Of a stretch of 64,000 bases of DNA, positions 1 to 64,000 are shown one piece after another. This DNA comes from a virus: IMG/VR virus record IMGVR_UViG_3300036795_000250, positions 1 through 64,000 of that record; one strand, 5' to 3'. The translations under genes were made by a program, and so were the position numbers. The notes beneath the pieces are model-generated. The model saw only the letters and a program-made list of their open reading frames with translations, did no database searches and was not told the origin of the DNA. Within the stretch, counting starts at the first letter, position 1; the number at the start of each line of letters is the position of its first letter.

Positions 1-623
1 TCATCATCATCATCATCATCATCATCATCAGCCAGTTCGGCCATCTCGGCGCGCCAGTCCGCTGCCCCCGCCGTCTCATGCGCTGGCGTCTCCTTCAGGC
101 GCTCCCAGATCGGCAGACCATCCATATCAACTCCGTCGAACTCCAGGCGCCCGACCATGTTCTGGTGGCTGCCGAAGGCCGACCAGCCAGCCAGCGTGGC
201 CAACCGGAACGCTTCGGCCACCCAGTGCTTCAGCAGCGCCTCGGAGACCCAGAGCTGCTCGCGGAGCTCTGTCGCCTCGGTGATCTGGGCCTGCACGGCG
301 AGTTCCCGGGCCTGTTCACGCTCGGTCACATGCTTCTTGATCTTACGGATGGCGGGTGTGTCCAGTTCCTTGCCGAGGTCGATCAGTCGGTTATCGGGGA
401 GCAGGAAGAGTTGCAGGCCCTTCCAGAGCCTCCCCCAGACCTTCTCATCGACCGAGCTGTTCGGATACCAGCCATCGACGACCATCTCCGCGTTGGCCAG
501 GATCTCCTCCGTCACGTCCTCTTCTGAGAAGACGGTGTAGTAGCGATCGGCTGGCCGTTCGTGCTCGCTTTTCCAGCGTCCCCGTGCTCGGAGCCCACGA
601 AGCTCATAACTCTCGCCGCTCAC
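1..623 (-). CDS. Hypothetical protein with poly-Asp tail, partial
   Basis: An open frame of 207 codons runs leftward off the window, so the C-terminus is missing. The GTG start (621-623) overlaps the stop of the preceding gene as GTGA, which suggests translational coupling. The visible protein is charged and Trp-containing, largely helical in appearance (runs of Glu, Lys and Leu between residues 60 and 140), and ends at the edge in at least nine consecutive Asp codons made by a TCA/GAT trinucleotide repeat. I do not recognise the family. The acidic tail could be a DNA mimic or simply a repeat expansion; neither is shown. Confidence 0.75.
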   Translation of the reverse strand, partial: MSGESYELRGLRARGRWKSEHERPADRYYTVFSEEDVTEEILANAEMVVDGWYPNSSVDEKVWGRLWKGLQLFLLPDNRLIDLGKELDTPAIRKIKKHVTEREQARELAVQAQITEATELREQLWVSEALLKHWVAEAFRLATLAGWSAFGSHQNMVGRLEFDGVDMDGLPIWERLKETPAHETAGAADWRAEMAELADDDDDDDDD

Positions 624-1024
624 AGGAATTGCCTCTGCTTGCGTGCGGCGATCCAGCCGCGCTCGAAGGCGGCCGTGATGTCCGTAATGCCCACTGGTAG
701 GTCGCGGATGGCCTCCTGGATCTGCGGATGGGCTGTGGGGGTGACGGGCCGCTTGGCGTCGTGTGCTTCCCGGCCGAGGCGTTCGTAGGCGGTGTCCAGC
801 GCCCGAGCCCAGTCGGCACACCACGCGTCGCAGGGAACCTCCCGTGTGCAAGTGCACTGCTGGGTGCGGTGGGCTTGGTTGGCGTGTCGGACGGCCTCGC
901 CGTACCGAGCCATGGTGTCATCGGAGCGGATGAACGTGCGCCAGTCGGGCCGGTCCTGGCGACGGGAAATCATCTCGCGGTAGGTGCGGAAACGGTCGGT
1001 GTTGCTGATCGGGGTACGGGTCAT
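620..1024 (-). CDS. Hypothetical protein with Cys-rich motif
   Basis: A 134-residue protein. The ATG at 1024 is chosen because a strong AGGAGG lies seven bases upstream; a longer version from 1075 would overlap the stop of the preceding gene as ATGA. The middle has the Cys motif CTCTREVPCDAWC, which could bind a metal, and the end has LPVGITDI, similar to LPSGVTDI near the end of the protein encoded at 2445-2762. It is the middle gene of a three-gene leftward operon headed by a ribbon-helix-helix-like protein. Function unknown. Confidence 0.75.
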   Translation of the reverse strand: MTRTPISNTDRFRTYREMISRRQDRPDWRTFIRSDDTMARYGEAVRHANQAHRTQQCTCTREVPCDAWCADWARALDTAYERLGREAHDAKRPVTPTAHPQIQEAIRDLPVGITDITAAFERGWIAARKQRQFL

Positions 1025-1071
1025 CGCGGGCCTCCTGTTTTCGGTGCGGTGTGCCAGAATCGCGTCGGAGG

Positions 1072-1365
1072 TCATGGCGTGATCGCTCCCAGCGTGCCGA
1101 CACACGGGCCGTCCCCATCCTCCAGCAGGGCGCCGCAGACGCTCCCGATTTCGGTCGCGTCCAGGCTCTCGCGGCCACACACCGGGCACCGTGCCGCCAC
1201 GCCATCCGGGCGGGCCAGCTCCTCCGGGCTCGCCCCGGCCAGGATGCTGTCGATGTAGTCCCGAATCAACCGTTGCCGGGTGGTATGTCGAGACAGAGCG
1301 ACTCGCTCGAAGTCCGCCCAGGCGCGAGGTGTGACCATCACACCGACAGTCCGGAAGTTCCGCAT
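1072..1365 (-). CDS. Ribbon-helix-helix-like regulator with zinc-ribbon tail
   Basis: A 97-residue protein. Residues 4-42 have the short strand followed by two helices typical of ribbon-helix-helix DNA-binding domains (VGVMVTPRAWADFERVAL, then RQRLIRDYIDSIL). The C-terminal half has Cys60-x-x-Cys63, Cys77 and Cys88, which could bind zinc. The start codon at 1365 has no clear ribosome site and a TATCTT hexamer lies just upstream, so the message may be leaderless. A perfect 16-bp palindrome sits in the divergent promoter region upstream, so autoregulation is likely by inference. It leads a leftward operon of three genes. Confidence 0.65.
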   Translation of the reverse strand: MRNFRTVGVMVTPRAWADFERVALSRHTTRQRLIRDYIDSILAGASPEELARPDGVAARCPVCGRESLDATEIGSVCGALLEDGDGPCVGTLGAITP

Positions 1366-1395
1366 AGCGTGAAGATAACACACGAGTACATGGGT

Positions 1396-1411
1396 ACATG
1401 AGTACTCATGT
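1396..1411. promoter_or_regulatory. Perfect 16-bp palindrome, probable operator
   Basis: ACATGAGTACTCATGT is its own reverse complement. It lies between divergent genes (1365 leftward, 1453 rightward), and a partial extra GTACATG repeat precedes it at 1386-1395. A TTATCT-like -10 for the leftward gene and a TTAGCCT-like -10 for the rightward gene flank it. The adjacent ribbon-helix-helix-like protein is the natural candidate to bind here (inference). Confidence 0.5.
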
Positions 1412-1452
1412 GTTAGCCTGAATGCTCACCCACGCCACAGGGAGAGGGCGCC

Positions 1453-1713
1453 ATGAGCACCGTCGCCAACTTCGAGATCCTCGGCACCTCAACCACGATC
1501 ACCCGTTGCGGGAGGTGCGACCAGGAGGCGCCGTGGACGGTCGAGCTGGACTGCCTCGACGATGTTGGCAACGCCACCGGTCGTACGGTGTTCTATGGCG
1601 TCGAGTGTGCCGCAAGGGCGGCCGAATGGACAGCGATCGACACTCGGGTCGCGGCGAGGGCAGCTGAGCGGTTCCGTACGCGTCGGGGCACGCAGAAGGA
1701 GAGCATATTGTGA
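1453..1713 (+). CDS. Small zinc-finger-like hypothetical protein
   Basis: An 86-residue protein starting at ATG 1453 after GGGAGAGG. It has CGRC near residues 20-23 and VECAARAAEW near residues 50-60, a CxxC plus later Cys pattern found in many small actinomycete phage and plasmid proteins. The stop overlaps the GTG start of the next gene (GTGA), so the two are probably translated together. Function unknown. Confidence 0.7.
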   Translation: MSTVANFEILGTSTTITRCGRCDQEAPWTVELDCLDDVGNATGRTVFYGVECAARAAEWTAIDTRVAARAAERFRTRRGTQKESIL

Positions 1714-2441
1714 ACAACAAGACCAGTATCGATGGCCCAGAGATCGCGGTAGGGACGGTACCGACTCCCTTCCGGTACACGGATCAGTTCCACGCCACCC
1801 AGCTTGCCCTGGTGTTCGACGCTGACGGCGGAGCGACGCTGAACGTCGAACACCAGACCGGAGACCTCGTCCAGATCTCTGCGGGGGTGGAACTGGACGC
1901 GGTCGACCTGGCCAGTCTGCACGCGGCGCTGGCGCCGTCCGTGGCGTTGCACGAGCGGATCGAGGCTGAGGCGGTGCGTCTCGCGGGCATGACGAGAGGG
2001 ATCGAGCGGGCGCAGGACGCACTGAAAGTGCTTGTCGTCGTGCCGCAGTGGTCGGCGGGCCGGGTGAGCAAGTTGTCCCTGCACCGTCGCTCGTGTGTGC
2101 ATGTCCGGGGTCATCAGCCCTGCACCGTCGAGCAGGCGATCGCGCAGACCCAGGCGGTCGGCGCACCGCCCGTCAAGTTCTGTGGCACGTGCCATCCGGC
2201 CGGGAGCACCGGCAAGCGCTATGAGCACGCCATCAACGAGCGCGGGGTGACGGTCGACGCCGATGGCCGCGAGCTCCGGGATGCGCTCGTCGCGGAGAAC
2301 CCGGTCCCGGTGTTACCCACTGCCGAGCAGCAGGCATATGTCGACCGCGTCGGTGAGGCGTTGGCTGAGGAGGACACCCTGGATGATCTGGGCAACCCGC
2401 TCGTCCAGCGGATTGCGGCCAGCCTGTATCTGGAGGACTGA
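1710..2441 (+). CDS. Hypothetical protein with C-terminal Cys/His motif
   Basis: A 243-residue protein with a GTG start overlapping the previous stop. The N-terminal 120 residues look like a beta-rich then helical segment with no recognisable family. Between residues 120 and 165 it has a metal-binding-like set (HRRSCVHVRG, a later Cys, then FCGTCHPAG), seen in actinomycete mobile-element proteins of unknown role. The tail is acidic. It is in a rightward three-gene run (1453-2762). Confidence 0.7.
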   Translation: MNNKTSIDGPEIAVGTVPTPFRYTDQFHATQLALVFDADGGATLNVEHQTGDLVQISAGVELDAVDLASLHAALAPSVALHERIEAEAVRLAGMTRGIERAQDALKVLVVVPQWSAGRVSKLSLHRRSCVHVRGHQPCTVEQAIAQTQAVGAPPVKFCGTCHPAGSTGKRYEHAINERGVTVDADGRELRDALVAENPVPVLPTAEQQAYVDRVGEALAEEDTLDDLGNPLVQRIAASLYLED

Positions 2442-2444
2442 TCG

Positions 2445-2762
2445 ATGGACGAGCCTCAGCGCCTGGACATCGGCCAGGCTCACGCGCTCGCGATGATTTC
2501 CGCGAACGCGGTCGGGATGTCCCTGGGTACGTGGGCCGGTCGTGGCGCCTGGGCCAGCATGACCGACGCCGCGCGCGATCGGGCCGGGGCCCGCGCGCTC
2601 ACCGAATTCGACACCGCGATCGCGGAAATGATCGCCGTGCGTGAGAGTCTGGCTGCGACGCTCGCCGCCAGCGAAGTACCGACGGTGCAGGTGATCGCGG
2701 AGCTGCCGAGCGGTGTGACGGACATCCGTGCTGCTCGCAGCCGGAGCCACCGGAGCGAGTAG
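2445..2762 (+). CDS. Hypothetical protein, 105 aa
   Basis: A 105-residue, Ala-rich, mostly helical protein starting at ATG 2445, nine bases after GGAGG. The C-terminus carries LPSGVTDI, echoing LPVGITDI in the oppositely oriented gene at 620-1024, so the two may share a small domain. It ends 8 bases before the stop of a convergent gene. Function unknown. Confidence 0.65.
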   Translation: MDEPQRLDIGQAHALAMISANAVGMSLGTWAGRGAWASMTDAARDRAGARALTEFDTAIAEMIAVRESLAATLAASEVPTVQVIAELPSGVTDIRAARSRSHRSE

Positions 2763-2770
2763 ACGCCTGA

Positions 2771-3064
2771 TCACGTGGCCCGCGCACGGGCCAGATCTCT
2801 GATGTCGGCCATCAGCCGATCCGGCAGGACGCCGGTTCCCAGCACCGCGCGCAGCAGCTCCAGGGCTACGTCCTGCGGGATGACGAGGTTGATGGTGTCG
2901 GTGGGCCCGGAGCCGGTGAACTGGATGTCGATCGCACTGGTTTGCGTGTGGGTCTTGAAAAACACCACGTCTGGGCTGGCTGTTACCTGAGTCCCTGGCT
3001 GCACAGTGACGGCGTAGACGTCGCCGCCCGGAGCTTGCGTGTGAGTGCGGATGCGCTTTGGCAT
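2771..3064 (-). CDS. Hypothetical protein, 97 aa
   Basis: A 97-residue protein. The ATG at 3064 is preferred because GGAGG lies seven bases upstream; the open frame continues further upstream but in atypical sequence. The protein has a basic start, a beta-rich middle and a helical end (ALELLRAVLGTGVLPDRLMADIRDL). No family recognised. It is convergent with the gene ending at 2762. Confidence 0.65.
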   Translation of the reverse strand: MPKRIRTHTQAPGGDVYAVTVQPGTQVTASPDVVFFKTHTQTSAIDIQFTGSGPTDTINLVIPQDVALELLRAVLGTGVLPDRLMADIRDLARARAT

Positions 3065-3201
3065 CGCTGACCTCCATGGACGTTTCCTGCTGGGCCCGGC
3101 AGCACCATGGCCGCATTGCGTGTCCAGCAGCATAGCGACCCTAGCCTCACCGTACGTGGTCAACATCGCCGTCATGATCATGCCGGGCTCTTGCTTCAGG
3201 G

Positions 3202-3376
3202 TTGACCTGGGACGAGTTGTCCGGCTAGGAGGCGGTCTGCTAAATTGCACTCTGCTCCTAACATCTCGTCTCGTGTCGGAGTACGGGGCCCGGTCTCACA
3301 CCAGGTCGTTGTCTGAGCAGCAACTCAGCTAATGGCCGAGACCGGGCCTTTGCGTGTTCTCACCCGCAAAGGCCCG
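3202..3376 (+). ncRNA. Possible structured RNA with alternative hairpins
   Basis: Part of a 440-bp gene-free stretch (3065-3505). A promoter-like TTGACC (3202-3207) and TAGGAG (3226-3231) are separated by 18 bases. Downstream, GGCCCGGTCTC (3287-3297) pairs perfectly with GAGACCGGGCC (3338-3348), and CGGGCCTTTGCG (3343-3354) pairs perfectly with CGCAAAGGCCCG (3365-3376). The two stems share 3343-3348 and so exclude each other, as in attenuators. An inner CTGAG/CTCAG stem lies at 3313-3328. No reading frame fits. It may instead be a terminator for the recombinase gene that ends at 3506. Confidence 0.3.
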
Positions 3377-3384
3377 AGATGATC

Positions 3385-3482
3385 TTTCCAGTAGGTTTCC
3401 AGTAGACGCGCGGGGCCGACATCAGCGCAGGTCAGACTGCCTGGCCCGCCTGAGGCGATCCTTCTAGTGGGTTTCTAGTAAC
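3385..3482. repeat. Two pairs of 11-bp direct repeats, likely recombinase arm sites
   Basis: Four units lie in the same orientation: TTTCCAGTAGG (3385-3395), TTTCCAGTAGA (3396-3406), CTTCTAGTGGG (3461-3471) and TTTCTAGTAAC (3472-3482). Within each pair the period is 11 bp and the pairs are 76 bp apart, just beyond the 3' end of a tyrosine recombinase gene. This matches the paired design seen around the second attachment site at 55 kb. The crossover core has not been identified; 3407-3460 is the obvious candidate. Confidence 0.5.
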
Positions 3483-3505
3483 GCTAAGTTATTTTCCGGG
3501 CACGA

Positions 3506-4735
3506 TTAGCCATGCTGGATGGCATGGGCGACGATGTCGACCGCGCTGCGCTCGGGGCTTCTTGCCGCGTGGACGTAGACACGTCTGGTGACCTCGGTCG
3601 AGCTGTGCCCCAGATCGAGGGAGACGTCAGATTCTGGAGCGCCCGAATCTACCCCTGCGGTGGCGTAGAAGTGGCGCAGCGCGTGCGGATGTATTGCCTC
3701 GGCGATGTCCGCCAGCTCGTCGCCACCCGACGCAGCGATACGGCGCAGCACCCGCCACAGCTCTTGCCGCGTATAGCGGTTACCGCGACGGGTGACGATG
3801 AGCGGCGTCATGGCATGAGGCTCGTTGGCGCGGAGTTGCGTCACCACCGAGCCTGCCGCGCTGTCCAGCATCGTCAGGTAAGCGGCGAGTCCATCGTCGG
3901 CCAACGTACTCAGGTAGACCACGCGCTCCTTGCCTCCCTTGCCATGCACGCGCAAAGCGCGGCGACCTCGGGTGACGTGCAGGTCCGCGCGGTTGAGGTA
4001 GCACACCTCGCTCACCCGCAGGCCCAGAGTGAACAGGGCGACCATGGCCAGCTCACGAGCCACGCTGAGCGCCGTCTGGCGTGGGCTTCGGGTGCCAGCG
4101 GAGCGGAGCAGTGCTCGGACTTGAGCTGGTGTCAGGACGATGGTGGGTGACGTGTTCTGCGTGACGTCCAGGCCGAGTCGTCGCCGGTTGATTGCGACCG
4201 GGTTGGCGTCCACCAGTTCCACCTCGGCCAGGTACTCGTACAGCGCTTTGGCTGCCGTGCGAAACGCGTCCCGGGTGCTGGGAGCAGCGCCCGCGTCGGC
4301 CAGATCGCTGAGCCACTCCTTCACATGCACGCTCTTGACATGGAGCGGGTCGAGCTCGTGTGCGACGAGCCAGCGGAACCAGTGCAGAGAGCGAAACGGG
4401 CCGCGTGCGCGAGACCAGTGACTGGTGCTCGGCTGCGGAGCCGGGATCTTCAGGGCGCGCTTGTAGCTGGCTCGGGCAGCGGCCCAGCCGTCCGGTTCCT
4501 GCTCTGGGAAGGCCCAGGCCGCGAAATCGTTGCCGGAGACCGGCAGGCCCAGATGTTCTGCGTAGGTGTGCTGGGTGCGCTGGGTCTTGTATCCGAGCAG
4601 CCATTCGGTGATGGCAACCAACAAGGCGGCAGGGTCAGTAACGAAAGGCCAGAGGGCGTCGGGTCGTGCTCCGGCGGGTAGTGCCGTGGTGTCGAGGGTT
4701 TCTTCGCTGGAGATGACAATTCCGTCGAATGTCAT
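3506..4735 (-). CDS. Tyrosine recombinase 1 (XerC/D-like)
   Basis: A 409-residue site-specific recombinase. The catalytic set is complete: Arg240 (GLRVSEV), Lys266 (HGKGGKE), His351 and Arg354 (HPHALRH), His377 (LGHSS) and the nucleophile Tyr387 (VYVHA). Residues 30-185 form the core-binding domain; there is no AP2-type arm-binding domain of the usual phage kind. Paired direct repeats follow the 3' end, so it could be a second integrase with its own attachment site, or a resolvase for genome dimers. It is unrelated in detail to the integrase at 55207. ATG 4735 is the first start in frame. Confidence 0.9.
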   Translation of the reverse strand: MTFDGIVISSEETLDTTALPAGARPDALWPFVTDPAALLVAITEWLLGYKTQRTQHTYAEHLGLPVSGNDFAAWAFPEQEPDGWAAARASYKRALKIPAPQPSTSHWSRARGPFRSLHWFRWLVAHELDPLHVKSVHVKEWLSDLADAGAAPSTRDAFRTAAKALYEYLAEVELVDANPVAINRRRLGLDVTQNTSPTIVLTPAQVRALLRSAGTRSPRQTALSVARELAMVALFTLGLRVSEVCYLNRADLHVTRGRRALRVHGKGGKERVVYLSTLADDGLAAYLTMLDSAAGSVVTQLRANEPHAMTPLIVTRRGNRYTRQELWRVLRRIAASGGDELADIAEAIHPHALRHFYATAGVDSGAPESDVSLDLGHSSTEVTRRVYVHAARSPERSAVDIVAHAIQHG

Positions 4736-4889
4736 TACTCACCGTTCTGTTGGCTAAGATTCGCACCTGCTCATGGTAACTATAGAGACCCTGCAACAGA
4801 TATATCTTCATGCTAGGACTGAGGGTTACGCTCGTAACGAGTCGCTAACCGTGCACAGTCATAATCCCAAAGCGAAAGGCGACACAGCC

Positions 4890-5393
4890 ATGGTACTCGC
4901 TCAAGCTTTCCAATCAGCTCGGTCGACTGCACAGACTCTGGTACAGCGAGCTGTGTTCGGAACCCTACGTGCTGCCGATGTGGACACCGTAGAGAAGCCG
5001 ATTCCCGGGTTCTCCAGTATGCGCACCGTGCCAGCCGATTGGCTCAACGGTATCGTCGCCGCCCGGGTGGTGGCGAACGTTGCTCGTAACATCATGCATG
5101 ACTACGCCCGGGAAGCCCGAGGCGACGGCATTACCTGGTTGGCCCTGGCCGACTCGTTGGGCGTCCCTACCGATGAAGATCTCGATCGCGCGGATGCCGC
5201 GTTCGAACTGATCGCTGGACAGCCAGCGCAGCGCTTCGACCGCGTCACCCTCACGTGGCGGTGCTCGACCTGCGACAAGTACGTCACCGACAACGGTCCG
5301 TATGAGCCACACCCGGACGACCGAGAGACCGGCCATGCCAGCGACTGCACCCGGCACCTCGGTGCAATCCGCGCGTACCAGGTCGATGACTGA
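4890..5393 (+). CDS. Hypothetical protein with Cys/His zinc motif
   Basis: A 167-residue protein. ATG 4890 is chosen because GAAAGG precedes it; an upstream in-frame start at 4773 would add 39 residues that look unlike the rest. The N-terminal two thirds are helical. The C-terminus has WRCSTCDKYVTDNGPY followed by conserved-looking His, Asp and Cys residues (HASDC), probably a zinc site. It is divergent from the recombinase gene. Function unknown. Confidence 0.6.
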   Translation: MVLAQAFQSARSTAQTLVQRAVFGTLRAADVDTVEKPIPGFSSMRTVPADWLNGIVAARVVANVARNIMHDYAREARGDGITWLALADSLGVPTDEDLDRADAAFELIAGQPAQRFDRVTLTWRCSTCDKYVTDNGPYEPHPDDRETGHASDCTRHLGAIRAYQVDD

Positions 5394-5515
5394 CCGGCCT
5401 GGCAATGCGCCCGGTTACGGTGAAAGCTCGCGGAATCACCAGACAGCGTGTCCGTGCACTGTGCTACGGCGGTACTGTCTAGATCGCCAAGGGCAGTGAG
5501 CAGAGAGGCCAGATC

Positions 5516-6319
5516 GTGACAGAGCGCTGGATACCAGAGGGCGTCGACACCGACACACCTAGCGTCGCGCGGATGTATGACTACTTCCTCGGTGGGGGCT
5601 ACAACTTCGCCGTGGATCGCGACCTCGCTGAACAGATCATCACCCAGTTTCCGGACATCAGGGTCGCAGCTCGCGCTAACCGTGACTTTGTGCTGCGAGC
5701 CACCCGTCACGTCGCCACCTTGGGCATTGATCAGTTCATCGACATCGGCTGTGGGCTGCCGACCGCCAATATGCTGCATCAGCAGGCACGGTCGATCAAC
5801 CCGGAGACTCGGGTGGTGTATGTCGACAATGAGCCAGTCGCGTTCGAGCACGGTCAGCTGATGCTCGAACATGTGGCCGGGGCCGAGATCATCCAGGCGG
5901 ATATGCGGGACCCTGACACGATCCTTGATCACCCGGTGACGCAGGAACTGCTCGACTTCGAGCGGCCGATCGCGGTCCTGCTGGCAGCGGTGCTGCATTT
6001 TGTACCTGACACCGACGGGCCAGCCGAGATCGTCGGAACGCTGCGCGATCGGCTCGCCCCCGGCTCTATGCTGATCCTCTCCCACGGGACCGCCGACGGC
6101 GAAGAGACGGGTGTCGGTCTCGCACGGAACCTGTACGCGCGCTCCCAGACTCCGGCATCGACGCGGAGCCGGGCCCAGGTGCAGGCATTCCTGGCTGGCT
6201 GGGAGCTCATACCGCCAGGGCTCGTGTGGGTCCCGGAGTGGCATCCCGACATGACGGCCCTGGTCCAGACCCCGCCAGCGCAGAGCCACTTCTATGGCGC
6301 TGTCGGGATTCGCCCGTAG
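5516..6319 (+). CDS. SAM-dependent methyltransferase, DUF574 type
   Basis: A 267-residue protein of the DUF574/Methyltransf_19 family (PF04672), common in Streptomyces and related chromosomes. It has the family's N-terminal ARMYDYFLGGGYNFAVDR, the SAM-binding FIDIGCG loop near residue 78, and an acidic strand end YVDNEP. GTG start at 5516 after GAGAGG. The substrate of the family is not established. A strong hairpin terminator follows at 6340-6378, so the gene looks like an independent unit, probably a cargo gene taken from a host. Confidence 0.85.
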   Translation: MTERWIPEGVDTDTPSVARMYDYFLGGGYNFAVDRDLAEQIITQFPDIRVAARANRDFVLRATRHVATLGIDQFIDIGCGLPTANMLHQQARSINPETRVVYVDNEPVAFEHGQLMLEHVAGAEIIQADMRDPDTILDHPVTQELLDFERPIAVLLAAVLHFVPDTDGPAEIVGTLRDRLAPGSMLILSHGTADGEETGVGLARNLYARSQTPASTRSRAQVQAFLAGWELIPPGLVWVPEWHPDMTALVQTPPAQSHFYGAVGIRP

Positions 6320-6339
6320 CCTCACGCCGCGCCCATACG

Positions 6340-6378
6340 GCTAGCCGCTCTGTTCTTCTCCACCGCAGAGCGGCTAGC
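6340..6378 (+). terminator. Hairpin terminator after the methyltransferase gene
   Basis: A perfect 13-bp stem (6340-6352 with 6366-6378) and a 13-base loop, 20 bases after the methyltransferase stop. There is no strong U-run, which is usual in high-GC hosts. Confidence 0.65.
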
Positions 6379-6420
6379 GTAGTGACGGGCGCGACGGTGC
6401 TGTGTGTGGAGGTTCTTCGG

Positions 6421-6525
6421 GTGACACGACGACGGCTCCGGCTTGCCGGTTGCGTGCTACTCGGGTCCCTGTCGTTGGCTGCGCTGCTGGTCTGTGGCGT
6501 GCTGTATGTAGCACGCCCATTGTAG
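6421..6525 (+). CDS. 34-residue single-span membrane peptide
   Basis: A short frame starting at GTG 6421, eight bases after GGAGG. It has a basic start (TRRRLR) and one hydrophobic stretch of about 22 residues, then ends ARPL. This is the layout of a small membrane peptide or uncleaved signal anchor. Role unknown. Confidence 0.45.
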   Translation: MTRRRLRLAGCVLLGSLSLAALLVCGVLYVARPL

Positions 6526-6542
6526 GTAAGGTGCGACCTGCT

Positions 6543-6737
6543 ATGGATGACAACACCGACCTCACGCGGGCTCTGCGGTACGCCGATGACATCACCGACG
6601 CCCAGGCGCGGTATATGGACGAGCTCGGGAAGGCCAGCCGTCAGTTTGCTCGGCAGCTGGAACTGCTGCGGATACAGCACGACGCAGCTATTGCTCAGGC
6701 CCTCGGCCAACGCGGTGAAGGAGCCAACCATGACTGA
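6543..6737 (+). CDS. Small helical hypothetical protein
   Basis: A 64-residue protein from ATG 6543, charged and predicted all-helical by eye (ARYMDELGKASRQFARQL). It overlaps the next gene by eight bases, so the two are probably co-translated. Function unknown. Confidence 0.55.
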   Translation: MDDNTDLTRALRYADDITDAQARYMDELGKASRQFARQLELLRIQHDAAIAQALGQRGEGANHD

Positions 6738-7011
6738 GGACACGTTCCAGACCCGTTACCAGCAACTCACCGACCTGCGCACCGCCTTGCAGACCGCCTT
6801 CGGCGAGATGACCGCCGAGGATCTCGCCAACGTGGCGATGCTGGCTCAGGTGGCGGCCACGGTCGTCGTTCCCCTGCTGGAGGAGCGCAACACGCTTGTC
6901 CGTGATCTGGCCGCCGCGAACGAGGACCTGGCCGAGGTCAGAGCTCAATGTGCGGTGCTCGCCAAGCAATGTGAGGTTGTGGCAGCACGCTTGAGTGAGG
7001 GCACTGACTAA
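6730..7011 (+). CDS. Small coiled-coil-like hypothetical protein
   Basis: A 93-residue protein from ATG 6730. It is helical with heptad-like Leu/Val spacing in residues 45-90 (LLEERNTLVRDLAAANEDL), suggesting a coiled coil. It ends nine bases before the ImmA/IrrE-like gene, so the small genes from 6421 to 7554 probably form one transcript. Confidence 0.6.
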   Translation: MTEDTFQTRYQQLTDLRTALQTAFGEMTAEDLANVAMLAQVAATVVVPLLEERNTLVRDLAAANEDLAEVRAQCAVLAKQCEVVAARLSEGTD

Positions 7012-7020
7012 GGCGAGCGC

Positions 7021-7554
7021 ATGGTGCTCGTGCATGAGAAGATCCGTGCTGCCGCGCTCGCGTTCCTCGACGAGGGGAACATCAGCTCTCCTCCTGTCCC
7101 GGTCGAGCAGATCGCCGTAGCCCATGAAATCCAGATCGTGCGGTCCTATGCGGACTCGACCGAGTCAGGCTTCTTGCTTCGTGCCGGTCAGAGAACCGTC
7201 CTTGGCGTGAACAGCAGATACTCACCACAACGGCAGCGATTCATTATCGCCCATGCGTTAGGACACTGGCGTCTTCACCACAATATGCGTTTGATCGTCG
7301 ATCATTCTGTCTCGGGGCTTAGCCGCTGTGACCGTATTTCCAGCAACCCTAGCGACACACAGGAGATCGAGGCCAACCAGTTCGTTGCCGAGCTGTTGAT
7401 ACCGTCTCGCTTCGTCACCGAGGCGCTAGAGGTCATCATGACTGCCGGAGTGGGGTCCCGGACCGACGTCGTTGCTGGGCTCGCGACTCAGTTCGACGTG
7501 GGTACCGAAACAATGAGCTGGCGATTGACTAATCTCGGAGTGCTGTCGCACTGA
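7021..7554 (+). CDS. ImmA/IrrE-like protein with altered HExxH motif
   Basis: A 177-residue protein of the ImmA/IrrE metallopeptidase family (PF06114), whose members cleave phage or stress repressors. The fold landmarks are present: RQRFIIAHALGHWRLH around residues 71-86 and IEANQFVAELLIP around 118-130. The catalytic Glu of HExxH is replaced by Ala (His78-Ala79-Leu80-Gly81-His82), while both His and the later Glu remain. It may therefore bind metal without normal peptidase activity. It lies directly upstream of the capsid module; a partner could be the XRE repressor at 53.8 kb (inference). Confidence 0.75.
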   Translation: MVLVHEKIRAAALAFLDEGNISSPPVPVEQIAVAHEIQIVRSYADSTESGFLLRAGQRTVLGVNSRYSPQRQRFIIAHALGHWRLHHNMRLIVDHSVSGLSRCDRISSNPSDTQEIEANQFVAELLIPSRFVTEALEVIMTAGVGSRTDVVAGLATQFDVGTETMSWRLTNLGVLSH

Positions 7555-7617
7555 ACCACGGCCGAGCAATCATGCCGCCGATAGTAGTGGCGTCGCTGAT
7601 TGCACTGGAGGCTGGAA

Positions 7618-8769
7618 ATGGATCCCGAGGTCATCATTGTCCCAAGCCGGGAACCCGACTTCGTGTTCCTGTCGCGAACGAAACAGGGACGGCTATTCCG
7701 TAAGCACATTCTGACCAAGGGCGAGCTGATTCACCCCACCACTGGCGCGAAGCTCACGATCGATGACGCCTTCGTTGCCACGATGAAGGCCAATTTCGAT
7801 GCTGGCGTCTGTGACCATGTCCAGGTCCCGTTGGCAGACAAAGACAACTCGCACGATGAACGACCAGACCGCAACGTCGGCGAGGTCATCGACCTGCAAG
7901 AAGAAGGCGGCAAGATCTACGCTGTCATCGACGCTCGCAAGCACGCGGACGACTTCGGCAAGACTCTCCTCGGGGCTAGCGCATTCATTCACTTGAATTA
8001 CAAGGACACTAAAACCGGGGAGCGTGTAGGTCCAACTCTCTTACACACTGCCGTCACAAACCGGCCTTACATTACTGGCCTTGAAGACTTCCGCGAGATC
8101 GTCGCAGCCAGCGCCGATAGTGTGGGTGAAGCTGAAGCGGTCCTGTTCACCGAAGTTCCGACGGCGCCAGCTTCAGTTCCTGATACGGGACAACCCGAAC
8201 CGGTGAGCGACCCTACGAGGACGGCGCAGAACATGCTTACGAAGGACGAGCTGCTTGCAGCGTTGAAAGATCAGCACGGCGTGGACGTCGTCGCGCTTCA
8301 GGCTCAGGCCGACGCGGGCAAGACGGCCTCCGACGTCGCCACCGAACTGACCGCCTCGCTGTCGGCGAAGCTGACCGAGGCCGGCGTAATCAAGCTGGCT
8401 GGCGGTAACGAGGACACCATCACCACCGAGGACGTCATCGGCGCGGTCACCGAGCTCGCCTCGACCAACCTCGCCCTGACCGGCCGGCTGGACACGCTGG
8501 AGAAGCGTGACGCGGAGTCTGTTGTGGACGGCTTCGTTCGCGAAGGCCGGATCCTGCCGGTACAGCGGGACACCTACGTGGAACTGCGTCTGAGCAACCC
8601 CAGCATGTTCGAACGCATGGTCCCTGCGGAGGCCATCGTCAAGATGGACACCGAGGCCGGTGTCACGCCGCCCGAAGACGAGAAGCACAAGAAGAACATC
8701 GACGAGGAGATCGCTCGTCTCACCGCTCCCAGCGGTTCCAATGCCCACATGTTCAAGGTCCAGAGCTGA
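7618..8769 (+). CDS. Capsid maturation protease with scaffold-like tail
   Basis: A 383-residue protein resembling the Mu gpI-type prohead protease (PF10123). Residues 25-165 hold the protease-like part: HVQVPLADKDNSHDERPDRN, a VGEVIDL strand, and LLGASAFIHLNY with the probable catalytic Ser. Residues 200-383 are Ala/Glu-rich and helical, as in scaffolds fused to or encoded inside this protease. ATG 7618 follows GGAGG at seven bases. It heads the rightward virion module, immediately before the decoration protein. Confidence 0.85.
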   Translation: MDPEVIIVPSREPDFVFLSRTKQGRLFRKHILTKGELIHPTTGAKLTIDDAFVATMKANFDAGVCDHVQVPLADKDNSHDERPDRNVGEVIDLQEEGGKIYAVIDARKHADDFGKTLLGASAFIHLNYKDTKTGERVGPTLLHTAVTNRPYITGLEDFREIVAASADSVGEAEAVLFTEVPTAPASVPDTGQPEPVSDPTRTAQNMLTKDELLAALKDQHGVDVVALQAQADAGKTASDVATELTASLSAKLTEAGVIKLAGGNEDTITTEDVIGAVTELASTNLALTGRLDTLEKRDAESVVDGFVREGRILPVQRDTYVELRLSNPSMFERMVPAEAIVKMDTEAGVTPPEDEKHKKNIDEEIARLTAPSGSNAHMFKVQS

Positions 8770-8795
8770 TTCGGGACACAAGGAAGGGCTGAACG

Positions 8796-9233
8796 ATGAC
8801 TAATCCTACTCCTTCGTTCCCGAAGATCCCGGTTCCGACCAACTCGGGAGTAATCAAGCAGTTCGGTACTGGCGGAGGCCCTGTTGCCGCACCGCTGGAC
8901 AACGAGCTTCAGTACAGCGCGCACGCCTTTACGCAGAAAGGCGTTACCGTGGCCGGTGGCCAGGGCATTCTGCCGATGGGGTGTGTGCTGGGTCAGAAGA
9001 CGGCCGACAAGAAGTTCTACGTCTACGTCACCGGCCACTCTGACGGCACCCAGACCGCACGCGGCATCCTCCGCAACGCTATCGACACCGGAGCCGCCGG
9101 CTCGCCTGACCAGCAAGCGAACATCGTGATTCGCGGGATCCTCAAGCTCGCTCTCGTATCGGGCGCGGATTCTGGTGCGATCACTACGCTTGCCGCTCGT
9201 ACCGACTCGGTGCTGGGCACCTTCACCTTCTGA
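8796..9233 (+). CDS. Head decoration protein (lambda gpD-like)
   Basis: A 145-residue protein matching the gpD-like family (PF02924) by size, position and the pattern VLGQKTADKKFYVY, then DGTQTARGILRNAIDT and late IVIRGILKLAL. Trimers of this family sit on the outside of the capsid and stabilise it. It lies between the protease and the capsid gene, as in lambda-like heads, but here a terminator and two extra genes separate it from the capsid gene. Confidence 0.85.
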   Translation: MTNPTPSFPKIPVPTNSGVIKQFGTGGGPVAAPLDNELQYSAHAFTQKGVTVAGGQGILPMGCVLGQKTADKKFYVYVTGHSDGTQTARGILRNAIDTGAAGSPDQQANIVIRGILKLALVSGADSGAITTLAARTDSVLGTFTF

Positions 9234-9244
9234 GTAACAGGCTT

Positions 9245-9277
9245 CGCCCGGTCACTAAGGACTCTAGTGACCGGGCG
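9245..9277 (+). terminator. Strong hairpin terminator after the decoration gene
   Basis: A perfect 13-bp stem (9245-9257 with 9265-9277), seven-base loop, followed by TTGTTGTCTCTT. It lies 12 bases after the decoration-protein stop and should limit read-through into the exoribonuclease and capsid genes. Confidence 0.8.
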
Positions 9278-9457
9278 TTGTTGTCTCTTGGGCATTAATA
9301 TCGCTCAGTCGCGTGTCTATTCATTGTTCGTTTCCGTGAACCGTTTCTGGTTATGTCCGCGAGGGTTCTGCTACATTGACCACTCCCGCCGCCCCTCAGC
9401 CGCTGCCTTCCTTGGTGCTACCCCGCTGCGCGGCACGTGTCACTCACGGAGCTAACC

Positions 9458-10027
9458 ATGAGGTTCTTTTACGACCTTGAGTTTTGTGAAGACGGTTGGT
9501 CTATCGAGCCAATCTCTATCGGCATTGTCAGTGAAGCCGGTGATGAGTATTACGCGGTCTTCGATGACGTCCCGATCATCCAGGTCTACGCTAATGACTG
9601 GCTCGTCGAGCACGTCATGCCCTACATCCCGACCACGCACGCGACTCATGCCGTCGTGTGGCCAGCGGTGAAGCTGGATCCGTTGCACCCCGACGTCAAG
9701 AAGCGCACCACCGTTCGCGCCGAGATCGAGGAATTCCTGTTGAACCCGGTGGGTGGCCGGGGCGAAGAGGACATCGAACTGTGGGCGGACTGTGGCGCCT
9801 ACGACCATGTCGCTCTCATGCAACTGTGGGGAACCATGGTCGACAAACCTGCAAAGCTCCCTTATTTTACGCATGATCTCATGCAGGAATGGCATCGGCT
9901 AGGCAAGCCGGAGTTGCCACAGCAAGCCGAGAACGAACATCACGCGCTATACGATGCGCGCCATGACCGAGACGTCTGGCATTTCCTCGATGAGTACGCC
10001 CATCTGAGTTATAGCAATCAGCCCTGA
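9458..10027 (+). CDS. 3'-5' exoribonuclease, Rv2179c-like
   Basis: A 189-residue protein that closely resembles the mycobacterial Rv2179c family (PF16473; DEDD-type 3' exoribonucleases). Seen: FYDLEF with Asp6 and Glu8, ELWADCGAYDHVALMQLWG in the middle, and a late HHALYDARHDRD supplying the last His/Asp. ATG 9458 follows GGAGCTAACC. It stands between the decoration and capsid genes, after a strong terminator and with about 180 bp of its own upstream sequence, so it is a cargo (moron-like) gene. Possible roles are RNA turnover or toxin-like growth control; not shown. Confidence 0.85.
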   Translation: MRFFYDLEFCEDGWSIEPISIGIVSEAGDEYYAVFDDVPIIQVYANDWLVEHVMPYIPTTHATHAVVWPAVKLDPLHPDVKKRTTVRAEIEEFLLNPVGGRGEEDIELWADCGAYDHVALMQLWGTMVDKPAKLPYFTHDLMQEWHRLGKPELPQQAENEHHALYDARHDRDVWHFLDEYAHLSYSNQP

Positions 10028-10045
10028 CTTGCGAGGAGTCTTGTT

Positions 10046-10261
10046 GTGCCCGTTGACACATCTCCCGAGCGACGAGCAGCACGCCAGGTGGCCATGTATG
10101 CGCAGGACGCCGAGGAGTGTCGAGCATTCCTCGAAGCTCTGGGCTTGTTGGAATATTTGACGGACAGCGATGGCCTCTCCAGCCAATCACCTTCGATGCT
10201 GACGACGCCTGTTCACATACCATTCTATAAAATAGTCGGGCCAAACACGAAGCATGCGTAA
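10046..10261 (+). CDS. Small helical hypothetical protein
   Basis: A 71-residue protein from GTG 10046, 18 bases after the exoribonuclease. It is Ala/Glu-rich and helical in residues 8-42 (RRAARQVAMYAQDAEECRAF), resembling short helical actinomycete proteins of unknown role. It probably shares the exoribonuclease transcript. Confidence 0.5.
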   Translation: MPVDTSPERRAARQVAMYAQDAEECRAFLEALGLLEYLTDSDGLSSQSPSMLTTPVHIPFYKIVGPNTKHA

Positions 10262-10465
10262 GCAGCCCTTGCACTATAAAAGCCTATCTGAGCCCCTTCG
10301 GGTTCGGCTCACTGAGGTCGATACATGTAACTGAGTGGAATTCTTAGACATTCCGCAAGGCCAACCAAGTGATCCCTGTGGCGGATGGTGCAGGCCGGGC
10401 TCCCTTATACGGAGTCGCTGACGAAGTGTTCACCAGCCAACCGAGCTTTCAAGGGAGCGGCGGCA
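10262..10465 (+). promoter_or_regulatory. Untranslated leader of the capsid gene with UUCG hairpin
   Basis: A 204-base gap directly upstream of the capsid gene. It contains a TGAGCC/GGCTCA stem (10289-10294 with 10306-10311) closing a loop with CUUCGG, and a second weak GGAAT/ATTCC pairing near 10337-10352. It follows an AT-rich ACTATAAAAG. It could hold the capsid promoter, an RNA-stabilising 5' hairpin or a weak terminator; the sequence alone does not decide. Confidence 0.35.
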
Positions 10466-11476
10466 ATGCCTGACATCAGCCTCCTCGAACCGATGGTCCT
10501 GCGCGGGGTCGTGGAAAAATTCACCACTCCCGAAAACCTCGTCCTGCTCAACTCGGTGCCGCGCTCCCCGTGGCCCTTCCCGAGCGTGACGTGGGACGTC
10601 ATCAAGGGTTCGCGGATGGTCGCGAAGCCCAACGTGCCCAACTCTGAAGCGCACATCGTGCCTCGGCTGGGCCGCAGCCAGCAGTCCGCCGCCTTCGTTT
10701 ACCTGCGGGAAAAGAAGGTGTTCGAGCCGACCACGCTGCACTGGCTCCGCACTCCCGGCGAGATCGCGGCCACCAACGCGGAGAAGGCTGTGCTACGGGA
10801 GGTCAACGACCTCAACCAGCGCTTCGACAACTTCGCTGAATACTGCCTGTGGCAGGCGCTGACCGGGACCATGGTCTTCGACTACCCGGACGTGCAGGCC
10901 AACGTCTCCTACCAGTTCGCCTCCAGCCACACCCCGACGCCGGCCGTGGGTTGGGACACTGCGACTCCGCAGTCCATTGTGGCTGACGTGCGGGCCTGGA
11001 AGCGCATCGTCGCTCGCGAAGGCCGGGTGCCGATCAAGCAGGCATACGCCACCGAGTTCACGCTGGCCTACATTTTCGACAGTTTCGCCCGCACCGGGGT
11101 CGCGAACACGTTCTTCGGCGGCACGTTGTTGAGTGACCGTATGAAGGACCAGTACTACTCGACCGGTATCCTGCCGGGCTTCATGGGCATTGACTGGGCT
11201 CCGGTCGAGCAGGTTTACGAGGACGACAACCAGAACCTGACTCTGTTTGTCCCGGACAACGCCTTGTTCATGGGGAACTACACGGACAACCGTCCGATCG
11301 AGATGATGGAAGGTCCGACCGCCGACGACGAAGCGCCTGACCAGTTCACCGGCAAGTTCGCTAAGTCTTGGAAGGACCACGACCCGTCGGCTCGACAGTA
11401 TCTCCTGGAGTGGAACCTGTTCCCCATCATCACCAGGCCGGAGCAGATGATCTACGTGGCCAATGTGACCTCATAA
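10466..11476 (+). CDS. Major capsid protein (lambda E-like)
   Basis: A 336-residue capsid protein of the lambda gpE type (PF03864). The start resembles the family (LEPMVLRGVVEKFTTPENLV), followed by AYATEFTLAYIFDSF and the usual late LFPIITRPEQMIYVAN. ATG 10466 is preferred to the in-frame start at 10385 because GGGAG precedes it and the extra 27 residues do not fit the family. Together with the D-like decoration protein it should build an HK97-fold icosahedral head. A strong terminator follows. Confidence 0.9.
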   Translation: MPDISLLEPMVLRGVVEKFTTPENLVLLNSVPRSPWPFPSVTWDVIKGSRMVAKPNVPNSEAHIVPRLGRSQQSAAFVYLREKKVFEPTTLHWLRTPGEIAATNAEKAVLREVNDLNQRFDNFAEYCLWQALTGTMVFDYPDVQANVSYQFASSHTPTPAVGWDTATPQSIVADVRAWKRIVAREGRVPIKQAYATEFTLAYIFDSFARTGVANTFFGGTLLSDRMKDQYYSTGILPGFMGIDWAPVEQVYEDDNQNLTLFVPDNALFMGNYTDNRPIEMMEGPTADDEAPDQFTGKFAKSWKDHDPSARQYLLEWNLFPIITRPEQMIYVANVTS

Positions 11477-11540
11477 GCACGTCCAAGGCTGTCACGACGC
11501 GGCTCTATGAACGAGAGCGCAGTCTGCTCAGCGCCACGTG

Positions 11541-11586
11541 CGAGAAGCCTCTGAATGAGTTCTCATGGACTCGCAGAGGCTTCTCG
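11541..11586 (+). terminator. Hairpin terminator after the capsid gene
   Basis: CGAGAAGCCTCTG (11541-11553) pairs perfectly with 11574-11586, loop of 20 bases. It is 65 bases after the capsid stop. It isolates the capsid gene, which needs high expression, from the connector genes. Confidence 0.75.
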
Positions 11587-11692
11587 TGTCTCTAACGGCA
11601 TGTTCGCTGTAGCGCCCTCGATGTAAGGGCTGTCGGGCTGTTCCGCCGATAGTGCCTCGTGACAGATCTCCACCAGAGAGAGGCTTGTAGCC

Positions 11693-12334
11693 ATGGGCGC
11701 TGGGCAACCGAAACGGCTGATTGATCCTACCGAAGCGTTCGAGGACGAACCGACCGCGCCTGATCTCGCTGCTGACGATGAGTCCGGCGCCGGCACGGGC
11801 GGATCCGATCCGTGGGCCTCGCTCCGCAAGCCAGGCGCTCCCGCCCGACCGGCGCCGGACTCCGACCTGACCGCAGACCAGCTCCGCATTCGAGAGCTGG
11901 AGGATCGACTGGCCAAATCGGAGGGTCAGAAGGACCCGGAGCCGCAGCTGGTCGCGGCCGATCCGGGAAGCGATCAGAACATCCTCATCCACTTCCTCGA
12001 AGACGGCTTTACCGCGCTGGGCCAGGTGTGGATGCGCGGCCAGGAACTGGAGTTCACTCCTGGCTCGCCCGCCTACAACGACACGATCGACCGCGAGGGC
12101 AAGTCGTGGCTGGACTACCGGGACCGTGAGTTCGATCAGGTCGACAAGTGGGGCAAGATCATGTTCCGCAAGGGTCCCTGGCCTGGTAAGAGCTTCAAGG
12201 ATGCCACGTTCGTCGCGCTGAAGTCCTTATCTGGTGCGGGCACGGTACCGGTGCCGACCGAAGACGAGCTGACGGCCGCTGAGCAGCGCGAGCGTTCGCG
12301 GCGGCGGGCGGCGCCCACCTTCCCGAAGGCGTGA
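11693..12334 (+). CDS. Conserved actinophage protein of unknown function
   Basis: A 213-residue protein. Residues 1-90 are acidic, Pro/Ala-rich and probably disordered with a short helix. Residues 95-165 form a conserved-looking block (ILIHFLEDGFTALGQVW, then WLDYRDREFDQVDKWGK and FRKGPWPG) that I associate with actinophage head-region genes of unknown function. Position between capsid and head-tail adaptor suggests a head-associated role. It ends seven bases before the adaptor gene. Confidence 0.65.
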   Translation: MGAGQPKRLIDPTEAFEDEPTAPDLAADDESGAGTGGSDPWASLRKPGAPARPAPDSDLTADQLRIRELEDRLAKSEGQKDPEPQLVAADPGSDQNILIHFLEDGFTALGQVWMRGQELEFTPGSPAYNDTIDREGKSWLDYRDREFDQVDKWGKIMFRKGPWPGKSFKDATFVALKSLSGAGTVPVPTEDELTAAEQRERSRRRAAPTFPKA

Positions 12335-12341
12335 GGATGCG

Positions 12342-12911
12342 ATGCCCTCCATTGGCGACTACCCGATCCCGACCGTAGCGGCCCTGGCGAACTACTCGGG
12401 CCGAGCAGCGAACTCCTACACTGCATGGGCTGATGAGGCGCTCGCGCAGTCGACGCTGTTGTTCGTTCTGACGGTCGAGCTGGCGGTGCCACCTGACCCG
12501 GTAGCAGATCCAGCCAAGAGCCAGTTGGCTCTCAACGCAATCCTTCAGATGGCTGATGACGTCTATCTGAGGCAGCCGTATGTGCCCTTGCTGGCCAAGC
12601 CGATCCAGTCGGAGACTATCGGTTCATACACGTACAACAAGGGCTTAGGCGCCTTTCGCGAGACGCCGTCATTCCTGAAGGCTCAGATCGGTCACTACAC
12701 GGGTCTGCTGTGGTGGGACCTCGCTGTCCGCGAGTTTGGCGAGACCTTGTATGTCTTGTCCGGCGCAATCTCCGTCTTTGATCGCAGTGCGGATGTAGAG
12801 CTGGATGAGACAGGGCGGCTCGTGTTCTTGGGGCCGGCCGACAAAGACGCGATGCCTTACCCATTTGACGTCAATGCGCCGGAATGGCCTGGGCCCTCGG
12901 TGACAGGGTGA
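12342..12911 (+). CDS. Head-tail adaptor-like protein
   Basis: A 189-residue protein, helical through residues 10-85 with an acidic middle, in the place where siphoviruses encode the adaptor that docks under the portal (HK97 gp6 role). ATG 12342 follows GAGG. The call rests mainly on position and general composition. Its TGA overlaps a GTG that opens a 30-codon frame (12908-13000) which I do not count as a gene. Confidence 0.5.
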   Translation: MPSIGDYPIPTVAALANYSGRAANSYTAWADEALAQSTLLFVLTVELAVPPDPVADPAKSQLALNAILQMADDVYLRQPYVPLLAKPIQSETIGSYTYNKGLGAFRETPSFLKAQIGHYTGLLWWDLAVREFGETLYVLSGAISVFDRSADVELDETGRLVFLGPADKDAMPYPFDVNAPEWPGPSVTG

Positions 12912-13053
12912 GCTTGTGTCTAGCAGCCGTGCACATCTACGACCTGTATATGAACACGTCTAGTGGGAAGGTTGCGACCACCTCGGTCTCTCGATCTTGA
13001 GGCCGATAGTAGTGGGTGAGTCAGGCACTGTTGCTCAAGGGTGGAGCGTGTTC

Positions 13054-13650
13054 ATGGAGACTATGCTCGGGTTTGTGGAGCCTCGCGAGGACCTCCATTG
13101 GTCTTCGACTTCCTTAGTGGAGAAGTTTTCTCCCACTCAGGTGGCCTACGCGACAGCCAAGCTGGGCCACAACCCCTCTCGCGATGAGCTTGTGATGCTG
13201 TGTGGCGCGCCAGAAGAGGGTGTGCATGAGGACCTGACGAGCAACCTGCTCACCACGGCCGGTTTGACCAGGCTTACTAACCTGTTGACTGGCGGCGGGG
13301 CTCAGGCTGCCAGTGCGACGGCGGCTCGATTGGGCGTTGGTAACTCGGCAACGACAGCGCTGGTCGCTGACACCGACTTGAACGCGGCCAGTGGTGCTGG
13401 CAACCGTCAGTTCTACGTCATGGACGCGACGTATCCCACTGTAGCTGCTGGTGTGTTGACAGTAAGGTCGACGTTCGCCACCGGGGACGCCAACTTTGTC
13501 TGGAACGAGTGGGGCATTGACATCGGTACTCCGACGGTAGCCAATGGCACGACTGTGAATGCGTGCTTACTGAACCACAAGATCGCATCGTTGGGCACGA
13601 AGGCCAGTGGCAGCGCGTGGGCTCTGACGGCAACTATCACCCTGAGCTGA
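13054..13650 (+). CDS. Tail fibre-like protein
   Basis: A 198-residue protein; ATG 13054 is preferred because GGTGGAG precedes it. Residues 1-60 are unusual for a fibre; residues 70-198 match a beta-rich fibre module (TAGLTRLTNLLTGGG, ARLGVGNSATTALVADTDL, then FATGDANFVWNEWGIDIG and a final ALTATITLS). First of five fibre-like genes that lie between the head-tail adaptor and the gp10-like gene. Confidence 0.65.
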   Translation: METMLGFVEPREDLHWSSTSLVEKFSPTQVAYATAKLGHNPSRDELVMLCGAPEEGVHEDLTSNLLTTAGLTRLTNLLTGGGAQAASATAARLGVGNSATTALVADTDLNAASGAGNRQFYVMDATYPTVAAGVLTVRSTFATGDANFVWNEWGIDIGTPTVANGTTVNACLLNHKIASLGTKASGSAWALTATITLS

Positions 13651-13678
13651 TCGGGTATCCTGAAATAGAGGTGTGAGG

Positions 13679-15148
13679 GTGAGTTACACACCTAACCCAA
13701 CGTGGGAAGACGGCTCCGCTGGCGGCACGCCATTTGAAGCCGCCCCATTCAACCATATCGAAGCGGGCATCCTCGATGCCTCAAACCGACTCGACTCACT
13801 ATATATCTCAAACTTCAGCGTCGCCGCGCAGTACCTGAAGATCGGCCCCACGCTATATTCATTTTCCGCAGTGGGGGGCGGCAGCAGTTATGCCGTGATC
13901 GACAAGACCTCCACTCCCAACGATGCTAGTGTCTACTTCCGCACTACCGGCATCGGACGTGGCGAGGTCGGGCTCGCTGCTGACGATGACATGCACTTCA
14001 AGGTTGTCACCGGATCGGTAGCTGGTTCGGAAACGTTCGTTGACGGCCTGATTATCAAGAATGCTGCACCGAACACTGGCAAGGTCTGGGCCCCAGTCGG
14101 TTTCGGTGTAGGTACGGTTCCTGCCGTCCCCCTCCATATCGCTGGCAGCAGCACCAGTGGCCGCGTCGCTGCCAAGGTAGAGAACACCAACGTCACCGCG
14201 AGCACCAGTGCCGGCTCCCAACTGGAGTTCAAAGGAAATAGCGCTCCGGTCGACTGGGTACTGGGCACCGACTACGGAGCGAACGGCGGGAACAACTACT
14301 TCCTCCAGGACGGCAACGGCGGCCTGCGCCTCTTTGTCGACGGCAATGGTCGCATCGTCATTGGCGACTACACGGCTGGAGCCGCAACCAATAACTCTCT
14401 GGATGTCGTCGGCTCTATCCGCACCCGAGGTACGAACTACAGCCTCAACCCGCTGAACTTCTGTGGGCACCTGACGGCGCCAGGTGCTCCCACCACCGGC
14501 ACCTACGCTGTTCACGATGTGGTCATGGACAGCATTGGCATCTGGTATATCTGCACGGGGGCCGGGACCCCGGGAACATGGGCTCGGTCCGCAGGCGATC
14601 CCAACGCTACCAAGGCCGCTTCTATGGGCCTCGTGGGCATGACCGAAGACCTGGCCCTGGTGCCCTCCCAGAGCCCGGTGACTGCCGGGCGCCTGTTCGT
14701 TTATCCGTTCGTGGCCGGCTTATCTGCGACTGTGTATTACGCCATTGCTGCCTATGCTAGCGCCACGTCGGGCAATGTGAACACTGGCTCCTTCATTGGT
14801 ATCTACAACGCCGCGGGGACGACGCTGTTGGGAGCAACCGCCGATCTCGCGTCTCAGCTTACTACCGTCGGTGGCGCCCGTGTCATTGGCACGATGGGAA
14901 CGCCATTCGCACTAACGGCCGGGGTCGCGTATCAAGCAGCATTGCTCAACAACTACACCACAACTGGACCTCAATGGATGTGCACCCGGAACTTTGGCAC
15001 GAACTGGGGTAGCGGCACCGGCATCATTCCCCGTGTTCAGGTCAGCTCCGGAACCATGACGACCATGCCCGCCAGCCTGGCGTCGCTTGGATTAGCAGCA
15101 TCTGGGACCAACCAGCTTGTTGCTATCGGCTTTGGTAAAGGGCCGTAA
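13679..15148 (+). CDS. Tail fibre / receptor-binding protein
   Basis: A 489-residue Gly/Ala/Thr-rich protein. GTG 13679 follows AGAGG at seven bases. Residues 1-39 form an anchor segment sharing 34 of 39 positions with the next protein (TPNPTW, then PFNHIEAGILDASNRLD). Residues 60-290 resemble the beta-prism repeats of fibre shafts, and residues 340-489 form a beta-rich end domain, possibly the receptor-binding head. No enzymatic motif seen. Confidence 0.75.
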   Translation: MSYTPNPTWEDGSAGGTPFEAAPFNHIEAGILDASNRLDSLYISNFSVAAQYLKIGPTLYSFSAVGGGSSYAVIDKTSTPNDASVYFRTTGIGRGEVGLAADDDMHFKVVTGSVAGSETFVDGLIIKNAAPNTGKVWAPVGFGVGTVPAVPLHIAGSSTSGRVAAKVENTNVTASTSAGSQLEFKGNSAPVDWVLGTDYGANGGNNYFLQDGNGGLRLFVDGNGRIVIGDYTAGAATNNSLDVVGSIRTRGTNYSLNPLNFCGHLTAPGAPTTGTYAVHDVVMDSIGIWYICTGAGTPGTWARSAGDPNATKAASMGLVGMTEDLALVPSQSPVTAGRLFVYPFVAGLSATVYYAIAAYASATSGNVNTGSFIGIYNAAGTTLLGATADLASQLTTVGGARVIGTMGTPFALTAGVAYQAALLNNYTTTGPQWMCTRNFGTNWGSGTGIIPRVQVSSGTMTTMPASLASLGLAASGTNQLVAIGFGKGP

Positions 15149-15169
15149 CCAGAGTCTAGGGGCGCAGCA

Positions 15170-16543
15170 ATGAGTTACACACCGAATCCAACCTGGGCCG
15201 ACGGGCCCGGGGGCGGCACACCTGCCGAAGCCGTTCCGTTCAACCACATCGAGGCCGGTATCCTGGACGCCTCGAACCGTCTGGACGCTCAAGTCGTACC
15301 GGCACAACTCAACCGGGGTCGAGCCACCGTTGTTGCCACCTACGCCAGCGGCCACGGGTGGACGGCGGCGGGCGGCTGGAGCACTTCGAACGTCAACGAC
15401 ACCTCAGATGGTCGACTGTCCGGGCAGATGCTTACTGGCACGACCCCGGGCAACACAGGTACCTTTCCCACCTTCACGAAGCTCAGTGCTCCAGCTATTA
15501 ACCTGACCGGTCAGTGTTTGCGCGTGTGGGTTAAGGTCGATGCTCCTACCAACGTCGCCGCAATTACCCTTCGCGCAGCTGCCTCGGGAGGCATTGCCGC
15601 CAGCAACTACGTGAGCTGGACGGCGCTGGCGAGCTCGGGCGGCGTCTACCGCACCAACGGCATCATGATCCCGCCCAACACATGGACCGAGCTGTCGTTC
15701 TCCCTAGGTTCGGCCTTCAGCGCGGGCACACCGAATATCACCGCGATCACCGACTATCGGTGGATTGCTCAGGACAACGGGACCGCCTTCACCGTCAACT
15801 TCGGTGGCATCACAGCCTATCCAGCACTGTCTGCTCGCTATCCTAACGGTGTCGCGTGCTTCGGATTCGATGATTGCTACGCAGGCCAGTTCAGTCAGGC
15901 CATGAACCTCTTCAGTAGCTTCGGATACACAGCGACGCTGTTTCCCATCATCGACCAAATCGGCGCGGGAGGTTCCTACACTCTAACGCAGCTAGGTCAG
16001 ATGGCTAACATTGGTTGGGAAATAGCGCCGCACGCATATACCTTAGCTAACCACTCTGGCTGGAACTCTCTTAGCTTGACGCAGGCGTCGGCGGATGTGC
16101 TGGCCTCAAAACAGTGGATCGCTACTCACGGCTTTGGACTCAGTGGTGTATTTGCCTACCCACTCGGCGGGTTCAACGGCGGCTTCTCTGGTGCAGTGGC
16201 ACCACTCTGTCAGGTAGCCAGGACGATTGACTCGACCATGTTGACCGAATCCCTGCCCGTCGGGAATCCGCTCCAGTTGCGCAGCCCTGCGGGAATCGGT
16301 GGGTCGGGCGGCATTGGCGTGACCACCTACACGACTGCCACGACTGGTGTTATTGCCCTGGCCAAAGCTGCCGGGGCCCTAGTCCCCATGACGTTCCACG
16401 ATATATCCAGTGGCACGTCCGGTAACATCAACCAGTGCTCGATTGCCGACCTGACGACACTGGTTACTGCGATCAACACTGCCGGAATGGCCGTTGCGAC
16501 CTACGGTGAGGTGCTTCGCTACGCCATGCTGGGCATCTTCTAA
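15170..16543 (+). CDS. Tail fibre with polysaccharide-deacetylase-like domain
   Basis: A 457-residue protein with three parts: the shared 39-residue anchor; a beta-sandwich of about residues 55-215 resembling carbohydrate-binding domains (LRVWVKVDAP, IPPNTWTELSFSLG); and a NodB-type (CE4, PF01522) domain from about 225 to the end. The first CE4 motif is present as FDDC (Asp234, Asp235). The second is His288-Ala-Tyr-Thr-Leu292, where the family usually has a second His, so catalysis may be reduced or altered. CE4 enzymes remove acetyl groups from wall glycans, which suits host-surface attack. It follows the first fibre gene by 21 bases. Confidence 0.75.
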   Translation: MSYTPNPTWADGPGGGTPAEAVPFNHIEAGILDASNRLDAQVVPAQLNRGRATVVATYASGHGWTAAGGWSTSNVNDTSDGRLSGQMLTGTTPGNTGTFPTFTKLSAPAINLTGQCLRVWVKVDAPTNVAAITLRAAASGGIAASNYVSWTALASSGGVYRTNGIMIPPNTWTELSFSLGSAFSAGTPNITAITDYRWIAQDNGTAFTVNFGGITAYPALSARYPNGVACFGFDDCYAGQFSQAMNLFSSFGYTATLFPIIDQIGAGGSYTLTQLGQMANIGWEIAPHAYTLANHSGWNSLSLTQASADVLASKQWIATHGFGLSGVFAYPLGGFNGGFSGAVAPLCQVARTIDSTMLTESLPVGNPLQLRSPAGIGGSGGIGVTTYTTATTGVIALAKAAGALVPMTFHDISSGTSGNINQCSIADLTTLVTAINTAGMAVATYGEVLRYAMLGIF

Positions 16544-16560
16544 TGGGAAGTGAGTAGGTT

Positions 16561-17100
16561 ATGCCTGCACAATTCTGGGAATCCACACTCAACTCGCCAC
16601 AGCTCGGAGCAGGCGCATCCCTCAACACATCGGCGGCTCTCACCGACATCTCTCCCGCTCCGCAGTTGGTGCTGCCGGGAAACTTCCTCTATGTCGGGTC
16701 GGCACTGCGACTGACCGCGTTCGGCACCTTCGCCACATCAGGCACGACGCCGACGCTGCTCCTTGGGTTCTACTACGGCGGTATTGCTGGCATCGCACTG
16801 GCCGCGACCGCTGCACTGACGGCGCCGAACACTGCGACGGTCAATTGGCCATGGCGCCTGGAAGCAACGGCCACGGTGCGCACGGTCGGCGCCAGCGGGA
16901 CGATCATGGTCCAAGGATACTGCGACATTGCTGCCACATTGACCACGGTGACCCATGTGCCAATTCCTGCGACTGCACTAGCTACTGTCCCCATTGACAC
17001 AACTGCGGCTAAGGCCATCACGGTTGGTGCGCAGTGGGGCACGTCGGCTGCGGCGAACATCGCGTTCTGCCAGCAGTTCATTTGCGAGGCACTCAACTAA
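16561..17100 (+). CDS. Fibre-like beta-rich structural protein
   Basis: A 179-residue protein made almost entirely of short Ala/Thr/Gly-rich strands (ALTDISPAPQLVLPG, LRLTAFGTFATSGTTPTLLL), consistent with a small jelly-roll-like head domain of a fibre. It sits inside the fibre cassette, 17 bases after the deacetylase-like fibre. No family named. Confidence 0.6.
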   Translation: MPAQFWESTLNSPQLGAGASLNTSAALTDISPAPQLVLPGNFLYVGSALRLTAFGTFATSGTTPTLLLGFYYGGIAGIALAATAALTAPNTATVNWPWRLEATATVRTVGASGTIMVQGYCDIAATLTTVTHVPIPATALATVPIDTTAAKAITVGAQWGTSAAANIAFCQQFICEALN

Positions 17101-17118
17101 GTCAGGTAGGAGTGCGTC

Positions 17119-19593
17119 GTGGCGCTCGTAACTAACAACTTCGAGGGCGGCACGGCTACTAGCACCATCACTACAGCTGGTAGCGGTGCCGCTAGCGGCA
17201 CCGCCTTCGACGTCGTCACCATCGGAACTGGCGCGGCCGTTACGTGGGACTCTACGCACTCAGCGCATGGCGCACTATCAGCCAAGATGTCCACCGGCAC
17301 CACGGCGTCCGGGGCCGATGTGGAATGGACGACGTCGGTCGGCGCCCAAGGTACCATTTACGGACGCTTCTATCTCTACGTTACCGCTAACCCGACTGCC
17401 AGCCAGCGCGTGATGACGACGGCTACATCTGGCGGCGCGACGCTGTGCAGCGGAATTTACCTGATGACTGACGGCACACTGCTTATGACAGATGCGGCCA
17501 CATCCACGATACTACAGACGACTAACTCGGTTAACCTCAACGGGTGGACGCGTGTAGAGTTTAAGGTGATCGGGAGTGCTACTGTAGGTCACATTGAGTT
17601 GGGTATATACAAGACAATGGACTCCAGTACAGCCACGGAGAGTTTGTCTTCGTCCAGCATCCTGAATACTGGCGGGACCATAGCTCTCTATTCAATAGGT
17701 AGTGGTGCGGATGTCAAAGCCAACCAGGTCGCAGTGTGGTTTGATGACGTCGGCTTCAGCACCACAGGGTATCTTGGTTCTACCTTTGTTGGTGGGAGCA
17801 CTTTTCCAGGAGCCTGGCCAGGGACCTATGCTCCACAATTCGCAGCAGCCCATCTTAACGTGCTGCTCCCGAACTTCTGGACCCACGACAGAACAGGCCC
17901 TTTTGTTGGCATTACCAGCTCAGACGCAGGGTCAAGTGTAGAAGGCACGAGCCAGGCCGTGAGCCTAAGCTCTTCGGATACAGGCTCAGGGTTTGAGTCA
18001 GGTCCCGGCCTGGTCTATCTGGGAGCCACCACCTTCCCTGGTTCTGCGCTGTACCTCGGTAGTGGCATACAGACGACACCAACATACGTAGCCGCCTCCT
18101 ACCCCGACGTTGGTTCGGGCACCGAGATCTCCAGCATTGCCGCGACGACCTCCGCTCCGGACACTGGTTCTGGAGCCGAGACCGGCAGTGTCGGCATCAC
18201 CGTCACCGACACAGGTGCCGGTACTGAGCTGGCCGCTGTCGCAGCTACTGCTACCGCCGCCGATACTGGCGGGAGCTCGGACCTCGGTGCCGTTGAGGTA
18301 CTGAGCGCCGACGCGGGTACGGGTGCCGATGTCGCTGTATTGGCGCTGAGCTCGGCAGATGGTGGCCTCAGCACTGACATGAGCGTTCTTGCCGCTACCA
18401 CCGCTCAATCAGACATCGCAGCTGGGCTCGATGGACAGTCTGTCTCTACGCTCCTGTCGGCAAATGACACGGGCAGCGCCGCCGAAGGGCAGTCCACTAA
18501 CGTCACTGTGACAGCTGACGACCTTGGCTCGGCTGTTGACGTCGCGGGCGTGGCCTCTCTTGAGGTCCGAACGAGCGACGCCGTCCAGAGCAGCGAAGCA
18601 ACAATTGTTTCGATCGTCGATGGGGACGTGGGCCAGTACATCGACCTAGCTGCTGCATCCTTGGCGCCTCCGGGGCCGACCAGCTTCGAGCTCGAATCCC
18701 CGACCGTCGTGCAGGTGTTGCGCCAGGTGACCACGCGAGCCAACGGGAGCATGTCCATCGCGTGGGTGCCGATCTCCCAGCTCGTGGGCGGCGAACTGTA
18801 CGGGCTGACGCCCCGGCGACCCTACGGAGACATCCTCGACGGAGGTCAGCTGGCGGTACGGCTTGATCTGCACTTCGTGCGCCCCGGCACCGTCGCCCAG
18901 CCGCCGCTGGCCGCTGGCTTCATGCCCGATCGAACGGGTGTGATGTTCGCCGACGTTTCAGCCGCCGGGATCCTGAAGGCGGGCGATCGAGTCCAGTGCG
19001 TGTCTGGACCTATCGACGGCATCTTCGAGATCCGAGTCATCCCGGATACACCTGCTGACTACAGCAAAGCTCACCACCTCGAAGTCGAAGTGATTGAGGT
19101 GAGCCAGCATAACGCGGACGGTTCCTATTTCAGTCCGGACATAGACTCTCTCTCGTTTCACAGCTTCATGCGCAACCTCTATGACCTCCGGGTCGCGGTT
19201 CTGCGTCGGGCCACGGTGTCAGAGTCCGGCGGGTCGGCGCGCGAGGTCTGGAACCAGATTGCCGACATCCCGGACGTCATGTGGGACACACCGGGTGAGA
19301 TGTGGTGTCGTCTGTCGCTGCGGCTGGTGCGCCGACACAAGGACGCGCTGCCTCCTCTGGTGGCCGGGCGTGCACCCGATCGATTCGGTGTGCTGTACTG
19401 CGACGTCACGCCCTTCCTGCGAGCAGGTGATCGCGTTGTCTGTCTCGAAGGGCCGATCGCGGGTACCTTTGAGCTACGAGTCGCACCTGACCTGAGTCCC
19501 AACCTGACGACGATTCATCACCTCGAAGTCCAGGTCATCGAAGTAGCCCAGTCGTTGGCCGGTATCTTTCCCCGGCCCGAAGTTGGCGCGTAA
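17119..19593 (+). CDS. Chimeric fibre / head-closure-like protein
   Basis: An 824-residue protein from GTG 17119. Residues 1-225 form a concanavalin-like sandwich (WTRVEFKVIGSATVGHIELG). Residues about 268-515 hold a dozen degenerate 16-20-residue repeats of the form Asp-x-Gly-x-x-x-Asp/Glu. Residues about 565-680 and 690-815 are two similar copies of a module with APDR/MPDR, AGDRV, GPI-G-FE-RV and HHLEV-VIEV, which I relate to head-closure (stopper) proteins by position and by general similarity. It lies where the stopper gene is expected, so it may carry that role while also displaying a fibre. No separate stopper gene is seen. Confidence 0.6.
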   Translation: MALVTNNFEGGTATSTITTAGSGAASGTAFDVVTIGTGAAVTWDSTHSAHGALSAKMSTGTTASGADVEWTTSVGAQGTIYGRFYLYVTANPTASQRVMTTATSGGATLCSGIYLMTDGTLLMTDAATSTILQTTNSVNLNGWTRVEFKVIGSATVGHIELGIYKTMDSSTATESLSSSSILNTGGTIALYSIGSGADVKANQVAVWFDDVGFSTTGYLGSTFVGGSTFPGAWPGTYAPQFAAAHLNVLLPNFWTHDRTGPFVGITSSDAGSSVEGTSQAVSLSSSDTGSGFESGPGLVYLGATTFPGSALYLGSGIQTTPTYVAASYPDVGSGTEISSIAATTSAPDTGSGAETGSVGITVTDTGAGTELAAVAATATAADTGGSSDLGAVEVLSADAGTGADVAVLALSSADGGLSTDMSVLAATTAQSDIAAGLDGQSVSTLLSANDTGSAAEGQSTNVTVTADDLGSAVDVAGVASLEVRTSDAVQSSEATIVSIVDGDVGQYIDLAAASLAPPGPTSFELESPTVVQVLRQVTTRANGSMSIAWVPISQLVGGELYGLTPRRPYGDILDGGQLAVRLDLHFVRPGTVAQPPLAAGFMPDRTGVMFADVSAAGILKAGDRVQCVSGPIDGIFEIRVIPDTPADYSKAHHLEVEVIEVSQHNADGSYFSPDIDSLSFHSFMRNLYDLRVAVLRRATVSESGGSAREVWNQIADIPDVMWDTPGEMWCRLSLRLVRRHKDALPPLVAGRAPDRFGVLYCDVTPFLRAGDRVVCLEGPIAGTFELRVAPDLSPNLTTIHHLEVQVIEVAQSLAGIFPRPEVGA

Positions 19594-19631
19594 AAACTGA
19601 TGCATGAGCGCGGTCGTGGATAGGGGCATAG

Positions 19632-20042
19632 GTGTCTATTCGTATAGAAGTCGATATGCACGAGGTGCTGGACGAGCTCGACCGACTCAAGGACATGCCT
19701 AACCTCCCGATGATTACCGGATTGGAAGGCGTCCTCGCTACTACCTTCACCCAAACTCAGCTAACGACGCCCGTAGATACTGGCTCATTGCGTGGCTCGG
19801 GCAAGATTTCCAGCGAAGTAACAGACGATCAATGGGATGGCGCCATTACTTACGGCGGTGCATCGCCAGGGTTTCCCCATGATCCGGTCAACTACGCGTG
19901 GTTTGTCCTCGGAGGACACATTATTGTGGCGTGGGGTCGCCGCATCCATGAAGGTAAGCAATACCAAGAAGCAGATAACTACATGCTTCCGTGGGCCTTG
20001 GGCGAAGAGGACTTTACGGAATCAATTCTTAGGGAACTGTGA
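19632..20042 (+). CDS. HK97 gp10-like neck protein
   Basis: A 136-residue protein from GTG 19632. It has the family layout: an N-terminal helix, TTPVDTGSLRGSGK near residues 48-62, and YGGASPG then VNYAWFV near 75-95. Such proteins join the head-tail interface. Order with the next gene (tail terminator) and with the tail tube is as in HK97-like phages. Confidence 0.75.
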   Translation: MSIRIEVDMHEVLDELDRLKDMPNLPMITGLEGVLATTFTQTQLTTPVDTGSLRGSGKISSEVTDDQWDGAITYGGASPGFPHDPVNYAWFVLGGHIIVAWGRRIHEGKQYQEADNYMLPWALGEEDFTESILREL

Positions 20043-20053
20043 GAGGACGCATG

Positions 20054-20542
20054 ATGAGCTCTCCAGTAATGACTGACGACGTAGTGCAGGGCGTGTGTAA
20101 GTGGCTGGCCACATTTGATGACGTCACCTCGCTCCTCGGGTCTGCTTCGGACGGATCTCCTTACATCTTTCAGGACACTCTGCACGCAGTGATGGAAGGC
20201 ACGCAACATGCTGCCATTGTCCTGAGCACCATGGGTGGCTGGGCTGCGCCCAACAACTACAACACGGCTGAGTTCCCCCGACTCCTGCTCGATCTCTGGG
20301 TTGACCCCATCCGAGACTCCAGCAACAACTACATCGAACTCGCCGAGACGCGGCGCCGCGCGCGGCAGATTTACATCGCGCTGAACTGGCACCTCCACCG
20401 GCCGCAGGTCGGCGATCCCGTCTACTGGGGAACCGTGCGCACGATTGGGTGCACCCGGCTGGGAGAGGTCGTCATCGCGTCGGTCCCCGACGGTGACGGG
20501 CTCATCAGGGCTCAGGTCTTTTACGGTGTGATCCTCGGATAG
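20054..20542 (+). CDS. Tail terminator protein
   Basis: A 162-residue protein. Of two adjacent ATGs the second (20054) has the better spacing from AGAGGA. The mixture of a helical start, LSTMGGWAAPN, FPRLLLDLWVDP and a repeated strand pattern at the end fits phage tail-terminator proteins, which cap the tube and join it to the neck. Position supports the call. Confidence 0.65.
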   Translation: MSSPVMTDDVVQGVCKWLATFDDVTSLLGSASDGSPYIFQDTLHAVMEGTQHAAIVLSTMGGWAAPNNYNTAEFPRLLLDLWVDPIRDSSNNYIELAETRRRARQIYIALNWHLHRPQVGDPVYWGTVRTIGCTRLGEVVIASVPDGDGLIRAQVFYGVILG

Positions 20543-20553
20543 GAGGTACGGCG

Positions 20554-20733
20554 TTGCCAGCTCCGCCGATATTCTTTCAGAACCTGACGCTCATGCTGGA
20601 AAGAGCGACCAGCCCAGCTGAGTGCGACGACTTGCTGGACTTGTGGTGGGATGCGCGCACACGAGCCTCCCAATGGGACGCTGATCAGTGGGGCTTAGAG
20701 AGCACTGACTCCGATGAGAACGGGACAACATAG
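20554..20733 (+). CDS. Small acidic hypothetical protein, TTG start
   Basis: A 59-residue frame from TTG 20554, preceded by AGGAGG at an 8-base distance, filling the gap between the tail terminator and a glycosyltransferase. It is Asp/Trp-rich (ECDDLLDLWWDARTRASQW) and ends ESTDSDENGTT. No family recognised. It ends four bases before the next start, which supports a real coupled gene. Confidence 0.6.
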   Translation: MPAPPIFFQNLTLMLERATSPAECDDLLDLWWDARTRASQWDADQWGLESTDSDENGTT

Positions 20734-20737
20734 CTCA

Positions 20738-21793
20738 ATGCGTATTTTGGTGAAGACGTCCCTGAGCCCTTACTCCGGTTACGGCCAGGACGGGCTGGGA
20801 GTGGTACGTGCGCTGACCAACGCTGGCCACGATGTCTACGTCCAGCCAGAGCATGTCGATGCGCCGCTGCCGTTCGAGGTGGCCCGGTTGCTGACCAAGC
20901 GCCTGGTGGCGCCGTTCGATGTGCTAGTCCATCACACTGACCCAGGCCAGCTCGGGCTGACACCGGAGGCCCGCAGTGCGGCCAGAGTCACCGTCGGCTG
21001 GACCATGTGGGAGTCCACCTCGCTGGTTCCGCAACTGAAGAACGTGCGCCTATTGCCCAAGAAGCTCAAGAGCTACGATCTCATCTTGGGGTATGACGCG
21101 GTTAGTACAGAAGCACTGCGCCCCTACGTCCGCACGTCGAAGTTGGCTGTCCTCCAGGGTGGATTCTGGCCGGACGAGTGGAAGGCCGCCGAGCGCAGTT
21201 GGTTTTCCGACCGGTTCGGTTTCGCGATGGTCGGTCAGCTCCACGAGCGCAAAGACCCGTTCGTCGCTATTCAAGCATTCCAAGAGCTCAAGACCGAGTT
21301 AGGCAGAGAGTTCGACGGCGCCGAACTGCATCTGAAGACTAATCTGCCTGGACTCCATTCTGCGATGGAGACCTGTATTCCGAAGCTTCGGGTGCATTAC
21401 GATGTGTGGTCGCAGGACATCCTCTATCAGTTCTACGCCAAACAGCATGTGCTGCTCGCCCCGTCGCGCGGTGAAGGCAAGAACTTGCCGGCCCTGGAGT
21501 TCCAGTCGACCGGAGGCGCCGTCATCGCCACCAACTGGGGAGGCATGACGGGGTGGCTGGACCGATCGTTCGCCTACCCTCTTCGGTACTCGCTGGCTCC
21601 GGTGGACCCTCAGCACCCCGAGTGCCTCCAGGCGAGAGCTGACAAGGATCACCTCAAAGAGTTGATGCTGCATGTCTTCCGCAACAGGGCCGAGGTGCGC
21701 GATAAGGCTGCCTTGGCTGCAAAGGTGATACCGCAGTCGATGAGCTGGGACTCAGTGATCAGTCGGCTTATGGACAACATCAATGCGATGTAG
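20738..21793 (+). CDS. GT4-type glycosyltransferase (GT-B fold)
   Basis: A 351-residue retaining-type glycosyltransferase. Residues 3-25 form the first strand and Gly-rich loop (ILVKTSLSPYSGYGQDGLG). VGQLHERKDPF near 168 is the domain-linker motif, and SRGEGKNLPALEF near 243-255 is the E-x7-E motif that binds the sugar nucleotide. ATG 20738 is chosen over 20714. It stands inside the tail module between terminator and tube genes, so a virion protein is a plausible acceptor (inference); host-surface or small-molecule targets are alternatives. Confidence 0.85.
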   Translation: MRILVKTSLSPYSGYGQDGLGVVRALTNAGHDVYVQPEHVDAPLPFEVARLLTKRLVAPFDVLVHHTDPGQLGLTPEARSAARVTVGWTMWESTSLVPQLKNVRLLPKKLKSYDLILGYDAVSTEALRPYVRTSKLAVLQGGFWPDEWKAAERSWFSDRFGFAMVGQLHERKDPFVAIQAFQELKTELGREFDGAELHLKTNLPGLHSAMETCIPKLRVHYDVWSQDILYQFYAKQHVLLAPSRGEGKNLPALEFQSTGGAVIATNWGGMTGWLDRSFAYPLRYSLAPVDPQHPECLQARADKDHLKELMLHVFRNRAEVRDKAALAAKVIPQSMSWDSVISRLMDNINAM

Positions 21794-21826
21794 GTAGAGA
21801 GGTCAAAGAGAAGAGGTGTGCAAAGG

Positions 21827-22075
21827 GTGGCTATCGAGGTAGAGATCCGTTGCCCTTCGGACTTGCGCAGGCTCTTCATGAAGCTTCAAATCTCTGGAGA
21901 GAAACCCAAATATGTCGACGGCAACCTCTTGGAGATAGCGTGCTCGGATTGTAAGCGCGAGCTACGCAAGCAGGGTGTTGAGATAGTTCGCGTGCTGCAT
22001 TACTTCAACTTCGTTGGTGAGTTGATTACGACAGAAGTAGTGCGTGGGGAGCCAGCCGATAGTAAAGGCGACTGA
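21827..22075 (+). CDS. Com-like zinc-ribbon protein
   Basis: An 82-residue protein from GTG 21827 (AAGAGG ten bases upstream; GTG 21818 is possible). It has ACSDCKRELRKQG in the middle and a later VLHYFNFVGELITTEVV. The single CxxC and strand pattern recall small Com-type translational regulators of phages, but the second pair of Cys is absent, so the function is not assigned. It precedes the tail-tube gene by 25 bases. Confidence 0.6.
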   Translation: MAIEVEIRCPSDLRRLFMKLQISGEKPKYVDGNLLEIACSDCKRELRKQGVEIVRVLHYFNFVGELITTEVVRGEPADSKGD

Positions 22076-22100
22076 TCCTCCGCACGGTTGAAGGTGAACT

Positions 22101-22670
22101 ATGTCGACTGGCATTTTTGAGGGCTTCAGCGTCTCTCATGCCGCGATTCTCGATGGAACGACTGGTGCGGAAGCGGCGTCGGTCTATGGCGTGCACACCG
22201 CATCCATTGCGGCCAACACGGGCAACTTCGACAACACGGGTGACGACACCATCCTGTCGACCTGGTACTGGATCGACTATGCCACGCTGACGGTCGAGGG
22301 CGGTTACGTGCCCTTCAGTACCATCGCGCTGTTGACTACGTCGACCCAGGTGTCGTCTGGTAGCTCGCCCAACGACTACTTCAGCCTGCCTCTGTGGGAG
22401 GCGGCTTCTGCCAACGTCCCGCCTAAGCCGGTGAAGATTACGTTGCCGTCCAAGGATAGTGCGGGCACCGTGCGGAACATGGACTATGTCCTGTTCAAGG
22501 TCCAGTTTAGCCCGATCTCCTTCACCGGTCCGGTGTACAAGTCTGGCCTGCGGCTGAACTACACCGGCCGCGCCATCATGTCGAACGTCGATGAGACCGG
22601 CGCCACCTTGGCTCGTCCCGCCATCGGCAAGATCGTCAACTACCCGGCCAACGCGGCAAGCCCACTGTAA
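22101..22670 (+). CDS. Major tail protein (tail tube)
   Basis: A 189-residue beta-rich protein with Gly/Thr/Ser loops (GDDTILSTWYWIDYATLTVEGG, cut here for length, and RPAIGKIVNYPA at the end). Position between the tail terminator and the two chaperone frames is the normal place for the tube subunit of long-tailed phages. The specific subfamily is not recognised. Confidence 0.75.
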   Translation: MSTGIFEGFSVSHAAILDGTTGAEAASVYGVHTASIAANTGNFDNTGDDTILSTWYWIDYATLTVEGGYVPFSTIALLTTSTQVSSGSSPNDYFSLPLWEAASANVPPKPVKITLPSKDSAGTVRNMDYVLFKVQFSPISFTGPVYKSGLRLNYTGRAIMSNVDETGATLARPAIGKIVNYPANAASPL

Positions 22671-22724
22671 GCCGGTCGGCGAGTTCTTTCGTAGCGTCAA
22701 TGCCTAGGAGACCTGGAGTCCACA

Positions 22725-23348
22725 ATGGCTGAATCCGAACTCGATGCGCTGGCCCCTGTTGCGGAGACGACCAAACTGTCCACGGGGACCGCTGTCGTCT
22801 ATGAGCCCTTGAAGACCCGGCAGTTTTTCGGCTTGCTTCGGATCGTGACGCGAGGCGCGGGCGCAGCGTTGGGCGACCCCACCTTGTTCTCGCTGAACTC
22901 GGACACGACCGCCCAGGAGTGGGGCCAGAAACTGCTGGCCCTGATTTTGGTCGCGGTACCCAACGCCGAGAACGAAACCGTCGCTTTTATCCAGTCAATG
23001 GTGAAACCAGACGGCCTGGTGGACAAGCCTGCGCGGTCGTTGACCAAGGCTGACACCGCGCACAACGCCGCACTATGGGCCACCCTCAGCGAGGAGCTGT
23101 TCAACCCGGAGCTGGAAGACACGCTGACCATCCTGGAGGACGTCGTCAAGCGCGAGTCGTCAGATCTGGTCGCCCTGGGAAAACGCCTAGCCACGATGAT
23201 GAAAGTGGCTCAAAAAACGGGACAGGTGCCGGAGACCGCGCAGCCGGCCCTCGAATCCCTGATATCCCCGGATCTGACCTCCTCGGAGGATTCAGCCGCG
23301 CCTTCGACATCATCGCCAGCGAGTACGGATGGACCGACGACGTCGTGA
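22725..23348 (+). CDS. Tail assembly chaperone (G-like)
   Basis: A 207-residue protein. Residues 1-150 are the helical chaperone domain; residues 170-207 are Ser/Pro/Thr-rich. ATG 22725 follows CTGGAG. It occupies the place of lambda gpG and HK97 gp13, before the tape measure. A slippery heptamer within the frame at 23177-23183 lets a share of ribosomes make a longer G-T fusion. Confidence 0.8.
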   Translation: MAESELDALAPVAETTKLSTGTAVVYEPLKTRQFFGLLRIVTRGAGAALGDPTLFSLNSDTTAQEWGQKLLALILVAVPNAENETVAFIQSMVKPDGLVDKPARSLTKADTAHNAALWATLSEELFNPELEDTLTILEDVVKRESSDLVALGKRLATMMKVAQKTGQVPETAQPALESLISPDLTSSEDSAAPSTSSPASTDGPTTS

Positions 23349-23617
23349 TGGAACTGACCATCAAGCGACTGCGTCAGTGCGTCGCCGCGATCTCTGAGCG
23401 GAAGTGGCTGGAGAGCCGAGCTCAGTGGCAGAACCTGACTTGGCAGACCAGGATGATCTGCCGATTCGTCGCCGCCACCGTGCCCATTCAGCCGGGAACC
23501 CGATCGTCCTTGTTGGAGGCAGCAGAAGACATCGGCGAGGAGCCGAATCAACCGGAGCAGTCGAAAGAGCCAGAGGTTGGCTCGTATGAACGGTTTATGG
23601 CCTCGTTCGGCAGGTAA
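22725..23617 (+). CDS. Tail assembly chaperone fusion (GT-like), -1 frameshift product
   Basis: Ribosomes slipping back one base at 23177-23183 (G GGA AAA, in the zero frame as GGA AAA) continue in the overlapping frame from 23183 to 23617. The product would be 153 residues of the G part followed by 144 residues of the T part, 297 in total. The T part has DLLGGFSRAFDIIASEYGW and ends ERFMASFGR. Such a pair binds the tape measure during tail assembly. The T frame has no good start of its own, which supports frameshifting. Confidence 0.8.
23177..23183 (+). promoter_or_regulatory. -1 programmed frameshift site GGGAAAA
   Basis: The heptamer G GGA AAA is in the correct register for the upstream frame: GGA occupies 23178-23180 and AAA 23181-23183. 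Slipping by -1 re-pairs GGG and AAA. The -1 frame is open from 23075 to 23617. The same register and place as in lambda (GGGAAAG) and many actinophages. Confidence 0.75.
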
Positions 23618-23654
23618 GTCGATTTTTACAGTGGTATCAGGAGAGTGAAATCGG

Positions 23655-26600
23655 ATGCCTGACGCTGAGAAGCTCATCGTCTATCGGGCAGTAGCCGACT
23701 TCGCCGACTTGATCGCACAGGCCAAGCTTGCTCAAGAGGAACTGAAGAAGCTAGAGGATCAGCAGAACAAGACGCTTAGTGGTGGCGGGGTCGGTTCGAG
23801 CGCGGCGGCAGCCGCTAGCGCGAAGACTCTCGCTGACAGCGTCCAGCAGGTCAGTGCTCGTACGGCGGAACACGCGGCGGCCGTCCAAAGTGACAAGGTA
23901 GCCCAGGACGCGAATACCGCATCCCGCGCTGCCGCGACGACCGCCGCTGCCACCGAGACGAAAGCCGTCCAAGGCTCCTCTGCCGCCAAAGACGTCGAGA
24001 CCAAGTCCATCACCGGGGCGACCGCAGCTCGTGCGGCGGAGACAGTGTCGCGTAAGAGCGCCGCCGATGCCGCCGCCACCGAGACCAAAGCCGTCCAAGG
24101 CTCCTCTACCGCCAAAGACGTCGAGACCAAGTCCACACAGAGCCAAACGGCAGCGCTGACCGGTAGCACCAAGGCCATCGGAGACAACGTCCAGGCGAAC
24201 GTTGCCAATGTATCCGCTGTGGCAGCGCATGCCGATGCGCTAGACCGTGAGAACGCCCGGCTAGAACGCAATAGGCAGGCTATCGAGAAGTCTGGTATCT
24301 CTGTCAAGCAATACAACCAGACACTCCGGAACCTGTCAGGCAACCTGGCCAAGCTGTCTGAAACGAGCACCTCCGCCGGGGTCATGGGCATCCCCAGTGC
24401 AGGCGGTGGTGCTCCCGGGGCCGGTAGCACTGGCAGTGCAACACTTCCCGTCTCTGAGATGGATAAGTGGCTCGTCGAGCAGAATAGGTTGCGCAACACC
24501 GGGCAACTCCGCGACGGCGGGGTAGGTGGGGTTGCTGTTCCGAGTGACCTCAAGCCGGGGTCCGCGCCGGAGGGGGACCTGACCAAGATCTCCGGGTCCT
24601 TCAGCGGCTCAGATCTCCTCGCCAACGTGACTACGACCAGCAAAGCCAATCAAGACGCATTCGACAAAACCTTCAAGACTATCGAGGGGGACATCGAAAG
24701 CTTCTCGGGCTCGTTCAATGGCGCCGACCTGCTGACCCATGTCACGACGATCAGCAAGGCCAACCAAGAGGCGTTCGATAAGACCTTCAAGACCATCGAA
24801 GGGGACATCGAGGGCTTCTCGGGCTCGTTCAGCAGCACCGATCTCCTCAGCAAGGCCACTACCAACAGCAAAGCAGAGCTGGATTCATTCGAGAAGTTCT
24901 ATAAGGACACACAAGCCAGCGTCAAGAAGTACGCCGACGATCTAGGCAACGACACGCTTGACAGGTTCGTGCCTGATCTCAGTGGAGGCGGCGGTGGAGG
25001 CGGAGGCAGTGGAGGCAGTGGAGGCAGTAGCGGAAGCCGAGGCGGTGGAGGAGGCGGCAGCAACTCCGCGCTGGGCAGTCTTTTGCCAGGGCCGACCGCC
25101 GCAGCTCCCGTCGTCGGTGCCGCTGCCGCAGCCGGAGCTGGTGCGCTTGGTGGCGTAGCGCTGTCCACTATCCCGGCTTTGTTCCTGGCGATCGGGGTGG
25201 CGGCAGAGAAGAGCAACACCCAAGTCTCGTCGGCCTTCGACCAAATGCTGCTCGCGGCTAAGCAGACAACGACTGCCGGCTTTGAGCCTATGATCCCGGC
25301 GCTAGTCAGTGTCGCGAAGCAAGCCACGTCGACACTCGGCGGGCTAGAGCCTGTATTTAACCAAGCCGCTCATGCGATGACGCCGTTGATCGAGGCTGTC
25401 GGTGCCGGGTTCCTGCAAGCCGCAAAGCAGGGCATCGGCGCTGCTGTACCTATCCTGCAAAGCCTCGGTCCACTGGCAACAGCAATCGGTGGCGGGTTTG
25501 TGCAGGTAGAGCAAGCCATCATGGGGTTCTTTAAGAACATCGACGTCGGCGCGGCTGCCGATGGACTCAAGGCTCTGGGAGGTCTGCTTCAAGCGCTAGC
25601 TCCGGATGTTGGCACGCTGATTTCCGCGCTAGCCCCGCTAGGTAGCGTGTTTCTGAATATCACCAGCTTGCTACTCAACGGCCTCGAACCGGCGCTGAAG
25701 ACGATCGCGGCGCTGGTAAACATACCGGGCATCCCCTACCTGGTTGCCGCGTTTGGTGCCCTGGAGGTTGCGTCCAAGCTGCTCTCCGGTTCATGGATCA
25801 ACTTCAGCTCGATCATGAAGACTTTCAAGAGCGATGCGGATAGCTCGACGAGCACCATGTCCACTCTGGGACAGCAGTTCGGCGTCACGGCGGGCGCAGC
25901 AAAAGACGCCGCCGACAAGACACTTCAGCATGCAGCGAGTCTCGCCCAACTCCAAAAGAACGCTGATGCCAGCGCAGTGTCGGTGGCTAACCTGGCAGTG
26001 GATACGGCAAGGAACGCCGACGCTAGCCAAGGCTCCGCCAAGTATGTGTCAGATCTGGACAACGCGCTATTGTCCCAACGGCAAGCCACGGACAAGGCAA
26101 CCCAGTCGGCTAAGGACTATGAAAGCGCGGCCAAGGCCGCAAGCGAAGGCTCGAACACCTTCAGCAGCGCACTGAAGGGTATCGCTGGTGGCTTGGCTAT
26201 TGGCGTGGCGCTTACTGCTGTGGACATCGTTGTACAGCACTTTGCAGACAATGCCGCGCGAGCCGCTCAGTACACAGCGGACATCCAGACGGCGGCTAGC
26301 GCCACCGCATCCGTACTAGGGACGTATGGAAGTGCCGTCGATGCTCAGTCGATCGCGGCCGAAAAGGCAGCAATCGCTGGGCAGGACTGGGTCAAGGTCC
26401 TGACTGATGAAGGTTTGTCGCTGGATACCGTCGCCAAGGCGTCACTGAACAGCCTGCCAGACTTGCTGGAAGTGATAAAAACTAGTGAGGAAGCAGCCGC
26501 TGCTGCCGAAAAGAAGCTGGACTTCCAGGGCGCTACCGCAGATTTCGCCTCTATCCTCACGATCGAGAAGCAATATACACAAGCGCAAAAAGATGCGGCC

Positions 26601-29486
26601 CAGGCGACGCAGGACGCGGCGACCGCACTTCTGAATGTGGGCCCTGACCTCCAAAAGCAGGCCGAACTGCTCGAAGCTGGCACGATACGTACCGACGCCC
26701 AAACTGCCGCCACCGCAGCGTTGGCACAAGGGATGACTGCTGGCGAGGCGACGGTCCAGGCTTACTCAGCAGGCGTCCTCGCCATGGGCAGTGCTTACTT
26801 GGCTGCCATTAAGCCTTCCGAGGACTTGGCCACTGCTCAGCAAACCTTGCAGTCCTCGATGAACGCCATTGTTGACACCGAGAGGACGAACGCGACAGCC
26901 GCCGCATCGGCGTATCAAGCATGGCAGTCGGCCATCAACGGTGTGACCACGGCGCAGAACTCTCTCGTCACCGCTCAACAAGGTGTCGCGGCAGCGCAGC
27001 ATGCGCAGACGGAAGCTGCCTACACCAGCCAGCAGGCGCAGGTCAGCTACACGCAGTCGGTGACAGCCGAGGCTCTGGCGGAGACGAATCTGGGCCTGGC
27101 GCAGAAGGCGGCGGCGCAGAACCTGATCGATCTGGGCCTCCAACTCAAAGATCAGGCCGACTCGCAGGCATCAGCTGAGCTGAAGCTGTATAACGCGCAG
27201 GTCGCTGTTAACAACGCGGGCCTGGCTCATACGACGCTGAGCCTGAACGATCTTAATGTTGCCGGTAAGGTCAATACCTCGAACGAGTCCCAATACCAGT
27301 TGCTATTGAACTTGTCGGAAGCGCAGAACGCGCTGAATGACACCCAGAACACTGGCGCACAGCTGACTGCGACGAACAACCTAGCGGTGTCGCAAGGCGT
27401 TGAGGGTGCTCCCAGCGTGGTCGCAGCTCATTTGAGTGTGACGGACGCTCAGGCTCAGGTGGCGGCGTCGGCCAAGGCAATGACTGACGCGCAATATGCC
27501 CAGCAGCAAGCTGTCGACGCAACAAAGCAGGCGGTGTTTAATCTCAGCCAGCAACAGATTGCATTGAAGACAGCTCAGAACAACGTCACGACCGCCCAGA
27601 ACACTAATGCTCAGGCTCAACTGCCGTTGCAGGCGAAGATCGGTGGCACCTCCGACGCCAGTATAGCGTTGAACACCCAAGTAACCAACATGTTCAACGC
27701 CTATGCTGCGCTGCATTCGCAGGACCCTAACCTGATTGCGGACTTTGAACAGCAGTACCAGACTATTACCGGCAGCAAAGGTCCTGTGGCAGGTCTGGAT
27801 GCGTGGCTCCAGAGGCTGACCGGTAACGGTGGCTTGAACGGAATCGTCGCCAACTACAGCGTGGTCGGCACGCCGAGCCTGAACCTGAACAACATCATCA
27901 CCCAAGCACAAGCACTGGGTATCAGCCCCTCCAGCCTCGGATTCAGCTCCGCCCAGATTCAAGGAGCACAGATCTCGGCCGGGAATCCGACCGCGACGGC
28001 GGGCGGGACCGTCAACGCGCAGGTGCCTGGCGGTGCGACCGGCGGCCAGATCGGCGGGGTGAGCCCGTCCAACACAGCGGACAACATTCCCTTGTGGGTC
28101 ACCGCTCGTGAGTGGATTCACCCAGTGGACGCGGTGGACTACTACGGCCCCGAGGTCATGGCCGCTGTCCAGAAGCGCCAGATCCCCAAAGAGCTCTTCA
28201 CATTCGCCAAAGCTGCGGCCCAGGGTTGGGATGGAGCAGCTATCACCCGGGCACTTCAGGCCCCCGGCATGGCGGCTGGAGGCTCGGTCGGGACCGTGCA
28301 GTCGTGGCTCCAGAACGTCGCGGGCTCCAAGCCCTATGTCTGGGGCGGAGTAGGACCCGACTCCTATGACTGCTCGGGTCTAGTGGGAGAGGTCTATAAC
28401 CAACTGCGAGGACTGCCGTCAGACCACCGAGTGTTCACGACCTCCAACGAAGAACAGTTCTTCACCCCCGGCAAGGGCACCTTCACCGTCGGCATCAACC
28501 CTGGCGTGCACACAGCGGGGAACCTGGGTGGTCTCGCGTTCGAGGCAGCCAGCCCCACCAGCGGCATCCACATCGGCGCCAGTGCTCAAAGCGTCGACAA
28601 CTTCCCGGTCGTCATGTACCTGCCGCTGGAAGGCAGCACCTTCACTCCGGGTGGCTCCGGCGTGGGCTCGGGCGTGGGATCCGGGCCGTCAGTGGCCGAT
28701 GCGCGGAAGTTGTGGGGCGCCAACTTCAAAGAGGCAGCCGCTCAGGTCATGGGTCAGACCGTCATCGACACCATGAAGTCGATGGGCGCGTCGAACATCC
28801 CTCGTGGTCTCGCTCCGAGCAATGCCAACGCCCAGATCGACTTCGGCGCGTTTGTGCCTTCTGTGGGTGGAGGCGCTGCCGGCCCGATCCCTACTGGGCA
28901 ACACCGGGCCATCATCGACGCGGCCTTGGCGGCTGACAGTGTCCCGGCGAATCAGTGGCCTGCCTGGGAAGCCGGTATGAACACGCTGATTCAGCGTGAA
29001 TCCAGCTGGAACCCCAACGCTATCAATCTGACTGACGCTAACGCCCGAGCAGGCCACCCGAGCGAGGGGCTTGCTCAGATGATCGCTGGGACCTTCGAGG
29101 CGAACCGTAACAGGTCCCTACCAGACAATGTTCTAGATCCTGAAGCCAATGTGGCGGCGGCCATCAATTACATCGACACGCGATACGGCGGTATCGGCAA
29201 CGTCCAGCAGGCCAACCCGAATCTTCCACCGAAGGGTTATGCACTCGGTGGCCAAGTTTTCGATCCCAGCATGCTCTACGCCGGACTCAGCACGAGCATG
29301 CCGAAGTTTGCTGCGGGCGGCCAGGCCGTGATGCCTCCGGTCGCTGCGTCGAATCCGCTGACGGTAGGCAAGAGTGGCTTGACCATCGACGGCAATATCA
29401 CCGTGAACAACCCGGTGAGAGAGCCATCGGCGAAGAGCTTGCGCCGCAAGCTGGAGCTGTTCGCGACTCTGGGTGAAAGAGGGTGA
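23655..29486 (+). CDS. Tape measure protein with NlpC/P60 and lysozyme-like domains
   Basis: A 1943-residue tail-length protein. Residues 20-440 are helical with repeated segments: a KAVQGSS block near 100 and 143, and three 38-residue copies near 313, 351 and 389 (SGSFNGADLL). A Gly/Ser linker at 440-470 precedes a hydrophobic region (480-520). A long Ala/Gln-rich helical rod follows. Near 1550-1660 is an NlpC/P60 domain (YVWGGVGPDSYDCSGLVG with the catalytic Cys about 1572 and His about 1638). Near 1750-1850 is a transglycosylase-like domain (LIQRESSWNPNAIN, GLAQMIAGTF). Both would open the cell wall during DNA entry. At roughly 1.5 angstroms per residue the tail should be near 290 nm. Confidence 0.95.
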   Translation: MPDAEKLIVYRAVADFADLIAQAKLAQEELKKLEDQQNKTLSGGGVGSSAAAAASAKTLADSVQQVSARTAEHAAAVQSDKVAQDANTASRAAATTAAATETKAVQGSSAAKDVETKSITGATAARAAETVSRKSAADAAATETKAVQGSSTAKDVETKSTQSQTAALTGSTKAIGDNVQANVANVSAVAAHADALDRENARLERNRQAIEKSGISVKQYNQTLRNLSGNLAKLSETSTSAGVMGIPSAGGGAPGAGSTGSATLPVSEMDKWLVEQNRLRNTGQLRDGGVGGVAVPSDLKPGSAPEGDLTKISGSFSGSDLLANVTTTSKANQDAFDKTFKTIEGDIESFSGSFNGADLLTHVTTISKANQEAFDKTFKTIEGDIEGFSGSFSSTDLLSKATTNSKAELDSFEKFYKDTQASVKKYADDLGNDTLDRFVPDLSGGGGGGGGSGGSGGSSGSRGGGGGGSNSALGSLLPGPTAAAPVVGAAAAAGAGALGGVALSTIPALFLAIGVAAEKSNTQVSSAFDQMLLAAKQTTTAGFEPMIPALVSVAKQATSTLGGLEPVFNQAAHAMTPLIEAVGAGFLQAAKQGIGAAVPILQSLGPLATAIGGGFVQVEQAIMGFFKNIDVGAAADGLKALGGLLQALAPDVGTLISALAPLGSVFLNITSLLLNGLEPALKTIAALVNIPGIPYLVAAFGALEVASKLLSGSWINFSSIMKTFKSDADSSTSTMSTLGQQFGVTAGAAKDAADKTLQHAASLAQLQKNADASAVSVANLAVDTARNADASQGSAKYVSDLDNALLSQRQATDKATQSAKDYESAAKAASEGSNTFSSALKGIAGGLAIGVALTAVDIVVQHFADNAARAAQYTADIQTAASATASVLGTYGSAVDAQSIAAEKAAIAGQDWVKVLTDEGLSLDTVAKASLNSLPDLLEVIKTSEEAAAAAEKKLDFQGATADFASILTIEKQYTQAQKDAAQATQDAATALLNVGPDLQKQAELLEAGTIRTDAQTAATAALAQGMTAGEATVQAYSAGVLAMGSAYLAAIKPSEDLATAQQTLQSSMNAIVDTERTNATAAASAYQAWQSAINGVTTAQNSLVTAQQGVAAAQHAQTEAAYTSQQAQVSYTQSVTAEALAETNLGLAQKAAAQNLIDLGLQLKDQADSQASAELKLYNAQVAVNNAGLAHTTLSLNDLNVAGKVNTSNESQYQLLLNLSEAQNALNDTQNTGAQLTATNNLAVSQGVEGAPSVVAAHLSVTDAQAQVAASAKAMTDAQYAQQQAVDATKQAVFNLSQQQIALKTAQNNVTTAQNTNAQAQLPLQAKIGGTSDASIALNTQVTNMFNAYAALHSQDPNLIADFEQQYQTITGSKGPVAGLDAWLQRLTGNGGLNGIVANYSVVGTPSLNLNNIITQAQALGISPSSLGFSSAQIQGAQISAGNPTATAGGTVNAQVPGGATGGQIGGVSPSNTADNIPLWVTAREWIHPVDAVDYYGPEVMAAVQKRQIPKELFTFAKAAAQGWDGAAITRALQAPGMAAGGSVGTVQSWLQNVAGSKPYVWGGVGPDSYDCSGLVGEVYNQLRGLPSDHRVFTTSNEEQFFTPGKGTFTVGINPGVHTAGNLGGLAFEAASPTSGIHIGASAQSVDNFPVVMYLPLEGSTFTPGGSGVGSGVGSGPSVADARKLWGANFKEAAAQVMGQTVIDTMKSMGASNIPRGLAPSNANAQIDFGAFVPSVGGGAAGPIPTGQHRAIIDAALAADSVPANQWPAWEAGMNTLIQRESSWNPNAINLTDANARAGHPSEGLAQMIAGTFEANRNRSLPDNVLDPEANVAAAINYIDTRYGGIGNVQQANPNLPPKGYALGGQVFDPSMLYAGLSTSMPKFAAGGQAVMPPVAASNPLTVGKSGLTIDGNITVNNPVREPSAKSLRRKLELFATLGERG

Positions 29487-29490
29487 GCCT

Positions 29491-30384
29491 GTGACATCAG
29501 CCGAAGACCTCATGCGCGCCGTATCCACCACCGACGAGTTCTGGGATATCGACGGCGTCAGCCTGAACCAGTACGGCTGGAACATCAAGACGTTCGGCGG
29601 CTCGCGCTACGACCTCCCCCCTCGTCGTGGCACGAACATCACCTTCGCCTACCGGCCGGGTCAGGTCCATGTCGTGAAGACAGCGGACTCGCGCCCGATC
29701 ACCCTGTCCATGTGGCTGGCCGGCTGCGACCCGGTGTCCGGAGCCCCGGTGAGCGATGCCACGTTGCAGTACAACGACTCGTGGGACTTCATCCGCCGTT
29801 TGGTGTGGAAGCCGAATGGCTCGCAGATCCAACTGACGCGACGGTGGCGGCTCACGTCCGCGCTCGGCCTCGGCACACCCACGCTGCGGGCCACCGGCCT
29901 GGCCGAGATCACGGATGCGATGACGCCGACGATGACCGGCCGTATCCGCACGGACTTCGTCATGGACCTGTTGATGGCCGACCCGTTCTTCTATGGCGCC
30001 GTCGAGGCAGTGGAGATCGCGCTGGGGCGCTCGCTGTCGGTGTTCAACCGTGGGCACGATGTCGCGGCCTACACCGGCATGTCGATTATTTTGACTGGCC
30101 CGCTTATCCATCCCGTGACGTTGACCAACTACTCCACCAATCCGGCAGTCTCGGTCACCTACAACGGAGACATCGGCATCGGCCAGAGCGTGGGACTGAA
30201 CGTCAGCCAGTTTCAGGCAAGCTTGGTGACGCCTGGGTCGCCGACCACCAACGTCATCGGGAACGTGTCGCACCTAGGTTCCCGCAACTGGTTTGGCCTT
30301 ATGCCAGGCGACAACGCCTTGAGCTTTCAAGATGGCGGCGGGTCGGGCAGCGCTCAACTCTTGTGGCAACCACCGTACGTGTGA
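29491..30384 (+). CDS. Distal tail protein (Dit-like)
   Basis: A 297-residue protein from GTG 29491 (GAGGGTG upstream). It has VSLNQYGWNIKTFGGSRYDLPP at the start (only part shown), PITLSMWLAGCDP, then HPVTLTNYSTNPAVSV in the second half. Order directly after the tape measure and the two-domain layout fit a distal tail protein that forms the ring at the tail tip. Confidence 0.8.
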   Translation: MTSAEDLMRAVSTTDEFWDIDGVSLNQYGWNIKTFGGSRYDLPPRRGTNITFAYRPGQVHVVKTADSRPITLSMWLAGCDPVSGAPVSDATLQYNDSWDFIRRLVWKPNGSQIQLTRRWRLTSALGLGTPTLRATGLAEITDAMTPTMTGRIRTDFVMDLLMADPFFYGAVEAVEIALGRSLSVFNRGHDVAAYTGMSIILTGPLIHPVTLTNYSTNPAVSVTYNGDIGIGQSVGLNVSQFQASLVTPGSPTTNVIGNVSHLGSRNWFGLMPGDNALSFQDGGGSGSAQLLWQPPYV

Positions 30385-30396
30385 AGGGAGGTAGTG

Positions 30397-30975
30397 ATGA
30401 CTCAGGCATATATGTACGGCAAGGCGCTGATGCGTTTTGGTGGGGCTGACACGAGCATCGGCGGGACGTTAGACCTAACCGGAAACAAGACCTACACGGT
30501 GGCCTTGGTGAAGGCTGCTTACAACCTGTCTGCCGATGTCTTAGCCAATCAGGAGTACGTGAGCCAGGGCACTATCTATGACGTAGCGTCGAATGAAGTC
30601 TCTGGCGGCTTGGGCTACATGCGTACCAACCTGACTATGCCTAGGCTTTCGTTCATTGCTGGCGTGCCAGGGGACATCAGCAATAAAGCTAGTTTTAGCG
30701 ACACATCAGGCGCCCCTACATTCTTCATCAACTTTACCGGCGTGTTCCGTTACGCAGTTCTGTTCCAGAACAATGGCGTGGATGCTACGTCGCCGTTGGT
30801 GATGGTGGTGGACTTCGAGCAGGAGTTCACGATCTCCGCTGCTAACTTCGTCATCGACTGGGACATCGCTGGTATCTTTCAGTTCAAAGCCGTCGCGACG
30901 ACGGCGCTGCCCACGACCACAGGCGCGCCGGGTACGGCATTCCCCATCACACTGCCGGTTTCCATCGGTGCATAA
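30397..30975 (+). CDS. Minor tail protein of unknown function
   Basis: A 192-residue protein. ATG 30397 has better spacing from AAGGGAGG than the adjacent GTG 30394. It has a beta-rich middle (GVFRYAVLFQNNG, LVMVVDFEQEF) and ends AFPITLPVSIGA; a near-identical FPITLP starts the hub protein at 32537. It lies between distal tail and baseplate genes and is probably a tail-tip component. Confidence 0.65.
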   Translation: MTQAYMYGKALMRFGGADTSIGGTLDLTGNKTYTVALVKAAYNLSADVLANQEYVSQGTIYDVASNEVSGGLGYMRTNLTMPRLSFIAGVPGDISNKASFSDTSGAPTFFINFTGVFRYAVLFQNNGVDATSPLVMVVDFEQEFTISAANFVIDWDIAGIFQFKAVATTALPTTTGAPGTAFPITLPVSIGA

Positions 30976-30990
30976 GAGAGGTGAACCACG

Positions 30991-31974
30991 GTGGCAAACA
31001 CGGTGATTGTTTCCACGGTCACGCCTAATATGGTGAGTGAGCCGTTTGCGCTTCAGGCAGCAGGTGTCGATACGCCTGTGCAGTATACGGCTGGCGCTGT
31101 TCGCGGATTGCTGGATGGTCTCTACACTCCCGGCGCGTTCGGTCAGTCCTTCCAGGTCACCCAGCGCGGGGCCGGCGCCAATTTCTCGGTGGACGTATCC
31201 AGCGGGTTCGTTGGCATAGCCGGTGGAGACATTGCCAACCAAGGCAAGTACCTGGTCGATGGCATTGGCGTCGTGAACGTGCCGACGCCAGCCGCTCCCG
31301 GCTCCGGCACTCGGATCCACCGCGTCATCGCCCGGGTGCGCGACAAGCAGTCCAGCGGGACGTACACCACCTATGACTGGACGTTCGAGTTGCTGGAGGA
31401 CACCGGGGGTGGCACGCCAGCGACTCCGGTGTCAGCTCTGTCGCTGGCCTACGTGACCATCGCGTCCGGTCAAGCGAGCGTGACGACGGCGAACATCGTG
31501 GATGATCGTGTTCAGGCACGTGCTGCTGCGGCGTGGTACGCCGAGGCGAAGTTCACCACGACCTCGTTTACTCTGTCCTCAGGAAATAGCGGCACCGGCC
31601 CCGACTGGCATGCTTCCGTCGACCCGCATGCACTCTGGACAGCAGGAAGCCCTGGGTTCTTCACTGTCCCCTTCAACGGGAAGTGGGATCTGACCTTCGA
31701 AGTGTTCATGGACAGTGCCACGACGGGAGCACTGTTCCAGGCGAAGATCTGCCGAAACGCTGCGGCTGACACCAGCATGGTGGGCGTGCGGAGCGAACTG
31801 GCGATGGGCTCGGCAGGAGTGAACAGTCTCAAGGCTCAGAAGCGCCTCGACTTGGTAGCGGGTGACAAAGTCTACTTTATGATTTATGTCAGCACTTCCA
31901 GCACGATCTACGCCACCTACTTCAGCACGCAACTCTGCTCGCAGATGTCGATGTCTTATGCAGGCGTTGGGTGA
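30991..31974 (+). CDS. Minor tail / baseplate protein with C-terminal jelly roll
   Basis: A 327-residue protein from GTG 30991. Residues 45-170 match a baseplate-type module of actinophage minor tail proteins (NFSVDVSSGFVGIAGGD, GSGTRIHRVIARVRD, LAYVTIASGQASVTTANIVDDR). Residues 190-327 are beta-rich with FTVPFNGKWDLTFEVF and LVAGDKVYFMIYV, resembling a TNF/C1q-like jelly roll that may bind the receptor. Confidence 0.75.
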   Translation: MANTVIVSTVTPNMVSEPFALQAAGVDTPVQYTAGAVRGLLDGLYTPGAFGQSFQVTQRGAGANFSVDVSSGFVGIAGGDIANQGKYLVDGIGVVNVPTPAAPGSGTRIHRVIARVRDKQSSGTYTTYDWTFELLEDTGGGTPATPVSALSLAYVTIASGQASVTTANIVDDRVQARAAAAWYAEAKFTTTSFTLSSGNSGTGPDWHASVDPHALWTAGSPGFFTVPFNGKWDLTFEVFMDSATTGALFQAKICRNAAADTSMVGVRSELAMGSAGVNSLKAQKRLDLVAGDKVYFMIYVSTSSTIYATYFSTQLCSQMSMSYAGVG

Positions 31975-32027
31975 TATGCGGTCGAGGCTAATACGTACGT
32001 TAGCCAATCACTAGGGAGTGGATTAAC

Positions 32028-32510
32028 ATCGGAAACATCGTCTTCGACGTCGCCAAGGGCCGCGTCAACGAATACATCCACCGAGTGTTCGTCGAGGATC
32101 CGGCTAACGCTGTGATTGTTCTCGTCGCGATTCAGACCTCGGGTATTCAGGCCGATGGGACGCTCAAGCGGTATCTCACGTTAGGAGCTCTCCTGGGCTC
32201 GACCAATCTGGAGGCGACCAACACTGGCTATGCGCGCAAGTCGCTCAGCAACTCGGTGATCACTGATGTCACCGTCGACAACACGGTCAGCGACTTGGCC
32301 AAGTCCGCCATTCCCAACCAGACCTGGTCGGCAGTTCAGGCTACCGGCGGTGCTTGGTCGAAGTTGCTGGTCTGTTTTCGTCCTGACTCGACGAGTGGTA
32401 CCGACGCGAGCATTGTGCCGCTCACCGCACACGACTTCATCGTCACGCCGGACGGGAACGACATCATCGCTTCGTTTAACGCGTCTACCGGCTTCTTTTC
32501 CGCAGCGTGA
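32028..32510 (+). CDS. Conserved tail protein, probable AUC start
   Basis: A 160-residue protein. The frame is open from 32004 and has no ATG, GTG or TTG before GTG 32085, but residues from ATC 32028 onward (GNIVFDVAKGRVNEYIHRV) look like the conserved start of this actinophage family. AGGGAG lies nine bases before ATC 32028 (ATT 32022 is closer). So translation probably begins at a non-standard codon, or the base is a sequencing error. The rest is beta-rich. It precedes the hub gene. Confidence 0.6.
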   Translation: MGNIVFDVAKGRVNEYIHRVFVEDPANAVIVLVAIQTSGIQADGTLKRYLTLGALLGSTNLEATNTGYARKSLSNSVITDVTVDNTVSDLAKSAIPNQTWSAVQATGGAWSKLLVCFRPDSTSGTDASIVPLTAHDFIVTPDGNDIIASFNASTGFFSAA

Positions 32511-32536
32511 GTTGGTGTTGCTAAGGAGATCACCTC

Positions 32537-35512
32537 GTGGTTCTGGGCATCACGTTCCCGATCACGCTGCCGCTAGCAATCCCGGCTGCGGTAGCTGACG
32601 CGGATACGGGGGCGGGAGCCGATGGGACAAGTCTGGGTGTTGCGGGCAGTACAGATGTAGGCGCGAGCGTTGACAGCGCGAGTATCAAGGTCGTGTCGCT
32701 GTTTGTTGGTCTCACATCGGAGACTGACTCCGCGAGCGCTGTCGCGCCGCAGCACTCGGTGCTGGTGAGGACGGCATCAGAGTCTGAGGCTGTCTTCGCA
32801 GTATTCCCTCAGATACCCGTTGCGTACGATACGGAGACCGCTCAACCCGTATCCCCACAACAATCTGTGCAGGTCTCGGCAGCAGTAGGTGCTGATGCTG
32901 CCTTCGGCGTGGCAGCCGTACATTCGGTCCGTGTTGTTGCCGCCTCGGAGTCGGACAGTGTATCGGCGGTCTCCGTAGCGAATGTCTCGGTCCTCGCCGC
33001 CACGGAGGTCGACGCTGTTTCAGCGGTCAGCCCTTCGCATGTCGCACACATCGTCACGGCCACCGAGACGGACAGCAGCATCGGCGTACCAGCCGCTCAC
33101 TCCGTTCTTGTTCGTGCTGCCACGGAGCAAGACTCAACGTTCGTCGTCAAGCTCCCCTTTGTGACTGCCGTTTTCACGTCCGAGGTGGACACAGCGCTTG
33201 CTGCTCATGCGGCGCACAGCGTATCCGTCGTGTCCACGCCCAGCGACAACGAGCACGCGCAGCCGATGTCGGTTGTCCGAGGGGTTTCGGTAGGCGTCCC
33301 GGGCTACGTGGAGACCGCTCAAGTCGTGGGCGTTATCCACAACCACGTTGTGGCGGTGGGAGTCGCTCATGATGTCGAGGTAGCTGAAAACATCCCGGTC
33401 AGCAATTCTCACATCGTTGTGGTGGGTACGGCGGCTGAGACCGAGACTGTCGGCGTTGTACTCCAGACGCACTCGCACACGATCCCGGTCGCGGCTGCGT
33501 ACTCCGGCATCGTCTCAGGGTTTGTCTACCCAAGCTCCACCACGTTCCCCAGCTCGACGCTGTACGGCGGCAGCACCGTGGCGGGAGCCGACCGTGCGTT
33601 CCCGGTCATTCCTGCGAGGAAGTCAGCTGCTCCGCCGCTGATGGACGTGACGATCACGGCGATCGCACCGTGGTCGTACCCCTTGCAGCCCGCTCCGCTG
33701 TTGACCGTTGAGTTTGACACGTTCATCCCGTCTGCTCGCATCTCCTATGGTGACGAGCTGTCGTTGCAGCCGGTCGGGTTTGAGGTACGCGTCTTGGCTG
33801 CACCGACCTACAGCACTGTGCTCGCGATTATCGCGGACTGGTCAGAGTTGGTGTTCGGTCCGGCGTTGTCGGCCGAGGGCAATGGCTCGGTCACCATGAG
33901 CTTGGACTCTCCATTTTGGCTGACGACACTGCCCGGGGGCCTGGCGGCCACCGCATTGTTGGACGACGAGCATCTATGGGAGGTCTGGGAAAACGGTCAA
34001 TGCCGGTTCCAATTCCTCGGGATGACCGTCCAAGAAGAGATCTTGGAAGCGTCGGGAGGGCACGCGGTCTCGGTGTCCGGGCCAGGAACGGCGGAGGTGC
34101 TCAAGTGGGCGCAGATCTTTCCGCCAGCTTTCCCCGCGATGACAGGAGATCTCGGGCTCAACTGGCAGTTCAACATGCTGGGAACTCCGTCAACCAGCTC
34201 AATGGACTGCTGGCTCCAACTGCTCCAGGCTGCACAGGGCCGAGGCACCATCCCGTTCGTTGATCCCCAGTTCACTACCACCACGGACTCGAACGGCGCT
34301 CCGTGGTCGGATATCGGCATCGCTGGGCCCTGGCTCCCGGTTCTGGGTATCGACCTGTTGGCCGCGTTGAACACCGCGACCGGGCAAGACACCAGCACGG
34401 GACAGACCGGCACCTCTGGTCAGGACTCCACCGCGTCCGTGACTCTGGTGGCCGACTGGAAGATGCTGCCGCAGTTCAAGTTGCTGGCGGCTCCGGTGCT
34501 GGGCACGCATAAAGAAGACACAGTCATCTTCTATGACAACAACAGCAACGTCACTCGGACGCGGGTGCGCAGCCGACAGAGCATCGCGAACTATGAAGCG
34601 GTCATCGTGAACAGCGTCATCGACTACTCGCTGGTCACAGATTCCACCTCGATCGCGAAGTGGAACCAGCGTGAAATGCTGTCGTACAACGAGGCCATGA
34701 CTGATCCAGCTCAGCGAGATGCGCTGGCGACCGCGTTGCTGGATGGGCAAAGCGACGAGCAGTCTGAGTGGGTGCTGGCCGTCGCATACGGCGTGAAGGG
34801 CAGGATGCCGTTTGTTGACTTCGACGTCGGCGATTGGATCGGGGTCGAGCAGTACTCCCCGACTGGTGTGGACCCGCTGACAGGCACCCCGACCGGCGGC
34901 ACGACGGTCGTGGAGTCCAACCGAGTCGTCGCTATCGTGATTCAGGTGAGCGCCGATAACACCGTGTCGATGGAGCTGACGCTGAACAGCACCCTCACCT
35001 CGTGGCAATCCGCTATCCAGCAGAACATTGCTCGGGCGCTGACGATTGCCAACACAGTGCCGCCCGGGTTCGGCACCAACCAGGCCAGCTATAGCTCATA
35101 CAGCGCTACCGTTTCGCCCACTACGGTGTCGACGTTGATCGGCGGATGGGTCGAGACGAGCAGCCCGTCCAACACTCACGTGAGTGTGGATAGTGGCGGG
35201 TTTCCCAGCGTGCCCGGGAGCACTGCGCTGACGATTCAAGACTCTGGCTCATACGCCATCACCCTCCAAGCCGCCGACACGCCAGGTGCAGGTGGTGATT
35301 GGGTTGTGAGGTTGACGTACAACAGCTTTGATTCTTACGCTCCTGCAACGCAAATGGTCTTGTATGTAGGGTCTACTGTCGTTGCTACTTCCCCGAGTGT
35401 TAGTCAAGCGATCTATATTCCGCGCGGTGGGTATTTGACCTTCTCTGTACAGGGCACCGCGTCGTCGCCGTCAGGGCAGCAGGTAGTTCTGGACGTGTTG
35501 AAAGTGAGCTAG
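32537..35512 (+). CDS. Tail hub protein (Gp37-like) with repeat region
   Basis: A 991-residue protein from GTG 32537 (AAGGAG, eight bases). It opens with GITFPITLPLAIP. Residues about 20-330 are some fourteen degenerate 20-residue repeats (Glu/Asp pairs followed by HSV-V or HVV), similar in style to those in the protein at 17119. Residues about 375-840 resemble Gp37-like baseplate hub proteins (YGDELSLQPVGFEVRVL, then LWEVWENGQCRFQFLG). Residues 865-991 form a terminal jelly-roll-like domain. It ends the virion module. Confidence 0.75.
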   Translation: MVLGITFPITLPLAIPAAVADADTGAGADGTSLGVAGSTDVGASVDSASIKVVSLFVGLTSETDSASAVAPQHSVLVRTASESEAVFAVFPQIPVAYDTETAQPVSPQQSVQVSAAVGADAAFGVAAVHSVRVVAASESDSVSAVSVANVSVLAATEVDAVSAVSPSHVAHIVTATETDSSIGVPAAHSVLVRAATEQDSTFVVKLPFVTAVFTSEVDTALAAHAAHSVSVVSTPSDNEHAQPMSVVRGVSVGVPGYVETAQVVGVIHNHVVAVGVAHDVEVAENIPVSNSHIVVVGTAAETETVGVVLQTHSHTIPVAAAYSGIVSGFVYPSSTTFPSSTLYGGSTVAGADRAFPVIPARKSAAPPLMDVTITAIAPWSYPLQPAPLLTVEFDTFIPSARISYGDELSLQPVGFEVRVLAAPTYSTVLAIIADWSELVFGPALSAEGNGSVTMSLDSPFWLTTLPGGLAATALLDDEHLWEVWENGQCRFQFLGMTVQEEILEASGGHAVSVSGPGTAEVLKWAQIFPPAFPAMTGDLGLNWQFNMLGTPSTSSMDCWLQLLQAAQGRGTIPFVDPQFTTTTDSNGAPWSDIGIAGPWLPVLGIDLLAALNTATGQDTSTGQTGTSGQDSTASVTLVADWKMLPQFKLLAAPVLGTHKEDTVIFYDNNSNVTRTRVRSRQSIANYEAVIVNSVIDYSLVTDSTSIAKWNQREMLSYNEAMTDPAQRDALATALLDGQSDEQSEWVLAVAYGVKGRMPFVDFDVGDWIGVEQYSPTGVDPLTGTPTGGTTVVESNRVVAIVIQVSADNTVSMELTLNSTLTSWQSAIQQNIARALTIANTVPPGFGTNQASYSSYSATVSPTTVSTLIGGWVETSSPSNTHVSVDSGGFPSVPGSTALTIQDSGSYAITLQAADTPGAGGDWVVRLTYNSFDSYAPATQMVLYVGSTVVATSPSVSQAIYIPRGGYLTFSVQGTASSPSGQQVVLDVLKVS

Positions 35513-35625
35513 ACCGTCGCGGGCGCGTGTATGCTCGACACCAGCACAGATGTCCCATGCTGTGTGTCTGGCCGCGAAGGATCCGGCCCGAGCCTCCGGG
35601 ATAGCCGCTGTGGAGGTTAACAACA

Positions 35626-35805
35626 ATGGTTGCTAGCTTTGTCGCGTTAAGATATGAAGCCCTCAAAGCGTTCCGCACCGACGATTCGTACGCTGTTTTA
35701 ATCGCACGCACCGCTGTCGTGATAGGTCGTAAGCGCTGCGCCCGGGGATCACACCCGCAGCTGGCACCAGATCGCCCGCTATCCATGCGTGAGAACGCGT
35801 CCTGA
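35626..35805 (+). CDS. 59-residue basic hypothetical protein
   Basis: A frame from ATG 35626 preceded by GGAGG (ten bases). It is helical and basic (LRYEALKAFRTDDSYAVLIA, TAVVIGRKRCARG). It stops 16 bases before the SNF2-type helicase and probably starts that operon. The gap before it (35513-35625) holds no gene and could contain the operon promoter. Confidence 0.55.
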   Translation: MVASFVALRYEALKAFRTDDSYAVLIARTAVVIGRKRCARGSHPQLAPDRPLSMRENAS

Positions 35806-35820
35806 GAGGGTATCTCGCAG

Positions 35821-37449
35821 GTGACTTCTCTGATGCCGTCGTCAGGACGGTTCACCGACGCACGTCGGTTCGAGTTCGGCGAGGCCGTCCGTCGGGCCGC
35901 TGACTTCCAGCTGCCTCCTCTGTCCTATTTCAACAGTGACCCATGCCCGCAACACCAGGAGATTCACGCCGACTGTCGGCAGTGTGGCATCGTCTTGCGG
36001 CGCCACCAGCGGATCGGTGTCGCCTGGTTGTACGTGGTGCGGCGCGGCTTGATAGCCGACTCGATGGGTACGGGTAAGACCGCCCACGTGGCAGGTTTGT
36101 TGGCGCTGCTCATGCAGGCTGGTGAGCTAGACGATGACCGAGCAGTCATCGTGGTGCGTTCGGGGAGCCCGGTGATGCAGTGGCAAGCCGAGCTGAACAG
36201 GTTGGTCCCGACACTGGGCGTCAGCGTGGCTACCGGCACGCGACAGGAGCGTGTGGAGCGCTATCTGTCTCCGTGGCGCGTGATGCTGATGGGCTACCAC
36301 ATGTTCTCACGCGACCTGGAGGATATGCTCAACTTCCCGATCAACACGCTGATCGTGGACGACGTGGATGCCTTACGGCACCGGGAAAATAAGACTGCTT
36401 ATGCCATCAAGCGTCTAGCGCGAGACTGCAAGCGAGTGGTCATCCTCTCGGGCACACCACTTCAGAAGCGGCTGCCGGAACTGCACTCGGTGCTGGAGCC
36501 GATTGGCGGGCGAGAGATCTTCGGTTCCGAGCTGGCCTTCCGCCAGCGGTACGTGCGCGAGGAGAAGGTGAAGGTCTACGCCCGTCGCCGCGAGGGTGCG
36601 CCGCAGGCGATCAACACCACCAAGGCCGTCGGCTACAAGAACATTGACGAGTTCATTCAGCGAATTCGGCCGCTGGCCCTGCGGCGCACGGCCGCCGACA
36701 TCACCGATGTCGACCTGCCCGCTGTCGTGTCCCAGGACGTGTTCCTAGATTTGTATCCGGTACAGCACGCCCGGTACCGCGAATTACAGGCCGGGGTCCT
36801 GAAGATCATCAAGGCGGAGGGCACCACCGTCTCCCGCCCGGCCGCAGTAGCACAGTTCACCTACGGCGCGATGCTGTGCTCCGGGCTGTGTACGTTGGGC
36901 GAGGCAGATCGGCCGAAGTCCTCGATCAAGCTGGATTGGCTGGAGGAGAAGCTGGTCGAAGGAGACCTCAGCGACGAGAAAGTCGTTTGCTTCATGAATT
37001 TCAAGAATTCCATCCGGGCGATGCAGGAGCGGCTGACTCGGGCTGGGGTCGGCTACGTCACCATCTGGGGCGAGGAGAAGAGGCCGGCGGCGCGGTTCGC
37101 GGCTCAGGAGAAGTTCTGGCAGGATCCGAACTGCCGGGTGCTGATGGGGACCAGTGCGATCGAGCAGAGCCTGAACCTCCAGATTGCTCGGCATCTGGTC
37201 AATGTGGACACCATCTTGAACGCGGCACGGATGGCCCAGCTCTCGGGTCGGATCAGACGCGACGGGTCTAGCCACTCGACCGTCTATGTGCACAACCTCC
37301 TGACGACGGGGACTCAGGAGGAGCAGTACCTGCCACTGCTGGAACGAGAGCAGGCACTCCAGGACGCCGTCTGGAATGAGCAGAGCGAACTGTTTCATGC
37401 CTTGTCGCCCTTGGCATTGTTGTCTTTGATCGGTAAGAGCAGCGTGTAG
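35821..37449 (+). CDS. SNF2-type DNA helicase/translocase
   Basis: A 542-residue superfamily-2 ATPase of SNF2/DEAD type. Motif I is ADSMGTGKT near residues 79-87, motif II is VDDVDALR near 177-184 (Asp-Asp instead of DEAH), motif III is LSGTPLQKRLPEL near 204-216, and motif VI is QLSGRIRRDG near 472-481. CPQHQEIHADCRQCGIVLRRHQ near 41-62 (cut) looks like a zinc site before the Q-motif region. GTG 35821 starts it. SNF2-like enzymes move along DNA; in phages they can help replication or strip host proteins. Confidence 0.85.
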   Translation: MTSLMPSSGRFTDARRFEFGEAVRRAADFQLPPLSYFNSDPCPQHQEIHADCRQCGIVLRRHQRIGVAWLYVVRRGLIADSMGTGKTAHVAGLLALLMQAGELDDDRAVIVVRSGSPVMQWQAELNRLVPTLGVSVATGTRQERVERYLSPWRVMLMGYHMFSRDLEDMLNFPINTLIVDDVDALRHRENKTAYAIKRLARDCKRVVILSGTPLQKRLPELHSVLEPIGGREIFGSELAFRQRYVREEKVKVYARRREGAPQAINTTKAVGYKNIDEFIQRIRPLALRRTAADITDVDLPAVVSQDVFLDLYPVQHARYRELQAGVLKIIKAEGTTVSRPAAVAQFTYGAMLCSGLCTLGEADRPKSSIKLDWLEEKLVEGDLSDEKVVCFMNFKNSIRAMQERLTRAGVGYVTIWGEEKRPAARFAAQEKFWQDPNCRVLMGTSAIEQSLNLQIARHLVNVDTILNAARMAQLSGRIRRDGSSHSTVYVHNLLTTGTQEEQYLPLLEREQALQDAVWNEQSELFHALSPLALLSLIGKSSV

Positions 37450-37479
37450 CGGGGTCTGAGTCGAGGGTGAGGTGGCAGG

Positions 37480-38466
37480 GTGGAGGAGCCCTACGCAGTC
37501 TTGCAGGGCTATTGGAGCTGGCGACAATTCATTCAACCGGTGCCGCGTTATCTGACCGTGCTGCTGGGGATGGTGCGTTCATGGGTGATTGACGGCTCCG
37601 AGCCGTCTCGTCAAGCCATCAGCTCGTTCCTGGATGATAAGCGTGCCCTCATCGAGGGCGAGTTGCGCTCCCACGACAATGCGCCCGACCTGATTCCGTT
37701 GCTCGATGCATGTTTGGCGCTGGACGCGATGCATCGTCCGGAGCGCCCGGAGGTTCCGGTCCGAGCGATGCGGCCTGAGCTGGCCGCGTTGGTGCGGCAG
37801 TACGAGCGGTTGCCGAAGGCTGTGGCCTGGAAAGTCTGGCGCACCGCGCCCACCCAACTGGATTTGGATGAGCTGACCGGCATCGCCAATGCCGCCCTGG
37901 TCGCCTCGGCCGCCCGCTGGCCGGCGCACTGCGCGAAGCACGGCTACAGCCCGACCAGTGTCGAATATTTTCAGTACGTCGCCACCCTGCGCATCCGTGG
38001 TGCGGTCTATGACGCGCTGCGCTCCGAGGACTGGGTCACCCGCAAGATCCGCCGGAACGCCAAGGCATTGCTGGCTGCTGGTCAGGAGACCGGGGCCTCA
38101 CTGCACGAACTGTCACAACGAACCGGGTTGTCGCGCGATGACGTGCAGGAGACCTTGCTTGCCATGACGCAGGCGCCAGTCTCCTTAGAGCTCCAGGAGG
38201 TGGAGTTCAGTGCTCCCGAACAGGCTATTGAGTCGCAGGTTGCCGCGAAACAGATCCTGAACGTGTGTGCCGACGCTATTCAGACACTGTCCGAGGAGAA
38301 GCAGAATGTGCTGGTGCTCAAGTACTACTGCGACATGTCCTTGGATGAGATAGCGGAGCAGCTGGAGCTGCCGAAATCTCGAATCTCCGCTCTCCACATC
38401 GAGGCTGTACTCGCAGTGCACGCTGCGATGCGCGCCTACGTCGATGATGTGTCCGAGGCGAGCTAG
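37480..38466 (+). CDS. RNA polymerase sigma factor, WhiG/FliA-like
   Basis: A 328-residue protein. Residues about 125-190 contain a sigma region 2 pattern (YFQYVATLRIRGAVYDALRS, EDWVTRKIRRNAK), residues 200-235 a region 3 (LHELSQRTGLSRDDVQETL), and residues 265-315 a region 4 with helix-turn-helix (LVLKYYCDMSLDEIAEQL, ELPKSRISALHIEA). The first 120 residues have no counterpart in FliA-type factors. GTG 37480. It lies between two helicase genes, so it may switch transcription to late phage genes (inference). Confidence 0.8.
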   Translation: MEEPYAVLQGYWSWRQFIQPVPRYLTVLLGMVRSWVIDGSEPSRQAISSFLDDKRALIEGELRSHDNAPDLIPLLDACLALDAMHRPERPEVPVRAMRPELAALVRQYERLPKAVAWKVWRTAPTQLDLDELTGIANAALVASAARWPAHCAKHGYSPTSVEYFQYVATLRIRGAVYDALRSEDWVTRKIRRNAKALLAAGQETGASLHELSQRTGLSRDDVQETLLAMTQAPVSLELQEVEFSAPEQAIESQVAAKQILNVCADAIQTLSEEKQNVLVLKYYCDMSLDEIAEQLELPKSRISALHIEAVLAVHAAMRAYVDDVSEAS

Positions 38467-38468
38467 CG

Positions 38469-38891
38469 ATGACTAAGGCACATGAGAAGAACATGCTGAG
38501 CCGCCACCGCGTAGTCGGCGGTCGTCGCCACGGCAAAGTCTCCACCTATGCCCACGGCTGCAAATGTGTGCTGTGCAAGGCGGCGCACAGTGCCTATGTC
38601 GCCGAGTTCCGCAGGAAAGCTGTAGCGGCACGCTTCGTCGACGCGGACGGCAACCTGTGCGCACCGGTCCCGGAGCACATGCACGGCAGGCTCAGCACCT
38701 ACGGCAATCGCTCCTGCCGCTGTACCCGGTGCCACCAAGCCCGGAGCGACTACCACTACCGGATGTACGGCCCAGCGCGCCAGAAGCTCGCACCAGAGGA
38801 ACTCGCCCGCCTGCGGCGCTCGGTCGGGCTGGCCACCGACACCAGCACGGCGACTATGGCACAGAACACGGCACAGACCAAGGAGTACTGA
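38469..38891 (+). CDS. Tandem zinc-motif protein
   Basis: A 140-residue protein with two copies of a His/Cys motif common in actinophage proteins: HGKVSTYAHGCKCVLCKAA near 21-40 and HGRLSTYGNRSCRCTRCHQA near 72-92. The motif resembles degenerate HNH or zinc-ribbon DNA-binding parts. ATG 38469 lies three bases after the sigma-factor stop, and its own stop overlaps the next start by one base, indicating tight coupling. Confidence 0.7.
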   Translation: MTKAHEKNMLSRHRVVGGRRHGKVSTYAHGCKCVLCKAAHSAYVAEFRRKAVAARFVDADGNLCAPVPEHMHGRLSTYGNRSCRCTRCHQARSDYHYRMYGPARQKLAPEELARLRRSVGLATDTSTATMAQNTAQTKEY

Positions 38892-39265
38892 TGGCCGGAC
38901 TCGATATGTCCAAAGGCATCCCGCGTGGACGTCCGACGCGGAAGATGCCGACCCCGTTTCAGCGGAAGAGTATTGCGGTCGGACCGCGCGCCGATGAGCA
39001 GCGCCGGGTATGGCAATGGATCCCGCCGTCCGCGCTGACCGAAGGTGACGTCGTGCCAGGCATGGGGCTGGTACACCGGGTGCGGGAAGTGGTGGTCGCA
39101 CCCGGCTTTGAGAGCGGCATGGCGCCGATCGACATCGTCGATGCGATCCTGTGGGCGGTGCGCATCGACGCGGGAGTACCCGACTCGCAGGAGTACGAAG
39201 TGGACGCCTCGACGAACCTCTGGGCGTTCAGCTGCGAGCGAGAAGGGACGAGTGCTGGTGGGTAG
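38891..39265 (+). CDS. Hypothetical protein before DnaB-like helicase
   Basis: A 124-residue protein, N-terminally basic (RGRPTRKMPTPFQRKS), then beta/alpha with APIDIVDAILWAVRIDAG. Its ATG overlaps the previous stop by one base (TGATG), and its end overlaps the DnaB-like helicase start by 14 bases. Possible replication accessory or loader by position only. Confidence 0.65.
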   Translation: MAGLDMSKGIPRGRPTRKMPTPFQRKSIAVGPRADEQRRVWQWIPPSALTEGDVVPGMGLVHRVREVVVAPGFESGMAPIDIVDAILWAVRIDAGVPDSQEYEVDASTNLWAFSCEREGTSAGG

Positions 39266-40769
39266 CAGTTCCTACGAACACTGTCAGACGGTGCTGGTTG
39301 GCATCCTCGCTGGCCGGCGAGACCTCTTGGAGCGCGCGAACCGGCGCCTGATGCCCGAGCACTTCAACGATCAGACACTGCGCAACGTGTTCATCATGAT
39401 CAACCGCTACTTCGAAGTGACCGGCGGCATCCTGACTCGATCCGCCGTGGACGACATCCTGCGTGGCAGTGCGGCCGACGCGGGCCGAGTGGCGCTGTAT
39501 CAGGAGACGTTCGACCTGCTGGTCAGCCGGGCAGCGGATGACGTGGCCGTGCTCTGGTCAGTCGACCAGATCGTGGAGCTCGCCGCCGAGCGAGCCACCA
39601 GCGACGCGTTGGTGCAGGCGATGGCCATCCTCAATCATGGTGCGCAGGATGAGAAGGGTGAGACCCTGCGCGGGCACGGCGATGCGCGTCATCACGTGCT
39701 GGCTGCGTTCGCCGAAATCGACAAGGAGCTGGCCAAGCAGGCTTCGCCCGAAGGCGACATGCGGAGTGAGGGTCGCGAAATCGCCGACGAGTACGAGACT
39801 CGCAAGCAGCTCAAGCGCTCCAACCTCGCCGACGGCTACCGCTTCGGGATCCCGTGTGTCGACGATCTGACGGGCGGGCTCCAGCCTGGGGACCTCGGTC
39901 TCATCGCTGGGTACACCAGCGCAGGCAAGAGCGCGCTGTTGGTGCAGTTGGCCTGGCACATGGCTATCTGCCAAGGCAAGAACGTCGTGGTGGCGACAAC
40001 GGAGACGCTGCGGCCGGCGGTTCGGCGCAAAATTATCTGCCGACATTCCCTGCTGCCCCAGTTCGGCCTTGCCGAGGGGATCAACTCGCGAGACATCCGC
40101 CGTGGCAGCCTCAGCACGGAGCACGAGAAGATCCTGCACGATGTGCTCAACGATTTTACAACCAACCCCGCCTACGGCCACCTACACATCATGCAGGTGC
40201 CCTATGGAGCGACGATCCCCGCGCTGGAAGCACGCCTGATGCGGGTTCACCGGCAGTGGCCGATTCATCTGGTGGCGATGGACTACCTGCAACTGCTGCA
40301 CGGTGAGCGTGAGCGGCGTCGGCACTCCGATCGCGAGGAGCAGTCCTCCATTGTGAAGGCGGCCAAGCAGTTAGCCACGACGTTCGATGATGGCGGTGGC
40401 TTGTGCGTGGTCTCGCCGTGGCAGGTCAATCGGACCAGCCGGGAGATCGCCGGTCGGGAGCATCACTATACGTTGCAGGCACTCTCCGAGACGGCGGAGG
40501 CGTCCAACAGCCCTGACGTGATCATGTCCATCTTGGAGCCGGCCGACACCGCATCGCGCTACGTCGATCTCTTGATGCAGGTGTTGAAGAACCGCGACGG
40601 TATGCGGACCTCGGCGCAGACCATGGCCGTGCGCGGGGACTATGCGACCTCTTCGTTCAGCGAACCCACCCAGGGTGCGTCGCTGACCGCGCTTGCCGCC
40701 GGGAGCGGCTCTCTGGCTGCATCCCCCGCGAACTCCACTGATGGCGAGTCGTTGTTCGTGTCGGGCTAG
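39252..40769 (+). CDS. DnaB-type replicative helicase
   Basis: A 505-residue protein. Residues 1-100 resemble the DnaB N-terminal domain (YEHCQTVLVGILAGRRDLL). The RecA-like domain has Walker A GYTSAGKS near 221-228, a Walker B-like HLVAMDYLQLLHG near 337-349, and arginine-finger-type context in VKAAKQLATTF. GTG 39252 follows GAAGGGA; GTG 39258 is also possible. It would unwind the phage DNA at the fork. Convergent with MuF, with a shared terminator between. Confidence 0.85.
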   Translation: MLVGSSSYEHCQTVLVGILAGRRDLLERANRRLMPEHFNDQTLRNVFIMINRYFEVTGGILTRSAVDDILRGSAADAGRVALYQETFDLLVSRAADDVAVLWSVDQIVELAAERATSDALVQAMAILNHGAQDEKGETLRGHGDARHHVLAAFAEIDKELAKQASPEGDMRSEGREIADEYETRKQLKRSNLADGYRFGIPCVDDLTGGLQPGDLGLIAGYTSAGKSALLVQLAWHMAICQGKNVVVATTETLRPAVRRKIICRHSLLPQFGLAEGINSRDIRRGSLSTEHEKILHDVLNDFTTNPAYGHLHIMQVPYGATIPALEARLMRVHRQWPIHLVAMDYLQLLHGERERRRHSDREEQSSIVKAAKQLATTFDDGGGLCVVSPWQVNRTSREIAGREHHYTLQALSETAEASNSPDVIMSILEPADTASRYVDLLMQVLKNRDGMRTSAQTMAVRGDYATSSFSEPTQGASLTALAAGSGSLAASPANSTDGESLFVSG

Positions 40770-40811
40770 CCAGCCCAGAGCACCCGATTTCGCCCGTATG
40801 CAACTGGTTAC

Positions 40812-40831
40812 GGGAACCGATGCCGGTTCCC
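40812..40831. terminator. Bidirectional hairpin terminator
   Basis: GGGAACCG and CGGTTCCC form an 8-bp stem with a four-base loop. It lies in the 67-bp gap between the stops of the convergent DnaB-like and MuF genes and could serve both strands. Confidence 0.55.
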
Positions 40832-40836
40832 TGTCC

Positions 40837-41712
40837 TCACGCGGCTAGCTGTACCGGCTCGACGCCAGTGCTCGGCAGGATCACCAATTCCAGCTCACAC
40901 TGACATTGTGGGTGCCGTGGCGGTCCTTGCAGGTCCCGGAATACCGGGATGGGTTTGCGTCCGAGGGTGGCCGTGTAGCTGAACTGCGTGTCCAGCCCGA
41001 TGATGGTGCCCTCCAGCGCCAGGCACATGTCACAGGGATCAGCCGAGGTCGTCATCCACCGCTTCCCCAACCGCAGGGTGGGGTGCTCCCGGCCGAACTC
41101 CTCATAGCTGTCCTGCTGGATCTCCGACTGTGCCTTGGTCACCAGCACGCTCATCACGCCCCGCACGCGCAGATCGAGCCGCTGCATGGCCGTGTTCACC
41201 GCTGCCGCGACGGCGAGCGCGCGCAGGCGCCCCAGCTCCCGCGTCACGTTCGTCGTACCGCCGGGGCGTTGCTGGTAGGAGGGTGGCGGGGTGACACCTC
41301 GATAGGCGGCCGAGGCTAAATTCAAGATGTCGGTCTTCGCGTCGTCCATCGCCCGGTCGAGATCCGCCAGCACGCCGGAGAGATAGCCCGATGGCCACAA
41401 CTCGACGGCGGGTGGCTCGTAGCCCAGGCCGGCGTACTCGCGCTCCAGCTTGCTGCGCGCGAACCGCATCGACGCCTGGTAGCTGGCCGTGGCGAGGTCG
41501 GCCAGTTTGGTGTGGGCGTCGTGCAGCTCGGTGTCCAGCGCCTGCAACACGTCGGCTCGATGCAGCACCGCCTCGGGAGGCTTGCCCGGGTTGTTACGCA
41601 CCACCTGCCCGGCATAGCGGGTGAAGTGTGCCGCGATGCGCCGCACGTCAGCGAGGGCACGCCGCTGTACTTGTTCCTGGAGGCGTTTCGTCGCCATCGA
41701 GCTAGCACTCAC
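40837..41712 (-). CDS. MuF-like minor head protein
   Basis: A 291-residue protein of the Mu gpF-type head morphogenesis family (PF04233). The C-terminal conserved block is clear: TTSADPCDMCLALEGT near 220-235 and HPQCQCELELV near 268-278, which hold the metal-like Cys/His set. The GTG start overlaps the preceding stop as GTGA. It follows portal on the same strand as usual, but three membrane-associated genes separate the two. Confidence 0.85.
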   Translation of the reverse strand: MSASSMATKRLQEQVQRRALADVRRIAAHFTRYAGQVVRNNPGKPPEAVLHRADVLQALDTELHDAHTKLADLATASYQASMRFARSKLEREYAGLGYEPPAVELWPSGYLSGVLADLDRAMDDAKTDILNLASAAYRGVTPPPSYQQRPGGTTNVTRELGRLRALAVAAAVNTAMQRLDLRVRGVMSVLVTKAQSEIQQDSYEEFGREHPTLRLGKRWMTTSADPCDMCLALEGTIIGLDTQFSYTATLGRKPIPVFRDLQGPPRHPQCQCELELVILPSTGVEPVQLAA

Positions 41713-42059
41713 TGTGGTTCACCACGTCCCGCTGACCCTGTGAGCGTCTCGTGCGTGTCATGGGTGAGGTCCCGACGCAGCCGCACATCGGCCAGGCTGT
41801 TGACTTGCCAGAGCAGTGCGGCACCCGTGTACACCGCCAGCGCCACAATGGACAGTGTGGATCGGTCAATGAGGTTGACCACACCTATCCCCGAGTACAC
41901 CGACATCACCGCGACCCGGCAGGTCACTGTGCGAACCAGGTGTCGGTGCACTCGATCTGGCGGCCCTCCGCGCAGCCGCACCAATGACACGGTCTGTATC
42001 GCCACGCTCTCTAAAGACACGAACAGGTACAACGCGGCGAGGACTAAGTCAAGGATCAC
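41709..42059 (-). CDS. Small membrane protein
   Basis: A 116-residue protein from GTG 42059, overlapping the stop upstream (GTGA) and the MuF start downstream. There are hydrophobic stretches near residues 2-20, 48-65 and 70-90, so two or three membrane spans are likely, with a charged Thr/Arg-rich end. Function unknown; part of a three-gene insertion between portal and MuF. Confidence 0.6.
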   Translation of the reverse strand: MILDLVLAALYLFVSLESVAIQTVSLVRLRGGPPDRVHRHLVRTVTCRVAVMSVYSGIGVVNLIDRSTLSIVALAVYTGAALLWQVNSLADVRLRRDLTHDTHETLTGSAGRGEPQ

Positions 42060-42433
42060 AATGAGCCTCCACCGCGCAGAGCTTGGGTCAGCTGCTGGTT
42101 CAGTACCGCGATCTGTGACTCCATGCCAGACATTCTGGCTTGCTGGGTAGCCATCCTCGCTTCCCAGTCATCATCCAAGGTCTTAATTTGCTCTCGGTGC
42201 TTGGAGGCCATGTCATCTAATTGCTTCTGGTAGTCTTGCTCCGACTCGCGCAATTGAGCTCTCAGCCGCGCAACTTCAGCCTGTAGGGCCTTCACGATTT
42301 CTTTCCAGGATTCTATGTCGGTCATATCTTGATCCTGGTTGCGCTTACGCTTTGCCGCATAGACCGGAATCACGATAGCACCGATCGCAGTAACTATGAT
42401 TGCTACGATCGCAGTGATATCAGACGCTGTCAT
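42056..42433 (-). CDS. Membrane-anchored coiled-coil protein
   Basis: A 125-residue protein with an N-terminal membrane span (ITAIVAIIVTAIGAIVIPVY) followed by basic residues and a long coiled coil (KALQAEVARLRAQLRESEQD). GGGGGAG precedes ATG 42433. The layout recalls spanin-like or Rz-like proteins, or an entry-exclusion anchor; a spanin is less expected in a monoderm host. Coupled to the flanking membrane genes. Confidence 0.65.
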   Translation of the reverse strand: MTASDITAIVAIIVTAIGAIVIPVYAAKRKRNQDQDMTDIESWKEIVKALQAEVARLRAQLRESEQDYQKQLDDMASKHREQIKTLDDDWEARMATQQARMSGMESQIAVLNQQLTQALRGGGSL

Positions 42434-42857
42434 GCGGCTCCCCCTTAGTTGTTCGATCAGCTAGGTTGATAAATGACCGAATCGTCAAGTAGAGGAACAC
42501 TCCCCACGACAACACGTTGACAATCGTGGTTCCGCCGTCAGTCGCCCAACGAATCCAAAACGCCAACCACCACACCAGCACCAGAATGGTCGAGTAGGTA
42601 ACCGATATCACCACAAGCAGCTGATAGGTCGCCTGTAGGCAGGCTATCGATAGCGCACCAGCAGCTAGGTAAGCTAAGCCCCAGCCCCAAGCTGGGATCA
42701 AATCCAGCAAGTTGGCATAAGAAGGTGTGTTGTGGTAGCGGTCAGACTGCAACCAGAGTGTCGCGCCGAGACACAAAAAGACGACGGCCATGATGACCAG
42801 GTGCGACTTCGTATCGGTCAGTCGCAACCATCCCCGCATTTTTCGTGCTCTATTCAT
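42420..42857 (-). CDS. Multi-span membrane protein
   Basis: A 145-residue protein with four hydrophobic stretches (about 20-36, 55-75, 78-98 and 105-125). It starts at ATG 42857 with a basic head and ends charged. Possible holin, or superinfection-exclusion protein; the gene lies between portal and MuF rather than near a lysin, which argues for the latter. Overlaps the next gene by 14 bases. Confidence 0.6.
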   Translation of the reverse strand: MNRARKMRGWLRLTDTKSHLVIMAVVFLCLGATLWLQSDRYHNTPSYANLLDLIPAWGWGLAYLAAGALSIACLQATYQLLVVISVTYSTILVLVWWLAFWIRWATDGGTTIVNVLSWGVFLYLTIRSFINLADRTTKGEPHDSV

Positions 42858-42934
42858 TCGCTGTCACGTCCCTGATGTCGGCCACTGAGATGGTCGTTGG
42901 CTCTACTGTCTCGTTTCTGACCCAGGCCCCAAGA

Positions 42935-44614
42935 TCAATCCTCGGCGATCAGCGCATTGAGTTCAGCTAGCGTGTGAATCACGGCCGGAGGCCCCGCCGC
43001 GTCCAGGAGCAATTCCCGAGCCAACCCCGAGAGCGTGATCTCGCCAGGGTCGTCCTCGGCGCTGAACCGGGTGGTGCCACCAACCGAGGTGCGGACCCCG
43101 TGGCCGGGGCCGGGGCCGCCTTGTGGCGCTCCGGTGCTCCTGCTCTGCCGGACAGGTCGCCCCGGGCGAGGTGCGCCGCTGGGCCCGAGCGAGCCACCCG
43201 CAGGCGTGCCGCCGGGCGCTGTCGCGGGTTCCGGTGCCGGGGCAGGCGCGATGTTCGCCTCAGCCTTGGCAAGCTTGGCGGACTCTGCCATCCGTTCTTC
43301 GATGGTCTCGTAGTCGATCTCCAGCCCCAGCTCTTCGGCGACTTGTTTCTCCAGCTCGTGCATGAACTCCGGAGTGCAGCTCTGGAACTCTGGGGAAACG
43401 ACCGCCAGAGTGTTGAACATGTTGGTGGCGATGCCCTTTTGCTCGGCCGTGAGCGGACCAAATCGAAATTTAGGGTAGAGACCACTATCGAAGTTCCAGT
43501 CAATGAACCGGGGGATTATCTTATCGTTGATGAAGCTCTCCACCTCGGCCATGATGGTGTCGAGCATCAGAATGAACATGGCGTCAGACTGCTTGCCGAA
43601 GTCGACCAGCGTCGTCTCGCTCGCCCCGCCACCCTGAGCGTCATCGAAGAACGGCGCGAGAATCGACTTGCTCATCTGGCTGTTGTGGTGATTGATGAAG
43701 GAGAGGAAGTCGAACTGAGTACCCTCCTTCAGCAACTCGACCGTGTACCCGTCCGGGACGGCCAGGTACTGAGCGAAGCCGAGGTCACTCAATGCCTTCG
43801 TGAAGTTTGCTCGCTCCTCCGGAGTCGGCGAGGGGGGTAGGTGACCGACACGGGTACCCGTTGCTGCTCGCTGCGCAGCCAGGTGCGCGACAAAATACAG
43901 ACGGACCTTCTTGTCCCAGTGATAGAAGGCTGCTTCGAAGTAGCTCTTGCCGTAGAACAACTGCTCTTCTTCTTGGCAGGCATGGTAAACGGCTGAGTCC
44001 GGAGGGATCTCTACGTCGATGTACCGGCCCATGAACATGACACGTTGCCGAAATCCCCAGAAGTTTCCGTTCTTGTCCAGCAAGAAGTAGATGGTTTGCG
44101 GGGGGCGCCAGGCCATCTTTTTGAGGGTCCACTTGCCTTTGAGTGGACCCTTCTTCGGTGACCAGTACACTAGTTCGAAGGGCGCGAAGCCATCGAACAC
44201 GGAATTAAGTACCTGTGAGATCACCCGAGTCCACGGTGTCATCATGCCGCCTTGTGATGATGGCATCGTAAACATCTGCTCCACGAAGGTAGCCTCGTCT
44301 TGACCGCCCTTCTGACCGGCCGCAGGAACGAACGTGCAGGTCGACAAGGCAGCGCGGATCGGCAGCACGATCAAGCGGAACAGCGCGCGAGCCTGACCGT
44401 CGGTCCGTCGCATCGAGACAAGCTGCTCGGGAGTGACCTGATCGTCTCGGTAGACTTCCCAGGCGTTACGGTAGGGAGTGACAAAAGGCTGCCACATCCC
44501 GACACCGACTTCGATGTCACCCTTCGGCGATTTCGGAGTGACGCCGTTCAGGATCGTCTTCGACGAATCGACTAACCCCGCCAAAGCAATGACGTCGTTA
44601 TCGTTGTCTGCCAT
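42935..44614 (-). CDS. Portal protein (DUF935/Mu gp29-like)
   Basis: A 559-residue portal. The family's pattern is visible: QLVSMRRTDGQARALFRLIV near 64-83, VFDGFAPFELVYW near 140-152, YGKSYFEAAFYHWDKK near 225-240 and SKSILAPFFDDAQGGGASE near 318-336. The C-terminal 100 residues are Pro/Gly-rich and end acidic, longer than in typical members. It forms the ring at the packaging vertex. It follows the large terminase gene by 57 bases. Confidence 0.9.
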   Translation of the reverse strand: MADNDNDVIALAGLVDSSKTILNGVTPKSPKGDIEVGVGMWQPFVTPYRNAWEVYRDDQVTPEQLVSMRRTDGQARALFRLIVLPIRAALSTCTFVPAAGQKGGQDEATFVEQMFTMPSSQGGMMTPWTRVISQVLNSVFDGFAPFELVYWSPKKGPLKGKWTLKKMAWRPPQTIYFLLDKNGNFWGFRQRVMFMGRYIDVEIPPDSAVYHACQEEEQLFYGKSYFEAAFYHWDKKVRLYFVAHLAAQRAATGTRVGHLPPSPTPEERANFTKALSDLGFAQYLAVPDGYTVELLKEGTQFDFLSFINHHNSQMSKSILAPFFDDAQGGGASETTLVDFGKQSDAMFILMLDTIMAEVESFINDKIIPRFIDWNFDSGLYPKFRFGPLTAEQKGIATNMFNTLAVVSPEFQSCTPEFMHELEKQVAEELGLEIDYETIEERMAESAKLAKAEANIAPAPAPEPATAPGGTPAGGSLGPSGAPRPGRPVRQSRSTGAPQGGPGPGHGVRTSVGGTTRFSAEDDPGEITLSGLARELLLDAAGPPAVIHTLAELNALIAED

Positions 44615-44671
44615 AGCTTTACTATCGGTGGCGAGTCAGCGATCGTTGTGCAACCAGGACCGGCTGTGTCG

Positions 44672-46516
44672 TCAGGACGGTCCGAGGAACTGTTGCCACC
44701 GCATGTGCTCGCTGCCTTGCAGTGGCGAGCCACCCTCCATGTCCCGAGGGACGCCGGCCAAGGATCCGATCGCGGGCCCGACCTCGAAGCTGGCGTTGCC
44801 GAAGAACGCTTCCCGCTGCTGCGGATCTTCCTCGCCCCCGACCTCGACCGCTCCCTGGGCCGCACACGCGAACGCGTCGGCGAGATCCTTGCTGCTACTC
44901 GCCGGGTGATCGATCTTGCCGTTGACCAGCTTGGTCAGCGAGAGCAACTCCTCGCGCAGCAAGGTGTTCTTAGGCGTGGCCAGCCTGCCTTCGTACATGA
45001 TGTCGCGCAGGTTGCGATAGGGCTCGATGTTCGCGTCGGTGCTGACCTTCTTCGAGTCGATGCCACGGGACCGCAGGATCTGCATGCTGTCCTCGGACTG
45101 GAAACCGTCGTAGGTCATTTGCTTGATAGTGAAGCCACGCTGCACCAACTCGAACGCGAGTTGCCGAGCCCATCGAATCTGGATCTCACGGGCAGGCTTC
45201 AGGGAGATGTCCGCCTCGAACGCCAGGACGAAGTCCACCTTGATGACGGGCCGGCGGTCCAGGAACGGGACATCTTCGCCTTCCGGCCCGGCCAGGATCT
45301 TCTCGTACGTTTCGTATTTCTGCACGTGCGCCAGCGCGATGCCAGCCTTGTCTCCGCTGATGGCCATGTCCGCGTGCATGGCGTACACCGCGCCAACAAT
45401 AGGCTTGAAGTCAGGCCGGTAAGCATAGAAGGGAACCCATGCCTTGTGTTCTCGCTTGTAGCTGACCTTGACTGGTGGCGGGACGTCGAGGAAGGTCGCA
45501 TCGACCGCGTCGTGGTTGCGAAAATACGGGTTGACCGCACGAGACGGCTTGCACTCGTACTTGCTCCGTGCCATCACGGGATCGGTCTCATAGTCATCGG
45601 CGAACATGTCCTTGCCGGTGACGCGCGGATTGACCTCCCAGGTGGCGAGTGGGCCGGACAGGAAGTGCCGGGACGCCTCTCCCTTCTTCTTGAGGTCCTC
45701 GCGAGCGGTGCGGGTGAGCTGTTGGATCATGGAGCCGAGGTACCGGGGGTAGGAGATGCGGACGTTCTTGAAGACCTGGGGAAACCGGGTGGATCCGCTG
45801 GTGCGGATCATGTCGAGAATGTTCTCTACGGACTTGGTCGGTTCCCGCGCCGACCGGATGCGCCGGACGACGATCTCACCCTTGCTCTTGAACGCGTCCA
45901 CCTCGTCAGCGATCCCGAGCATGAGGTTGAGACCCTCCTGGGTCTCCGCGTCGCTGTGGCCCGAGATGCACTCAATGTTCTTGGCGTAGGAGATGGTGTT
46001 GATATGCGGATCGCAGCGGTCCTTGAACCAGCCCGACTTCACCGCGCGAGTGATCGGCGTAAAGAATGCTTGCTGGGCCTGAGTGGACGAGGACGCGACA
46101 TTCAGCATGTGGATCGTGTCTTGTTCTGGTATGCCGTAGTACTCCTGAGGGCTAATCAAACACATCAGTAAATACGCGATGCGCATCGAGGCAATGCGGC
46201 AGATATGGTCCTTACCAGAACCTTTACCCCACTGAAGGGTCACGAAGTTTACCATCCTCGTGATATCCGTCCAGTAGGTATCGTTGAACTCTTTAGCCAT
46301 CAACGGATACAGCTCGGGATAGTAGATCCGCTCGGTGTAGCGGACAGCTTCATACTGCACGTCAGACAGCGGCGGGTTACCCAGGTACTTCTTGTCCCGC
46401 ACGAAGATGTCCAGCGGTACTGGTTCTTCGGAGAAGATACGACTGAGGTCAGTGCCGCCCGCCGACGATGTGATCAGGCCGGCGGAGGCACGCATCATGT
46501 CACTGAGAGACGCCAC
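44672..46516 (-). CDS. Terminase large subunit
   Basis: A 614-residue packaging motor. The ATPase has Walker A GKGSGKD (97-103) and Walker B LMLGIADEVD (198-207, catalytic Glu205). The C-terminal RNase-H-like nuclease has acidic residues in HADMAISGDKAG and a late HPASSSKDLADA. GTG 46516 follows GAGAGGA. It is the second-to-last of the head genes to be read before the portal gene, and a hairpin terminator lies just upstream at 46554-46580. Confidence 0.95.
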   Translation of the reverse strand: MASLSDMMRASAGLITSSAGGTDLSRIFSEEPVPLDIFVRDKKYLGNPPLSDVQYEAVRYTERIYYPELYPLMAKEFNDTYWTDITRMVNFVTLQWGKGSGKDHICRIASMRIAYLLMCLISPQEYYGIPEQDTIHMLNVASSSTQAQQAFFTPITRAVKSGWFKDRCDPHINTISYAKNIECISGHSDAETQEGLNLMLGIADEVDAFKSKGEIVVRRIRSAREPTKSVENILDMIRTSGSTRFPQVFKNVRISYPRYLGSMIQQLTRTAREDLKKKGEASRHFLSGPLATWEVNPRVTGKDMFADDYETDPVMARSKYECKPSRAVNPYFRNHDAVDATFLDVPPPVKVSYKREHKAWVPFYAYRPDFKPIVGAVYAMHADMAISGDKAGIALAHVQKYETYEKILAGPEGEDVPFLDRRPVIKVDFVLAFEADISLKPAREIQIRWARQLAFELVQRGFTIKQMTYDGFQSEDSMQILRSRGIDSKKVSTDANIEPYRNLRDIMYEGRLATPKNTLLREELLSLTKLVNGKIDHPASSSKDLADAFACAAQGAVEVGGEEDPQQREAFFGNASFEVGPAIGSLAGVPRDMEGGSPLQGSEHMRWQQFLGPS

Positions 46517-46553
46517 ATTCGGTCCTCTCCGGAACCGGTCAGTAGAGGAAAAT

Positions 46554-46580
46554 CCCCACCAGTCCCGGAGGACGGTGGGG
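46554..46580 (-). terminator. Hairpin terminator upstream of the terminase gene
   Basis: Read leftward, CCCCACC and GGTGGGG form a 7-bp stem with a 13-base loop followed by ATTTTCC. It lies between the DUF6582-like gene and the terminase start, so the terminase operon may use its own promoter or depend on read-through. Confidence 0.55.
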
Positions 46581-46615
46581 AGCTAGGGACGGCTGGACTG
46601 CGCGCTGTTCGCGAG

Positions 46616-46894
46616 TCAGGAGTCTTCCGAAATCTCGATTCCGATCTTTTTGGCCGCAGCCTTGATCCGGCCCTTGACCTCAGACAGCGTCACGCCGTTG
46701 AGTGGATACTCAGCAGCATTTTTCGGCACGTTGATGTACGCCCATGCCGCTCGAATGCGCTTCTCGTTGTTGAGCGGGTACTTGCCGTTCTTGGGGTCAG
46801 CGTAGACAACCGCACCGTAGGGCTTGGTGCTGGCAGGCTTGGTCTCAGTAGCGGCAGACAGCCGCAGGAACTTGGCTGTATAGGTTCCGGGCAT
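46616..46894 (-). CDS. DUF6582-like small protein
   Basis: A 92-residue protein resembling the conserved block of DUF6582 (AVVYADPKNGKYPLNN, then RIRAAWAYINVPKNAAEY and GRIKAAAKKIGIEI). This block is often found inside larger phage proteins. It follows a longer gene with a related upstream block by one base, so the two may be parts of one ancestral protein or subunits of one complex. Confidence 0.7.
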   Translation of the reverse strand: MPGTYTAKFLRLSAATETKPASTKPYGAVVYADPKNGKYPLNNEKRIRAAWAYINVPKNAAEYPLNGVTLSEVKGRIKAAAKKIGIEISEDS

Positions 46895-46895
46895 C

Positions 46896-47816
46896 TTATT
46901 TACCCTGCTTCTTGTGCATGCTGATGACCGCGTTACCGGCGGCTTTGCGGGTTGCCATTGGAGCCGTCTTCGCCCCGGAGCGGTGGACGCCGATGTGCTT
47001 GCCGCCGGCCGCTGCCTTGACCATGCCGACTCGACCCTGGCCCGGCATCATCACGGCGCCCGCGCTGGTCAGACTGCCGCCGTCGAGGTCATCGCCGTCA
47101 GCGTCCCCATCGCTGTCCGAACTGCTGTCCGTGCTGCTGTTTCCGCTGAGCGCCAAGAGCCTCCCCAGGCTGCGGCTCGACGCCGGGGCCGACATAGCGG
47201 CCGGCGCAGAGCCCTCATCCGGGTCAGGCACGCCCATCGCCTGCAACAGCTCGTCGACCGTCGAACTGGCGGCGTAGACCAGCGCGATGGCCTGCTGAAC
47301 TTCAGGCGGCAGAGACGTCAGAGAGACGCCGTGCAGCAGATCGCATGCCTGATCCAGACAGGCATCCACCGCAGCGGCCAGACTCCTCGGATCGTCGTCC
47401 GCGTCAGGGTACGCAGCCTCGCCTTGGCCAGTGGACAACTGGAGGACCTTGCTCAGCGAACTGCTCATCGTCGCCGCTACCTTTCCATGAGGAGCTGACG
47501 ATGTGTGCGCTTCAGCTCGTTTGGCTTCCCACTCTGCCCATGCTTTGGCTGCCGCCGCTTGTACGTCAGGGTGTACGTGACCCTTGCCGTTAGGAGTGCG
47601 GCCGTCCTTCCAGTCCTCGACGATGCCGACTGCTTTGTGGATGGCCTGTGATTCGCCGAGGCCGCCTCGGGCGAGTGCTTTGGATACGTTTTGAATGTAG
47701 GCGGGCAGCATCAGACCTTTGTGGTGCCACAGACCGGGTCCATCCGGCGTGCCCCACGGGTTGGGCTGCGTCGATGCCCGGGGAGTGTCCAGCGTCAGCG
47801 CGAGACGGTTGTCCAT
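46896..47816 (-). CDS. DUF6582-related hypothetical head-region protein
   Basis: A 306-residue protein from ATG 47816, whose A is shared with the previous stop (TGATG). Residues 25-100 resemble the N-terminal DUF6582 part (YIQNVSKALARGGLGESQAI, then AAKAWAEWEAKRAEAH). Residues 110-240 are Asp/Ser-rich and probably disordered; the end is basic with two GKHIGV/KKQGK patches. It lies in the packaging operon. Function unknown. Confidence 0.65.
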   Translation of the reverse strand: MDNRLALTLDTPRASTQPNPWGTPDGPGLWHHKGLMLPAYIQNVSKALARGGLGESQAIHKAVGIVEDWKDGRTPNGKGHVHPDVQAAAAKAWAEWEAKRAEAHTSSAPHGKVAATMSSSLSKVLQLSTGQGEAAYPDADDDPRSLAAAVDACLDQACDLLHGVSLTSLPPEVQQAIALVYAASSTVDELLQAMGVPDPDEGSAPAAMSAPASSRSLGRLLALSGNSSTDSSSDSDGDADGDDLDGGSLTSAGAVMMPGQGRVGMVKAAAGGKHIGVHRSGAKTAPMATRKAAGNAVISMHKKQGK

Positions 47817-48274
47817 CACAGACCGGCCGCCTGGAACGCCTCACTGAACTTGATCATCAGGTCCTGCCGCGTGGCAGCATCGCTGACCCCGCCCAGCGTG
47901 GCCAGGACCAGGTCCCGCACTTCGGCCAGGATGGCGTCGCGGTTGCCTTTGTCAGCACGCTCCAGCAGGGAGTTGAACTCCCTCGTCATGCTCAACCAAA
48001 ACGTGTTGTAGTCCTTCTGGACAGTCGCGTGAGCGAACCCATCAGCGGAGCCAACCGGCTGGCCTTCCCGCATGCGCAGTACCACGTAGTTGAATGCGAT
48101 GCGCTCGATCAGTAGCTGTTGCACCGTATTCATGGGAAGGTACTGTGCTTCGCGACGCATGCGATGCACGATGACCTCGTAAAGCTGACGCAGCCCTGGA
48201 TCGTCACACACTTCGTCAGGAAGGTTGAATGCTGCGTCGAGAGCATCCAGAGGGCCGAGATCGTCGCTACGCAT
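47816..48274 (-). CDS. Possible small terminase or head-region protein
   Basis: A 152-residue all-helical protein starting at ATG 48274 after AGGAGG at five bases. It has RMRREAQYLPMNTVQQLLIERIA and HATVQKDYNTFWLSMTREFN (both cut for length). It is the first gene of the packaging operon, where the small terminase is expected, but I see no clear helix-turn-helix, so the call rests on position. Confidence 0.5.
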   Translation of the reverse strand: MRSDDLGPLDALDAAFNLPDEVCDDPGLRQLYEVIVHRMRREAQYLPMNTVQQLLIERIAFNYVVLRMREGQPVGSADGFAHATVQKDYNTFWLSMTREFNSLLERADKGNRDAILAEVRDLVLATLGGVSDAATRQDLMIKFSEAFQAAGL

Positions 48275-48344
48275 GGCGTCCTCCTGGCTGGCTTACCGTG
48301 CTGCCTGTAACTATCGGCGTGACCCGGTATGGGCGCACAACAAA

Positions 48345-48377
48345 AGGAGGGTCGCCCTACAGGTGAGCGACCCTCCT
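48345..48377 (-). terminator. Leftward hairpin terminator
   Basis: A perfect 11-bp stem (48345-48355 with 48367-48377) followed on the minus strand by TTTTGTTG. It ends the two-gene leftward unit 48414-48934 and separates it from the packaging operon. Confidence 0.8.
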
Positions 48378-48413
48378 GATTCCGCCGCGCTACCGCCGCC
48401 GACCCAGCATAAC

Positions 48414-48611
48414 TCAGTAAGTCAGCGTGCAGTTGATGATTCCGTCAAGGAGTTGTTTTTTGCTCAACGGGTCGAGGCCGCGCCAGTCGACTGTGAACTG
48501 GGCCATCGAGTAACCGTTGGTCTTGCCGTCCGACAGATACTGATAAACCGTGGAGATGCCAGCTACCTTGGTGGGTTGTGTAGTTGCCGTCACAGGTACG
48601 AAACCTTTCAC
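48414..48611 (-). CDS. Hypothetical protein, 65 aa
   Basis: A 65-residue protein whose ATG overlaps the stop of the preceding gene by four bases. It has a beta-rich look (FVPVTATTQPTKVAGISTVY) and a WRGLDPLSKKQLLDG segment. No family recognised. A strong terminator follows. Confidence 0.6.
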   Translation of the reverse strand: MKGFVPVTATTQPTKVAGISTVYQYLSDGKTNGYSMAQFTVDWRGLDPLSKKQLLDGIINCTLTY

Positions 48612-48934
48612 TGTGGGCCGATAAGTTCATGGCCATGTTTCTTAGCGTCGTCGGAGATTCGTGCTCTGACATAACTCAGATCGTCATCCAGGCCGGGACG
48701 CCAGTCCTCCGGTAGGTCGTTGCTGGCGAGCCTACGCACGAGGGATGCTTCGGTAACGAGGTCTTCCGCTAATGCTAGATAGCCGTCACTGACTAGATAC
48801 CTGACGATCGCTTCAGCTCTATCCTGATTGCGCTGTCGAGCTATCATGCTTTGTGCCGAATGGCCTTGGATCCGTCGCAGAAGCTTGCGGTATTTGCGAT
48901 AGGTCGACACGGCTTCAGTGACAGTCATTCCCAT
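48608..48934 (-). CDS. Hypothetical helical protein, 108 aa
   Basis: A 108-residue basic, helical protein (TYRKYRKLLRRIQGHSAQSM; RNQDRAEAIVRYLVSDG). It is divergent from the gene at 49005; between them lie TTGACG (48953) and a CGGTA/TACCG inverted pair (48959-48971) that may be promoter and operator elements. Function unknown. Confidence 0.6.
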   Translation of the reverse strand: MGMTVTEAVSTYRKYRKLLRRIQGHSAQSMIARQRNQDRAEAIVRYLVSDGYLALAEDLVTEASLVRRLASNDLPEDWRPGLDDDLSYVRARISDDAKKHGHELIGPQ

Positions 48935-49004
48935 GAGCAGATCTCACCCCTTTGACGGTATGTTACCGAATACGATGTCGTGCTGGCCGCAGGCAGGGTG
49001 AGAT

Positions 49005-49256
49005 ATGGCAGTCCGGATCATGATCGACCCGAATGTCCGCGTGCGCGGAAACCAGACCTATGTAGACCTGGACAGCGACGTGCTCAGCGGCGATGTGCCG
49101 CAGGTCGGCACCGAGGTCGAGGTGTGCGAGGAAGAGGCTGGACTTGTTGGCCGTGCCCGGGTCAGTGAGGTCAACCGGTTGACCGGCTTGGTGTACCTCG
49201 TCGTGGACTGGTCGTCCTTGCGGCGAGTTGAGCCTCCGGAAGGGGAAGGACCTTGA
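49005..49256 (+). CDS. Hypothetical small beta-rich protein
   Basis: An 83-residue acidic protein from ATG 49005 (GCAGGGTGAG upstream). The pattern RIMIDPNVRVRGNQTYVDLD, then VEVCEEEAGLVGRARVSEV suggests a small SH3- or OB-like barrel, as in many short phage accessory proteins. A 13-codon frame overlaps its stop (49256-49297) and is too short to call. Confidence 0.6.
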   Translation: MAVRIMIDPNVRVRGNQTYVDLDSDVLSGDVPQVGTEVEVCEEEAGLVGRARVSEVNRLTGLVYLVVDWSSLRRVEPPEGEGP

Positions 49257-49312
49257 TGAGCAGGGTCTGGTACATCGACGAGAATTGGGCACAGTGAAGG
49301 AGCCTCAGGTCC

Positions 49313-49531
49313 ATGGATGGCGACACCGTAGATCGCTTGTATGACGCTCTGGGGAATCATCGGTACAAGAAGATCGAGTCCCGCAAGGAACTCGTTCTGC
49401 TGGCGGTTGCGCTGCACGATCGCCTGACAGAGGTGGAGGGTCGCTACGCGGTCGCCCTCGAAGAGGTACGACATCTTGACACCCTGTGCGAGGTCAACGC
49501 CATCGCAGCCGCCGAACCGGGTCACGGGTGA
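49313..49531 (+). CDS. Hypothetical helical protein, 72 aa
   Basis: A 72-residue helical protein from ATG 49313 (GGAGCC upstream) with a possible coiled coil (ALHDRLTEVEGRYAVALEEV). Its end overlaps the convergent glycosyltransferase gene by 38 bases. Function unknown. Confidence 0.55.
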   Translation: MDGDTVDRLYDALGNHRYKKIESRKELVLLAVALHDRLTEVEGRYAVALEEVRHLDTLCEVNAIAAAEPGHG

Positions 49532-50210
49532 GCTGAAAGGTGTTGCACGATAGCGATGCCCAGGTCTCTGGGGTCGCGTGCGCACCACCGAACTGGCCGA
49601 TGTGCTTCGACCTGCTCACCTCAGGATGCACAAACGGTAGGTTGGTTCGGTTGGAGGTGCGTACCAGTTGGTAGTCCCAGCCAGCCTCGACTCCAGGAAT
49701 CCCGTTGTGAGTGGAGTAATCCTTGTCCCAGGTGTCTCGTAGGTGCTGGAACCAGGTCTCACCCCAGGTGCCCCAGATCAGCGGTGAGAAGTGGTGCGCG
49801 AGGTAGATCATGTCGACATCACCCGAGGAACGCTCGGAGAATGCACACACCCCGAGGGCGCGCTGCGGGCCGCACCTAGCGGTTGCCTCAGTGAAGTATT
49901 CGAGCACATCCTGACTGACCACAATGTCCTCTTCGGCCAGGACGGTGAAGCCTGCGCCGGTACGGCGGAAGACGTCGTTCAGCGCCGTCCACGGGTTGAC
50001 CAGCACACCCAGACGCGTCTCGTTCAGCGTGGTTTCAATGGGAAGGCCCGAGTCCTTGATGACACCAAGCATCTCCGGCATCACGTCGCTCGGCTCCAAG
50101 TAGAGGTATAGCTGCACATCATCGATCCCTCGAACTTCTGCCCAGCTTGCTAACGTCTCCTGTAGATAGTGCGGACGTTGATACGCGGTGAATACCACCG
50201 AGATCTTCAC
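49494..50210 (-). CDS. GT2-like glycosyltransferase
   Basis: A 238-residue glycosyltransferase of the GT-A type. GTG 50210 is chosen because GGAGCC precedes it and the GT-A first strand begins right after it (KISVVFTAYQRPHYLQETL). The acidic catalytic/metal motif is LAEEDIVVSQDVLEYF, and WGTWGETWFQHLRDTW lies in the acceptor half. It is isolated from the glycosyltransferase cassette at 59-61 kb but may act in the same modification. Confidence 0.75.
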   Translation of the reverse strand: MKISVVFTAYQRPHYLQETLASWAEVRGIDDVQLYLYLEPSDVMPEMLGVIKDSGLPIETTLNETRLGVLVNPWTALNDVFRRTGAGFTVLAEEDIVVSQDVLEYFTEATARCGPQRALGVCAFSERSSGDVDMIYLAHHFSPLIWGTWGETWFQHLRDTWDKDYSTHNGIPGVEAGWDYQLVRTSNRTNLPFVHPEVSRSKHIGQFGGAHATPETWASLSCNTFQLTRDPVRRLRWR

Positions 50211-50467
50211 GGTTGGCTCCCGTGGCCATAAGACGGTTGATAAATAAGTGTCAACGCAGATGCAGCTCATCTCTGGGTTGCATGCGGCTGCTGTGTCAGT
50301 GTGCTCGGGATCCGAGCTGGCCGCCACACCGTGATCGAGTCCGGGGAGATCAGGAAGCAGTGTGTATGTACCAAAAACAGGCAATGAGTACCGGCATCGA
50401 TACAGGAATAGGGTGTGTCATCGCGGGACACAGGTGTGGTCGTTGTCCTACCCTGTACCCACCTACC

Positions 50468-50495
50468 GGATCACTAGCGGATCACTAGCGGATCA
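50468..50495. repeat. Tandem 11-bp repeats in a promoter region
   Basis: GGATCACTAGC occurs twice in tandem (50468-50478 and 50479-50489), followed by a partial GGATCA. It lies 18-40 bases before ATG 50508 in the intergenic region 50211-50507. The 11-bp spacing equals one helical turn, so it may be an operator or repeated binding site. Confidence 0.45.
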
Positions 50496-50507
50496 GGGTG
50501 AGTGCTG

Positions 50508-51134
50508 ATGATGGAGACGATTTCCATACCTGCGCGGATCGCAGCGTTGCCGGTCGACAAGATCGGGCGCCCGGTGCCGTGGTTTGTCGAGTGGATTCAC
50601 GGTGTACCGGACTTCCGGGTCGTCGGCGCGGCCAAGATTGCCGACGCGGTGCGGTTCTCTCTGTGCTGGGTGTGTGGTCAGCACCTGGGACGCTACATGA
50701 CTTTCACCGTGGGCCCGATGTGCGCGGTGAACCGGACGAGTGCCGAACCCCCGTCCCATCAGGAATGTGCGGAGTTTTCGGTGCAGCGCTGCCCATTCCT
50801 GATCACACCGGCCATGGTGCGGCGAGATCGGCACCTGCCCGCCGGGACGAGCGCGCCTGCGGGGATCATGCTCGCCCGCAATCCCGGGGTGGCCTTGCTG
50901 TGGGTGACCCGCACGTTCGGCCTGCGGCGCACGCCGACCGGACCGTTGTTCGTGTTCGGCGATCCCATCAGTGTGCAGTGGTGGGCACAGGGCCGCCAGG
51001 CCACCCGCGCCGAGGTCGTGGCGTCGATCGATTCGGGGTTGCCCGCGTTGCAGGCGCTGGTAGAGACGGATGCCGAGCGAACGATGCTGGACGGCCAGGT
51101 GTCGAAGGCCATGACTCTCGTCCCGGCTGCCTGA
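50508..51134 (+). CDS. Conserved actinobacterial mobile-element protein
   Basis: A 208-residue protein from ATG 50508 (AGGGTGAG upstream). It has CWVCGQHLGRYMTFTVGPM near 52-70, then MCAVNRTSAEPPSHQECAEF and CPFLITPAMVRRD, a Cys-rich pattern that I associate with conserved actinomycete phage and plasmid proteins of unknown function. The second half is alpha/beta with FVFGDPISVQWWAQG. Followed by a small coupled gene. Confidence 0.75.
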   Translation: MMETISIPARIAALPVDKIGRPVPWFVEWIHGVPDFRVVGAAKIADAVRFSLCWVCGQHLGRYMTFTVGPMCAVNRTSAEPPSHQECAEFSVQRCPFLITPAMVRRDRHLPAGTSAPAGIMLARNPGVALLWVTRTFGLRRTPTGPLFVFGDPISVQWWAQGRQATRAEVVASIDSGLPALQALVETDAERTMLDGQVSKAMTLVPAA

Positions 51135-51148
51135 GCAGGAGGTGCTCA

Positions 51149-51328
51149 GTGATCACGGTCTCTCGACATTGGGCCGACTACCGCTGGGCCGGGTGGCAGT
51201 ACGCGCACGCCAACGGGCATGCCGTGCTCAAGACGGACACGAACTGGCGCCTGATCAGCGGATGCCACCTCAGATGGGGCAAACGACACCTCTGGCTCAA
51301 TTGGCGCCGGACAGACATCCGGCCATAG
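51149..51328 (+). CDS. 59-residue Trp/Arg-rich protein
   Basis: A frame from GTG 51149 with GGAGGTG seven bases upstream, 14 bases after the preceding stop. The protein is Trp-, His- and Arg-rich (HWADYRWAGWQYAHANGHA) and probably binds nucleic acid or a partner; no family recognised. The gap that follows (51329-51596) holds no supportable gene. Confidence 0.55.
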   Translation: MITVSRHWADYRWAGWQYAHANGHAVLKTDTNWRLISGCHLRWGKRHLWLNWRRTDIRP

Positions 51329-51596
51329 ATCCATACCGTGCTGAGCCGCTGGCCAGGGAAGAACCACTGCTGGTTACAAGTAGCTAACGGTTGAGGATCT
51401 TGCCCATCAAACTGCGGGGCGCGAAAACCGAACTGCGGGCGCGTCGGGTAGTTGGCGCGGATGCTGTCGGTTCCAGCGACGATCAGCATCCATCACCACA
51501 TACGCACGATCTCATGTCCGCGCTGGTTGTTCAGGTCTCAGTCGACCAGTTGGCACGCATTTGTGCACGTTGCCGGATGATGACACTGTTTGATTC

Positions 51597-51899
51597 ATGG
51601 ACATTGCCTTGGTTGTCGCAGCGCTTAGCAAGTTCAACGACGCGGAGTCACCCACGAAGAAAGAGGTGGAGAAGCTTGTCGACGCGGTTAGGGGATCGGG
51701 TATCAACGAGCTCCAAGAGTGGCTGGAGGAGTTGACGGGGCAGGTGGAAGAAGCAAGCAACTCGATCGAAGCGCTGACTGATGCGGATAGCGACGAACGA
51801 GAAGAGTGTTTTGAGGCCGCGACCGTCGATGTAGCTCAGGTGTTGGAGTCACTGAACGATGCATTGGAGTCGGTCAGAGCTGTCGCCCCATCCAGCTAG
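51597..51899 (+). CDS. Acidic helical hypothetical protein
   Basis: A 100-residue, strongly acidic, helical protein from ATG 51597 (KKEVEKLVDAVRGSG; LEELTGQVEEASNSIEAL). Such proteins can be DNA mimics or anti-repressors, but nothing here shows this. It stands alone between two gene-poor stretches. Confidence 0.55.
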   Translation: MDIALVVAALSKFNDAESPTKKEVEKLVDAVRGSGINELQEWLEELTGQVEEASNSIEALTDADSDEREECFEAATVDVAQVLESLNDALESVRAVAPSS

Positions 51900-52111
51900 G
51901 CGCTGGTACGCACTCGCTTCATATAGCGTGAGGTGCTACAGTCATTCCTGTCCGTGCTTCATGAGTTCAACTCTCTTGTCGCACAGCGCAGGACAGCGTG
52001 GCCTCCGATCTTCGGGTTGGGGGCCACGCATTTGTGCGTAGGGGCGAGATCAGAGGCGGTATGGTCATGACTTCGCCGTATCGAGCGCTTGTCGCGAGTG
52101 GAGGATATGCC

Positions 52112-52546
52112 GTGATCTCGGTAGAGCCGTGCGTATTCTGTGAGATCGTGGCTGGACGAAGCCCTGCCGAGATCGTGGGTACCTGGCCCGATGCCACAGC
52201 GTTCATATCGCTCGATCCGGTCACTCCGGGACATACGTTGGTCGTGCCGAACGAGCATATTGCCGACGCGGTGGAGCGCCCTGGGGCGACGGCCATGGTG
52301 ATGCAGCGCGCCGCAGAACTCGCTAGCGAGTACCAGTATTCGAACATCCTCACCAATACCGGTACACCGGCCCACCAAAGCGTGTTCCATTTGCACATTC
52401 ACGTCATCCCGCGCTCGGCCGACGACCAACTGATGCTGCCCTGGGGCACGACCGGGGATCCCCATGCTCCGCACTGGTGCCGGGTGGCTGAGCGGTTGCA
52501 GCGCCAGATCGACGCTCTGCTGAACCAGAACGACCGTACTGCGTAG
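52112..52546 (+). CDS. HIT-family nucleotide hydrolase
   Basis: A 144-residue histidine-triad protein. The start is CVFCEIVAGRSPAEIVG and the active site is HLHIHVIPR (His-x-His-x-His) near residue 94. GTG 52112 is preferred since GGAGG lies eight bases upstream; ATG 52067 is possible. HIT proteins hydrolyse nucleoside phosphoramidates or AppppA-like dinucleotides. It is a host-like metabolic gene carried by the phage. Confidence 0.85.
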   Translation: MISVEPCVFCEIVAGRSPAEIVGTWPDATAFISLDPVTPGHTLVVPNEHIADAVERPGATAMVMQRAAELASEYQYSNILTNTGTPAHQSVFHLHIHVIPRSADDQLMLPWGTTGDPHAPHWCRVAERLQRQIDALLNQNDRTA

Positions 52547-52565
52547 TCACCGGGCTCGCCAACGC

Positions 52566-52602
52566 AACTCCAAGATTTGGAGTTACTTGGAGCAATTTGG
52601 AG
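52566..52602. repeat. Inverted and 10-bp-spaced TTGGAG repeats
   Basis: AACTCCAA (52566-52573) and TTGGAGTT (52577-52584) form an inverted pair, and TTGGAG recurs at 52577, 52587 and 52597, exactly 10 bp apart. The region lies between the stops of convergent genes. Iteron or operator function is possible; it may also be noise from a short duplication. Confidence 0.35.
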
Positions 52603-52617
52603 TTGGGGAAGGAAAAA

Positions 52618-52641
52618 GACGGCCCCAAAATCGGGGCCGTC
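52618..52641 (-). terminator. Leftward terminator of the EEP-family gene
   Basis: GACGGCCCC (52618-52626) pairs with GGGGCCGTC (52633-52641), six-base loop, followed on the minus strand by TTTTTCC. It lies 28 bases after the stop at 52669. Confidence 0.8.
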
Positions 52642-52668
52642 CTCCAGCGGTGCACGGTGATCGTGTTG

Positions 52669-53517
52669 CTAGCTGTCCTTGTCGAAGGCAAGCTCGGCAT
52701 AGACGTAATCATGGTCGGAGCCGGGGCACGGAATCACGCGGTAGCTGCCCTCGACGTAGTCCGCTGGATGTTCCTTGGACACGACGATGCGATCGATCCG
52801 CAGACCTCCCGCACTCGTCGGGGTGAAGTCGCGTGCTCGCTCGCCGACGTCCCAGAGCCCGGAACTGAGCACCGTGTCCATCGACTCGGTGTTCGTGGTC
52901 CACCTCCCGCTGGAGTCCCGCCGACCCTTCTGTGTTCTCTGCCATGGCCGACCACGCTCGTCGCAGCGCGCTCCCCAGTCCTCATAGAGATGCTCGCCGT
53001 CGGCGCTGCTCGTGGTGTTGAAGTCTCCGCCGATGATCGACGGGAGTTGGCCGAGCTGGGCGGAGAGGCTGGCCTGGATGTCCATCCCCACTGGACCTCG
53101 TGCTCCGGTCCAGTGGATCGGGGAGAGGAAGGTCCTGATCCCGGCGATGGTGGCCTCTAGCACGTCGTAATAGACCTCGCGAACGTCGGGATCGGCTACC
53201 TCATGCACTTCCTTCGGCTTGACCAGGCGGGCGGAGGTGACCATGCCCGGCTTGTTCCGGCTGCCCTTCCGTTGCGACATCCAGGGTCGGAAGAAATCGT
53301 CTCCTTCCCAGAGGTCGTCGAGTAGTCCTACCGCTTCCCAGAGCGGTTGCTGCTGGAACGCCATCCACATTGTGCATTCAGACAAGAAGAGAACATGTGG
53401 TGTGGGTGCTTTCGCCACGATATCGCGTAGCCTGTGTAGCTCGTGCCAGCGCGTTTTCGCGTTCCAGCAGCCGCGCTTAATGTTCAGCACGCCAATGCGC
53501 ACAACCGTCTCAGCCAC
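52669..53517 (-). CDS. Endonuclease/exonuclease/phosphatase (EEP) family protein
   Basis: A 282-residue protein of the EEP superfamily (PF03372). Landmarks are VLNIKRGCW near the start, LFLSECTMW near 43-51, IGGDFNTTSS near 162 and the final PGSDHDYVYAEL near 265, giving the usual acidic and His active-site set. Likely a Mg-dependent nuclease or phosphodiesterase; substrate unknown. It has its own terminator and lies next to the repressor operon, in a place where cargo genes are often found. Confidence 0.8.
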   Translation of the reverse strand: MAETVVRIGVLNIKRGCWNAKTRWHELHRLRDIVAKAPTPHVLFLSECTMWMAFQQQPLWEAVGLLDDLWEGDDFFRPWMSQRKGSRNKPGMVTSARLVKPKEVHEVADPDVREVYYDVLEATIAGIRTFLSPIHWTGARGPVGMDIQASLSAQLGQLPSIIGGDFNTTSSADGEHLYEDWGARCDERGRPWQRTQKGRRDSSGRWTTNTESMDTVLSSGLWDVGERARDFTPTSAGGLRIDRIVVSKEHPADYVEGSYRVIPCPGSDHDYVYAELAFDKDS

Positions 53518-53613
53518 GTGTCGTATCCCTTGGATCTTGTGTGCTTGGGTAGGCCGATGGGCGAGCTTACTCAGCCCACCCCGATCCCGGGGCAGTTACG
53601 GATTGATTCGTCG

Positions 53614-53781
53614 CTACTTTCTGCGGCGCCACGGGAATCCGCCGACCACTCTGCCCGGGTGATCTACTGGGTAGCTGGTCTCGGCATGCTGGCAGTTCGT
53701 GCAGCGGTCAGTCCACGATCCCACTGTCTCATCCACGTCCGTGCTAGTGGTGTTGCCGCCGCACTTCGGACACGTTTCCAT
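53614..53781 (-). CDS. 55-residue zinc-ribbon protein
   Basis: A frame from ATG 53781, 15 bases after the XRE repressor stop. It has ETCPKCGGNTTSTDVDET and then DRCTNCQHAETSYP, a two-CxxC zinc ribbon, and a basic end (FPWRRRK). There is no clear ribosome site, so expression would rely on coupling or a leaderless message. Role unknown. Confidence 0.55.
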   Translation of the reverse strand: METCPKCGGNTTSTDVDETVGSWTDRCTNCQHAETSYPVDHPGRVVGGFPWRRRK

Positions 53782-53795
53782 GGGGACACAGGCTA

Positions 53796-54224
53796 GTGGC
53801 TGACCATTTCGCGCTGGACCGACCTCGCCCGATACCGCAAGAATCGAGCGAAAGCCACGATAGTGTCCTGATCCTCGCTGCTCAGATGCTGGACGAGTCG
53901 CAACAAAGCCACGATAGTGTCTTGATCCTCACTGCTCAGCTGTTGGACCAGCAGTCCCGAGATTCTGGCGATCACACCTGCGGCAGGTCCAGCGTCCTCG
54001 GCGAAGAAGTCGGACACCGGGCGGAGGTATACCCGTGCCAGCTTCGCGAGTTCCAGGCAATCGACTCGCCGACGGCCGCACTCGATCTCAGAGATCGCGC
54101 TGCGCGCGATGCCGGTCAGGTTCGCCACATACTGCTGGCTGAGCCCTTGGTCCTCGCGGGCCGCGCGCAGGCGCTGGGCTAGCTCGCGCTGTTCTGCGGA
54201 TATGTTCTCAGTGGGTGTGCGCAT
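53796..54224 (-). CDS. XRE-family repressor with duplicated segment
   Basis: A 142-residue protein with an N-terminal helix-turn-helix (RLRAAREDQGLSQQYVANL, then SAISEIECGRRR) of the XRE/Cro-cI type. Residues about 94-130 carry an 18-residue tandem duplication (LSSEDQDTIVA twice). ATG 54224 is chosen because the preceding micro-ORF stops eight bases before it. It lies left of attP2 with the integrase on the other side, so it is the best candidate for the lysogeny repressor, although no operator was recognised. Confidence 0.8.
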
Positions 54225-54231
54225 GGGGAGA

Positions 54232-54303
54232 TCAGCTGACCGGGTTCCCAAGATCCAGGATGGCGGCCACTGCGTCGATCGCGTCCTTGGACCAGTCGCT
54301 CAT
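54232..54303 (-). CDS. 23-residue micro-gene, MSDWSKDAI family
   Basis: A 24-codon frame whose ATG overlaps the stop of the gene upstream (ATGA) and whose stop lies seven bases before the repressor start. The first nine residues, MSDWSKDAI, are identical to the start of the 78-residue protein at 54587-54823, and the DNA is nearly identical over about 27 bases. It may be a coupling leader for the repressor, or the remnant of a duplicated gene. Confidence 0.5.
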   Translation of the reverse strand: MSDWSKDAIDAVAAILDLGNPVS

Positions 54304-54590
54304 CGGCGTGCTGCTTCCTCGTCGTATGCGTGCACTGCTTCCTCAACCTGCTCGACACCGTAGTCTCCCGAGTCAAGCCATTCGACGGCGCGCCACACTT
54401 CAGTCAGAGTGCCGTCGCCTTCGATTCCGGCAGCGGTCAGCGTCTCGTACAGGTGGTCAGTTGCCTTGGTGGCGAGTGAATCGGGCGCTAGCTCACGTAG
54501 CCGGTCACGCACCACCATCAGATCGTTCAGGTCAAGGTTGTTGTTCCAGGCGATCTGTCGGTACAGGAAGTTGTAGTTACCGCCGCTCAC
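54300..54590 (-). CDS. Hypothetical protein of the repressor operon
   Basis: A 96-residue protein from GTG 54590 (AAGGTGA upstream; the start overlaps the previous stop as GTGA). It is helical (YNFLYRQIAWNNNLDLNDL; VEWLDSGDYGVEQVEEAVHA). Function unknown; its place in the operon suggests a link to lysogeny control. Confidence 0.6.
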   Translation of the reverse strand: MSGGNYNFLYRQIAWNNNLDLNDLMVVRDRLRELAPDSLATKATDHLYETLTAAGIEGDGTLTEVWRAVEWLDSGDYGVEQVEEAVHAYDEEAARR

Positions 54591-54823
54591 CGAGTCACCT
54601 TGCGGGTCGCCGCCCCGAGCCAACCGGTCAACCGAGCGAGCCGGTGACGACGAGCAGCCTTCCGCTCGGTCCGCCGTACGGCCACGATGCGATCGATCTC
54701 TCTGGAGACGTACTCATGTGCGTCGATCGCGGCCTGGGCTCGGCAGCGCAGAAAGTAGCCGGTCGGATCGTCGACCAACGCGTCCGCGTCAGCCCGGATC
54801 GCGTCCTTGGACCAGTCGCTCAT
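54587..54823 (-). CDS. Hypothetical protein, first gene of the repressor operon
   Basis: A 78-residue protein from ATG 54823, starting MSDWSKDAIRADADAL and ending basic (RRTERKAARRHRLARL). Its start is the longer copy of the segment repeated in the micro-gene at 54232-54303. It is next to attP2. Function unknown. Confidence 0.6.
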   Translation of the reverse strand: MSDWSKDAIRADADALVDDPTGYFLRCRAQAAIDAHEYVSREIDRIVAVRRTERKAARRHRLARLTGWLGAATRKVTR

Positions 54824-54985
54824 GAGGCGCGAGTGTAGCGGCCCGTCAGGTGTCCTGGGAGCGCTGCCCGCAAGGGAGCAACCTCGGCGCGGAGCGGCGT
54901 CACGGTGTCCTCTCGTGGCCATACCTGTCCAGCCGTGTCACTCGTTCCAGGACCCAGTGGGCACGGAGTGGGCACGACACAGAAA

Positions 54986-55008
54986 AGCCCCGGCTGAAAA
55001 CCGGGGCT
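54986..55008 (-). terminator. tRNA-associated leftward terminator
   Basis: An 8-bp perfect stem (54986-54993 with 55001-55008) with a seven-base loop, followed on the minus strand by TTTTCTGTG. It lies just past the tRNA-like 3' end on the same strand, as it would at the end of a host tRNA gene, so it was probably part of the sequence captured by the phage. Confidence 0.75.
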
Positions 55009-55024
55009 GACCTGCACCAACGAG

Positions 55025-55052
55025 TGGTGGGCGATACTGGGATTGAACCAGT
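55025..55052 (-). tRNA. Partial tRNA 3' end (attachment core)
   Basis: Read leftward: a T arm (5-bp stem ACTGG/CCAGT around loop TTCAATC), then the 3' acceptor half ATCGCCC, discriminator A and CCA. The 5' part and anticodon are absent, so the isotype is not known, but the intact gene should start GGGCGAT. It is the phage copy of the target tRNA 3' end. A second copy of GGCGATACTGGG lies at 55067-55078, 37 bp away. Confidence 0.7.
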
Positions 55053-55206
55053 ATCATGGGCAGGGTGGCGATACTGGGTTGAGCAGGAAAAACGCCGTCT
55101 GACCAGCCAATACGGACACCAGTGTCGCCTGCCATAGGGGACACGACAGGACACAAGATGTACATTCGTGTGGGCACGTAGAGGGCACGAAATCTTGGAG
55201 GTCTAA

Positions 55207-56499
55207 ATGGCTCGTGGACAGAGACAGTTCGGCAGCATCCGCCTGCTTCCTTCGGGCCGCTTCCAGGCCCGGTACATCGGGCCGGACGGGCAGCGCTACA
55301 CCGCGCAGACGCCCGCAGGCAGACCTCGGACGTTCACTACGAAGGGTGACGCTGGGACCTGGCTCGACGGCAAGCACACGGACATCGAGCGCGGAGTGTG
55401 GGTGGCACCGGGTAGCCAGCCCTCGGTACCCGAGGAGCCTGCCAGACCCGTGACCTTCGGTGTCTACGCCGAGCAGTGGATGGCTGACCGGGCCAGTGAG
55501 CTCGCACAGACCACCTATGACCACTACACCCAACTGCTGCGTGATCACATCAACCCTACGTTCCAGGACACACCGCTGAGCGATATCAAGCCAGCAGGGG
55601 TCCGTGCGTGGCATGGCCAACTGGCCCGCGCCAAAGGGAAGAAAATCAGGGACAGGCCGACGACGCGTGCGCACGCCTACGGGCTGCTGCGCACGATCCT
55701 GGGTGCGGCGGTCGCTGATCACGACCAGAAGTTGATCAGCGTCAACCCTTGCCACATTAAAGGCGCCGGGGTGGCAAAGCGGGCTGTGGACATCGAGACC
55801 GTCACTCTGGACGAGCTGACCATCATCGTGGCGAAGATGCCACCTCGGTATCAGCTGATGGTGCTGTGGGCTGCCTGGTGTGCGCTGCGGTTTGGCGAAC
55901 TGGCCGAACTTCGTCGCTCGGACGTGGACGTCGTCAAATCTGTGGTGCGTATTCGGCGCGGCGTCACGCGCAGCAAGGGCAAGCGGATTGTCAAAGGCCC
56001 GAAGTCCGAGGCAGGGAAGCGGTCGGTCGACATTCCGCCGCACCTGATGTCGTTGGTCATCGCGCACTTGCGAGACCATGTTGGCACTGAGCCTTCGGCG
56101 CTGTTGTGGCCCTCGTCGAGCGATCCCAACCGACACCTGGCGCCGTCCACTCTGTACAAGGTCTATTACCCTGCCCGTGAGGCTGCCCATCGTCCCGATC
56201 TGCGCTTCCATGATCTCCGGCACACTGGTGCAGTGTTGACTGCCGCGACTGGTGCCACCATCGCGGAACTGAAGGCACGGCTAGGTCATGCGACCTTCAC
56301 GGCTGCAATGCGCTACCAACATGCCTCGAAGGAGAGCGGGAAGAGAATCGCCGCTGCGCTGTCCGGCCTCGTGGCGGTTCCCGGTGACACGAGGCCGCAG
56401 GACCAGGTCGACCAGATCCGTCAGCTTCTCGCTGAGGCAACTCTGACTGACGAGATGAAGGCGGTACTGCGCAAGGCAATCGAGGGCGACGCTGCTTAG
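55207..56499 (+). CDS. Tyrosine integrase 2
   Basis: A 430-residue phage integrase. Residues 1-60 look like the AP2-like arm-binding domain (FGSIRLLPSGRFQARYIGPD), 85-185 the core-binding domain, and 200-390 the catalytic domain with Arg in CALRFGELAEL, His and Arg in FHDLRHTG, His in ARLGHATFT and the nucleophile Tyr in MRYQHAS. ATG 55207 follows GGAGG. It acts at the neighbouring tRNA-derived attP. The last four bases overlap a small membrane gene on the other strand. Confidence 0.95.
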   Translation: MARGQRQFGSIRLLPSGRFQARYIGPDGQRYTAQTPAGRPRTFTTKGDAGTWLDGKHTDIERGVWVAPGSQPSVPEEPARPVTFGVYAEQWMADRASELAQTTYDHYTQLLRDHINPTFQDTPLSDIKPAGVRAWHGQLARAKGKKIRDRPTTRAHAYGLLRTILGAAVADHDQKLISVNPCHIKGAGVAKRAVDIETVTLDELTIIVAKMPPRYQLMVLWAAWCALRFGELAELRRSDVDVVKSVVRIRRGVTRSKGKRIVKGPKSEAGKRSVDIPPHLMSLVIAHLRDHVGTEPSALLWPSSSDPNRHLAPSTLYKVYYPAREAAHRPDLRFHDLRHTGAVLTAATGATIAELKARLGHATFTAAMRYQHASKESGKRIAAALSGLVAVPGDTRPQDQVDQIRQLLAEATLTDEMKAVLRKAIEGDAA

Positions 56500-56672
56500 T
56501 CCTGCGAGCTGCGGAATGCGCGGAAGGCTTGGGTCGTTCCACACATGAGCAGGACACACACTGGCAGGGTGTCCAGAAGCGTGCCAAACCCCACATAGCC
56601 AGCTACCCAGCCGCTGAAGATGTAGAACGCCCAGCTTCCGTAGGCGTAGCGGATTACCTCAGCTCTGCTCAC
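56496..56672 (-). CDS. 58-residue membrane protein
   Basis: A frame from GTG 56672 with hydrophobic residues 12-30 and 32-46 (AFYIFSGWVAGYVGFG; LPVCVLLMCGTTQAF), ending basic. It overlaps the integrase stop by three bases on the opposite strand. The ribosome site is weak, so the call is tentative; it could be a small superinfection protein. Confidence 0.45.
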   Translation of the reverse strand: MSRAEVIRYAYGSWAFYIFSGWVAGYVGFGTLLDTLPVCVLLMCGTTQAFRAFRSSQD

Positions 56673-56738
56673 GAGGATCTACGCTAGCAGAGCCTTCTTC
56701 GCCGCTCACCAAGCCGCCATGCAAGAGAGTTACTGATC

Positions 56739-56972
56739 ATGCCTAGTGTTCATGACCCGAACACCGTCCGGAGCGGTCTTGACCAGTTCTCCGGCGACCT
56801 CGATGCTGCGGTGGCCGCACTGCGCAAGATTGTGGAGCATCCGTTCGCCCAGCGCGATGATATCCTTCTGGACGTTATTCGACCGGCAGAGAATTCAGCC
56901 AATGCCGCGTCCCGTTTGGCGCTCGTTCTAGCCGATCACATTGACCCTATCGCCGAGCCCCCGAAGGACTGA
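56739..56972 (+). CDS. Hypothetical helical protein, 77 aa
   Basis: A 77-residue protein from ATG 56739, helical and acidic (GLDQFSGDLDAAVAALRKIV). It ends two bases before the next gene. No family recognised; the two genes form a short rightward unit after the integrase. Confidence 0.55.
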   Translation: MPSVHDPNTVRSGLDQFSGDLDAAVAALRKIVEHPFAQRDDILLDVIRPAENSANAASRLALVLADHIDPIAEPPKD

Positions 56973-56974
56973 TC

Positions 56975-57349
56975 ATGACCGATGATCCCGGGCAACTCGT
57001 CAAGGACTACCGCACGAACCAGGCCGCGTCACGGCGGCTGCGGGGTGCCCGCTTCGGGGCTGGAGGCTACGCGAACGCGGGCATCGAGGCGATAGCTCGC
57101 AGCCGCAGTAACGCTGCGCGCGACCCACTCGTTGAACCGTCGGTCGCGATCAGAACAGCGATCGCCAAGCTTCCGTGCGGCGAGGACTTGATCGCCGCAT
57201 TGAAGGAAGAGGACAGGGCACAGGAGGACCTTAGGAGCGCGCACAGTTGGGGTGAGGAAGGGCTGACGCCCGCCCACCGCGAGACTCTGCGCAACAAGAA
57301 GAAGATCGTGGACGAGTTGGCAACCAAGATGCGCTCGATGGTCTTCTAG
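56975..57349 (+). CDS. Hypothetical protein, 124 aa
   Basis: A 124-residue charged helical protein from ATG 56975 (AAGGA upstream), with an Arg/Gly-rich middle (RRLRGARFGAGGYANAG). It overlaps the convergent gene at 57346 by four bases. Function unknown. Confidence 0.55.
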   Translation: MTDDPGQLVKDYRTNQAASRRLRGARFGAGGYANAGIEAIARSRSNAARDPLVEPSVAIRTAIAKLPCGEDLIAALKEEDRAQEDLRSAHSWGEEGLTPAHRETLRNKKKIVDELATKMRSMVF

Positions 57350-57900
57350 GACTCATCGACGAACGTGTCGCCCGGCTCACTCCACTTACGGAAGCACGCT
57401 TCCCGCTCGCCTGGTTTCCACGGCTTGAGCACCCATGCTGGGTCGCTGTCGCCGAACAGGTAGTCGGTCGAGACCTTCTCGGGCAATGCGGCGCGGCCCG
57501 CATGCTCCCAGGCCGGGAGCCCGCACTTGTCGCAGTATCGAAAGGACTGACCGATCCAGTGATATCCCTCGGGGCACGGCACCTCAGGAGACGGCTGGGT
57601 GCTCCGCTCCTCGGTCTCGTCCACGAACAGACCTATGGCGGTGACGGTGATACGTGCCGCTCGGCGGTATTCCCTGTGAATGTCGTCGTGTAGCTCATTC
57701 CATGGCTTGATTGACCACGGAGATACCCGGTTGTCGGCGATGTAGGCAACCTCTGCGGCTTGCTCGATCTCCTTCGAGGTGACACTGCGCCGGAACCCGG
57801 CCGCCAGGATGGTCTTGGCACACCTGACAGGGTTCCCTACGTAGCCCCACGACTTGATCCCTGTCACAAGCCTGGCGAGGTCATCTTGGTCGTTCATCAT
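57346..57900 (-). CDS. Hypothetical protein with zinc motif
   Basis: A 184-residue protein from ATG 57900, overlapping the upstream stop as ATGA. The first 75 residues are helical (KEIEQAAEVAYIADNR). Near 115-140 there is CPEGYHWIGQSFRYCDKCG, then PAWEHAG, a likely zinc site; the end is Trp-rich. Not recognised; appears as a phage-specific protein. Confidence 0.65.
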   Translation of the reverse strand: MMNDQDDLARLVTGIKSWGYVGNPVRCAKTILAAGFRRSVTSKEIEQAAEVAYIADNRVSPWSIKPWNELHDDIHREYRRAARITVTAIGLFVDETEERSTQPSPEVPCPEGYHWIGQSFRYCDKCGLPAWEHAGRAALPEKVSTDYLFGDSDPAWVLKPWKPGEREACFRKWSEPGDTFVDES

Positions 57901-58466
57901 TCACTGCACCCGTGCTGGTGGTCCGGGGTTGCACTCCACTGCCTCAACAAGGCGCGGATCTCGGTGACGGCGTCGCTGGAGGTGGCCGATGCAGCGACCG
58001 TGTCGTAGAGCGTGTACGCCGCGAATTCAGGAAGGATAGTGGCTCGGCGCCGCATATCATCCAGCTCACTACGCAACTGCTCGTTCCGCTCGGCGAGAGC
58101 TTGCGCGTCCGCGAGGTTCGCTTCGTCGTTCTCCTGAAAGGCGCGGTATGCCTGCCCTAGCTCGATACGTGCCTGTGCCAGCTCGGAGCGCAGCTGGGCT
58201 ATCGGATGTCGATGAGACGCTGCGGCTGCTGAGGACGCTGCTGCCGAGGACACCCGTGGGCCAGCGGGCCGGAGCGAGTTGGTGTAGACAAAGGCTGTGT
58301 TGCCTCCGCTAGGGTCGTCGGCGCGCCACCGATCGTCAGCGATCTCTGTGTATTCCGGAGTGGAGTGATGCGGACCGACGTAGGTGCCGGTACACGTACC
58401 GGCGATGTCCGTGCAGCTGTCGCCCGTGACGGGGTCTCCAGGGGCGAACCTGTGTTCCTCAGGCAC
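57897..58466 (-). CDS. Hypothetical protein with C-terminal coiled coil
   Basis: A 189-residue protein. GTG 58466 is chosen over the longer open frame because AAGGAG lies seven bases upstream and it overlaps the holin-like gene by eight bases. The N-terminal half has a CTDIAGTCTGTYVGPH loop; the second half is a coiled coil (QLRSELAQARIELGQAYRAF). It may be a lysis or structural accessory protein. Confidence 0.6.
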   Translation of the reverse strand: MPEEHRFAPGDPVTGDSCTDIAGTCTGTYVGPHHSTPEYTEIADDRWRADDPSGGNTAFVYTNSLRPAGPRVSSAAASSAAAASHRHPIAQLRSELAQARIELGQAYRAFQENDEANLADAQALAERNEQLRSELDDMRRRATILPEFAAYTLYDTVAASATSSDAVTEIRALLRQWSATPDHQHGCSE

Positions 58467-58701
58467 CGCTGGTCTCCTTCGCACCGGCATTCCCAGCAGC
58501 ATCCCCTGCGGGCGGCCGATTCTGGTGCCGCGCCAGATAGCCACCGAGGAACGCGACCGCGCCCGGTACGACCACGTCAACCAGAGCTTCAACAGGCACG
58601 GGGAGCACGCCGTGGAACAGGTACTGCGTGAGTAACCAGCACACACCGGCCGCGACGATCGCGCCTGAGGTGGCTGCGGTGACTTTCGGTTCGATATTCA
58701 T
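58459..58701 (-). CDS. Holin-like protein
   Basis: An 80-residue protein from ATG 58701. It has the layout of actinophage small holins: a short polar start (MNIEPKVTAATSGAI), a first hydrophobic span (about 11-30), a turn with VPVPVEALVDVV, a second span (about 46-60) and a polar, Gly/Ala-rich end. A holin opens the membrane for the endolysin; the candidate lysin at 62917 is 4 kb away. Confidence 0.65.
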   Translation of the reverse strand: MNIEPKVTAATSGAIVAAGVCWLLTQYLFHGVLPVPVEALVDVVVPGAVAFLGGYLARHQNRPPAGDAAGNAGAKETSGA

Positions 58702-58711
58702 GATTTGTTTC

Positions 58712-58897
58712 CTACTCTCGGGCTTCTTTCCAGGGGATGTGCGGTCCACTGTGAGGATGGGTTAGCGGACATCCTCGTTTGACGACAACCAGTTCAGGGA
58801 TTGCTAGTTCTTGTGGAATAGCCGCAATAGCGGCTTCGTGCGGCGCATCATCATGAAACCCGTACGGTGCTTGACACACCGGGCACGGTACCATCAC
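58712..58897 (-). CDS. Small Cys/His-rich protein
   Basis: A 61-residue protein (first Met 58897 or 58894). It contains PCPVCQAPYGFHDDAPHEAA and RGCPLTHPHSGPHIPW, a Cys/His array likely to bind zinc. It precedes the holin-like gene by ten bases. Function unknown. Confidence 0.55.
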   Translation of the reverse strand: MMVPCPVCQAPYGFHDDAPHEAAIAAIPQELAIPELVVVKRGCPLTHPHSGPHIPWKEARE

Positions 58898-58925
58898 GCT
58901 CTCTCGCCCCGTCTCTGTCGTCGCT

Positions 58926-59138
58926 TCAGGCCGTCGGCAGTTGTCTGGCCAATGCTTCGACGTCGTCCAGACTGACCTTCAGCAGGCGTGGACCGACCCG
59001 GTATCCAGGAAGTCGCCCCATCGAGATCCAGCGACGCATGGTGCGCGGCGAGACATCCGCGACCGCAGCCGCCTTCGCCACCGACGCGAGTCGTGTCGGG
59101 AGCCGTGTGCCGGTAGTCTTCGCTTTTGCTGCACTCAC
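58926..59138 (-). CDS. Excisionase-like helix-turn-helix protein
   Basis: A 70-residue basic protein. It has a MerR/Xis-type winged helix-turn-helix (SVAKAAAVADVSPRTMRRW, then ISMGRLPGYRVGPRLLKV) and ends DVEALARQLP. GTG 59138 overlaps the epimerase stop as GTGA and follows GGAGG. The size and sequence fit excisionases of actinophages; it could serve the integrase at 55207 or the recombinase at 3506. Small regulators of the BldC type look alike. Confidence 0.7.
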   Translation of the reverse strand: MSAAKAKTTGTRLPTRLASVAKAAAVADVSPRTMRRWISMGRLPGYRVGPRLLKVSLDDVEALARQLPTA

Positions 59139-60016
59139 GTTGCCTCCAAGGCTTCGGTGATGCCTTGCGCCAGACTGATTGTGGGTTGATAGAACGACAG
59201 CATCTTGCTGGGGTTGCCAACCCGGTGAAAGACACCCGTTGGCGCATCGAGTTTGTGCTCGATCACGGGCGAGTAGCCGACCTGTTGTGCCACGAACCGG
59301 GCCAGTTGGTTGAAGGAGGTGCTGGTGCCCGAGCACAGGTTGGTCGGCCCGTCGATCTCTTGCTCCACGGCGACTAAGGTCGCGCCCACGATGTCATCGA
59401 CATGGATCCAGTCCCGCACTTGCTCACCGTCACCCCAGACCTCAAACGGATCCATCCTGCGCTTCGCTCGCCGGATGAAGCTGGGGAACGGATAAGTGAG
59501 GTCCTGGTCGGACGCGTAGCCAGAGAATGGGCGCAGCACGGTGACCCGGGATGTCGAATAGGACGCCAGCACCTCGCCCGTGAGTTTCACCCAGCCGTAG
59601 GTCTGATCCGGTGACCCACTGAGATCCTGGAAGTTGATGTCGATTTCGGACAGTCGCCGCGCCACGGACCGTCCTAGGTCTGGCCAGTGTTGCTGGAGCC
59701 AGGTGGGGTAGGCGGCCGAGCTGGAGTAGTACACCGCTCGCGGGGTGCCGGAGAGCTCCAGCCACCGGAAGAACCAGGCATCCAACGCTAAGTTTGTGGC
59801 TATCATGATTGGCGCGTTCTCAATACTCTGACGGCCGCCGACAATAGCTGCGCAATGGATCGCGAGGTCATATCGATGTGTGTTGTTGCGGAACATGTGC
59901 AGGCAGTCGATGCCGTCCTTAACATCCCAGCCTTCAACGAAGTCGCCTCGTGCCACCAGCGCCTTCGTCAGATGACGCCCGAGCAGACCGCTCGACCCGG
60001 TCACCAATACCCTCAC
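59135..60016 (-). CDS. NAD-dependent nucleotide-sugar epimerase/dehydratase
   Basis: A 293-residue extended short-chain dehydrogenase. The dinucleotide-binding site is TGSSGLLG (residues 6-13), YYSSSAAYP holds the active-site Ser/Thr, and YGWVK holds the catalytic Tyr and Lys. It resembles GDP-fucose synthase and dTDP-sugar enzymes; the exact reaction is not clear. It is in a coupled cassette with a methyltransferase and a glycosyltransferase. Confidence 0.8.
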   Translation of the reverse strand: MRVLVTGSSGLLGRHLTKALVARGDFVEGWDVKDGIDCLHMFRNNTHRYDLAIHCAAIVGGRQSIENAPIMIATNLALDAWFFRWLELSGTPRAVYYSSSAAYPTWLQQHWPDLGRSVARRLSEIDINFQDLSGSPDQTYGWVKLTGEVLASYSTSRVTVLRPFSGYASDQDLTYPFPSFIRRAKRRMDPFEVWGDGEQVRDWIHVDDIVGATLVAVEQEIDGPTNLCSGTSTSFNQLARFVAQQVGYSPVIEHKLDAPTGVFHRVGNPSKMLSFYQPTISLAQGITEALEAT

Positions 60017-60621
60017 GACCGTACCCCTGCCACTACTTGCGCTCCACCAACGATGTCATGCTTGACCACTGTGAAACCGCCCGCGTTGAGCAGTTCGACA
60101 TACCCCGCCTTGTCCCACGCCCAGGTGTGGAAGGGGTAGTGCGCGTCTGGAGACTCAAACGCGGGCGAGGATGCGATGAGGATCCGCGAGTGTTCAGCGA
60201 CGCGTTGCACGAACAGCTGGGGCGCCGTCAGATGTTCGAGCACCTCCGTCGCAACCGCGACATTCCCCCACTCGATCTGCGGGCCCCAGATGTCGCCATA
60301 GCGCGCATCGACATGCCGAGCGGCCACCGCCGGCCGGATGTTGGAGGGTTGCAGGTCATATCCCCAAGCCCGGCAGGGCACATGCGAGGACTTCAACAGA
60401 GACAGCAGGCCCCCGTCCCCGCAGCCGAGATCGACCACCGTCGGGACAATGCTGGGTGGCATCAGGCTGGTGACCGCCCAGTCGACCAGGCGGGCCGCCG
60501 CTAGCAGTCGCTCCTTATGGTCCGGCTGCTCTAGATGTGCTGCACGTTCCCGCGCCGCATACCATGACGCCGTCGTGTGCTCAGGGATAGTGTCGTCCTC
60601 GAAAAGCTTCCATTCAGCCAC
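60013..60621 (-). CDS. Class I SAM-dependent methyltransferase
   Basis: A 202-residue protein with the SAM-binding VVDLGCGDGGLLSLL near 63-77, an acidic second strand end (AWGYDLQP), and VATEVLEHL near 128. The start overlaps the glycosyltransferase stop by eight bases and its end overlaps the epimerase start by four. It probably methylates a sugar or the same target as its neighbours (inference). Confidence 0.8.
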   Translation of the reverse strand: MAEWKLFEDDTIPEHTTASWYAARERAAHLEQPDHKERLLAAARLVDWAVTSLMPPSIVPTVVDLGCGDGGLLSLLKSSHVPCRAWGYDLQPSNIRPAVAARHVDARYGDIWGPQIEWGNVAVATEVLEHLTAPQLFVQRVAEHSRILIASSPAFESPDAHYPFHTWAWDKAGYVELLNAGGFTVVKHDIVGGAQVVAGVRS

Positions 60622-61351
60622 TGTTCACATCACCATTCGCGCGAACAGACCGCTCATTGGCGAGATCTCGAATCAGCTTTGCCGCAACAGGGAGCTCGAA
60701 CTGTTGCCACAGGCGGAATTCCTCCATGTCGTGGCTGTTGGTGTCCGAGCTGTTGCGCGTGCGGTAGCCGTCATCCCAATCGCTCAGCCCAGCGCTCGGG
60801 TGTAGGTGCTGGATGTGCATGTGCGGCAGATACGTCAGACAGTGTGCTGCTATTCCCAACTCCAGCCAGGCATTGTCCACCCAGAGGTGGTGCATTCGCG
60901 GTGGTGCCATGTAGCCGATGGCCTCGACGATTGCGGCGGTCATGACAATCGCGGTCGGCAGCCGAGGACCTTGGATGCCGTCATCGCCGTACACCATGCC
61001 GGTGCCCATCCCACGGAGCACGCGGATCGCATGGTCGGCCCAGTCGCCCTGCGGCAGGTGGTCATCACCCATGAACGCGAGCATCTCGTAGCGATCCAGG
61101 CAGTGTGCTGCCAACAGGTTGAGCGCCATCACCATGCCTGGTCGATGTCCTTCGGGCAGGATCACGATCTCGCCGGACGTGATGCGCTCTGCCGCGAGCT
61201 CCCGGTATCCGGCCAGCTTCGGATCATCCGCGTCCACGCCCACGAATACGTCGACATCCGGTGCTGTCTCGCGGCAGGTGCGTAGGAGCCGACGGGTATT
61301 GTCCGGGCGCCCTCGGGATGGGACCAGCACTGCGAGTGTGAGTTCGGGCAT
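60614..61351 (-). CDS. GT2-like glycosyltransferase
   Basis: A 245-residue GT-A-fold protein. TLAVLVPSRGRPDNTRRLLR starts the nucleotide-binding half, FVGVDADDP follows, and LAFMGDDHLPQG carries the acidic metal-binding motif near 90-102. It heads the leftward sugar cassette. Acceptor unknown. Confidence 0.8.
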   Translation of the reverse strand: MPELTLAVLVPSRGRPDNTRRLLRTCRETAPDVDVFVGVDADDPKLAGYRELAAERITSGEIVILPEGHRPGMVMALNLLAAHCLDRYEMLAFMGDDHLPQGDWADHAIRVLRGMGTGMVYGDDGIQGPRLPTAIVMTAAIVEAIGYMAPPRMHHLWVDNAWLELGIAAHCLTYLPHMHIQHLHPSAGLSDWDDGYRTRNSSDTNSHDMEEFRLWQQFELPVAAKLIRDLANERSVRANGDVNSG

Positions 61352-61378
61352 CAGGTCCTCGTTTGCGGAAGTGGGGGG

Positions 61379-61687
61379 TCAGACGGCTGTATGCGGGTGA
61401 GTTGCGTTGACCGCGTCTCGGTAGTCATCCAGCACCTGCTGCGCGGTCGGGGCGTCGTGCGGATGATGCTTGCGGCACACCATGTGCTGCGTGCCCTGGA
61501 CCTGGAGCTTGCCGAGTCTCCAGCAGCCTTTGACGTGGCAGTTCTTGTGTCGTAACCAGCCAACCGCGACGCCGACAATGGTGACTTCGCCGATGTCTGA
61601 TCCCGGGCCGGACCAGAATGCGTAGTGCGGGCCGGTCCCGCTGATACCGAAGAAGACATAGAGCCAGTTGCCGATGTCGGTCCACAT
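61379..61687 (-). CDS. Small membrane protein with CxxxC motif
   Basis: A 102-residue protein from ATG 61687. Residues 5-45 are hydrophobic with a GISGTGPHYAFWSGPGSDIG segment (cut). The rest has NCHVKGCWRLGKLQV and VCRKHHPHDAPTAQQV, a Cys/His site that I have seen in actinophage proteins of unknown function. It lies between the clamp-loader and glycosyltransferase genes. Confidence 0.6.
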   Translation of the reverse strand: MWTDIGNWLYVFFGISGTGPHYAFWSGPGSDIGEVTIVGVAVGWLRHKNCHVKGCWRLGKLQVQGTQHMVCRKHHPHDAPTAQQVLDDYRDAVNATHPHTAV

Positions 61688-61712
61688 GGCATCGTGTCCT
61701 CTCCGCGCTCAT

Positions 61713-62852
61713 CTACATTGCCTGCATTTCGTCCAGAGAGAGCCGGCGCACGGGTATGGGCGTGGGAATGGGAAGCGGGGCTGGCTGGGCCGAGGGGCGC
61801 CCCTTGCTCAGTTGCTCGCTCATCACCACGATCGCCAGTTCGAGCGTGCAGCGCCCGTCATCTCCCAACCGGGCCGTGGTCTGCACCTGCCACAACACCG
61901 TGAGCGCGGCGAGAATCCGATCGGCGCCGATCTGCACGGCTAGGCGCTCGCGGGCCGCCAGCGCGCTGGCTTGGCAGGTCAACCTCGATCCGCCTTTGAG
62001 GACCATCAGATCGCGCAGGCAGCGGACCAGAGCCGTGGTGATCGTCTGTGGGTCGCCGGTCCGGTACAGTTGCTCATCGACCGCGCGCAGTGCGCTCACC
62101 ACATCAGCGTCATACATCGCCGCTATCAGACCAGGGGCGAAGTCGTCCTCACCCAGCACCTCCAGGAACTGTTCCACGGTGCGGATGCCGACCCGGGTGA
62201 CCTGGTCCAGCAGCATGACGGCATCCCGCATCCCACCATCGGCACGCTCAGCGATAAGGCGCAGCAATGGCTTCTCCGCGTCGAGGTTCTCCTGTGTACA
62301 GATGTGAGCCAGCCTGTCTGTCATGTCGTGTACGGTCAGGCGCCGGAAGTTGAACGTCATGCAACGGCTCAGCACCGTATCTGGTATCCGCCGTAGCTCT
62401 GTGGTGAGTAGAACGAAGACATTGTCGGGAGCGGGTTCTTCGAGCATATTGAGCAGTACGTTAAAGGCGTCCCGACGCAGAGACTGACATTCGTCGAGGA
62501 TCACCACTCGCTTGCGCCCGTTGATGGTATAACGCACAGTCTCCCGGAGCGCCCGGATGTCGTCGACCAATCCGTTGGACGCACCATCGATTTCCAGCAC
62601 GTCCAGCGATTTTCCCTGCAACACCGCCACACAGGACACGCAGGAGCCGCAGGGACCGGGCGTCATGTCGCAGTTGAGGGCCGCGCCGAGGATGCGAGCG
62701 CTGGAGGTCTTGCCGAGGCCAGCGGCCCCTTCAAACACCATGGCCGCTGGGATGGATTCCTTGATAGCCATCTGGCGCAGGATCAATGACACTGATCGCT
62801 GGCCCACTATCTCACCAAAGCCGGAAGGGCGATATTTGTTCGCCAACAACAT
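61713..62852 (-). CDS. DNA polymerase III gamma/tau-like clamp loader
   Basis: A 379-residue DnaX-like AAA+ protein. Seen: RPSGFGEIVGQ start, Walker A GAAGLGKTSS near 43-52, the zinc set CGSCVSC near 71-77, Walker B VVILDECQSL near 117-126, and the sensor LSRCMTFNF near 160-168. The domain III part follows to about 330, and the tail is Pro-rich. This loads the sliding clamp. It lies with a DnaB-like helicase elsewhere in the window, so the phage supplies part of a replisome. Confidence 0.85.
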   Translation of the reverse strand: MLLANKYRPSGFGEIVGQRSVSLILRQMAIKESIPAAMVFEGAAGLGKTSSARILGAALNCDMTPGPCGSCVSCVAVLQGKSLDVLEIDGASNGLVDDIRALRETVRYTINGRKRVVILDECQSLRRDAFNVLLNMLEEPAPDNVFVLLTTELRRIPDTVLSRCMTFNFRRLTVHDMTDRLAHICTQENLDAEKPLLRLIAERADGGMRDAVMLLDQVTRVGIRTVEQFLEVLGEDDFAPGLIAAMYDADVVSALRAVDEQLYRTGDPQTITTALVRCLRDLMVLKGGSRLTCQASALAARERLAVQIGADRILAALTVLWQVQTTARLGDDGRCTLELAIVVMSEQLSKGRPSAQPAPLPIPTPIPVRRLSLDEMQAM

Positions 62853-62916
62853 CGCGAGGCACGCTCCTTCAATCTGTCACCATCAGCCCGGCTCGCAAGC
62901 TGGCTGCATCGTCACG

Positions 62917-63486
62917 TCACCAGTCGTGAGGTTGCGAACTGGTTCGCAGTTGCCGGTACTGCCGCACAGCACCAGCGCCGTCTTGGCAGAAGTCGATCCA
63001 TGGTTCGATCCTGAGCTGTGTGCCGACGAGCCAGAACCATTCTGCGCAGCCCGCAGCACGCACAGCAGACAGGAAGCTGCCGAAGCCATAGGCACCCACA
63101 GGTCCACGCCATGCTCGGGCTTGAGTCTGTTCGAAAAAGCCTTGCTGATATTCCAGAGCTAATGGTTGATGCTGGCTGGTCAGGTGCTGCTCGATGACCG
63201 CACATATCGGGGTGTAGCTTGACAGCAGCATCGCGTTCAGATCGTCAATCACAGCATCAGCGTGCGCAGCGCCGTCGTACCAGCCTTCCCCGAAGTTGGC
63301 AGGTTCATTGCGATAGACACCAATGAATGACAGTCCACTCGCGAGCCAGTCGTCAATCACGACGGCGTTCGCAGCGCGACCTGGCCGAGACACACCTACC
63401 GAGCCGAACACACCGGCATAGCCAGCAGCTTTTAGCTCTGCTCCACTAGAAAAGGTGTCGGCGTATGCGTAGCGGCCTAGCGACAC
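62917..63486 (-). CDS. DUF1906/Rv2525c-like glycoside hydrolase-like protein
   Basis: A 189-residue protein from GTG 63486 (GAGGTG upstream). FSSGAELKAAGYAGVFG, GLSFIGVYRNEPANFGEG and HADAVIDDLNAM match the GH25-like TIM barrel of DUF1906 proteins (PF08924), seen in Streptomyces and as phage-borne lysins. It ends SSQPHDW without a wall-binding domain. Possible endolysin or wall remodeller. Confidence 0.7.
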   Translation of the reverse strand: MSLGRYAYADTFSSGAELKAAGYAGVFGSVGVSRPGRAANAVVIDDWLASGLSFIGVYRNEPANFGEGWYDGAAHADAVIDDLNAMLLSSYTPICAVIEQHLTSQHQPLALEYQQGFFEQTQARAWRGPVGAYGFGSFLSAVRAAGCAEWFWLVGTQLRIEPWIDFCQDGAGAVRQYRQLRTSSQPHDW

Positions 63487-63553
63487 GCCGACACCTCACA
63501 GACCTCTAGCTCTGAAAGACACACCATCTCGAAACTGTTTCACCCGTGCGAGC

Positions 63554-64000
63554 TCAGAGCTTCTTAGCACGGATCCATGCAAGTGCTTCCTCAGCCAAGT
63601 GCGGCAGCCGAGTGAACCGATCGAGACGCTCGTGCCCCAGCCATGTACGTAGTGCCGCCGCAAAGGAGTGATCCGCTGACTGCGCCGCCGCAGTGAAGGG
63701 GTCTGGGTGCCCGGTGAGCGTGGTGTAGGCCGTTCCCAGTCCCACCAGATCCAGCCCGGATGGCGTGGTGCCGGCCGCGCTCAGCCACTCGGGCGTGATC
63801 GGCACCCAGACCTCGTCGACGTACTTGTGCCACCACGGCACGGAGATCTCTTCCACCGCGCCCCAGGTGACGCACCGGAAGTCGCTGCCGTCGTAGCCGA
63901 CGTGAATGCAGTGACCGCCGATGCTGGCAGCACCGTCCACCACGGTCCACGGCTGGTTGGCGTTGAACTGATCCATCGCCGACTCCGGGAAGGACACCCC
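63554..64000 (-). CDS. Hypothetical GGHCI-motif protein, cut by the right edge
   Basis: An open frame of at least 147 residues that begins at the window edge, so the N-terminus is probably missing. The visible part has DGAASIGGHCIHVGYDGSDF, then VTWGAVEEISVPWWHKY and a YVDEVWVPITPEWL strand. It recalls actinophage proteins with a GGH-type motif like those of papain-fold proteins, but no catalytic Cys is seen in this part. Function unknown. Confidence 0.6.
   Translation of the reverse strand, partial: GVSFPESAMDQFNANQPWTVVDGAASIGGHCIHVGYDGSDFRCVTWGAVEEISVPWWHKYVDEVWVPITPEWLSAAGTTPSGLDLVGLGTAYTTLTGHPDPFTAAAQSADHSFAAALRTWLGHERLDRFTRLPHLAEEALAWIRAKKL

Follow-up and report, generated by a model that had tools for sequence, protein, structure and literature searches.

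Five fibre-like genes interrupt the head-tail joining genes of an uncultured long-tailed phage, raising the questions of which part of the virion they build and what has become of the stopper in this block. The DNA analysed (the window) comprises bases 1-64000 of the 129,193-base virus record IMGVR_UViG_3300036795_000250. The virus is a large long-tailed phage with a tape measure gene at 23655-29486 and a compact tail-tip block at 29473-35512. Among named phages, Microbacterium phage Magritte (133 kb, OR553905) is the nearest, with 62% identity in the major capsid protein, and 80 capsid relatives were drawn from IMG/VR for comparison; a search for genome contigs that could assign a host found none. 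Magritte and dozens of IMG/VR relatives have orthologues of the block in unchanged order, and the observation therefore goes beyond chance. An earlier note on this DNA placed the five genes at 13054-19593, between the adaptor and gp10-like genes; the open reading frames bear these coordinates out, and the ATG start at 13054, which has a good Shine-Dalgarno sequence (-6.9 kcal), is preferable to the TTG at 12997 that opens the longest frame. The genes of the block, and the parts of the last cassette gene, are as follows.

12342-12911 (+), head-tail adaptor, orthologue of Magritte gp24, with PHROG family matches
13054 (12997)-13650 (+), fibre/adhesin module protein of the PHROG 23653 family (phrog_23653, E 4e-32)
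13673-15148 (+), fibre protein with an N-terminal anchor motif, matching phrog_5711 and phrog_23059
15170-16543 (+), anchor, beta-sandwich-like middle and predicted polysaccharide deacetylase (CE4) domain (Pfam PF01522, E 2e-7)
16561-17100 (+), small, beta-rich-looking protein without detectable relative
17119-19593 (+), fibre-stopper fusion of 824 aa, a single open frame with a GTG start
17119-18690 (+), N-terminal fibre part of the fusion (aa 1-524), with a jelly-roll-like segment and repeats
18703-19110 (+), stopper domain 1 of the fusion (aa 529-664), from the stopper profile (E 6e-39) and alignment
19177-19557 (+), stopper domain 2 of the fusion (aa 687-813), from the stopper profile (E 3e-46), AlphaFold2 and Foldseek
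19632-20042 (+), gp10-like tail completion/Neck1 protein (phrog_5, 'tail completion or Neck1'), orthologue of Magritte gp29
20039-20542 (+), tail terminator, orthologue of the Magritte gp30 tail terminator, family phrog_35330

The adaptor and gp10 assignments rest on family-wide profile matches and on synteny with Magritte; in the adaptor family, 16 of 30 relatives match the head-tail adaptor family phrog_541 and 9 match phrog_4931. No meaningful match was obtained when the adaptor, gp10 and stopper profiles were compared with PDB sequences.

The stopper was located through Magritte gp28, which lies between the fibre-like gp27 and gp29 and matches the window twice, both times within the 824-aa frame at 17119-19593. 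A stopper profile built from the relatives identified two complete stopper domains in tandem at the C-terminus of this product, preceded by about 520 aa of fibre-like sequence. In an alignment of 31 members, the invariant columns are retained in both copies, and each copy lacks a different half of the RPGKD motif. When the AlphaFold2 model of domain 2 (pLDDT 87.7) was compared with the PDB using Foldseek, the Douge connector was the top match, followed by Bxb1, Mycofy1, RcGTA and the SPP1 gp6/15/16 complex, and connector proteins occupied nearly all of ranks 1-13 with probabilities of ~1.0. The TM-scores were modest (about 0.5), so the model predicts the right family for domain 2 and its structural detail is approximate. 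A stopper fold was found for domain 2 by AlphaFold2/Foldseek and for domain 1 by its 41% identity, and the adaptor, stopper, gp10 and terminator genes follow one another as in Magritte and the relatives, with the cassette inserted. The subunit is not a single domain: it has two domains per chain and a 528-aa N-terminal extension, and we therefore class the product as a variant of the stopper, a fibre-stopper fusion. The fifth gene, described earlier simply as a fibre, does have a fibre-like N-terminus, but alignment with the stand-alone stoppers of relatives reveals it to be this fusion. Similarly, the cassette does interrupt the joining block, as had been proposed, but no component is missing, the stopper being contained in the last cassette gene. 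That the stopper is absent or has been replaced by fibres is ruled out, because its profile finds the two fused domains.

The two stopper copies share about 41-47% identity with one another and about 41-52% with close relatives, and both form long branches in the stopper tree, about equally distant from the relatives. The duplication is therefore old and not an assembly duplicate. As an arbiter of which copy is ancestral, the same tree gave no answer, both copies being long-branched. When the 129-kb record was scanned, no stopper was detected beyond these two copies; a normal separate stopper elsewhere, which the earlier note held would count against its reading, is not found. The GTG at 17119 is preceded by a Shine-Dalgarno sequence (-6.8 kcal), and the only sensibly placed internal ATG, in frame at aa 684, has none (+1.2 kcal), which argues against a free stopper made from an internal translation start. 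Since there is no other stopper and the internal start lacks a ribosome-binding site, the fibre should be present on all stopper protein produced from this contig.

No profile matched the first 524 aa of the fusion. Residues 22-221, a segment that we judged by eye to be jelly-roll-like, match a 661-aa protein of relative L092 that bears a PhoD phosphatase (E 3e-18), and residues 312-468 match a 522-aa repeat protein of relative L064 (E 1.5e-8). Imperfect DTGSGxE repeats of ~18 aa extend over aa ~262-510; repeats of this type also occur near baseplate genes in L162 and L163. The 991-aa tail-tip protein of the window (32537-35512), which has weak similarity to Sipho_Gp37, starts with a long repeat region resembling that of the fusion, and one type of spacer seems to serve both tail ends, in the fusion and in this protein.

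Neck fibres, one type of which is covalently built into the stopper ring, are the best reading of this cassette, and we consider it probable, the virion location being predicted from the gene arrangement. The cassette would encode appendages, directed at the host surface, that attach to the neck or close to it. The 824-aa product would enter the head-closing ring through its two C-terminal stopper domains, presumably without proteolysis (although proteolytic release of the stopper may occur), and its jelly-roll/repeat N-terminal part would point away from the particle as a neck fibre held by a covalent tether. The products of the neighbouring genes would add further fibre and enzyme parts, including a polysaccharide deacetylase, and would probably dock at the neck or the adjoining head or upper tail through a shared N-terminal anchor; at the cell surface, they would contribute binding and deacetylase activity, and the appendages might bind or trim the polysaccharides there. 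The suggestion of a neck appendage in the earlier note is thus strengthened for the last gene, whose fibre is covalently joined to the stopper, but the position of the other four genes does not place their products, for which a neck location is conjectural.

Stoppers close the channel after packaging, and the adaptor and terminator rings bind them. In Douge, the stopper forms a hexamer that sits as a ring between the adaptor and the terminator (PMC13033339), and with the stoppers of SPP1 (gp16), Douge (gp10) and phage 812 (gp97) the window shares the fold and the gene neighbourhood. Whereas the Douge and 812 stoppers are single domains that form hexamers, the chain in the window carries two domains; the 812 stopper has an extra external beta-sandwich, but neither a long fibre nor a duplication. 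Because the termini of the 812 stopper contact external decoration proteins, where neck whiskers probably attach (PMC12886913), an N-terminal fibre on a stopper is geometrically reasonable. We tentatively propose that the tandem stopper could assemble as three chains into a pseudo-hexameric ring of six barrels, so that a six-fold neck valve would become a three-fold 'neck hub' with three covalently tethered fibres; alternatively, six chains may make two layers. Trimeric tail hubs have duplicated tube domains, which offers a parallel to the three-chain option, and this option would suit trimeric fibres. If the neck hub is true, contact with the host at the neck could be coupled to whether the genome is retained or released.

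The fusion of a fibre to a tandem stopper would be a new form of the known neck fibres or whiskers. Neck fibres are usually assigned by microscopy, and their functions are mostly obscure; here, one gene encodes both a fibre and the genome-retaining ring protein, making the location predictable from sequence. The tandem stopper also provides a concrete case in which to ask how a six-fold ring takes fibres of other symmetry, and whether contact between neck and cell surface influences DNA release. The collars of T4 and XM1 are precedents for neck appendages (PMC10491603). In the lactococcal 936 phages, the nps gene lies upstream of mtp and its product was located at the neck by immunogold (PMC4759559). 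The gene for this neck passage structure resembles the cassette in being an optional fibre/whisker gene among those that join head and tail in a long-tailed phage; unlike the cassette, nps is one separate gene, and the text consulted does not describe it as fused to a connector protein (PMC4759559). The A-1(L) neck fibres (PMC10966104), GP4 fiber I (to whose Pfam family, PF23140, Magritte gp25 belongs) and T4 whiskers are fibres anchored to head-tail connector rings. However, the A-1(L) fibres are attached to a 15-fold neck ring via a separate protein, gp82, and are not fused to a stopper, and their genes lie far from the other structural genes, unlike the window cassette. In A-1(L), no host binding was observed for the distal module of the neck fibre (PMC10966104), and neck fibres therefore need not be receptor-binding.

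The second and third cassette genes, 13673 and 15170, have a common 5' segment (116 nt with 78% DNA identity, the first ~39 codons) that encodes the anchor motif PTWxDGxxGGTPxxAxxFNHIEAGI. Both anchors are matched by 'head fiber' and 'minor tail' profiles; that of 13673 matches the head fiber family phrog_5711 (E 3.5e-5), a later segment of the same product matches the tail fibre family phrog_23059, and no whole-length relative of the product was found among named phages. Among all fetched loci, the motif occurs only in 13673, 15170, Gordonia phage Neville gp22 and Forza gp90. Other named phages also have it: cluster E mycobacteriophages (in Lilac, gp21, which follows the major tail gene) and a Pseudomonas phage, in a lipase gene located between the capsid and tail-sheath genes. 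Elsewhere, anchor-bearing genes lie between the major capsid and tape-measure genes under the annotations head fibre, decoration, lipase or minor tail, so that capsid, neck or upper-tail attachment are all possible for 13673 and 15170.

The 15170 product scored 31.4 bits against PF01522 (curated cut-off 23.1), and its profile matches PDB deacetylases. Residues D234, D235, H288, H295, H410 and D411 are invariant in four homologues, with a His-His spacing that we take to be unlike that of textbook CE4 enzymes. With its active-site residues conserved, this product is predicted to deacetylate polysaccharides. Gordonia phages encode homologues of it that carry the annotation minor tail protein or glucosaminyl deacetylase, and in the uncultured phage L152 a homologue (74% identical) lies ahead of the major-tail-like and tape-measure genes. 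The galactose-binding-like and deacetylase-like domains paired in the turret heads of the archaeal virus HFTV1, which sit on capsid hexons (PMC12494034), form a layout like that of 15170, also at the virion surface, and the anchor matches both a head-fibre profile and cluster E mycobacteriophage genes annotated as head fiber or capsid decoration. The 13673 and 15170 products could accordingly be HFTV1-like head fibres or turrets on the capsid, with only the fusion at the neck, an arrangement compatible with the fibre-stopper fusion itself. We consider it less likely, though a serious alternative: the head-fibre names are annotation only, Lilac gp21 and Neville gp22 directly follow the major tail gene, and searches of PDB sequences with 15170 and its profile listed deacetylases and no viral turret, no sequence match between the turret head and 15170 being found.

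The 13054-13650 product, modelled with 50 relatives, gave an AlphaFold2 pLDDT of 93.6. Its viral Foldseek matches in BFVD include named tail fibre and tail collar fibre proteins, and in the PDB its best match was the HFTV1 tail (9h4p, E 1.5e-3), followed weakly by GP4 fiber I (8jou). Homology of this family to the Gp80-type gp25/gp26 of Magritte was rejected, the profile comparison being negative. The 16561 product had no match in Pfam, PHROGs, NCBIfam or named phages; a likeness to a small L064 protein, noticed by eye, was not confirmed by sequence search.

In Magritte, gp23-gp30 have the same gene order as the window, with adaptor gp24, fibre-like gp25-gp27 and stopper gp28. Unlike in the window, the Magritte stopper is a separate single-domain gene, its enzyme is a GDPD-type phosphodiesterase rather than a deacetylase, and gp25-gp27 are not sequence homologues of the cassette. 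At least one insertion over 900 bp between the capsid and terminator genes was present in 29 of the 43 contigs that carry the complete marker set from capsid to terminator. Enlargement of the adaptor-stopper slot was seen in 16/58, and of the GT-MTP and MTP-TAC slots in 0/26. The capsid-to-terminator block is a recurrent insertion site in this clade, although the inserts are not always fibres: several relatives have small unrelated genes in the adaptor-stopper slot. The gene immediately preceding the stopper is a fibre or enzyme gene in Magritte (gp27, GDPD), in L151 (tail-fibre family) and in the L033 group (F5/8 type C), and homologous fibre parts occupy other neck slots in L089, L092 and L064. 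The cassette genes, too, lie in the head-tail joining/major tail region and vary among relatives, as neck-fibre genes do. Given that fibre genes already adjoin the stopper in relatives, the fusion would most simply have arisen by loss of the boundary between the two, together with duplication of the stopper.

The 13054 family is found in the neck block in L089 and L064, and adjoins baseplate or tail-tip genes in Bacillus phage SP-15, Listeria phage LIS04 and relative G010; for this reason, the virion location of the other four products cannot be read from gene position alone. Similar modules also follow baseplate genes in L162 and L163. It might be argued from these cases that the cassette, apart from its stopper part, encodes tail-tip fibres or baseplate adhesins that have merely been relocated, the N-terminus of the fusion being cleaved or inert. 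This is improbable, because the phage has its own tail-tip set (29473-35512), a fibre is fused in frame to the sole stopper and fibre genes recur in the joining block across the clade. Fibre parts do move between tail tip and neck inside one virus group, and a search for receptor-binding proteins limited to tail-tip genes can therefore miss some.

The neck-fibre reading centres on a fusion that is known from a single metagenomic contig. We compared 112 stopper ORFs from 58 distinct contigs, including the window, and only that of the window is fused or doubled; the long apparent N-terminal extensions of a few other stopper frames are frames that overlap the adaptor gene. Two further scans found no relative of the whole fusion or of the tandem alone, and no paper on fused stoppers was found in the literature searched. 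An assembly or sequencing artefact that merged separate fibre and stopper genes would fit a single contig without a close relative, all other distinct stoppers being single and unfused, but is very improbable, because domains about 41-47% identical are not a duplicated read, two stop/start junctions would need to vanish with the frame still open, and no separate stopper copy is left in the record.

Several further features of the window and its relatives were observed. The C-terminal segment of the Magritte gp24 adaptor (L001:22686-23486) matches the tail-fibre family phrog_5073 and, weakly and below the cut-off, CBM_5_12, which suggests that a surface-binding module may have been added to a further neck ring protein, gp24. 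The surface-polymer enzymes in the neck-block fibres of related phages differ, being a PhoD phosphatase, a GDPD phosphodiesterase and a polysaccharide deacetylase, encoded as follows.

L092:2667-4652, PhoD
L001:24323-26788, GDPD
window 15170-16543, predicted deacetylase

A glycosyltransferase gene (20714-21793) lies between the tail terminator and major tail protein genes and keeps this place in most relatives (98 matching loci), hinting at glycosylated virion proteins. The tail assembly chaperone gene (22725-23348) overlaps a second frame (23075-23617) in the layout of a programmed-frameshift G/GT pair. Between the decoration-like and major capsid genes, 9437-10027 encodes a 196-aa protein that resembles, by eye, a 3'-5' exoribonuclease or DnaQ-like nuclease. 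Homologues of the Magritte portal and terminase genes (gp13/gp12) lie inverted downstream of the tail genes (42935-46516, minus strand), whereas in Magritte they lie upstream of the tail genes on the same strand; other left-end genes are also inverted in the window (47-63 kb).

Follow-up and report, generated by a model that had tools for sequence, protein, structure and literature searches.

The window analysed here, a whole stretch of 64,000 nucleotides covering positions 1 to 64,000 of virus record IMGVR_UViG_3300036795_000250, contains a tyrosine integrase gene preceded by a tRNA 3′-end fragment and a terminator, both of which are enclosed between two pairs of short tandem repeats. The features of the locus are as follows.

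53793 to 54251, minus strand: HTH repressor-like gene beside the P arm (HTH_3; phrog_2328 repressor)
54957 to 54977, minus strand: P-arm pair, two GGGCACG at 11-bp spacing, predicted arm-type integrase sites
54986 to 55008, minus strand: intrinsic terminator for the restored tRNA gene, folding at -18.4 kcal/mol and also present in relatives
55007 to 55015, minus strand: trailer motif GCAGGTCAG after the tRNA 3′ end, seen 7-11 nt behind many actinobacterial tRNA-Val genes
55025 to 55052, minus strand: proposed attP core ACTGGTTCAATCCCAGTATCGCCCACCA, 28 bp corresponding to the T-arm, acceptor 3′ strand and CCA of tRNA-Val
55067 to 55078, minus strand: second partial core CCCAGTATCGCC at -31, exact over 12 bases and separated from the true core by 37 bp
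55079 to 55087, minus strand: -40 site CCTGCTCAA, a weak match to GC[A/T]GGTCAG
55099 to 55107, minus strand: -60 site GCTGGTCAG, GC[A/T]GGTCAG-like
55119 to 55128, minus strand: -81 inverted core-like motif GCGACACTGG
55170 to 55190, minus strand: P′-arm pair, two GGGCACG at 11-bp spacing, predicted arm-type sites ending 16 bases before the int ATG
55207 to 56499, plus strand: tyrosine integrase of 430 aa (PF00589, 3.7e-16; PF14659; phrog_1, 1.2e-60) with R228, K266, H335, R338, H361 and Y370
58926 to 59336, minus strand: candidate excisionase (RDF; HTH_17 / phrog_66), whose true start may be inside the ORF

The R-K-H-R-H-Y residues of tyrosine recombinases are conserved in the integrase when it is aligned with that of D29 and with relatives. 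Its gene adjoins an arm site, as had been proposed from the sequence; the ATG at 55207 lies behind a GGAGG and 16 bases past the end of the P′ arm at 55190. No sigma-70 promoter was found near int. Clustered near the candidate excisionase gene (59135-61351, minus strand) are genes that on inspection of the sequence appear epimerase- (nucleotide-sugar), methyltransferase- and glycosyltransferase-like.

The four GGGCACG copies (54959-54965, 54970-54976, 55172-55178 and 55183-55189) form two tandem pairs with 11-bp spacing, and the 21-mers that contain them, 54957-54977 and 55170-55190, are identical at 19 of 21 positions and directly oriented. These coordinates and the 19/21 match bear out the sequence-only reading of two tandem pairs flanking a tRNA fragment and its terminator. 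The 21-mer pattern has no third place in the 64-kb window, where 0.06 would be expected from shuffles, and 21-mers alike at 19 or more of 21 positions within 300 bp arose in one case across 10 Markov-simulated genomes. Counted singly, 9-mers allowing one mismatch show no enrichment across the window (38 vs 33.6 expected); the arm signal is the pairing of sites and not the single site. As in attP sites of the lambda/L5 type, the repeated sites are located on both sides of the core and are distinct from core sites. Searches for the arm-pair pattern in viral contigs and for the locus DNA in phage records gave no match.

The tRNA with the same 3′ end, for which a search of actinobacterial genomes had been suggested, is represented by tRNA-Val: many Actinobacteria, and also some Proteobacteria, have the exact core 27-mer in their tRNA-Val genes. 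The original identification of a T-arm/acceptor fragment stands insofar as a tRNA 3′ fragment is concerned, and is amended in that the tRNA is tRNA-Val (most likely GAC), that the core begins at the T-stem and that a second core-like copy occurs at 55067-55078. The T-loop TTCAATC, which points to GAC as the most likely target isoacceptor, was found in 40 of 41 actinobacterial tRNA-Val(GAC) genes and TTCGATC in 14 of 15 CAC genes among the sampled loci, a contrast that is only suggestive because a pattern containing TTCAATC was used to retrieve most of the loci and the GAC set is thus partly selected. A simulated attL, made by fusing the phage core to the 5′ portion of a tRNA-Val(GAC) gene from Pseudonocardia, contains a complete tRNA-Val(GAC), while attP and attR hold none; completion of the host tRNA on integration was seen both in this simulation and in the joined flanks of relatives. 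Strand exchange is likely to take place in the T-loop (55041-55047), since identity to the core sets in at the T-stem or T-loop throughout the relatives. As no lysogen of the phage was found, attB is a predicted site only.

The trailer motif GCAGGTCAG follows tRNA-Val by 7-11 nt in seven sampled loci (L025, L041, L045, L101, L135, L137 and L158), with or without an adjoining element, and is rare behind the tRNA-Gly and tRNA-Cys genes of the same operon. Naming of a host from the trailer and terminator was dropped, because relatives carry both as phage-side sequence and several of the matches proved to be element ends with arm pairs. GCAGGTCAGAGGCC, considered as a mark of tRNA ends only, was likewise rejected, none of its five exact genome hits lying directly behind a tRNA.

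The closest integrases found are from Mycobacteriales (61% identical in G388, 59% in G266, 58% in G283 and 57% in G330); over the Mycobacteriales genomes overall, identity is 55-61% and the integrated elements are 9-16 kb. Each end of the G388 and G266 elements carries a single arm pair, and joining of their host flanks gives an intact tRNA-Val, of CAC type in G388 and TAC type in G266. Behind the restored tRNA come a trailer and one of the arm pairs, accompanied in G388 by a terminator of the same type, and the other pair is found at the far end beside int. Such split arm pairs are the expected look of an attP that has been cut in two. Across eight loci, the start of the P pair is at +67 to +71 relative to the T-loop, and the P′ 11-bp tandem pair is positioned about -142 from the T-loop in most of 24 integrase loci. 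The arm sequences themselves vary among relatives (CGTGCC[AC], TTGCACCA, GTGAACT and GTGCAAC), such that arm spacing and tRNA target are fixed while the arm sequence changes. Among the 9-16 kb elements with the nearest integrases, L160 (G266) and L158/L159 (G388), that of L160 (2397-11529, 9.1 kb) contains HTH regulators and a gene for a phage capsid, which makes it similar to a capsid-encoding phage satellite.

These relatives also bear on the suggestion that the GGGCACG repeats are operators for transcription of int or the repressor, the tRNA fragment being incidental. Autoregulation of int is plausible because the right pair just precedes the int ribosome-binding site, and arm-like sites are found at int starts in related phages (PMC3706429). 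However, in relatives with other arm sequences the tRNA-Val cores have the paired sites on either side at constant distances, and integration divides these sites between both ends, making a purely regulatory role extremely improbable; autoregulation may exist in addition to the attP role.

Further motifs recur between the core and the P′ arm. GC[A/T]GGTCAG-like sequences with at most two mismatches were detected at -60 in 12 of 24 loci and at -40 in nine of 24 (0.25 and 0.19 in shuffles), and the inverted core-like motif at -81 in nine of 24 loci vs 0.25 in shuffles, figures that overstate independence because motif choice followed inspection of the sequences and the loci include related ones. 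For 13 of the 24 relatives, the best core-like match is located at -30/-31. When conservation of the P′ region was scored column by column, no signal emerged, because the motifs shift by one base, and a windowed test was used instead. Similar repeats occur in D29 at -80, -62 and +23. As a guess from sequence, the P′-arm motifs could be bound by excisionase or a host factor. That an unrecognised DNA-binding protein, either a host factor or an RDF, acts both at attP, through the P′-arm sites (-81, -60, -40 and -31), and at tRNA 3′ flanks, where the GC[A/T]GGTCAG motif recurs as GCAGGTCAG, is a speculative and rather unlikely proposal.

The complete record is 129,193 bp in length and its first and last 127 bp are identical, an arrangement that either a circular assembly or a short terminal repeat would produce. 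Under either interpretation the record closes, and attP is therefore internal. The genome encodes a major head protein, protease, portal, terminase, DNA polymerases, clamp and RecA, the genes flanking attP are phage-type, and no tRNA gene was found in the phage record. Alternatively, the locus could be an attL or attR, the end of an integrated prophage, with the DNA left of the core belonging to the host, since a tRNA 3′ fragment with a host-like terminator is the typical appearance of a prophage end, and the trailer and terminator match the flank of a Pseudonocardia tRNA-Val gene at 87% over 67 bp. Against this, the left side has an arm pair outside the terminator, in relatives the terminator and arm pair adjoin the restored tRNA on its element side, and the record closes as a circle, so that neither flank is host DNA and attP is intact. 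A match of one flank to host chromosome, which would have spoken for a prophage end, is not borne out; both flanks carry phage genes, and it is in the relatives that the arm pairs are split between element ends. A prophage end is accordingly hardly credible, and the 127-bp exact end repeat together with arm pairs on both sides upholds the original proposal of an intact attP on a circular or free form.

It is also very unlikely, if somewhat less so, that the site is a relic of a phage that no longer integrates here, or that lives as a plasmid or uses a second recombinase (3506-4735). This would fit with most related large phages being without a tyrosine recombinase and with the presence of a second tyrosine-recombinase gene that has two additional tandem repeats of 11-bp spacing next to it. 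On the other hand, the integrase ORF is intact and its catalytic residues conserved, and the arms, core and spacing are intact and in register with those of active-looking relatives. The second gene (3506-4735 of the window, minus strand) is located beside tandem pairs at 3385-3405 and 3462-3482, consisting of TTTCCAGTAG twice and of TTCTAGTGG/TTCTAGTAA, with GCAGGTCAG at 3427-3435 and a terminator-like hairpin; this region is perhaps a second attachment site of the phage, with no visible tRNA core.

The locus is thus very probably, on sequence grounds, an intact attP, belonging to a temperate actinophage that integrates at tRNA-Val and has a circle-closing genome of 129 kb. In the proposed mechanism, the integrase would bridge the arm pairs through its N-terminal domain and the core through its catalytic domain, and the phage would be inserted as strands are swapped with the host tRNA-Val(GAC) gene within the T-loop TTCAATC. 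The host 3′ end would be replaced by the phage core and terminator, so that the tRNA would stay functional, and the product of 58926-59336 may be the excisionase that would later drive excision.

Judged by its capsid protein, the phage is closest among sequenced phages to Microbacterium phage Magritte (61.7%), in which no integrase is annotated. No relative of the tyrosine integrase was detected in viral contigs or among 14 related virus records (major capsid protein identity 57-77%); the same query does find matches in bacterial genomes, and therefore the search itself works. A tyrosine recombinase of any kind is present in only three of the 14 records, two of which carry other integrases beside other tRNA-like ends. 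The integration module therefore seems to be exchanged in the group. In the related virus records G716 (L280) and G715 (L279) the integrases are unrelated and adjoin other tRNA-like ends, where G716 has an 11-bp tandem CCGTCCACAAA repeat. The integrase occurs sporadically among related large actinophages, a pattern suggestive of gain and exchange of lysogeny modules in the group. The intact int-attP module aimed at tRNA-Val(GAC) is a possible actinobacterial integration vector, and the conserved P′-arm motifs name candidate sites for excisionase or host-factor binding. The target isoacceptor, the split-arm proof in relatives, the fixed P′-arm motifs, the motif behind host tRNA-Val and the sporadic integrase are new beyond the earlier reading.

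Two other lysogeny strategies can be set aside. In tRNA-dependent lysogeny a core of ∼10 bp breaks the host tRNA, which a phage tRNA complements (PMC10865867), whereas here a 28-bp core restores the tRNA and the phage is without a tRNA gene. Integration-dependent immunity involves an attP inside the repressor gene and no arm sites (PMC9262239), and does not fit an attP that lies outside the repressor-like ORF (53793-54251) and has arm sites.

The Mycobacteriales tRNA-Val elements (G388, G266, G283 and G330) have the closest integrases (57-61%) and share the tRNA family, arm spacing and terminator position, but are small (9-16 kb) and integrated, with CAC or TAC as target, and one has a capsid gene. 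L5/D29 resemble the phage in a related tyrosine integrase (D29, 36.9% over 91%), a core formed by a tRNA 3′ end, and direct pairs of short arm sites, the int-proximal pair being 11 bp apart and the 9-bp iterons of D29 having the same layout. D29 differs in its tRNA core, its arm sequence TGCGACCTT and its extra sites, whereas the phage described here has four arm sites and a core starting from the T-stem. L5-type systems further include an excisionase (RDF) that acts at sites in attP/attR, for which the excisionase-like gene at 58926-59336 is the candidate here. In CrimD and its cluster K1 relatives a 24-bp T-arm core is flanked by two pairs of 11-bp arm repeats, attP is located 5′ of int and a terminator separates the core from one arm pair (PMC3203893). 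CrimD targets tmRNA and its pairs are mutually inverted, in contrast to the tRNA-Val target and direct orientation found here; direct-orientation arm pairs are known from Giles and L5 (PMC3203893). The geometry, earlier regarded as uncommonly clear, is indeed clear but not uncommon, being well described for actinophages (PMC3203893). Since its layout is of the L5/D29, CrimD and Giles type, this attP is a further example of an established class.
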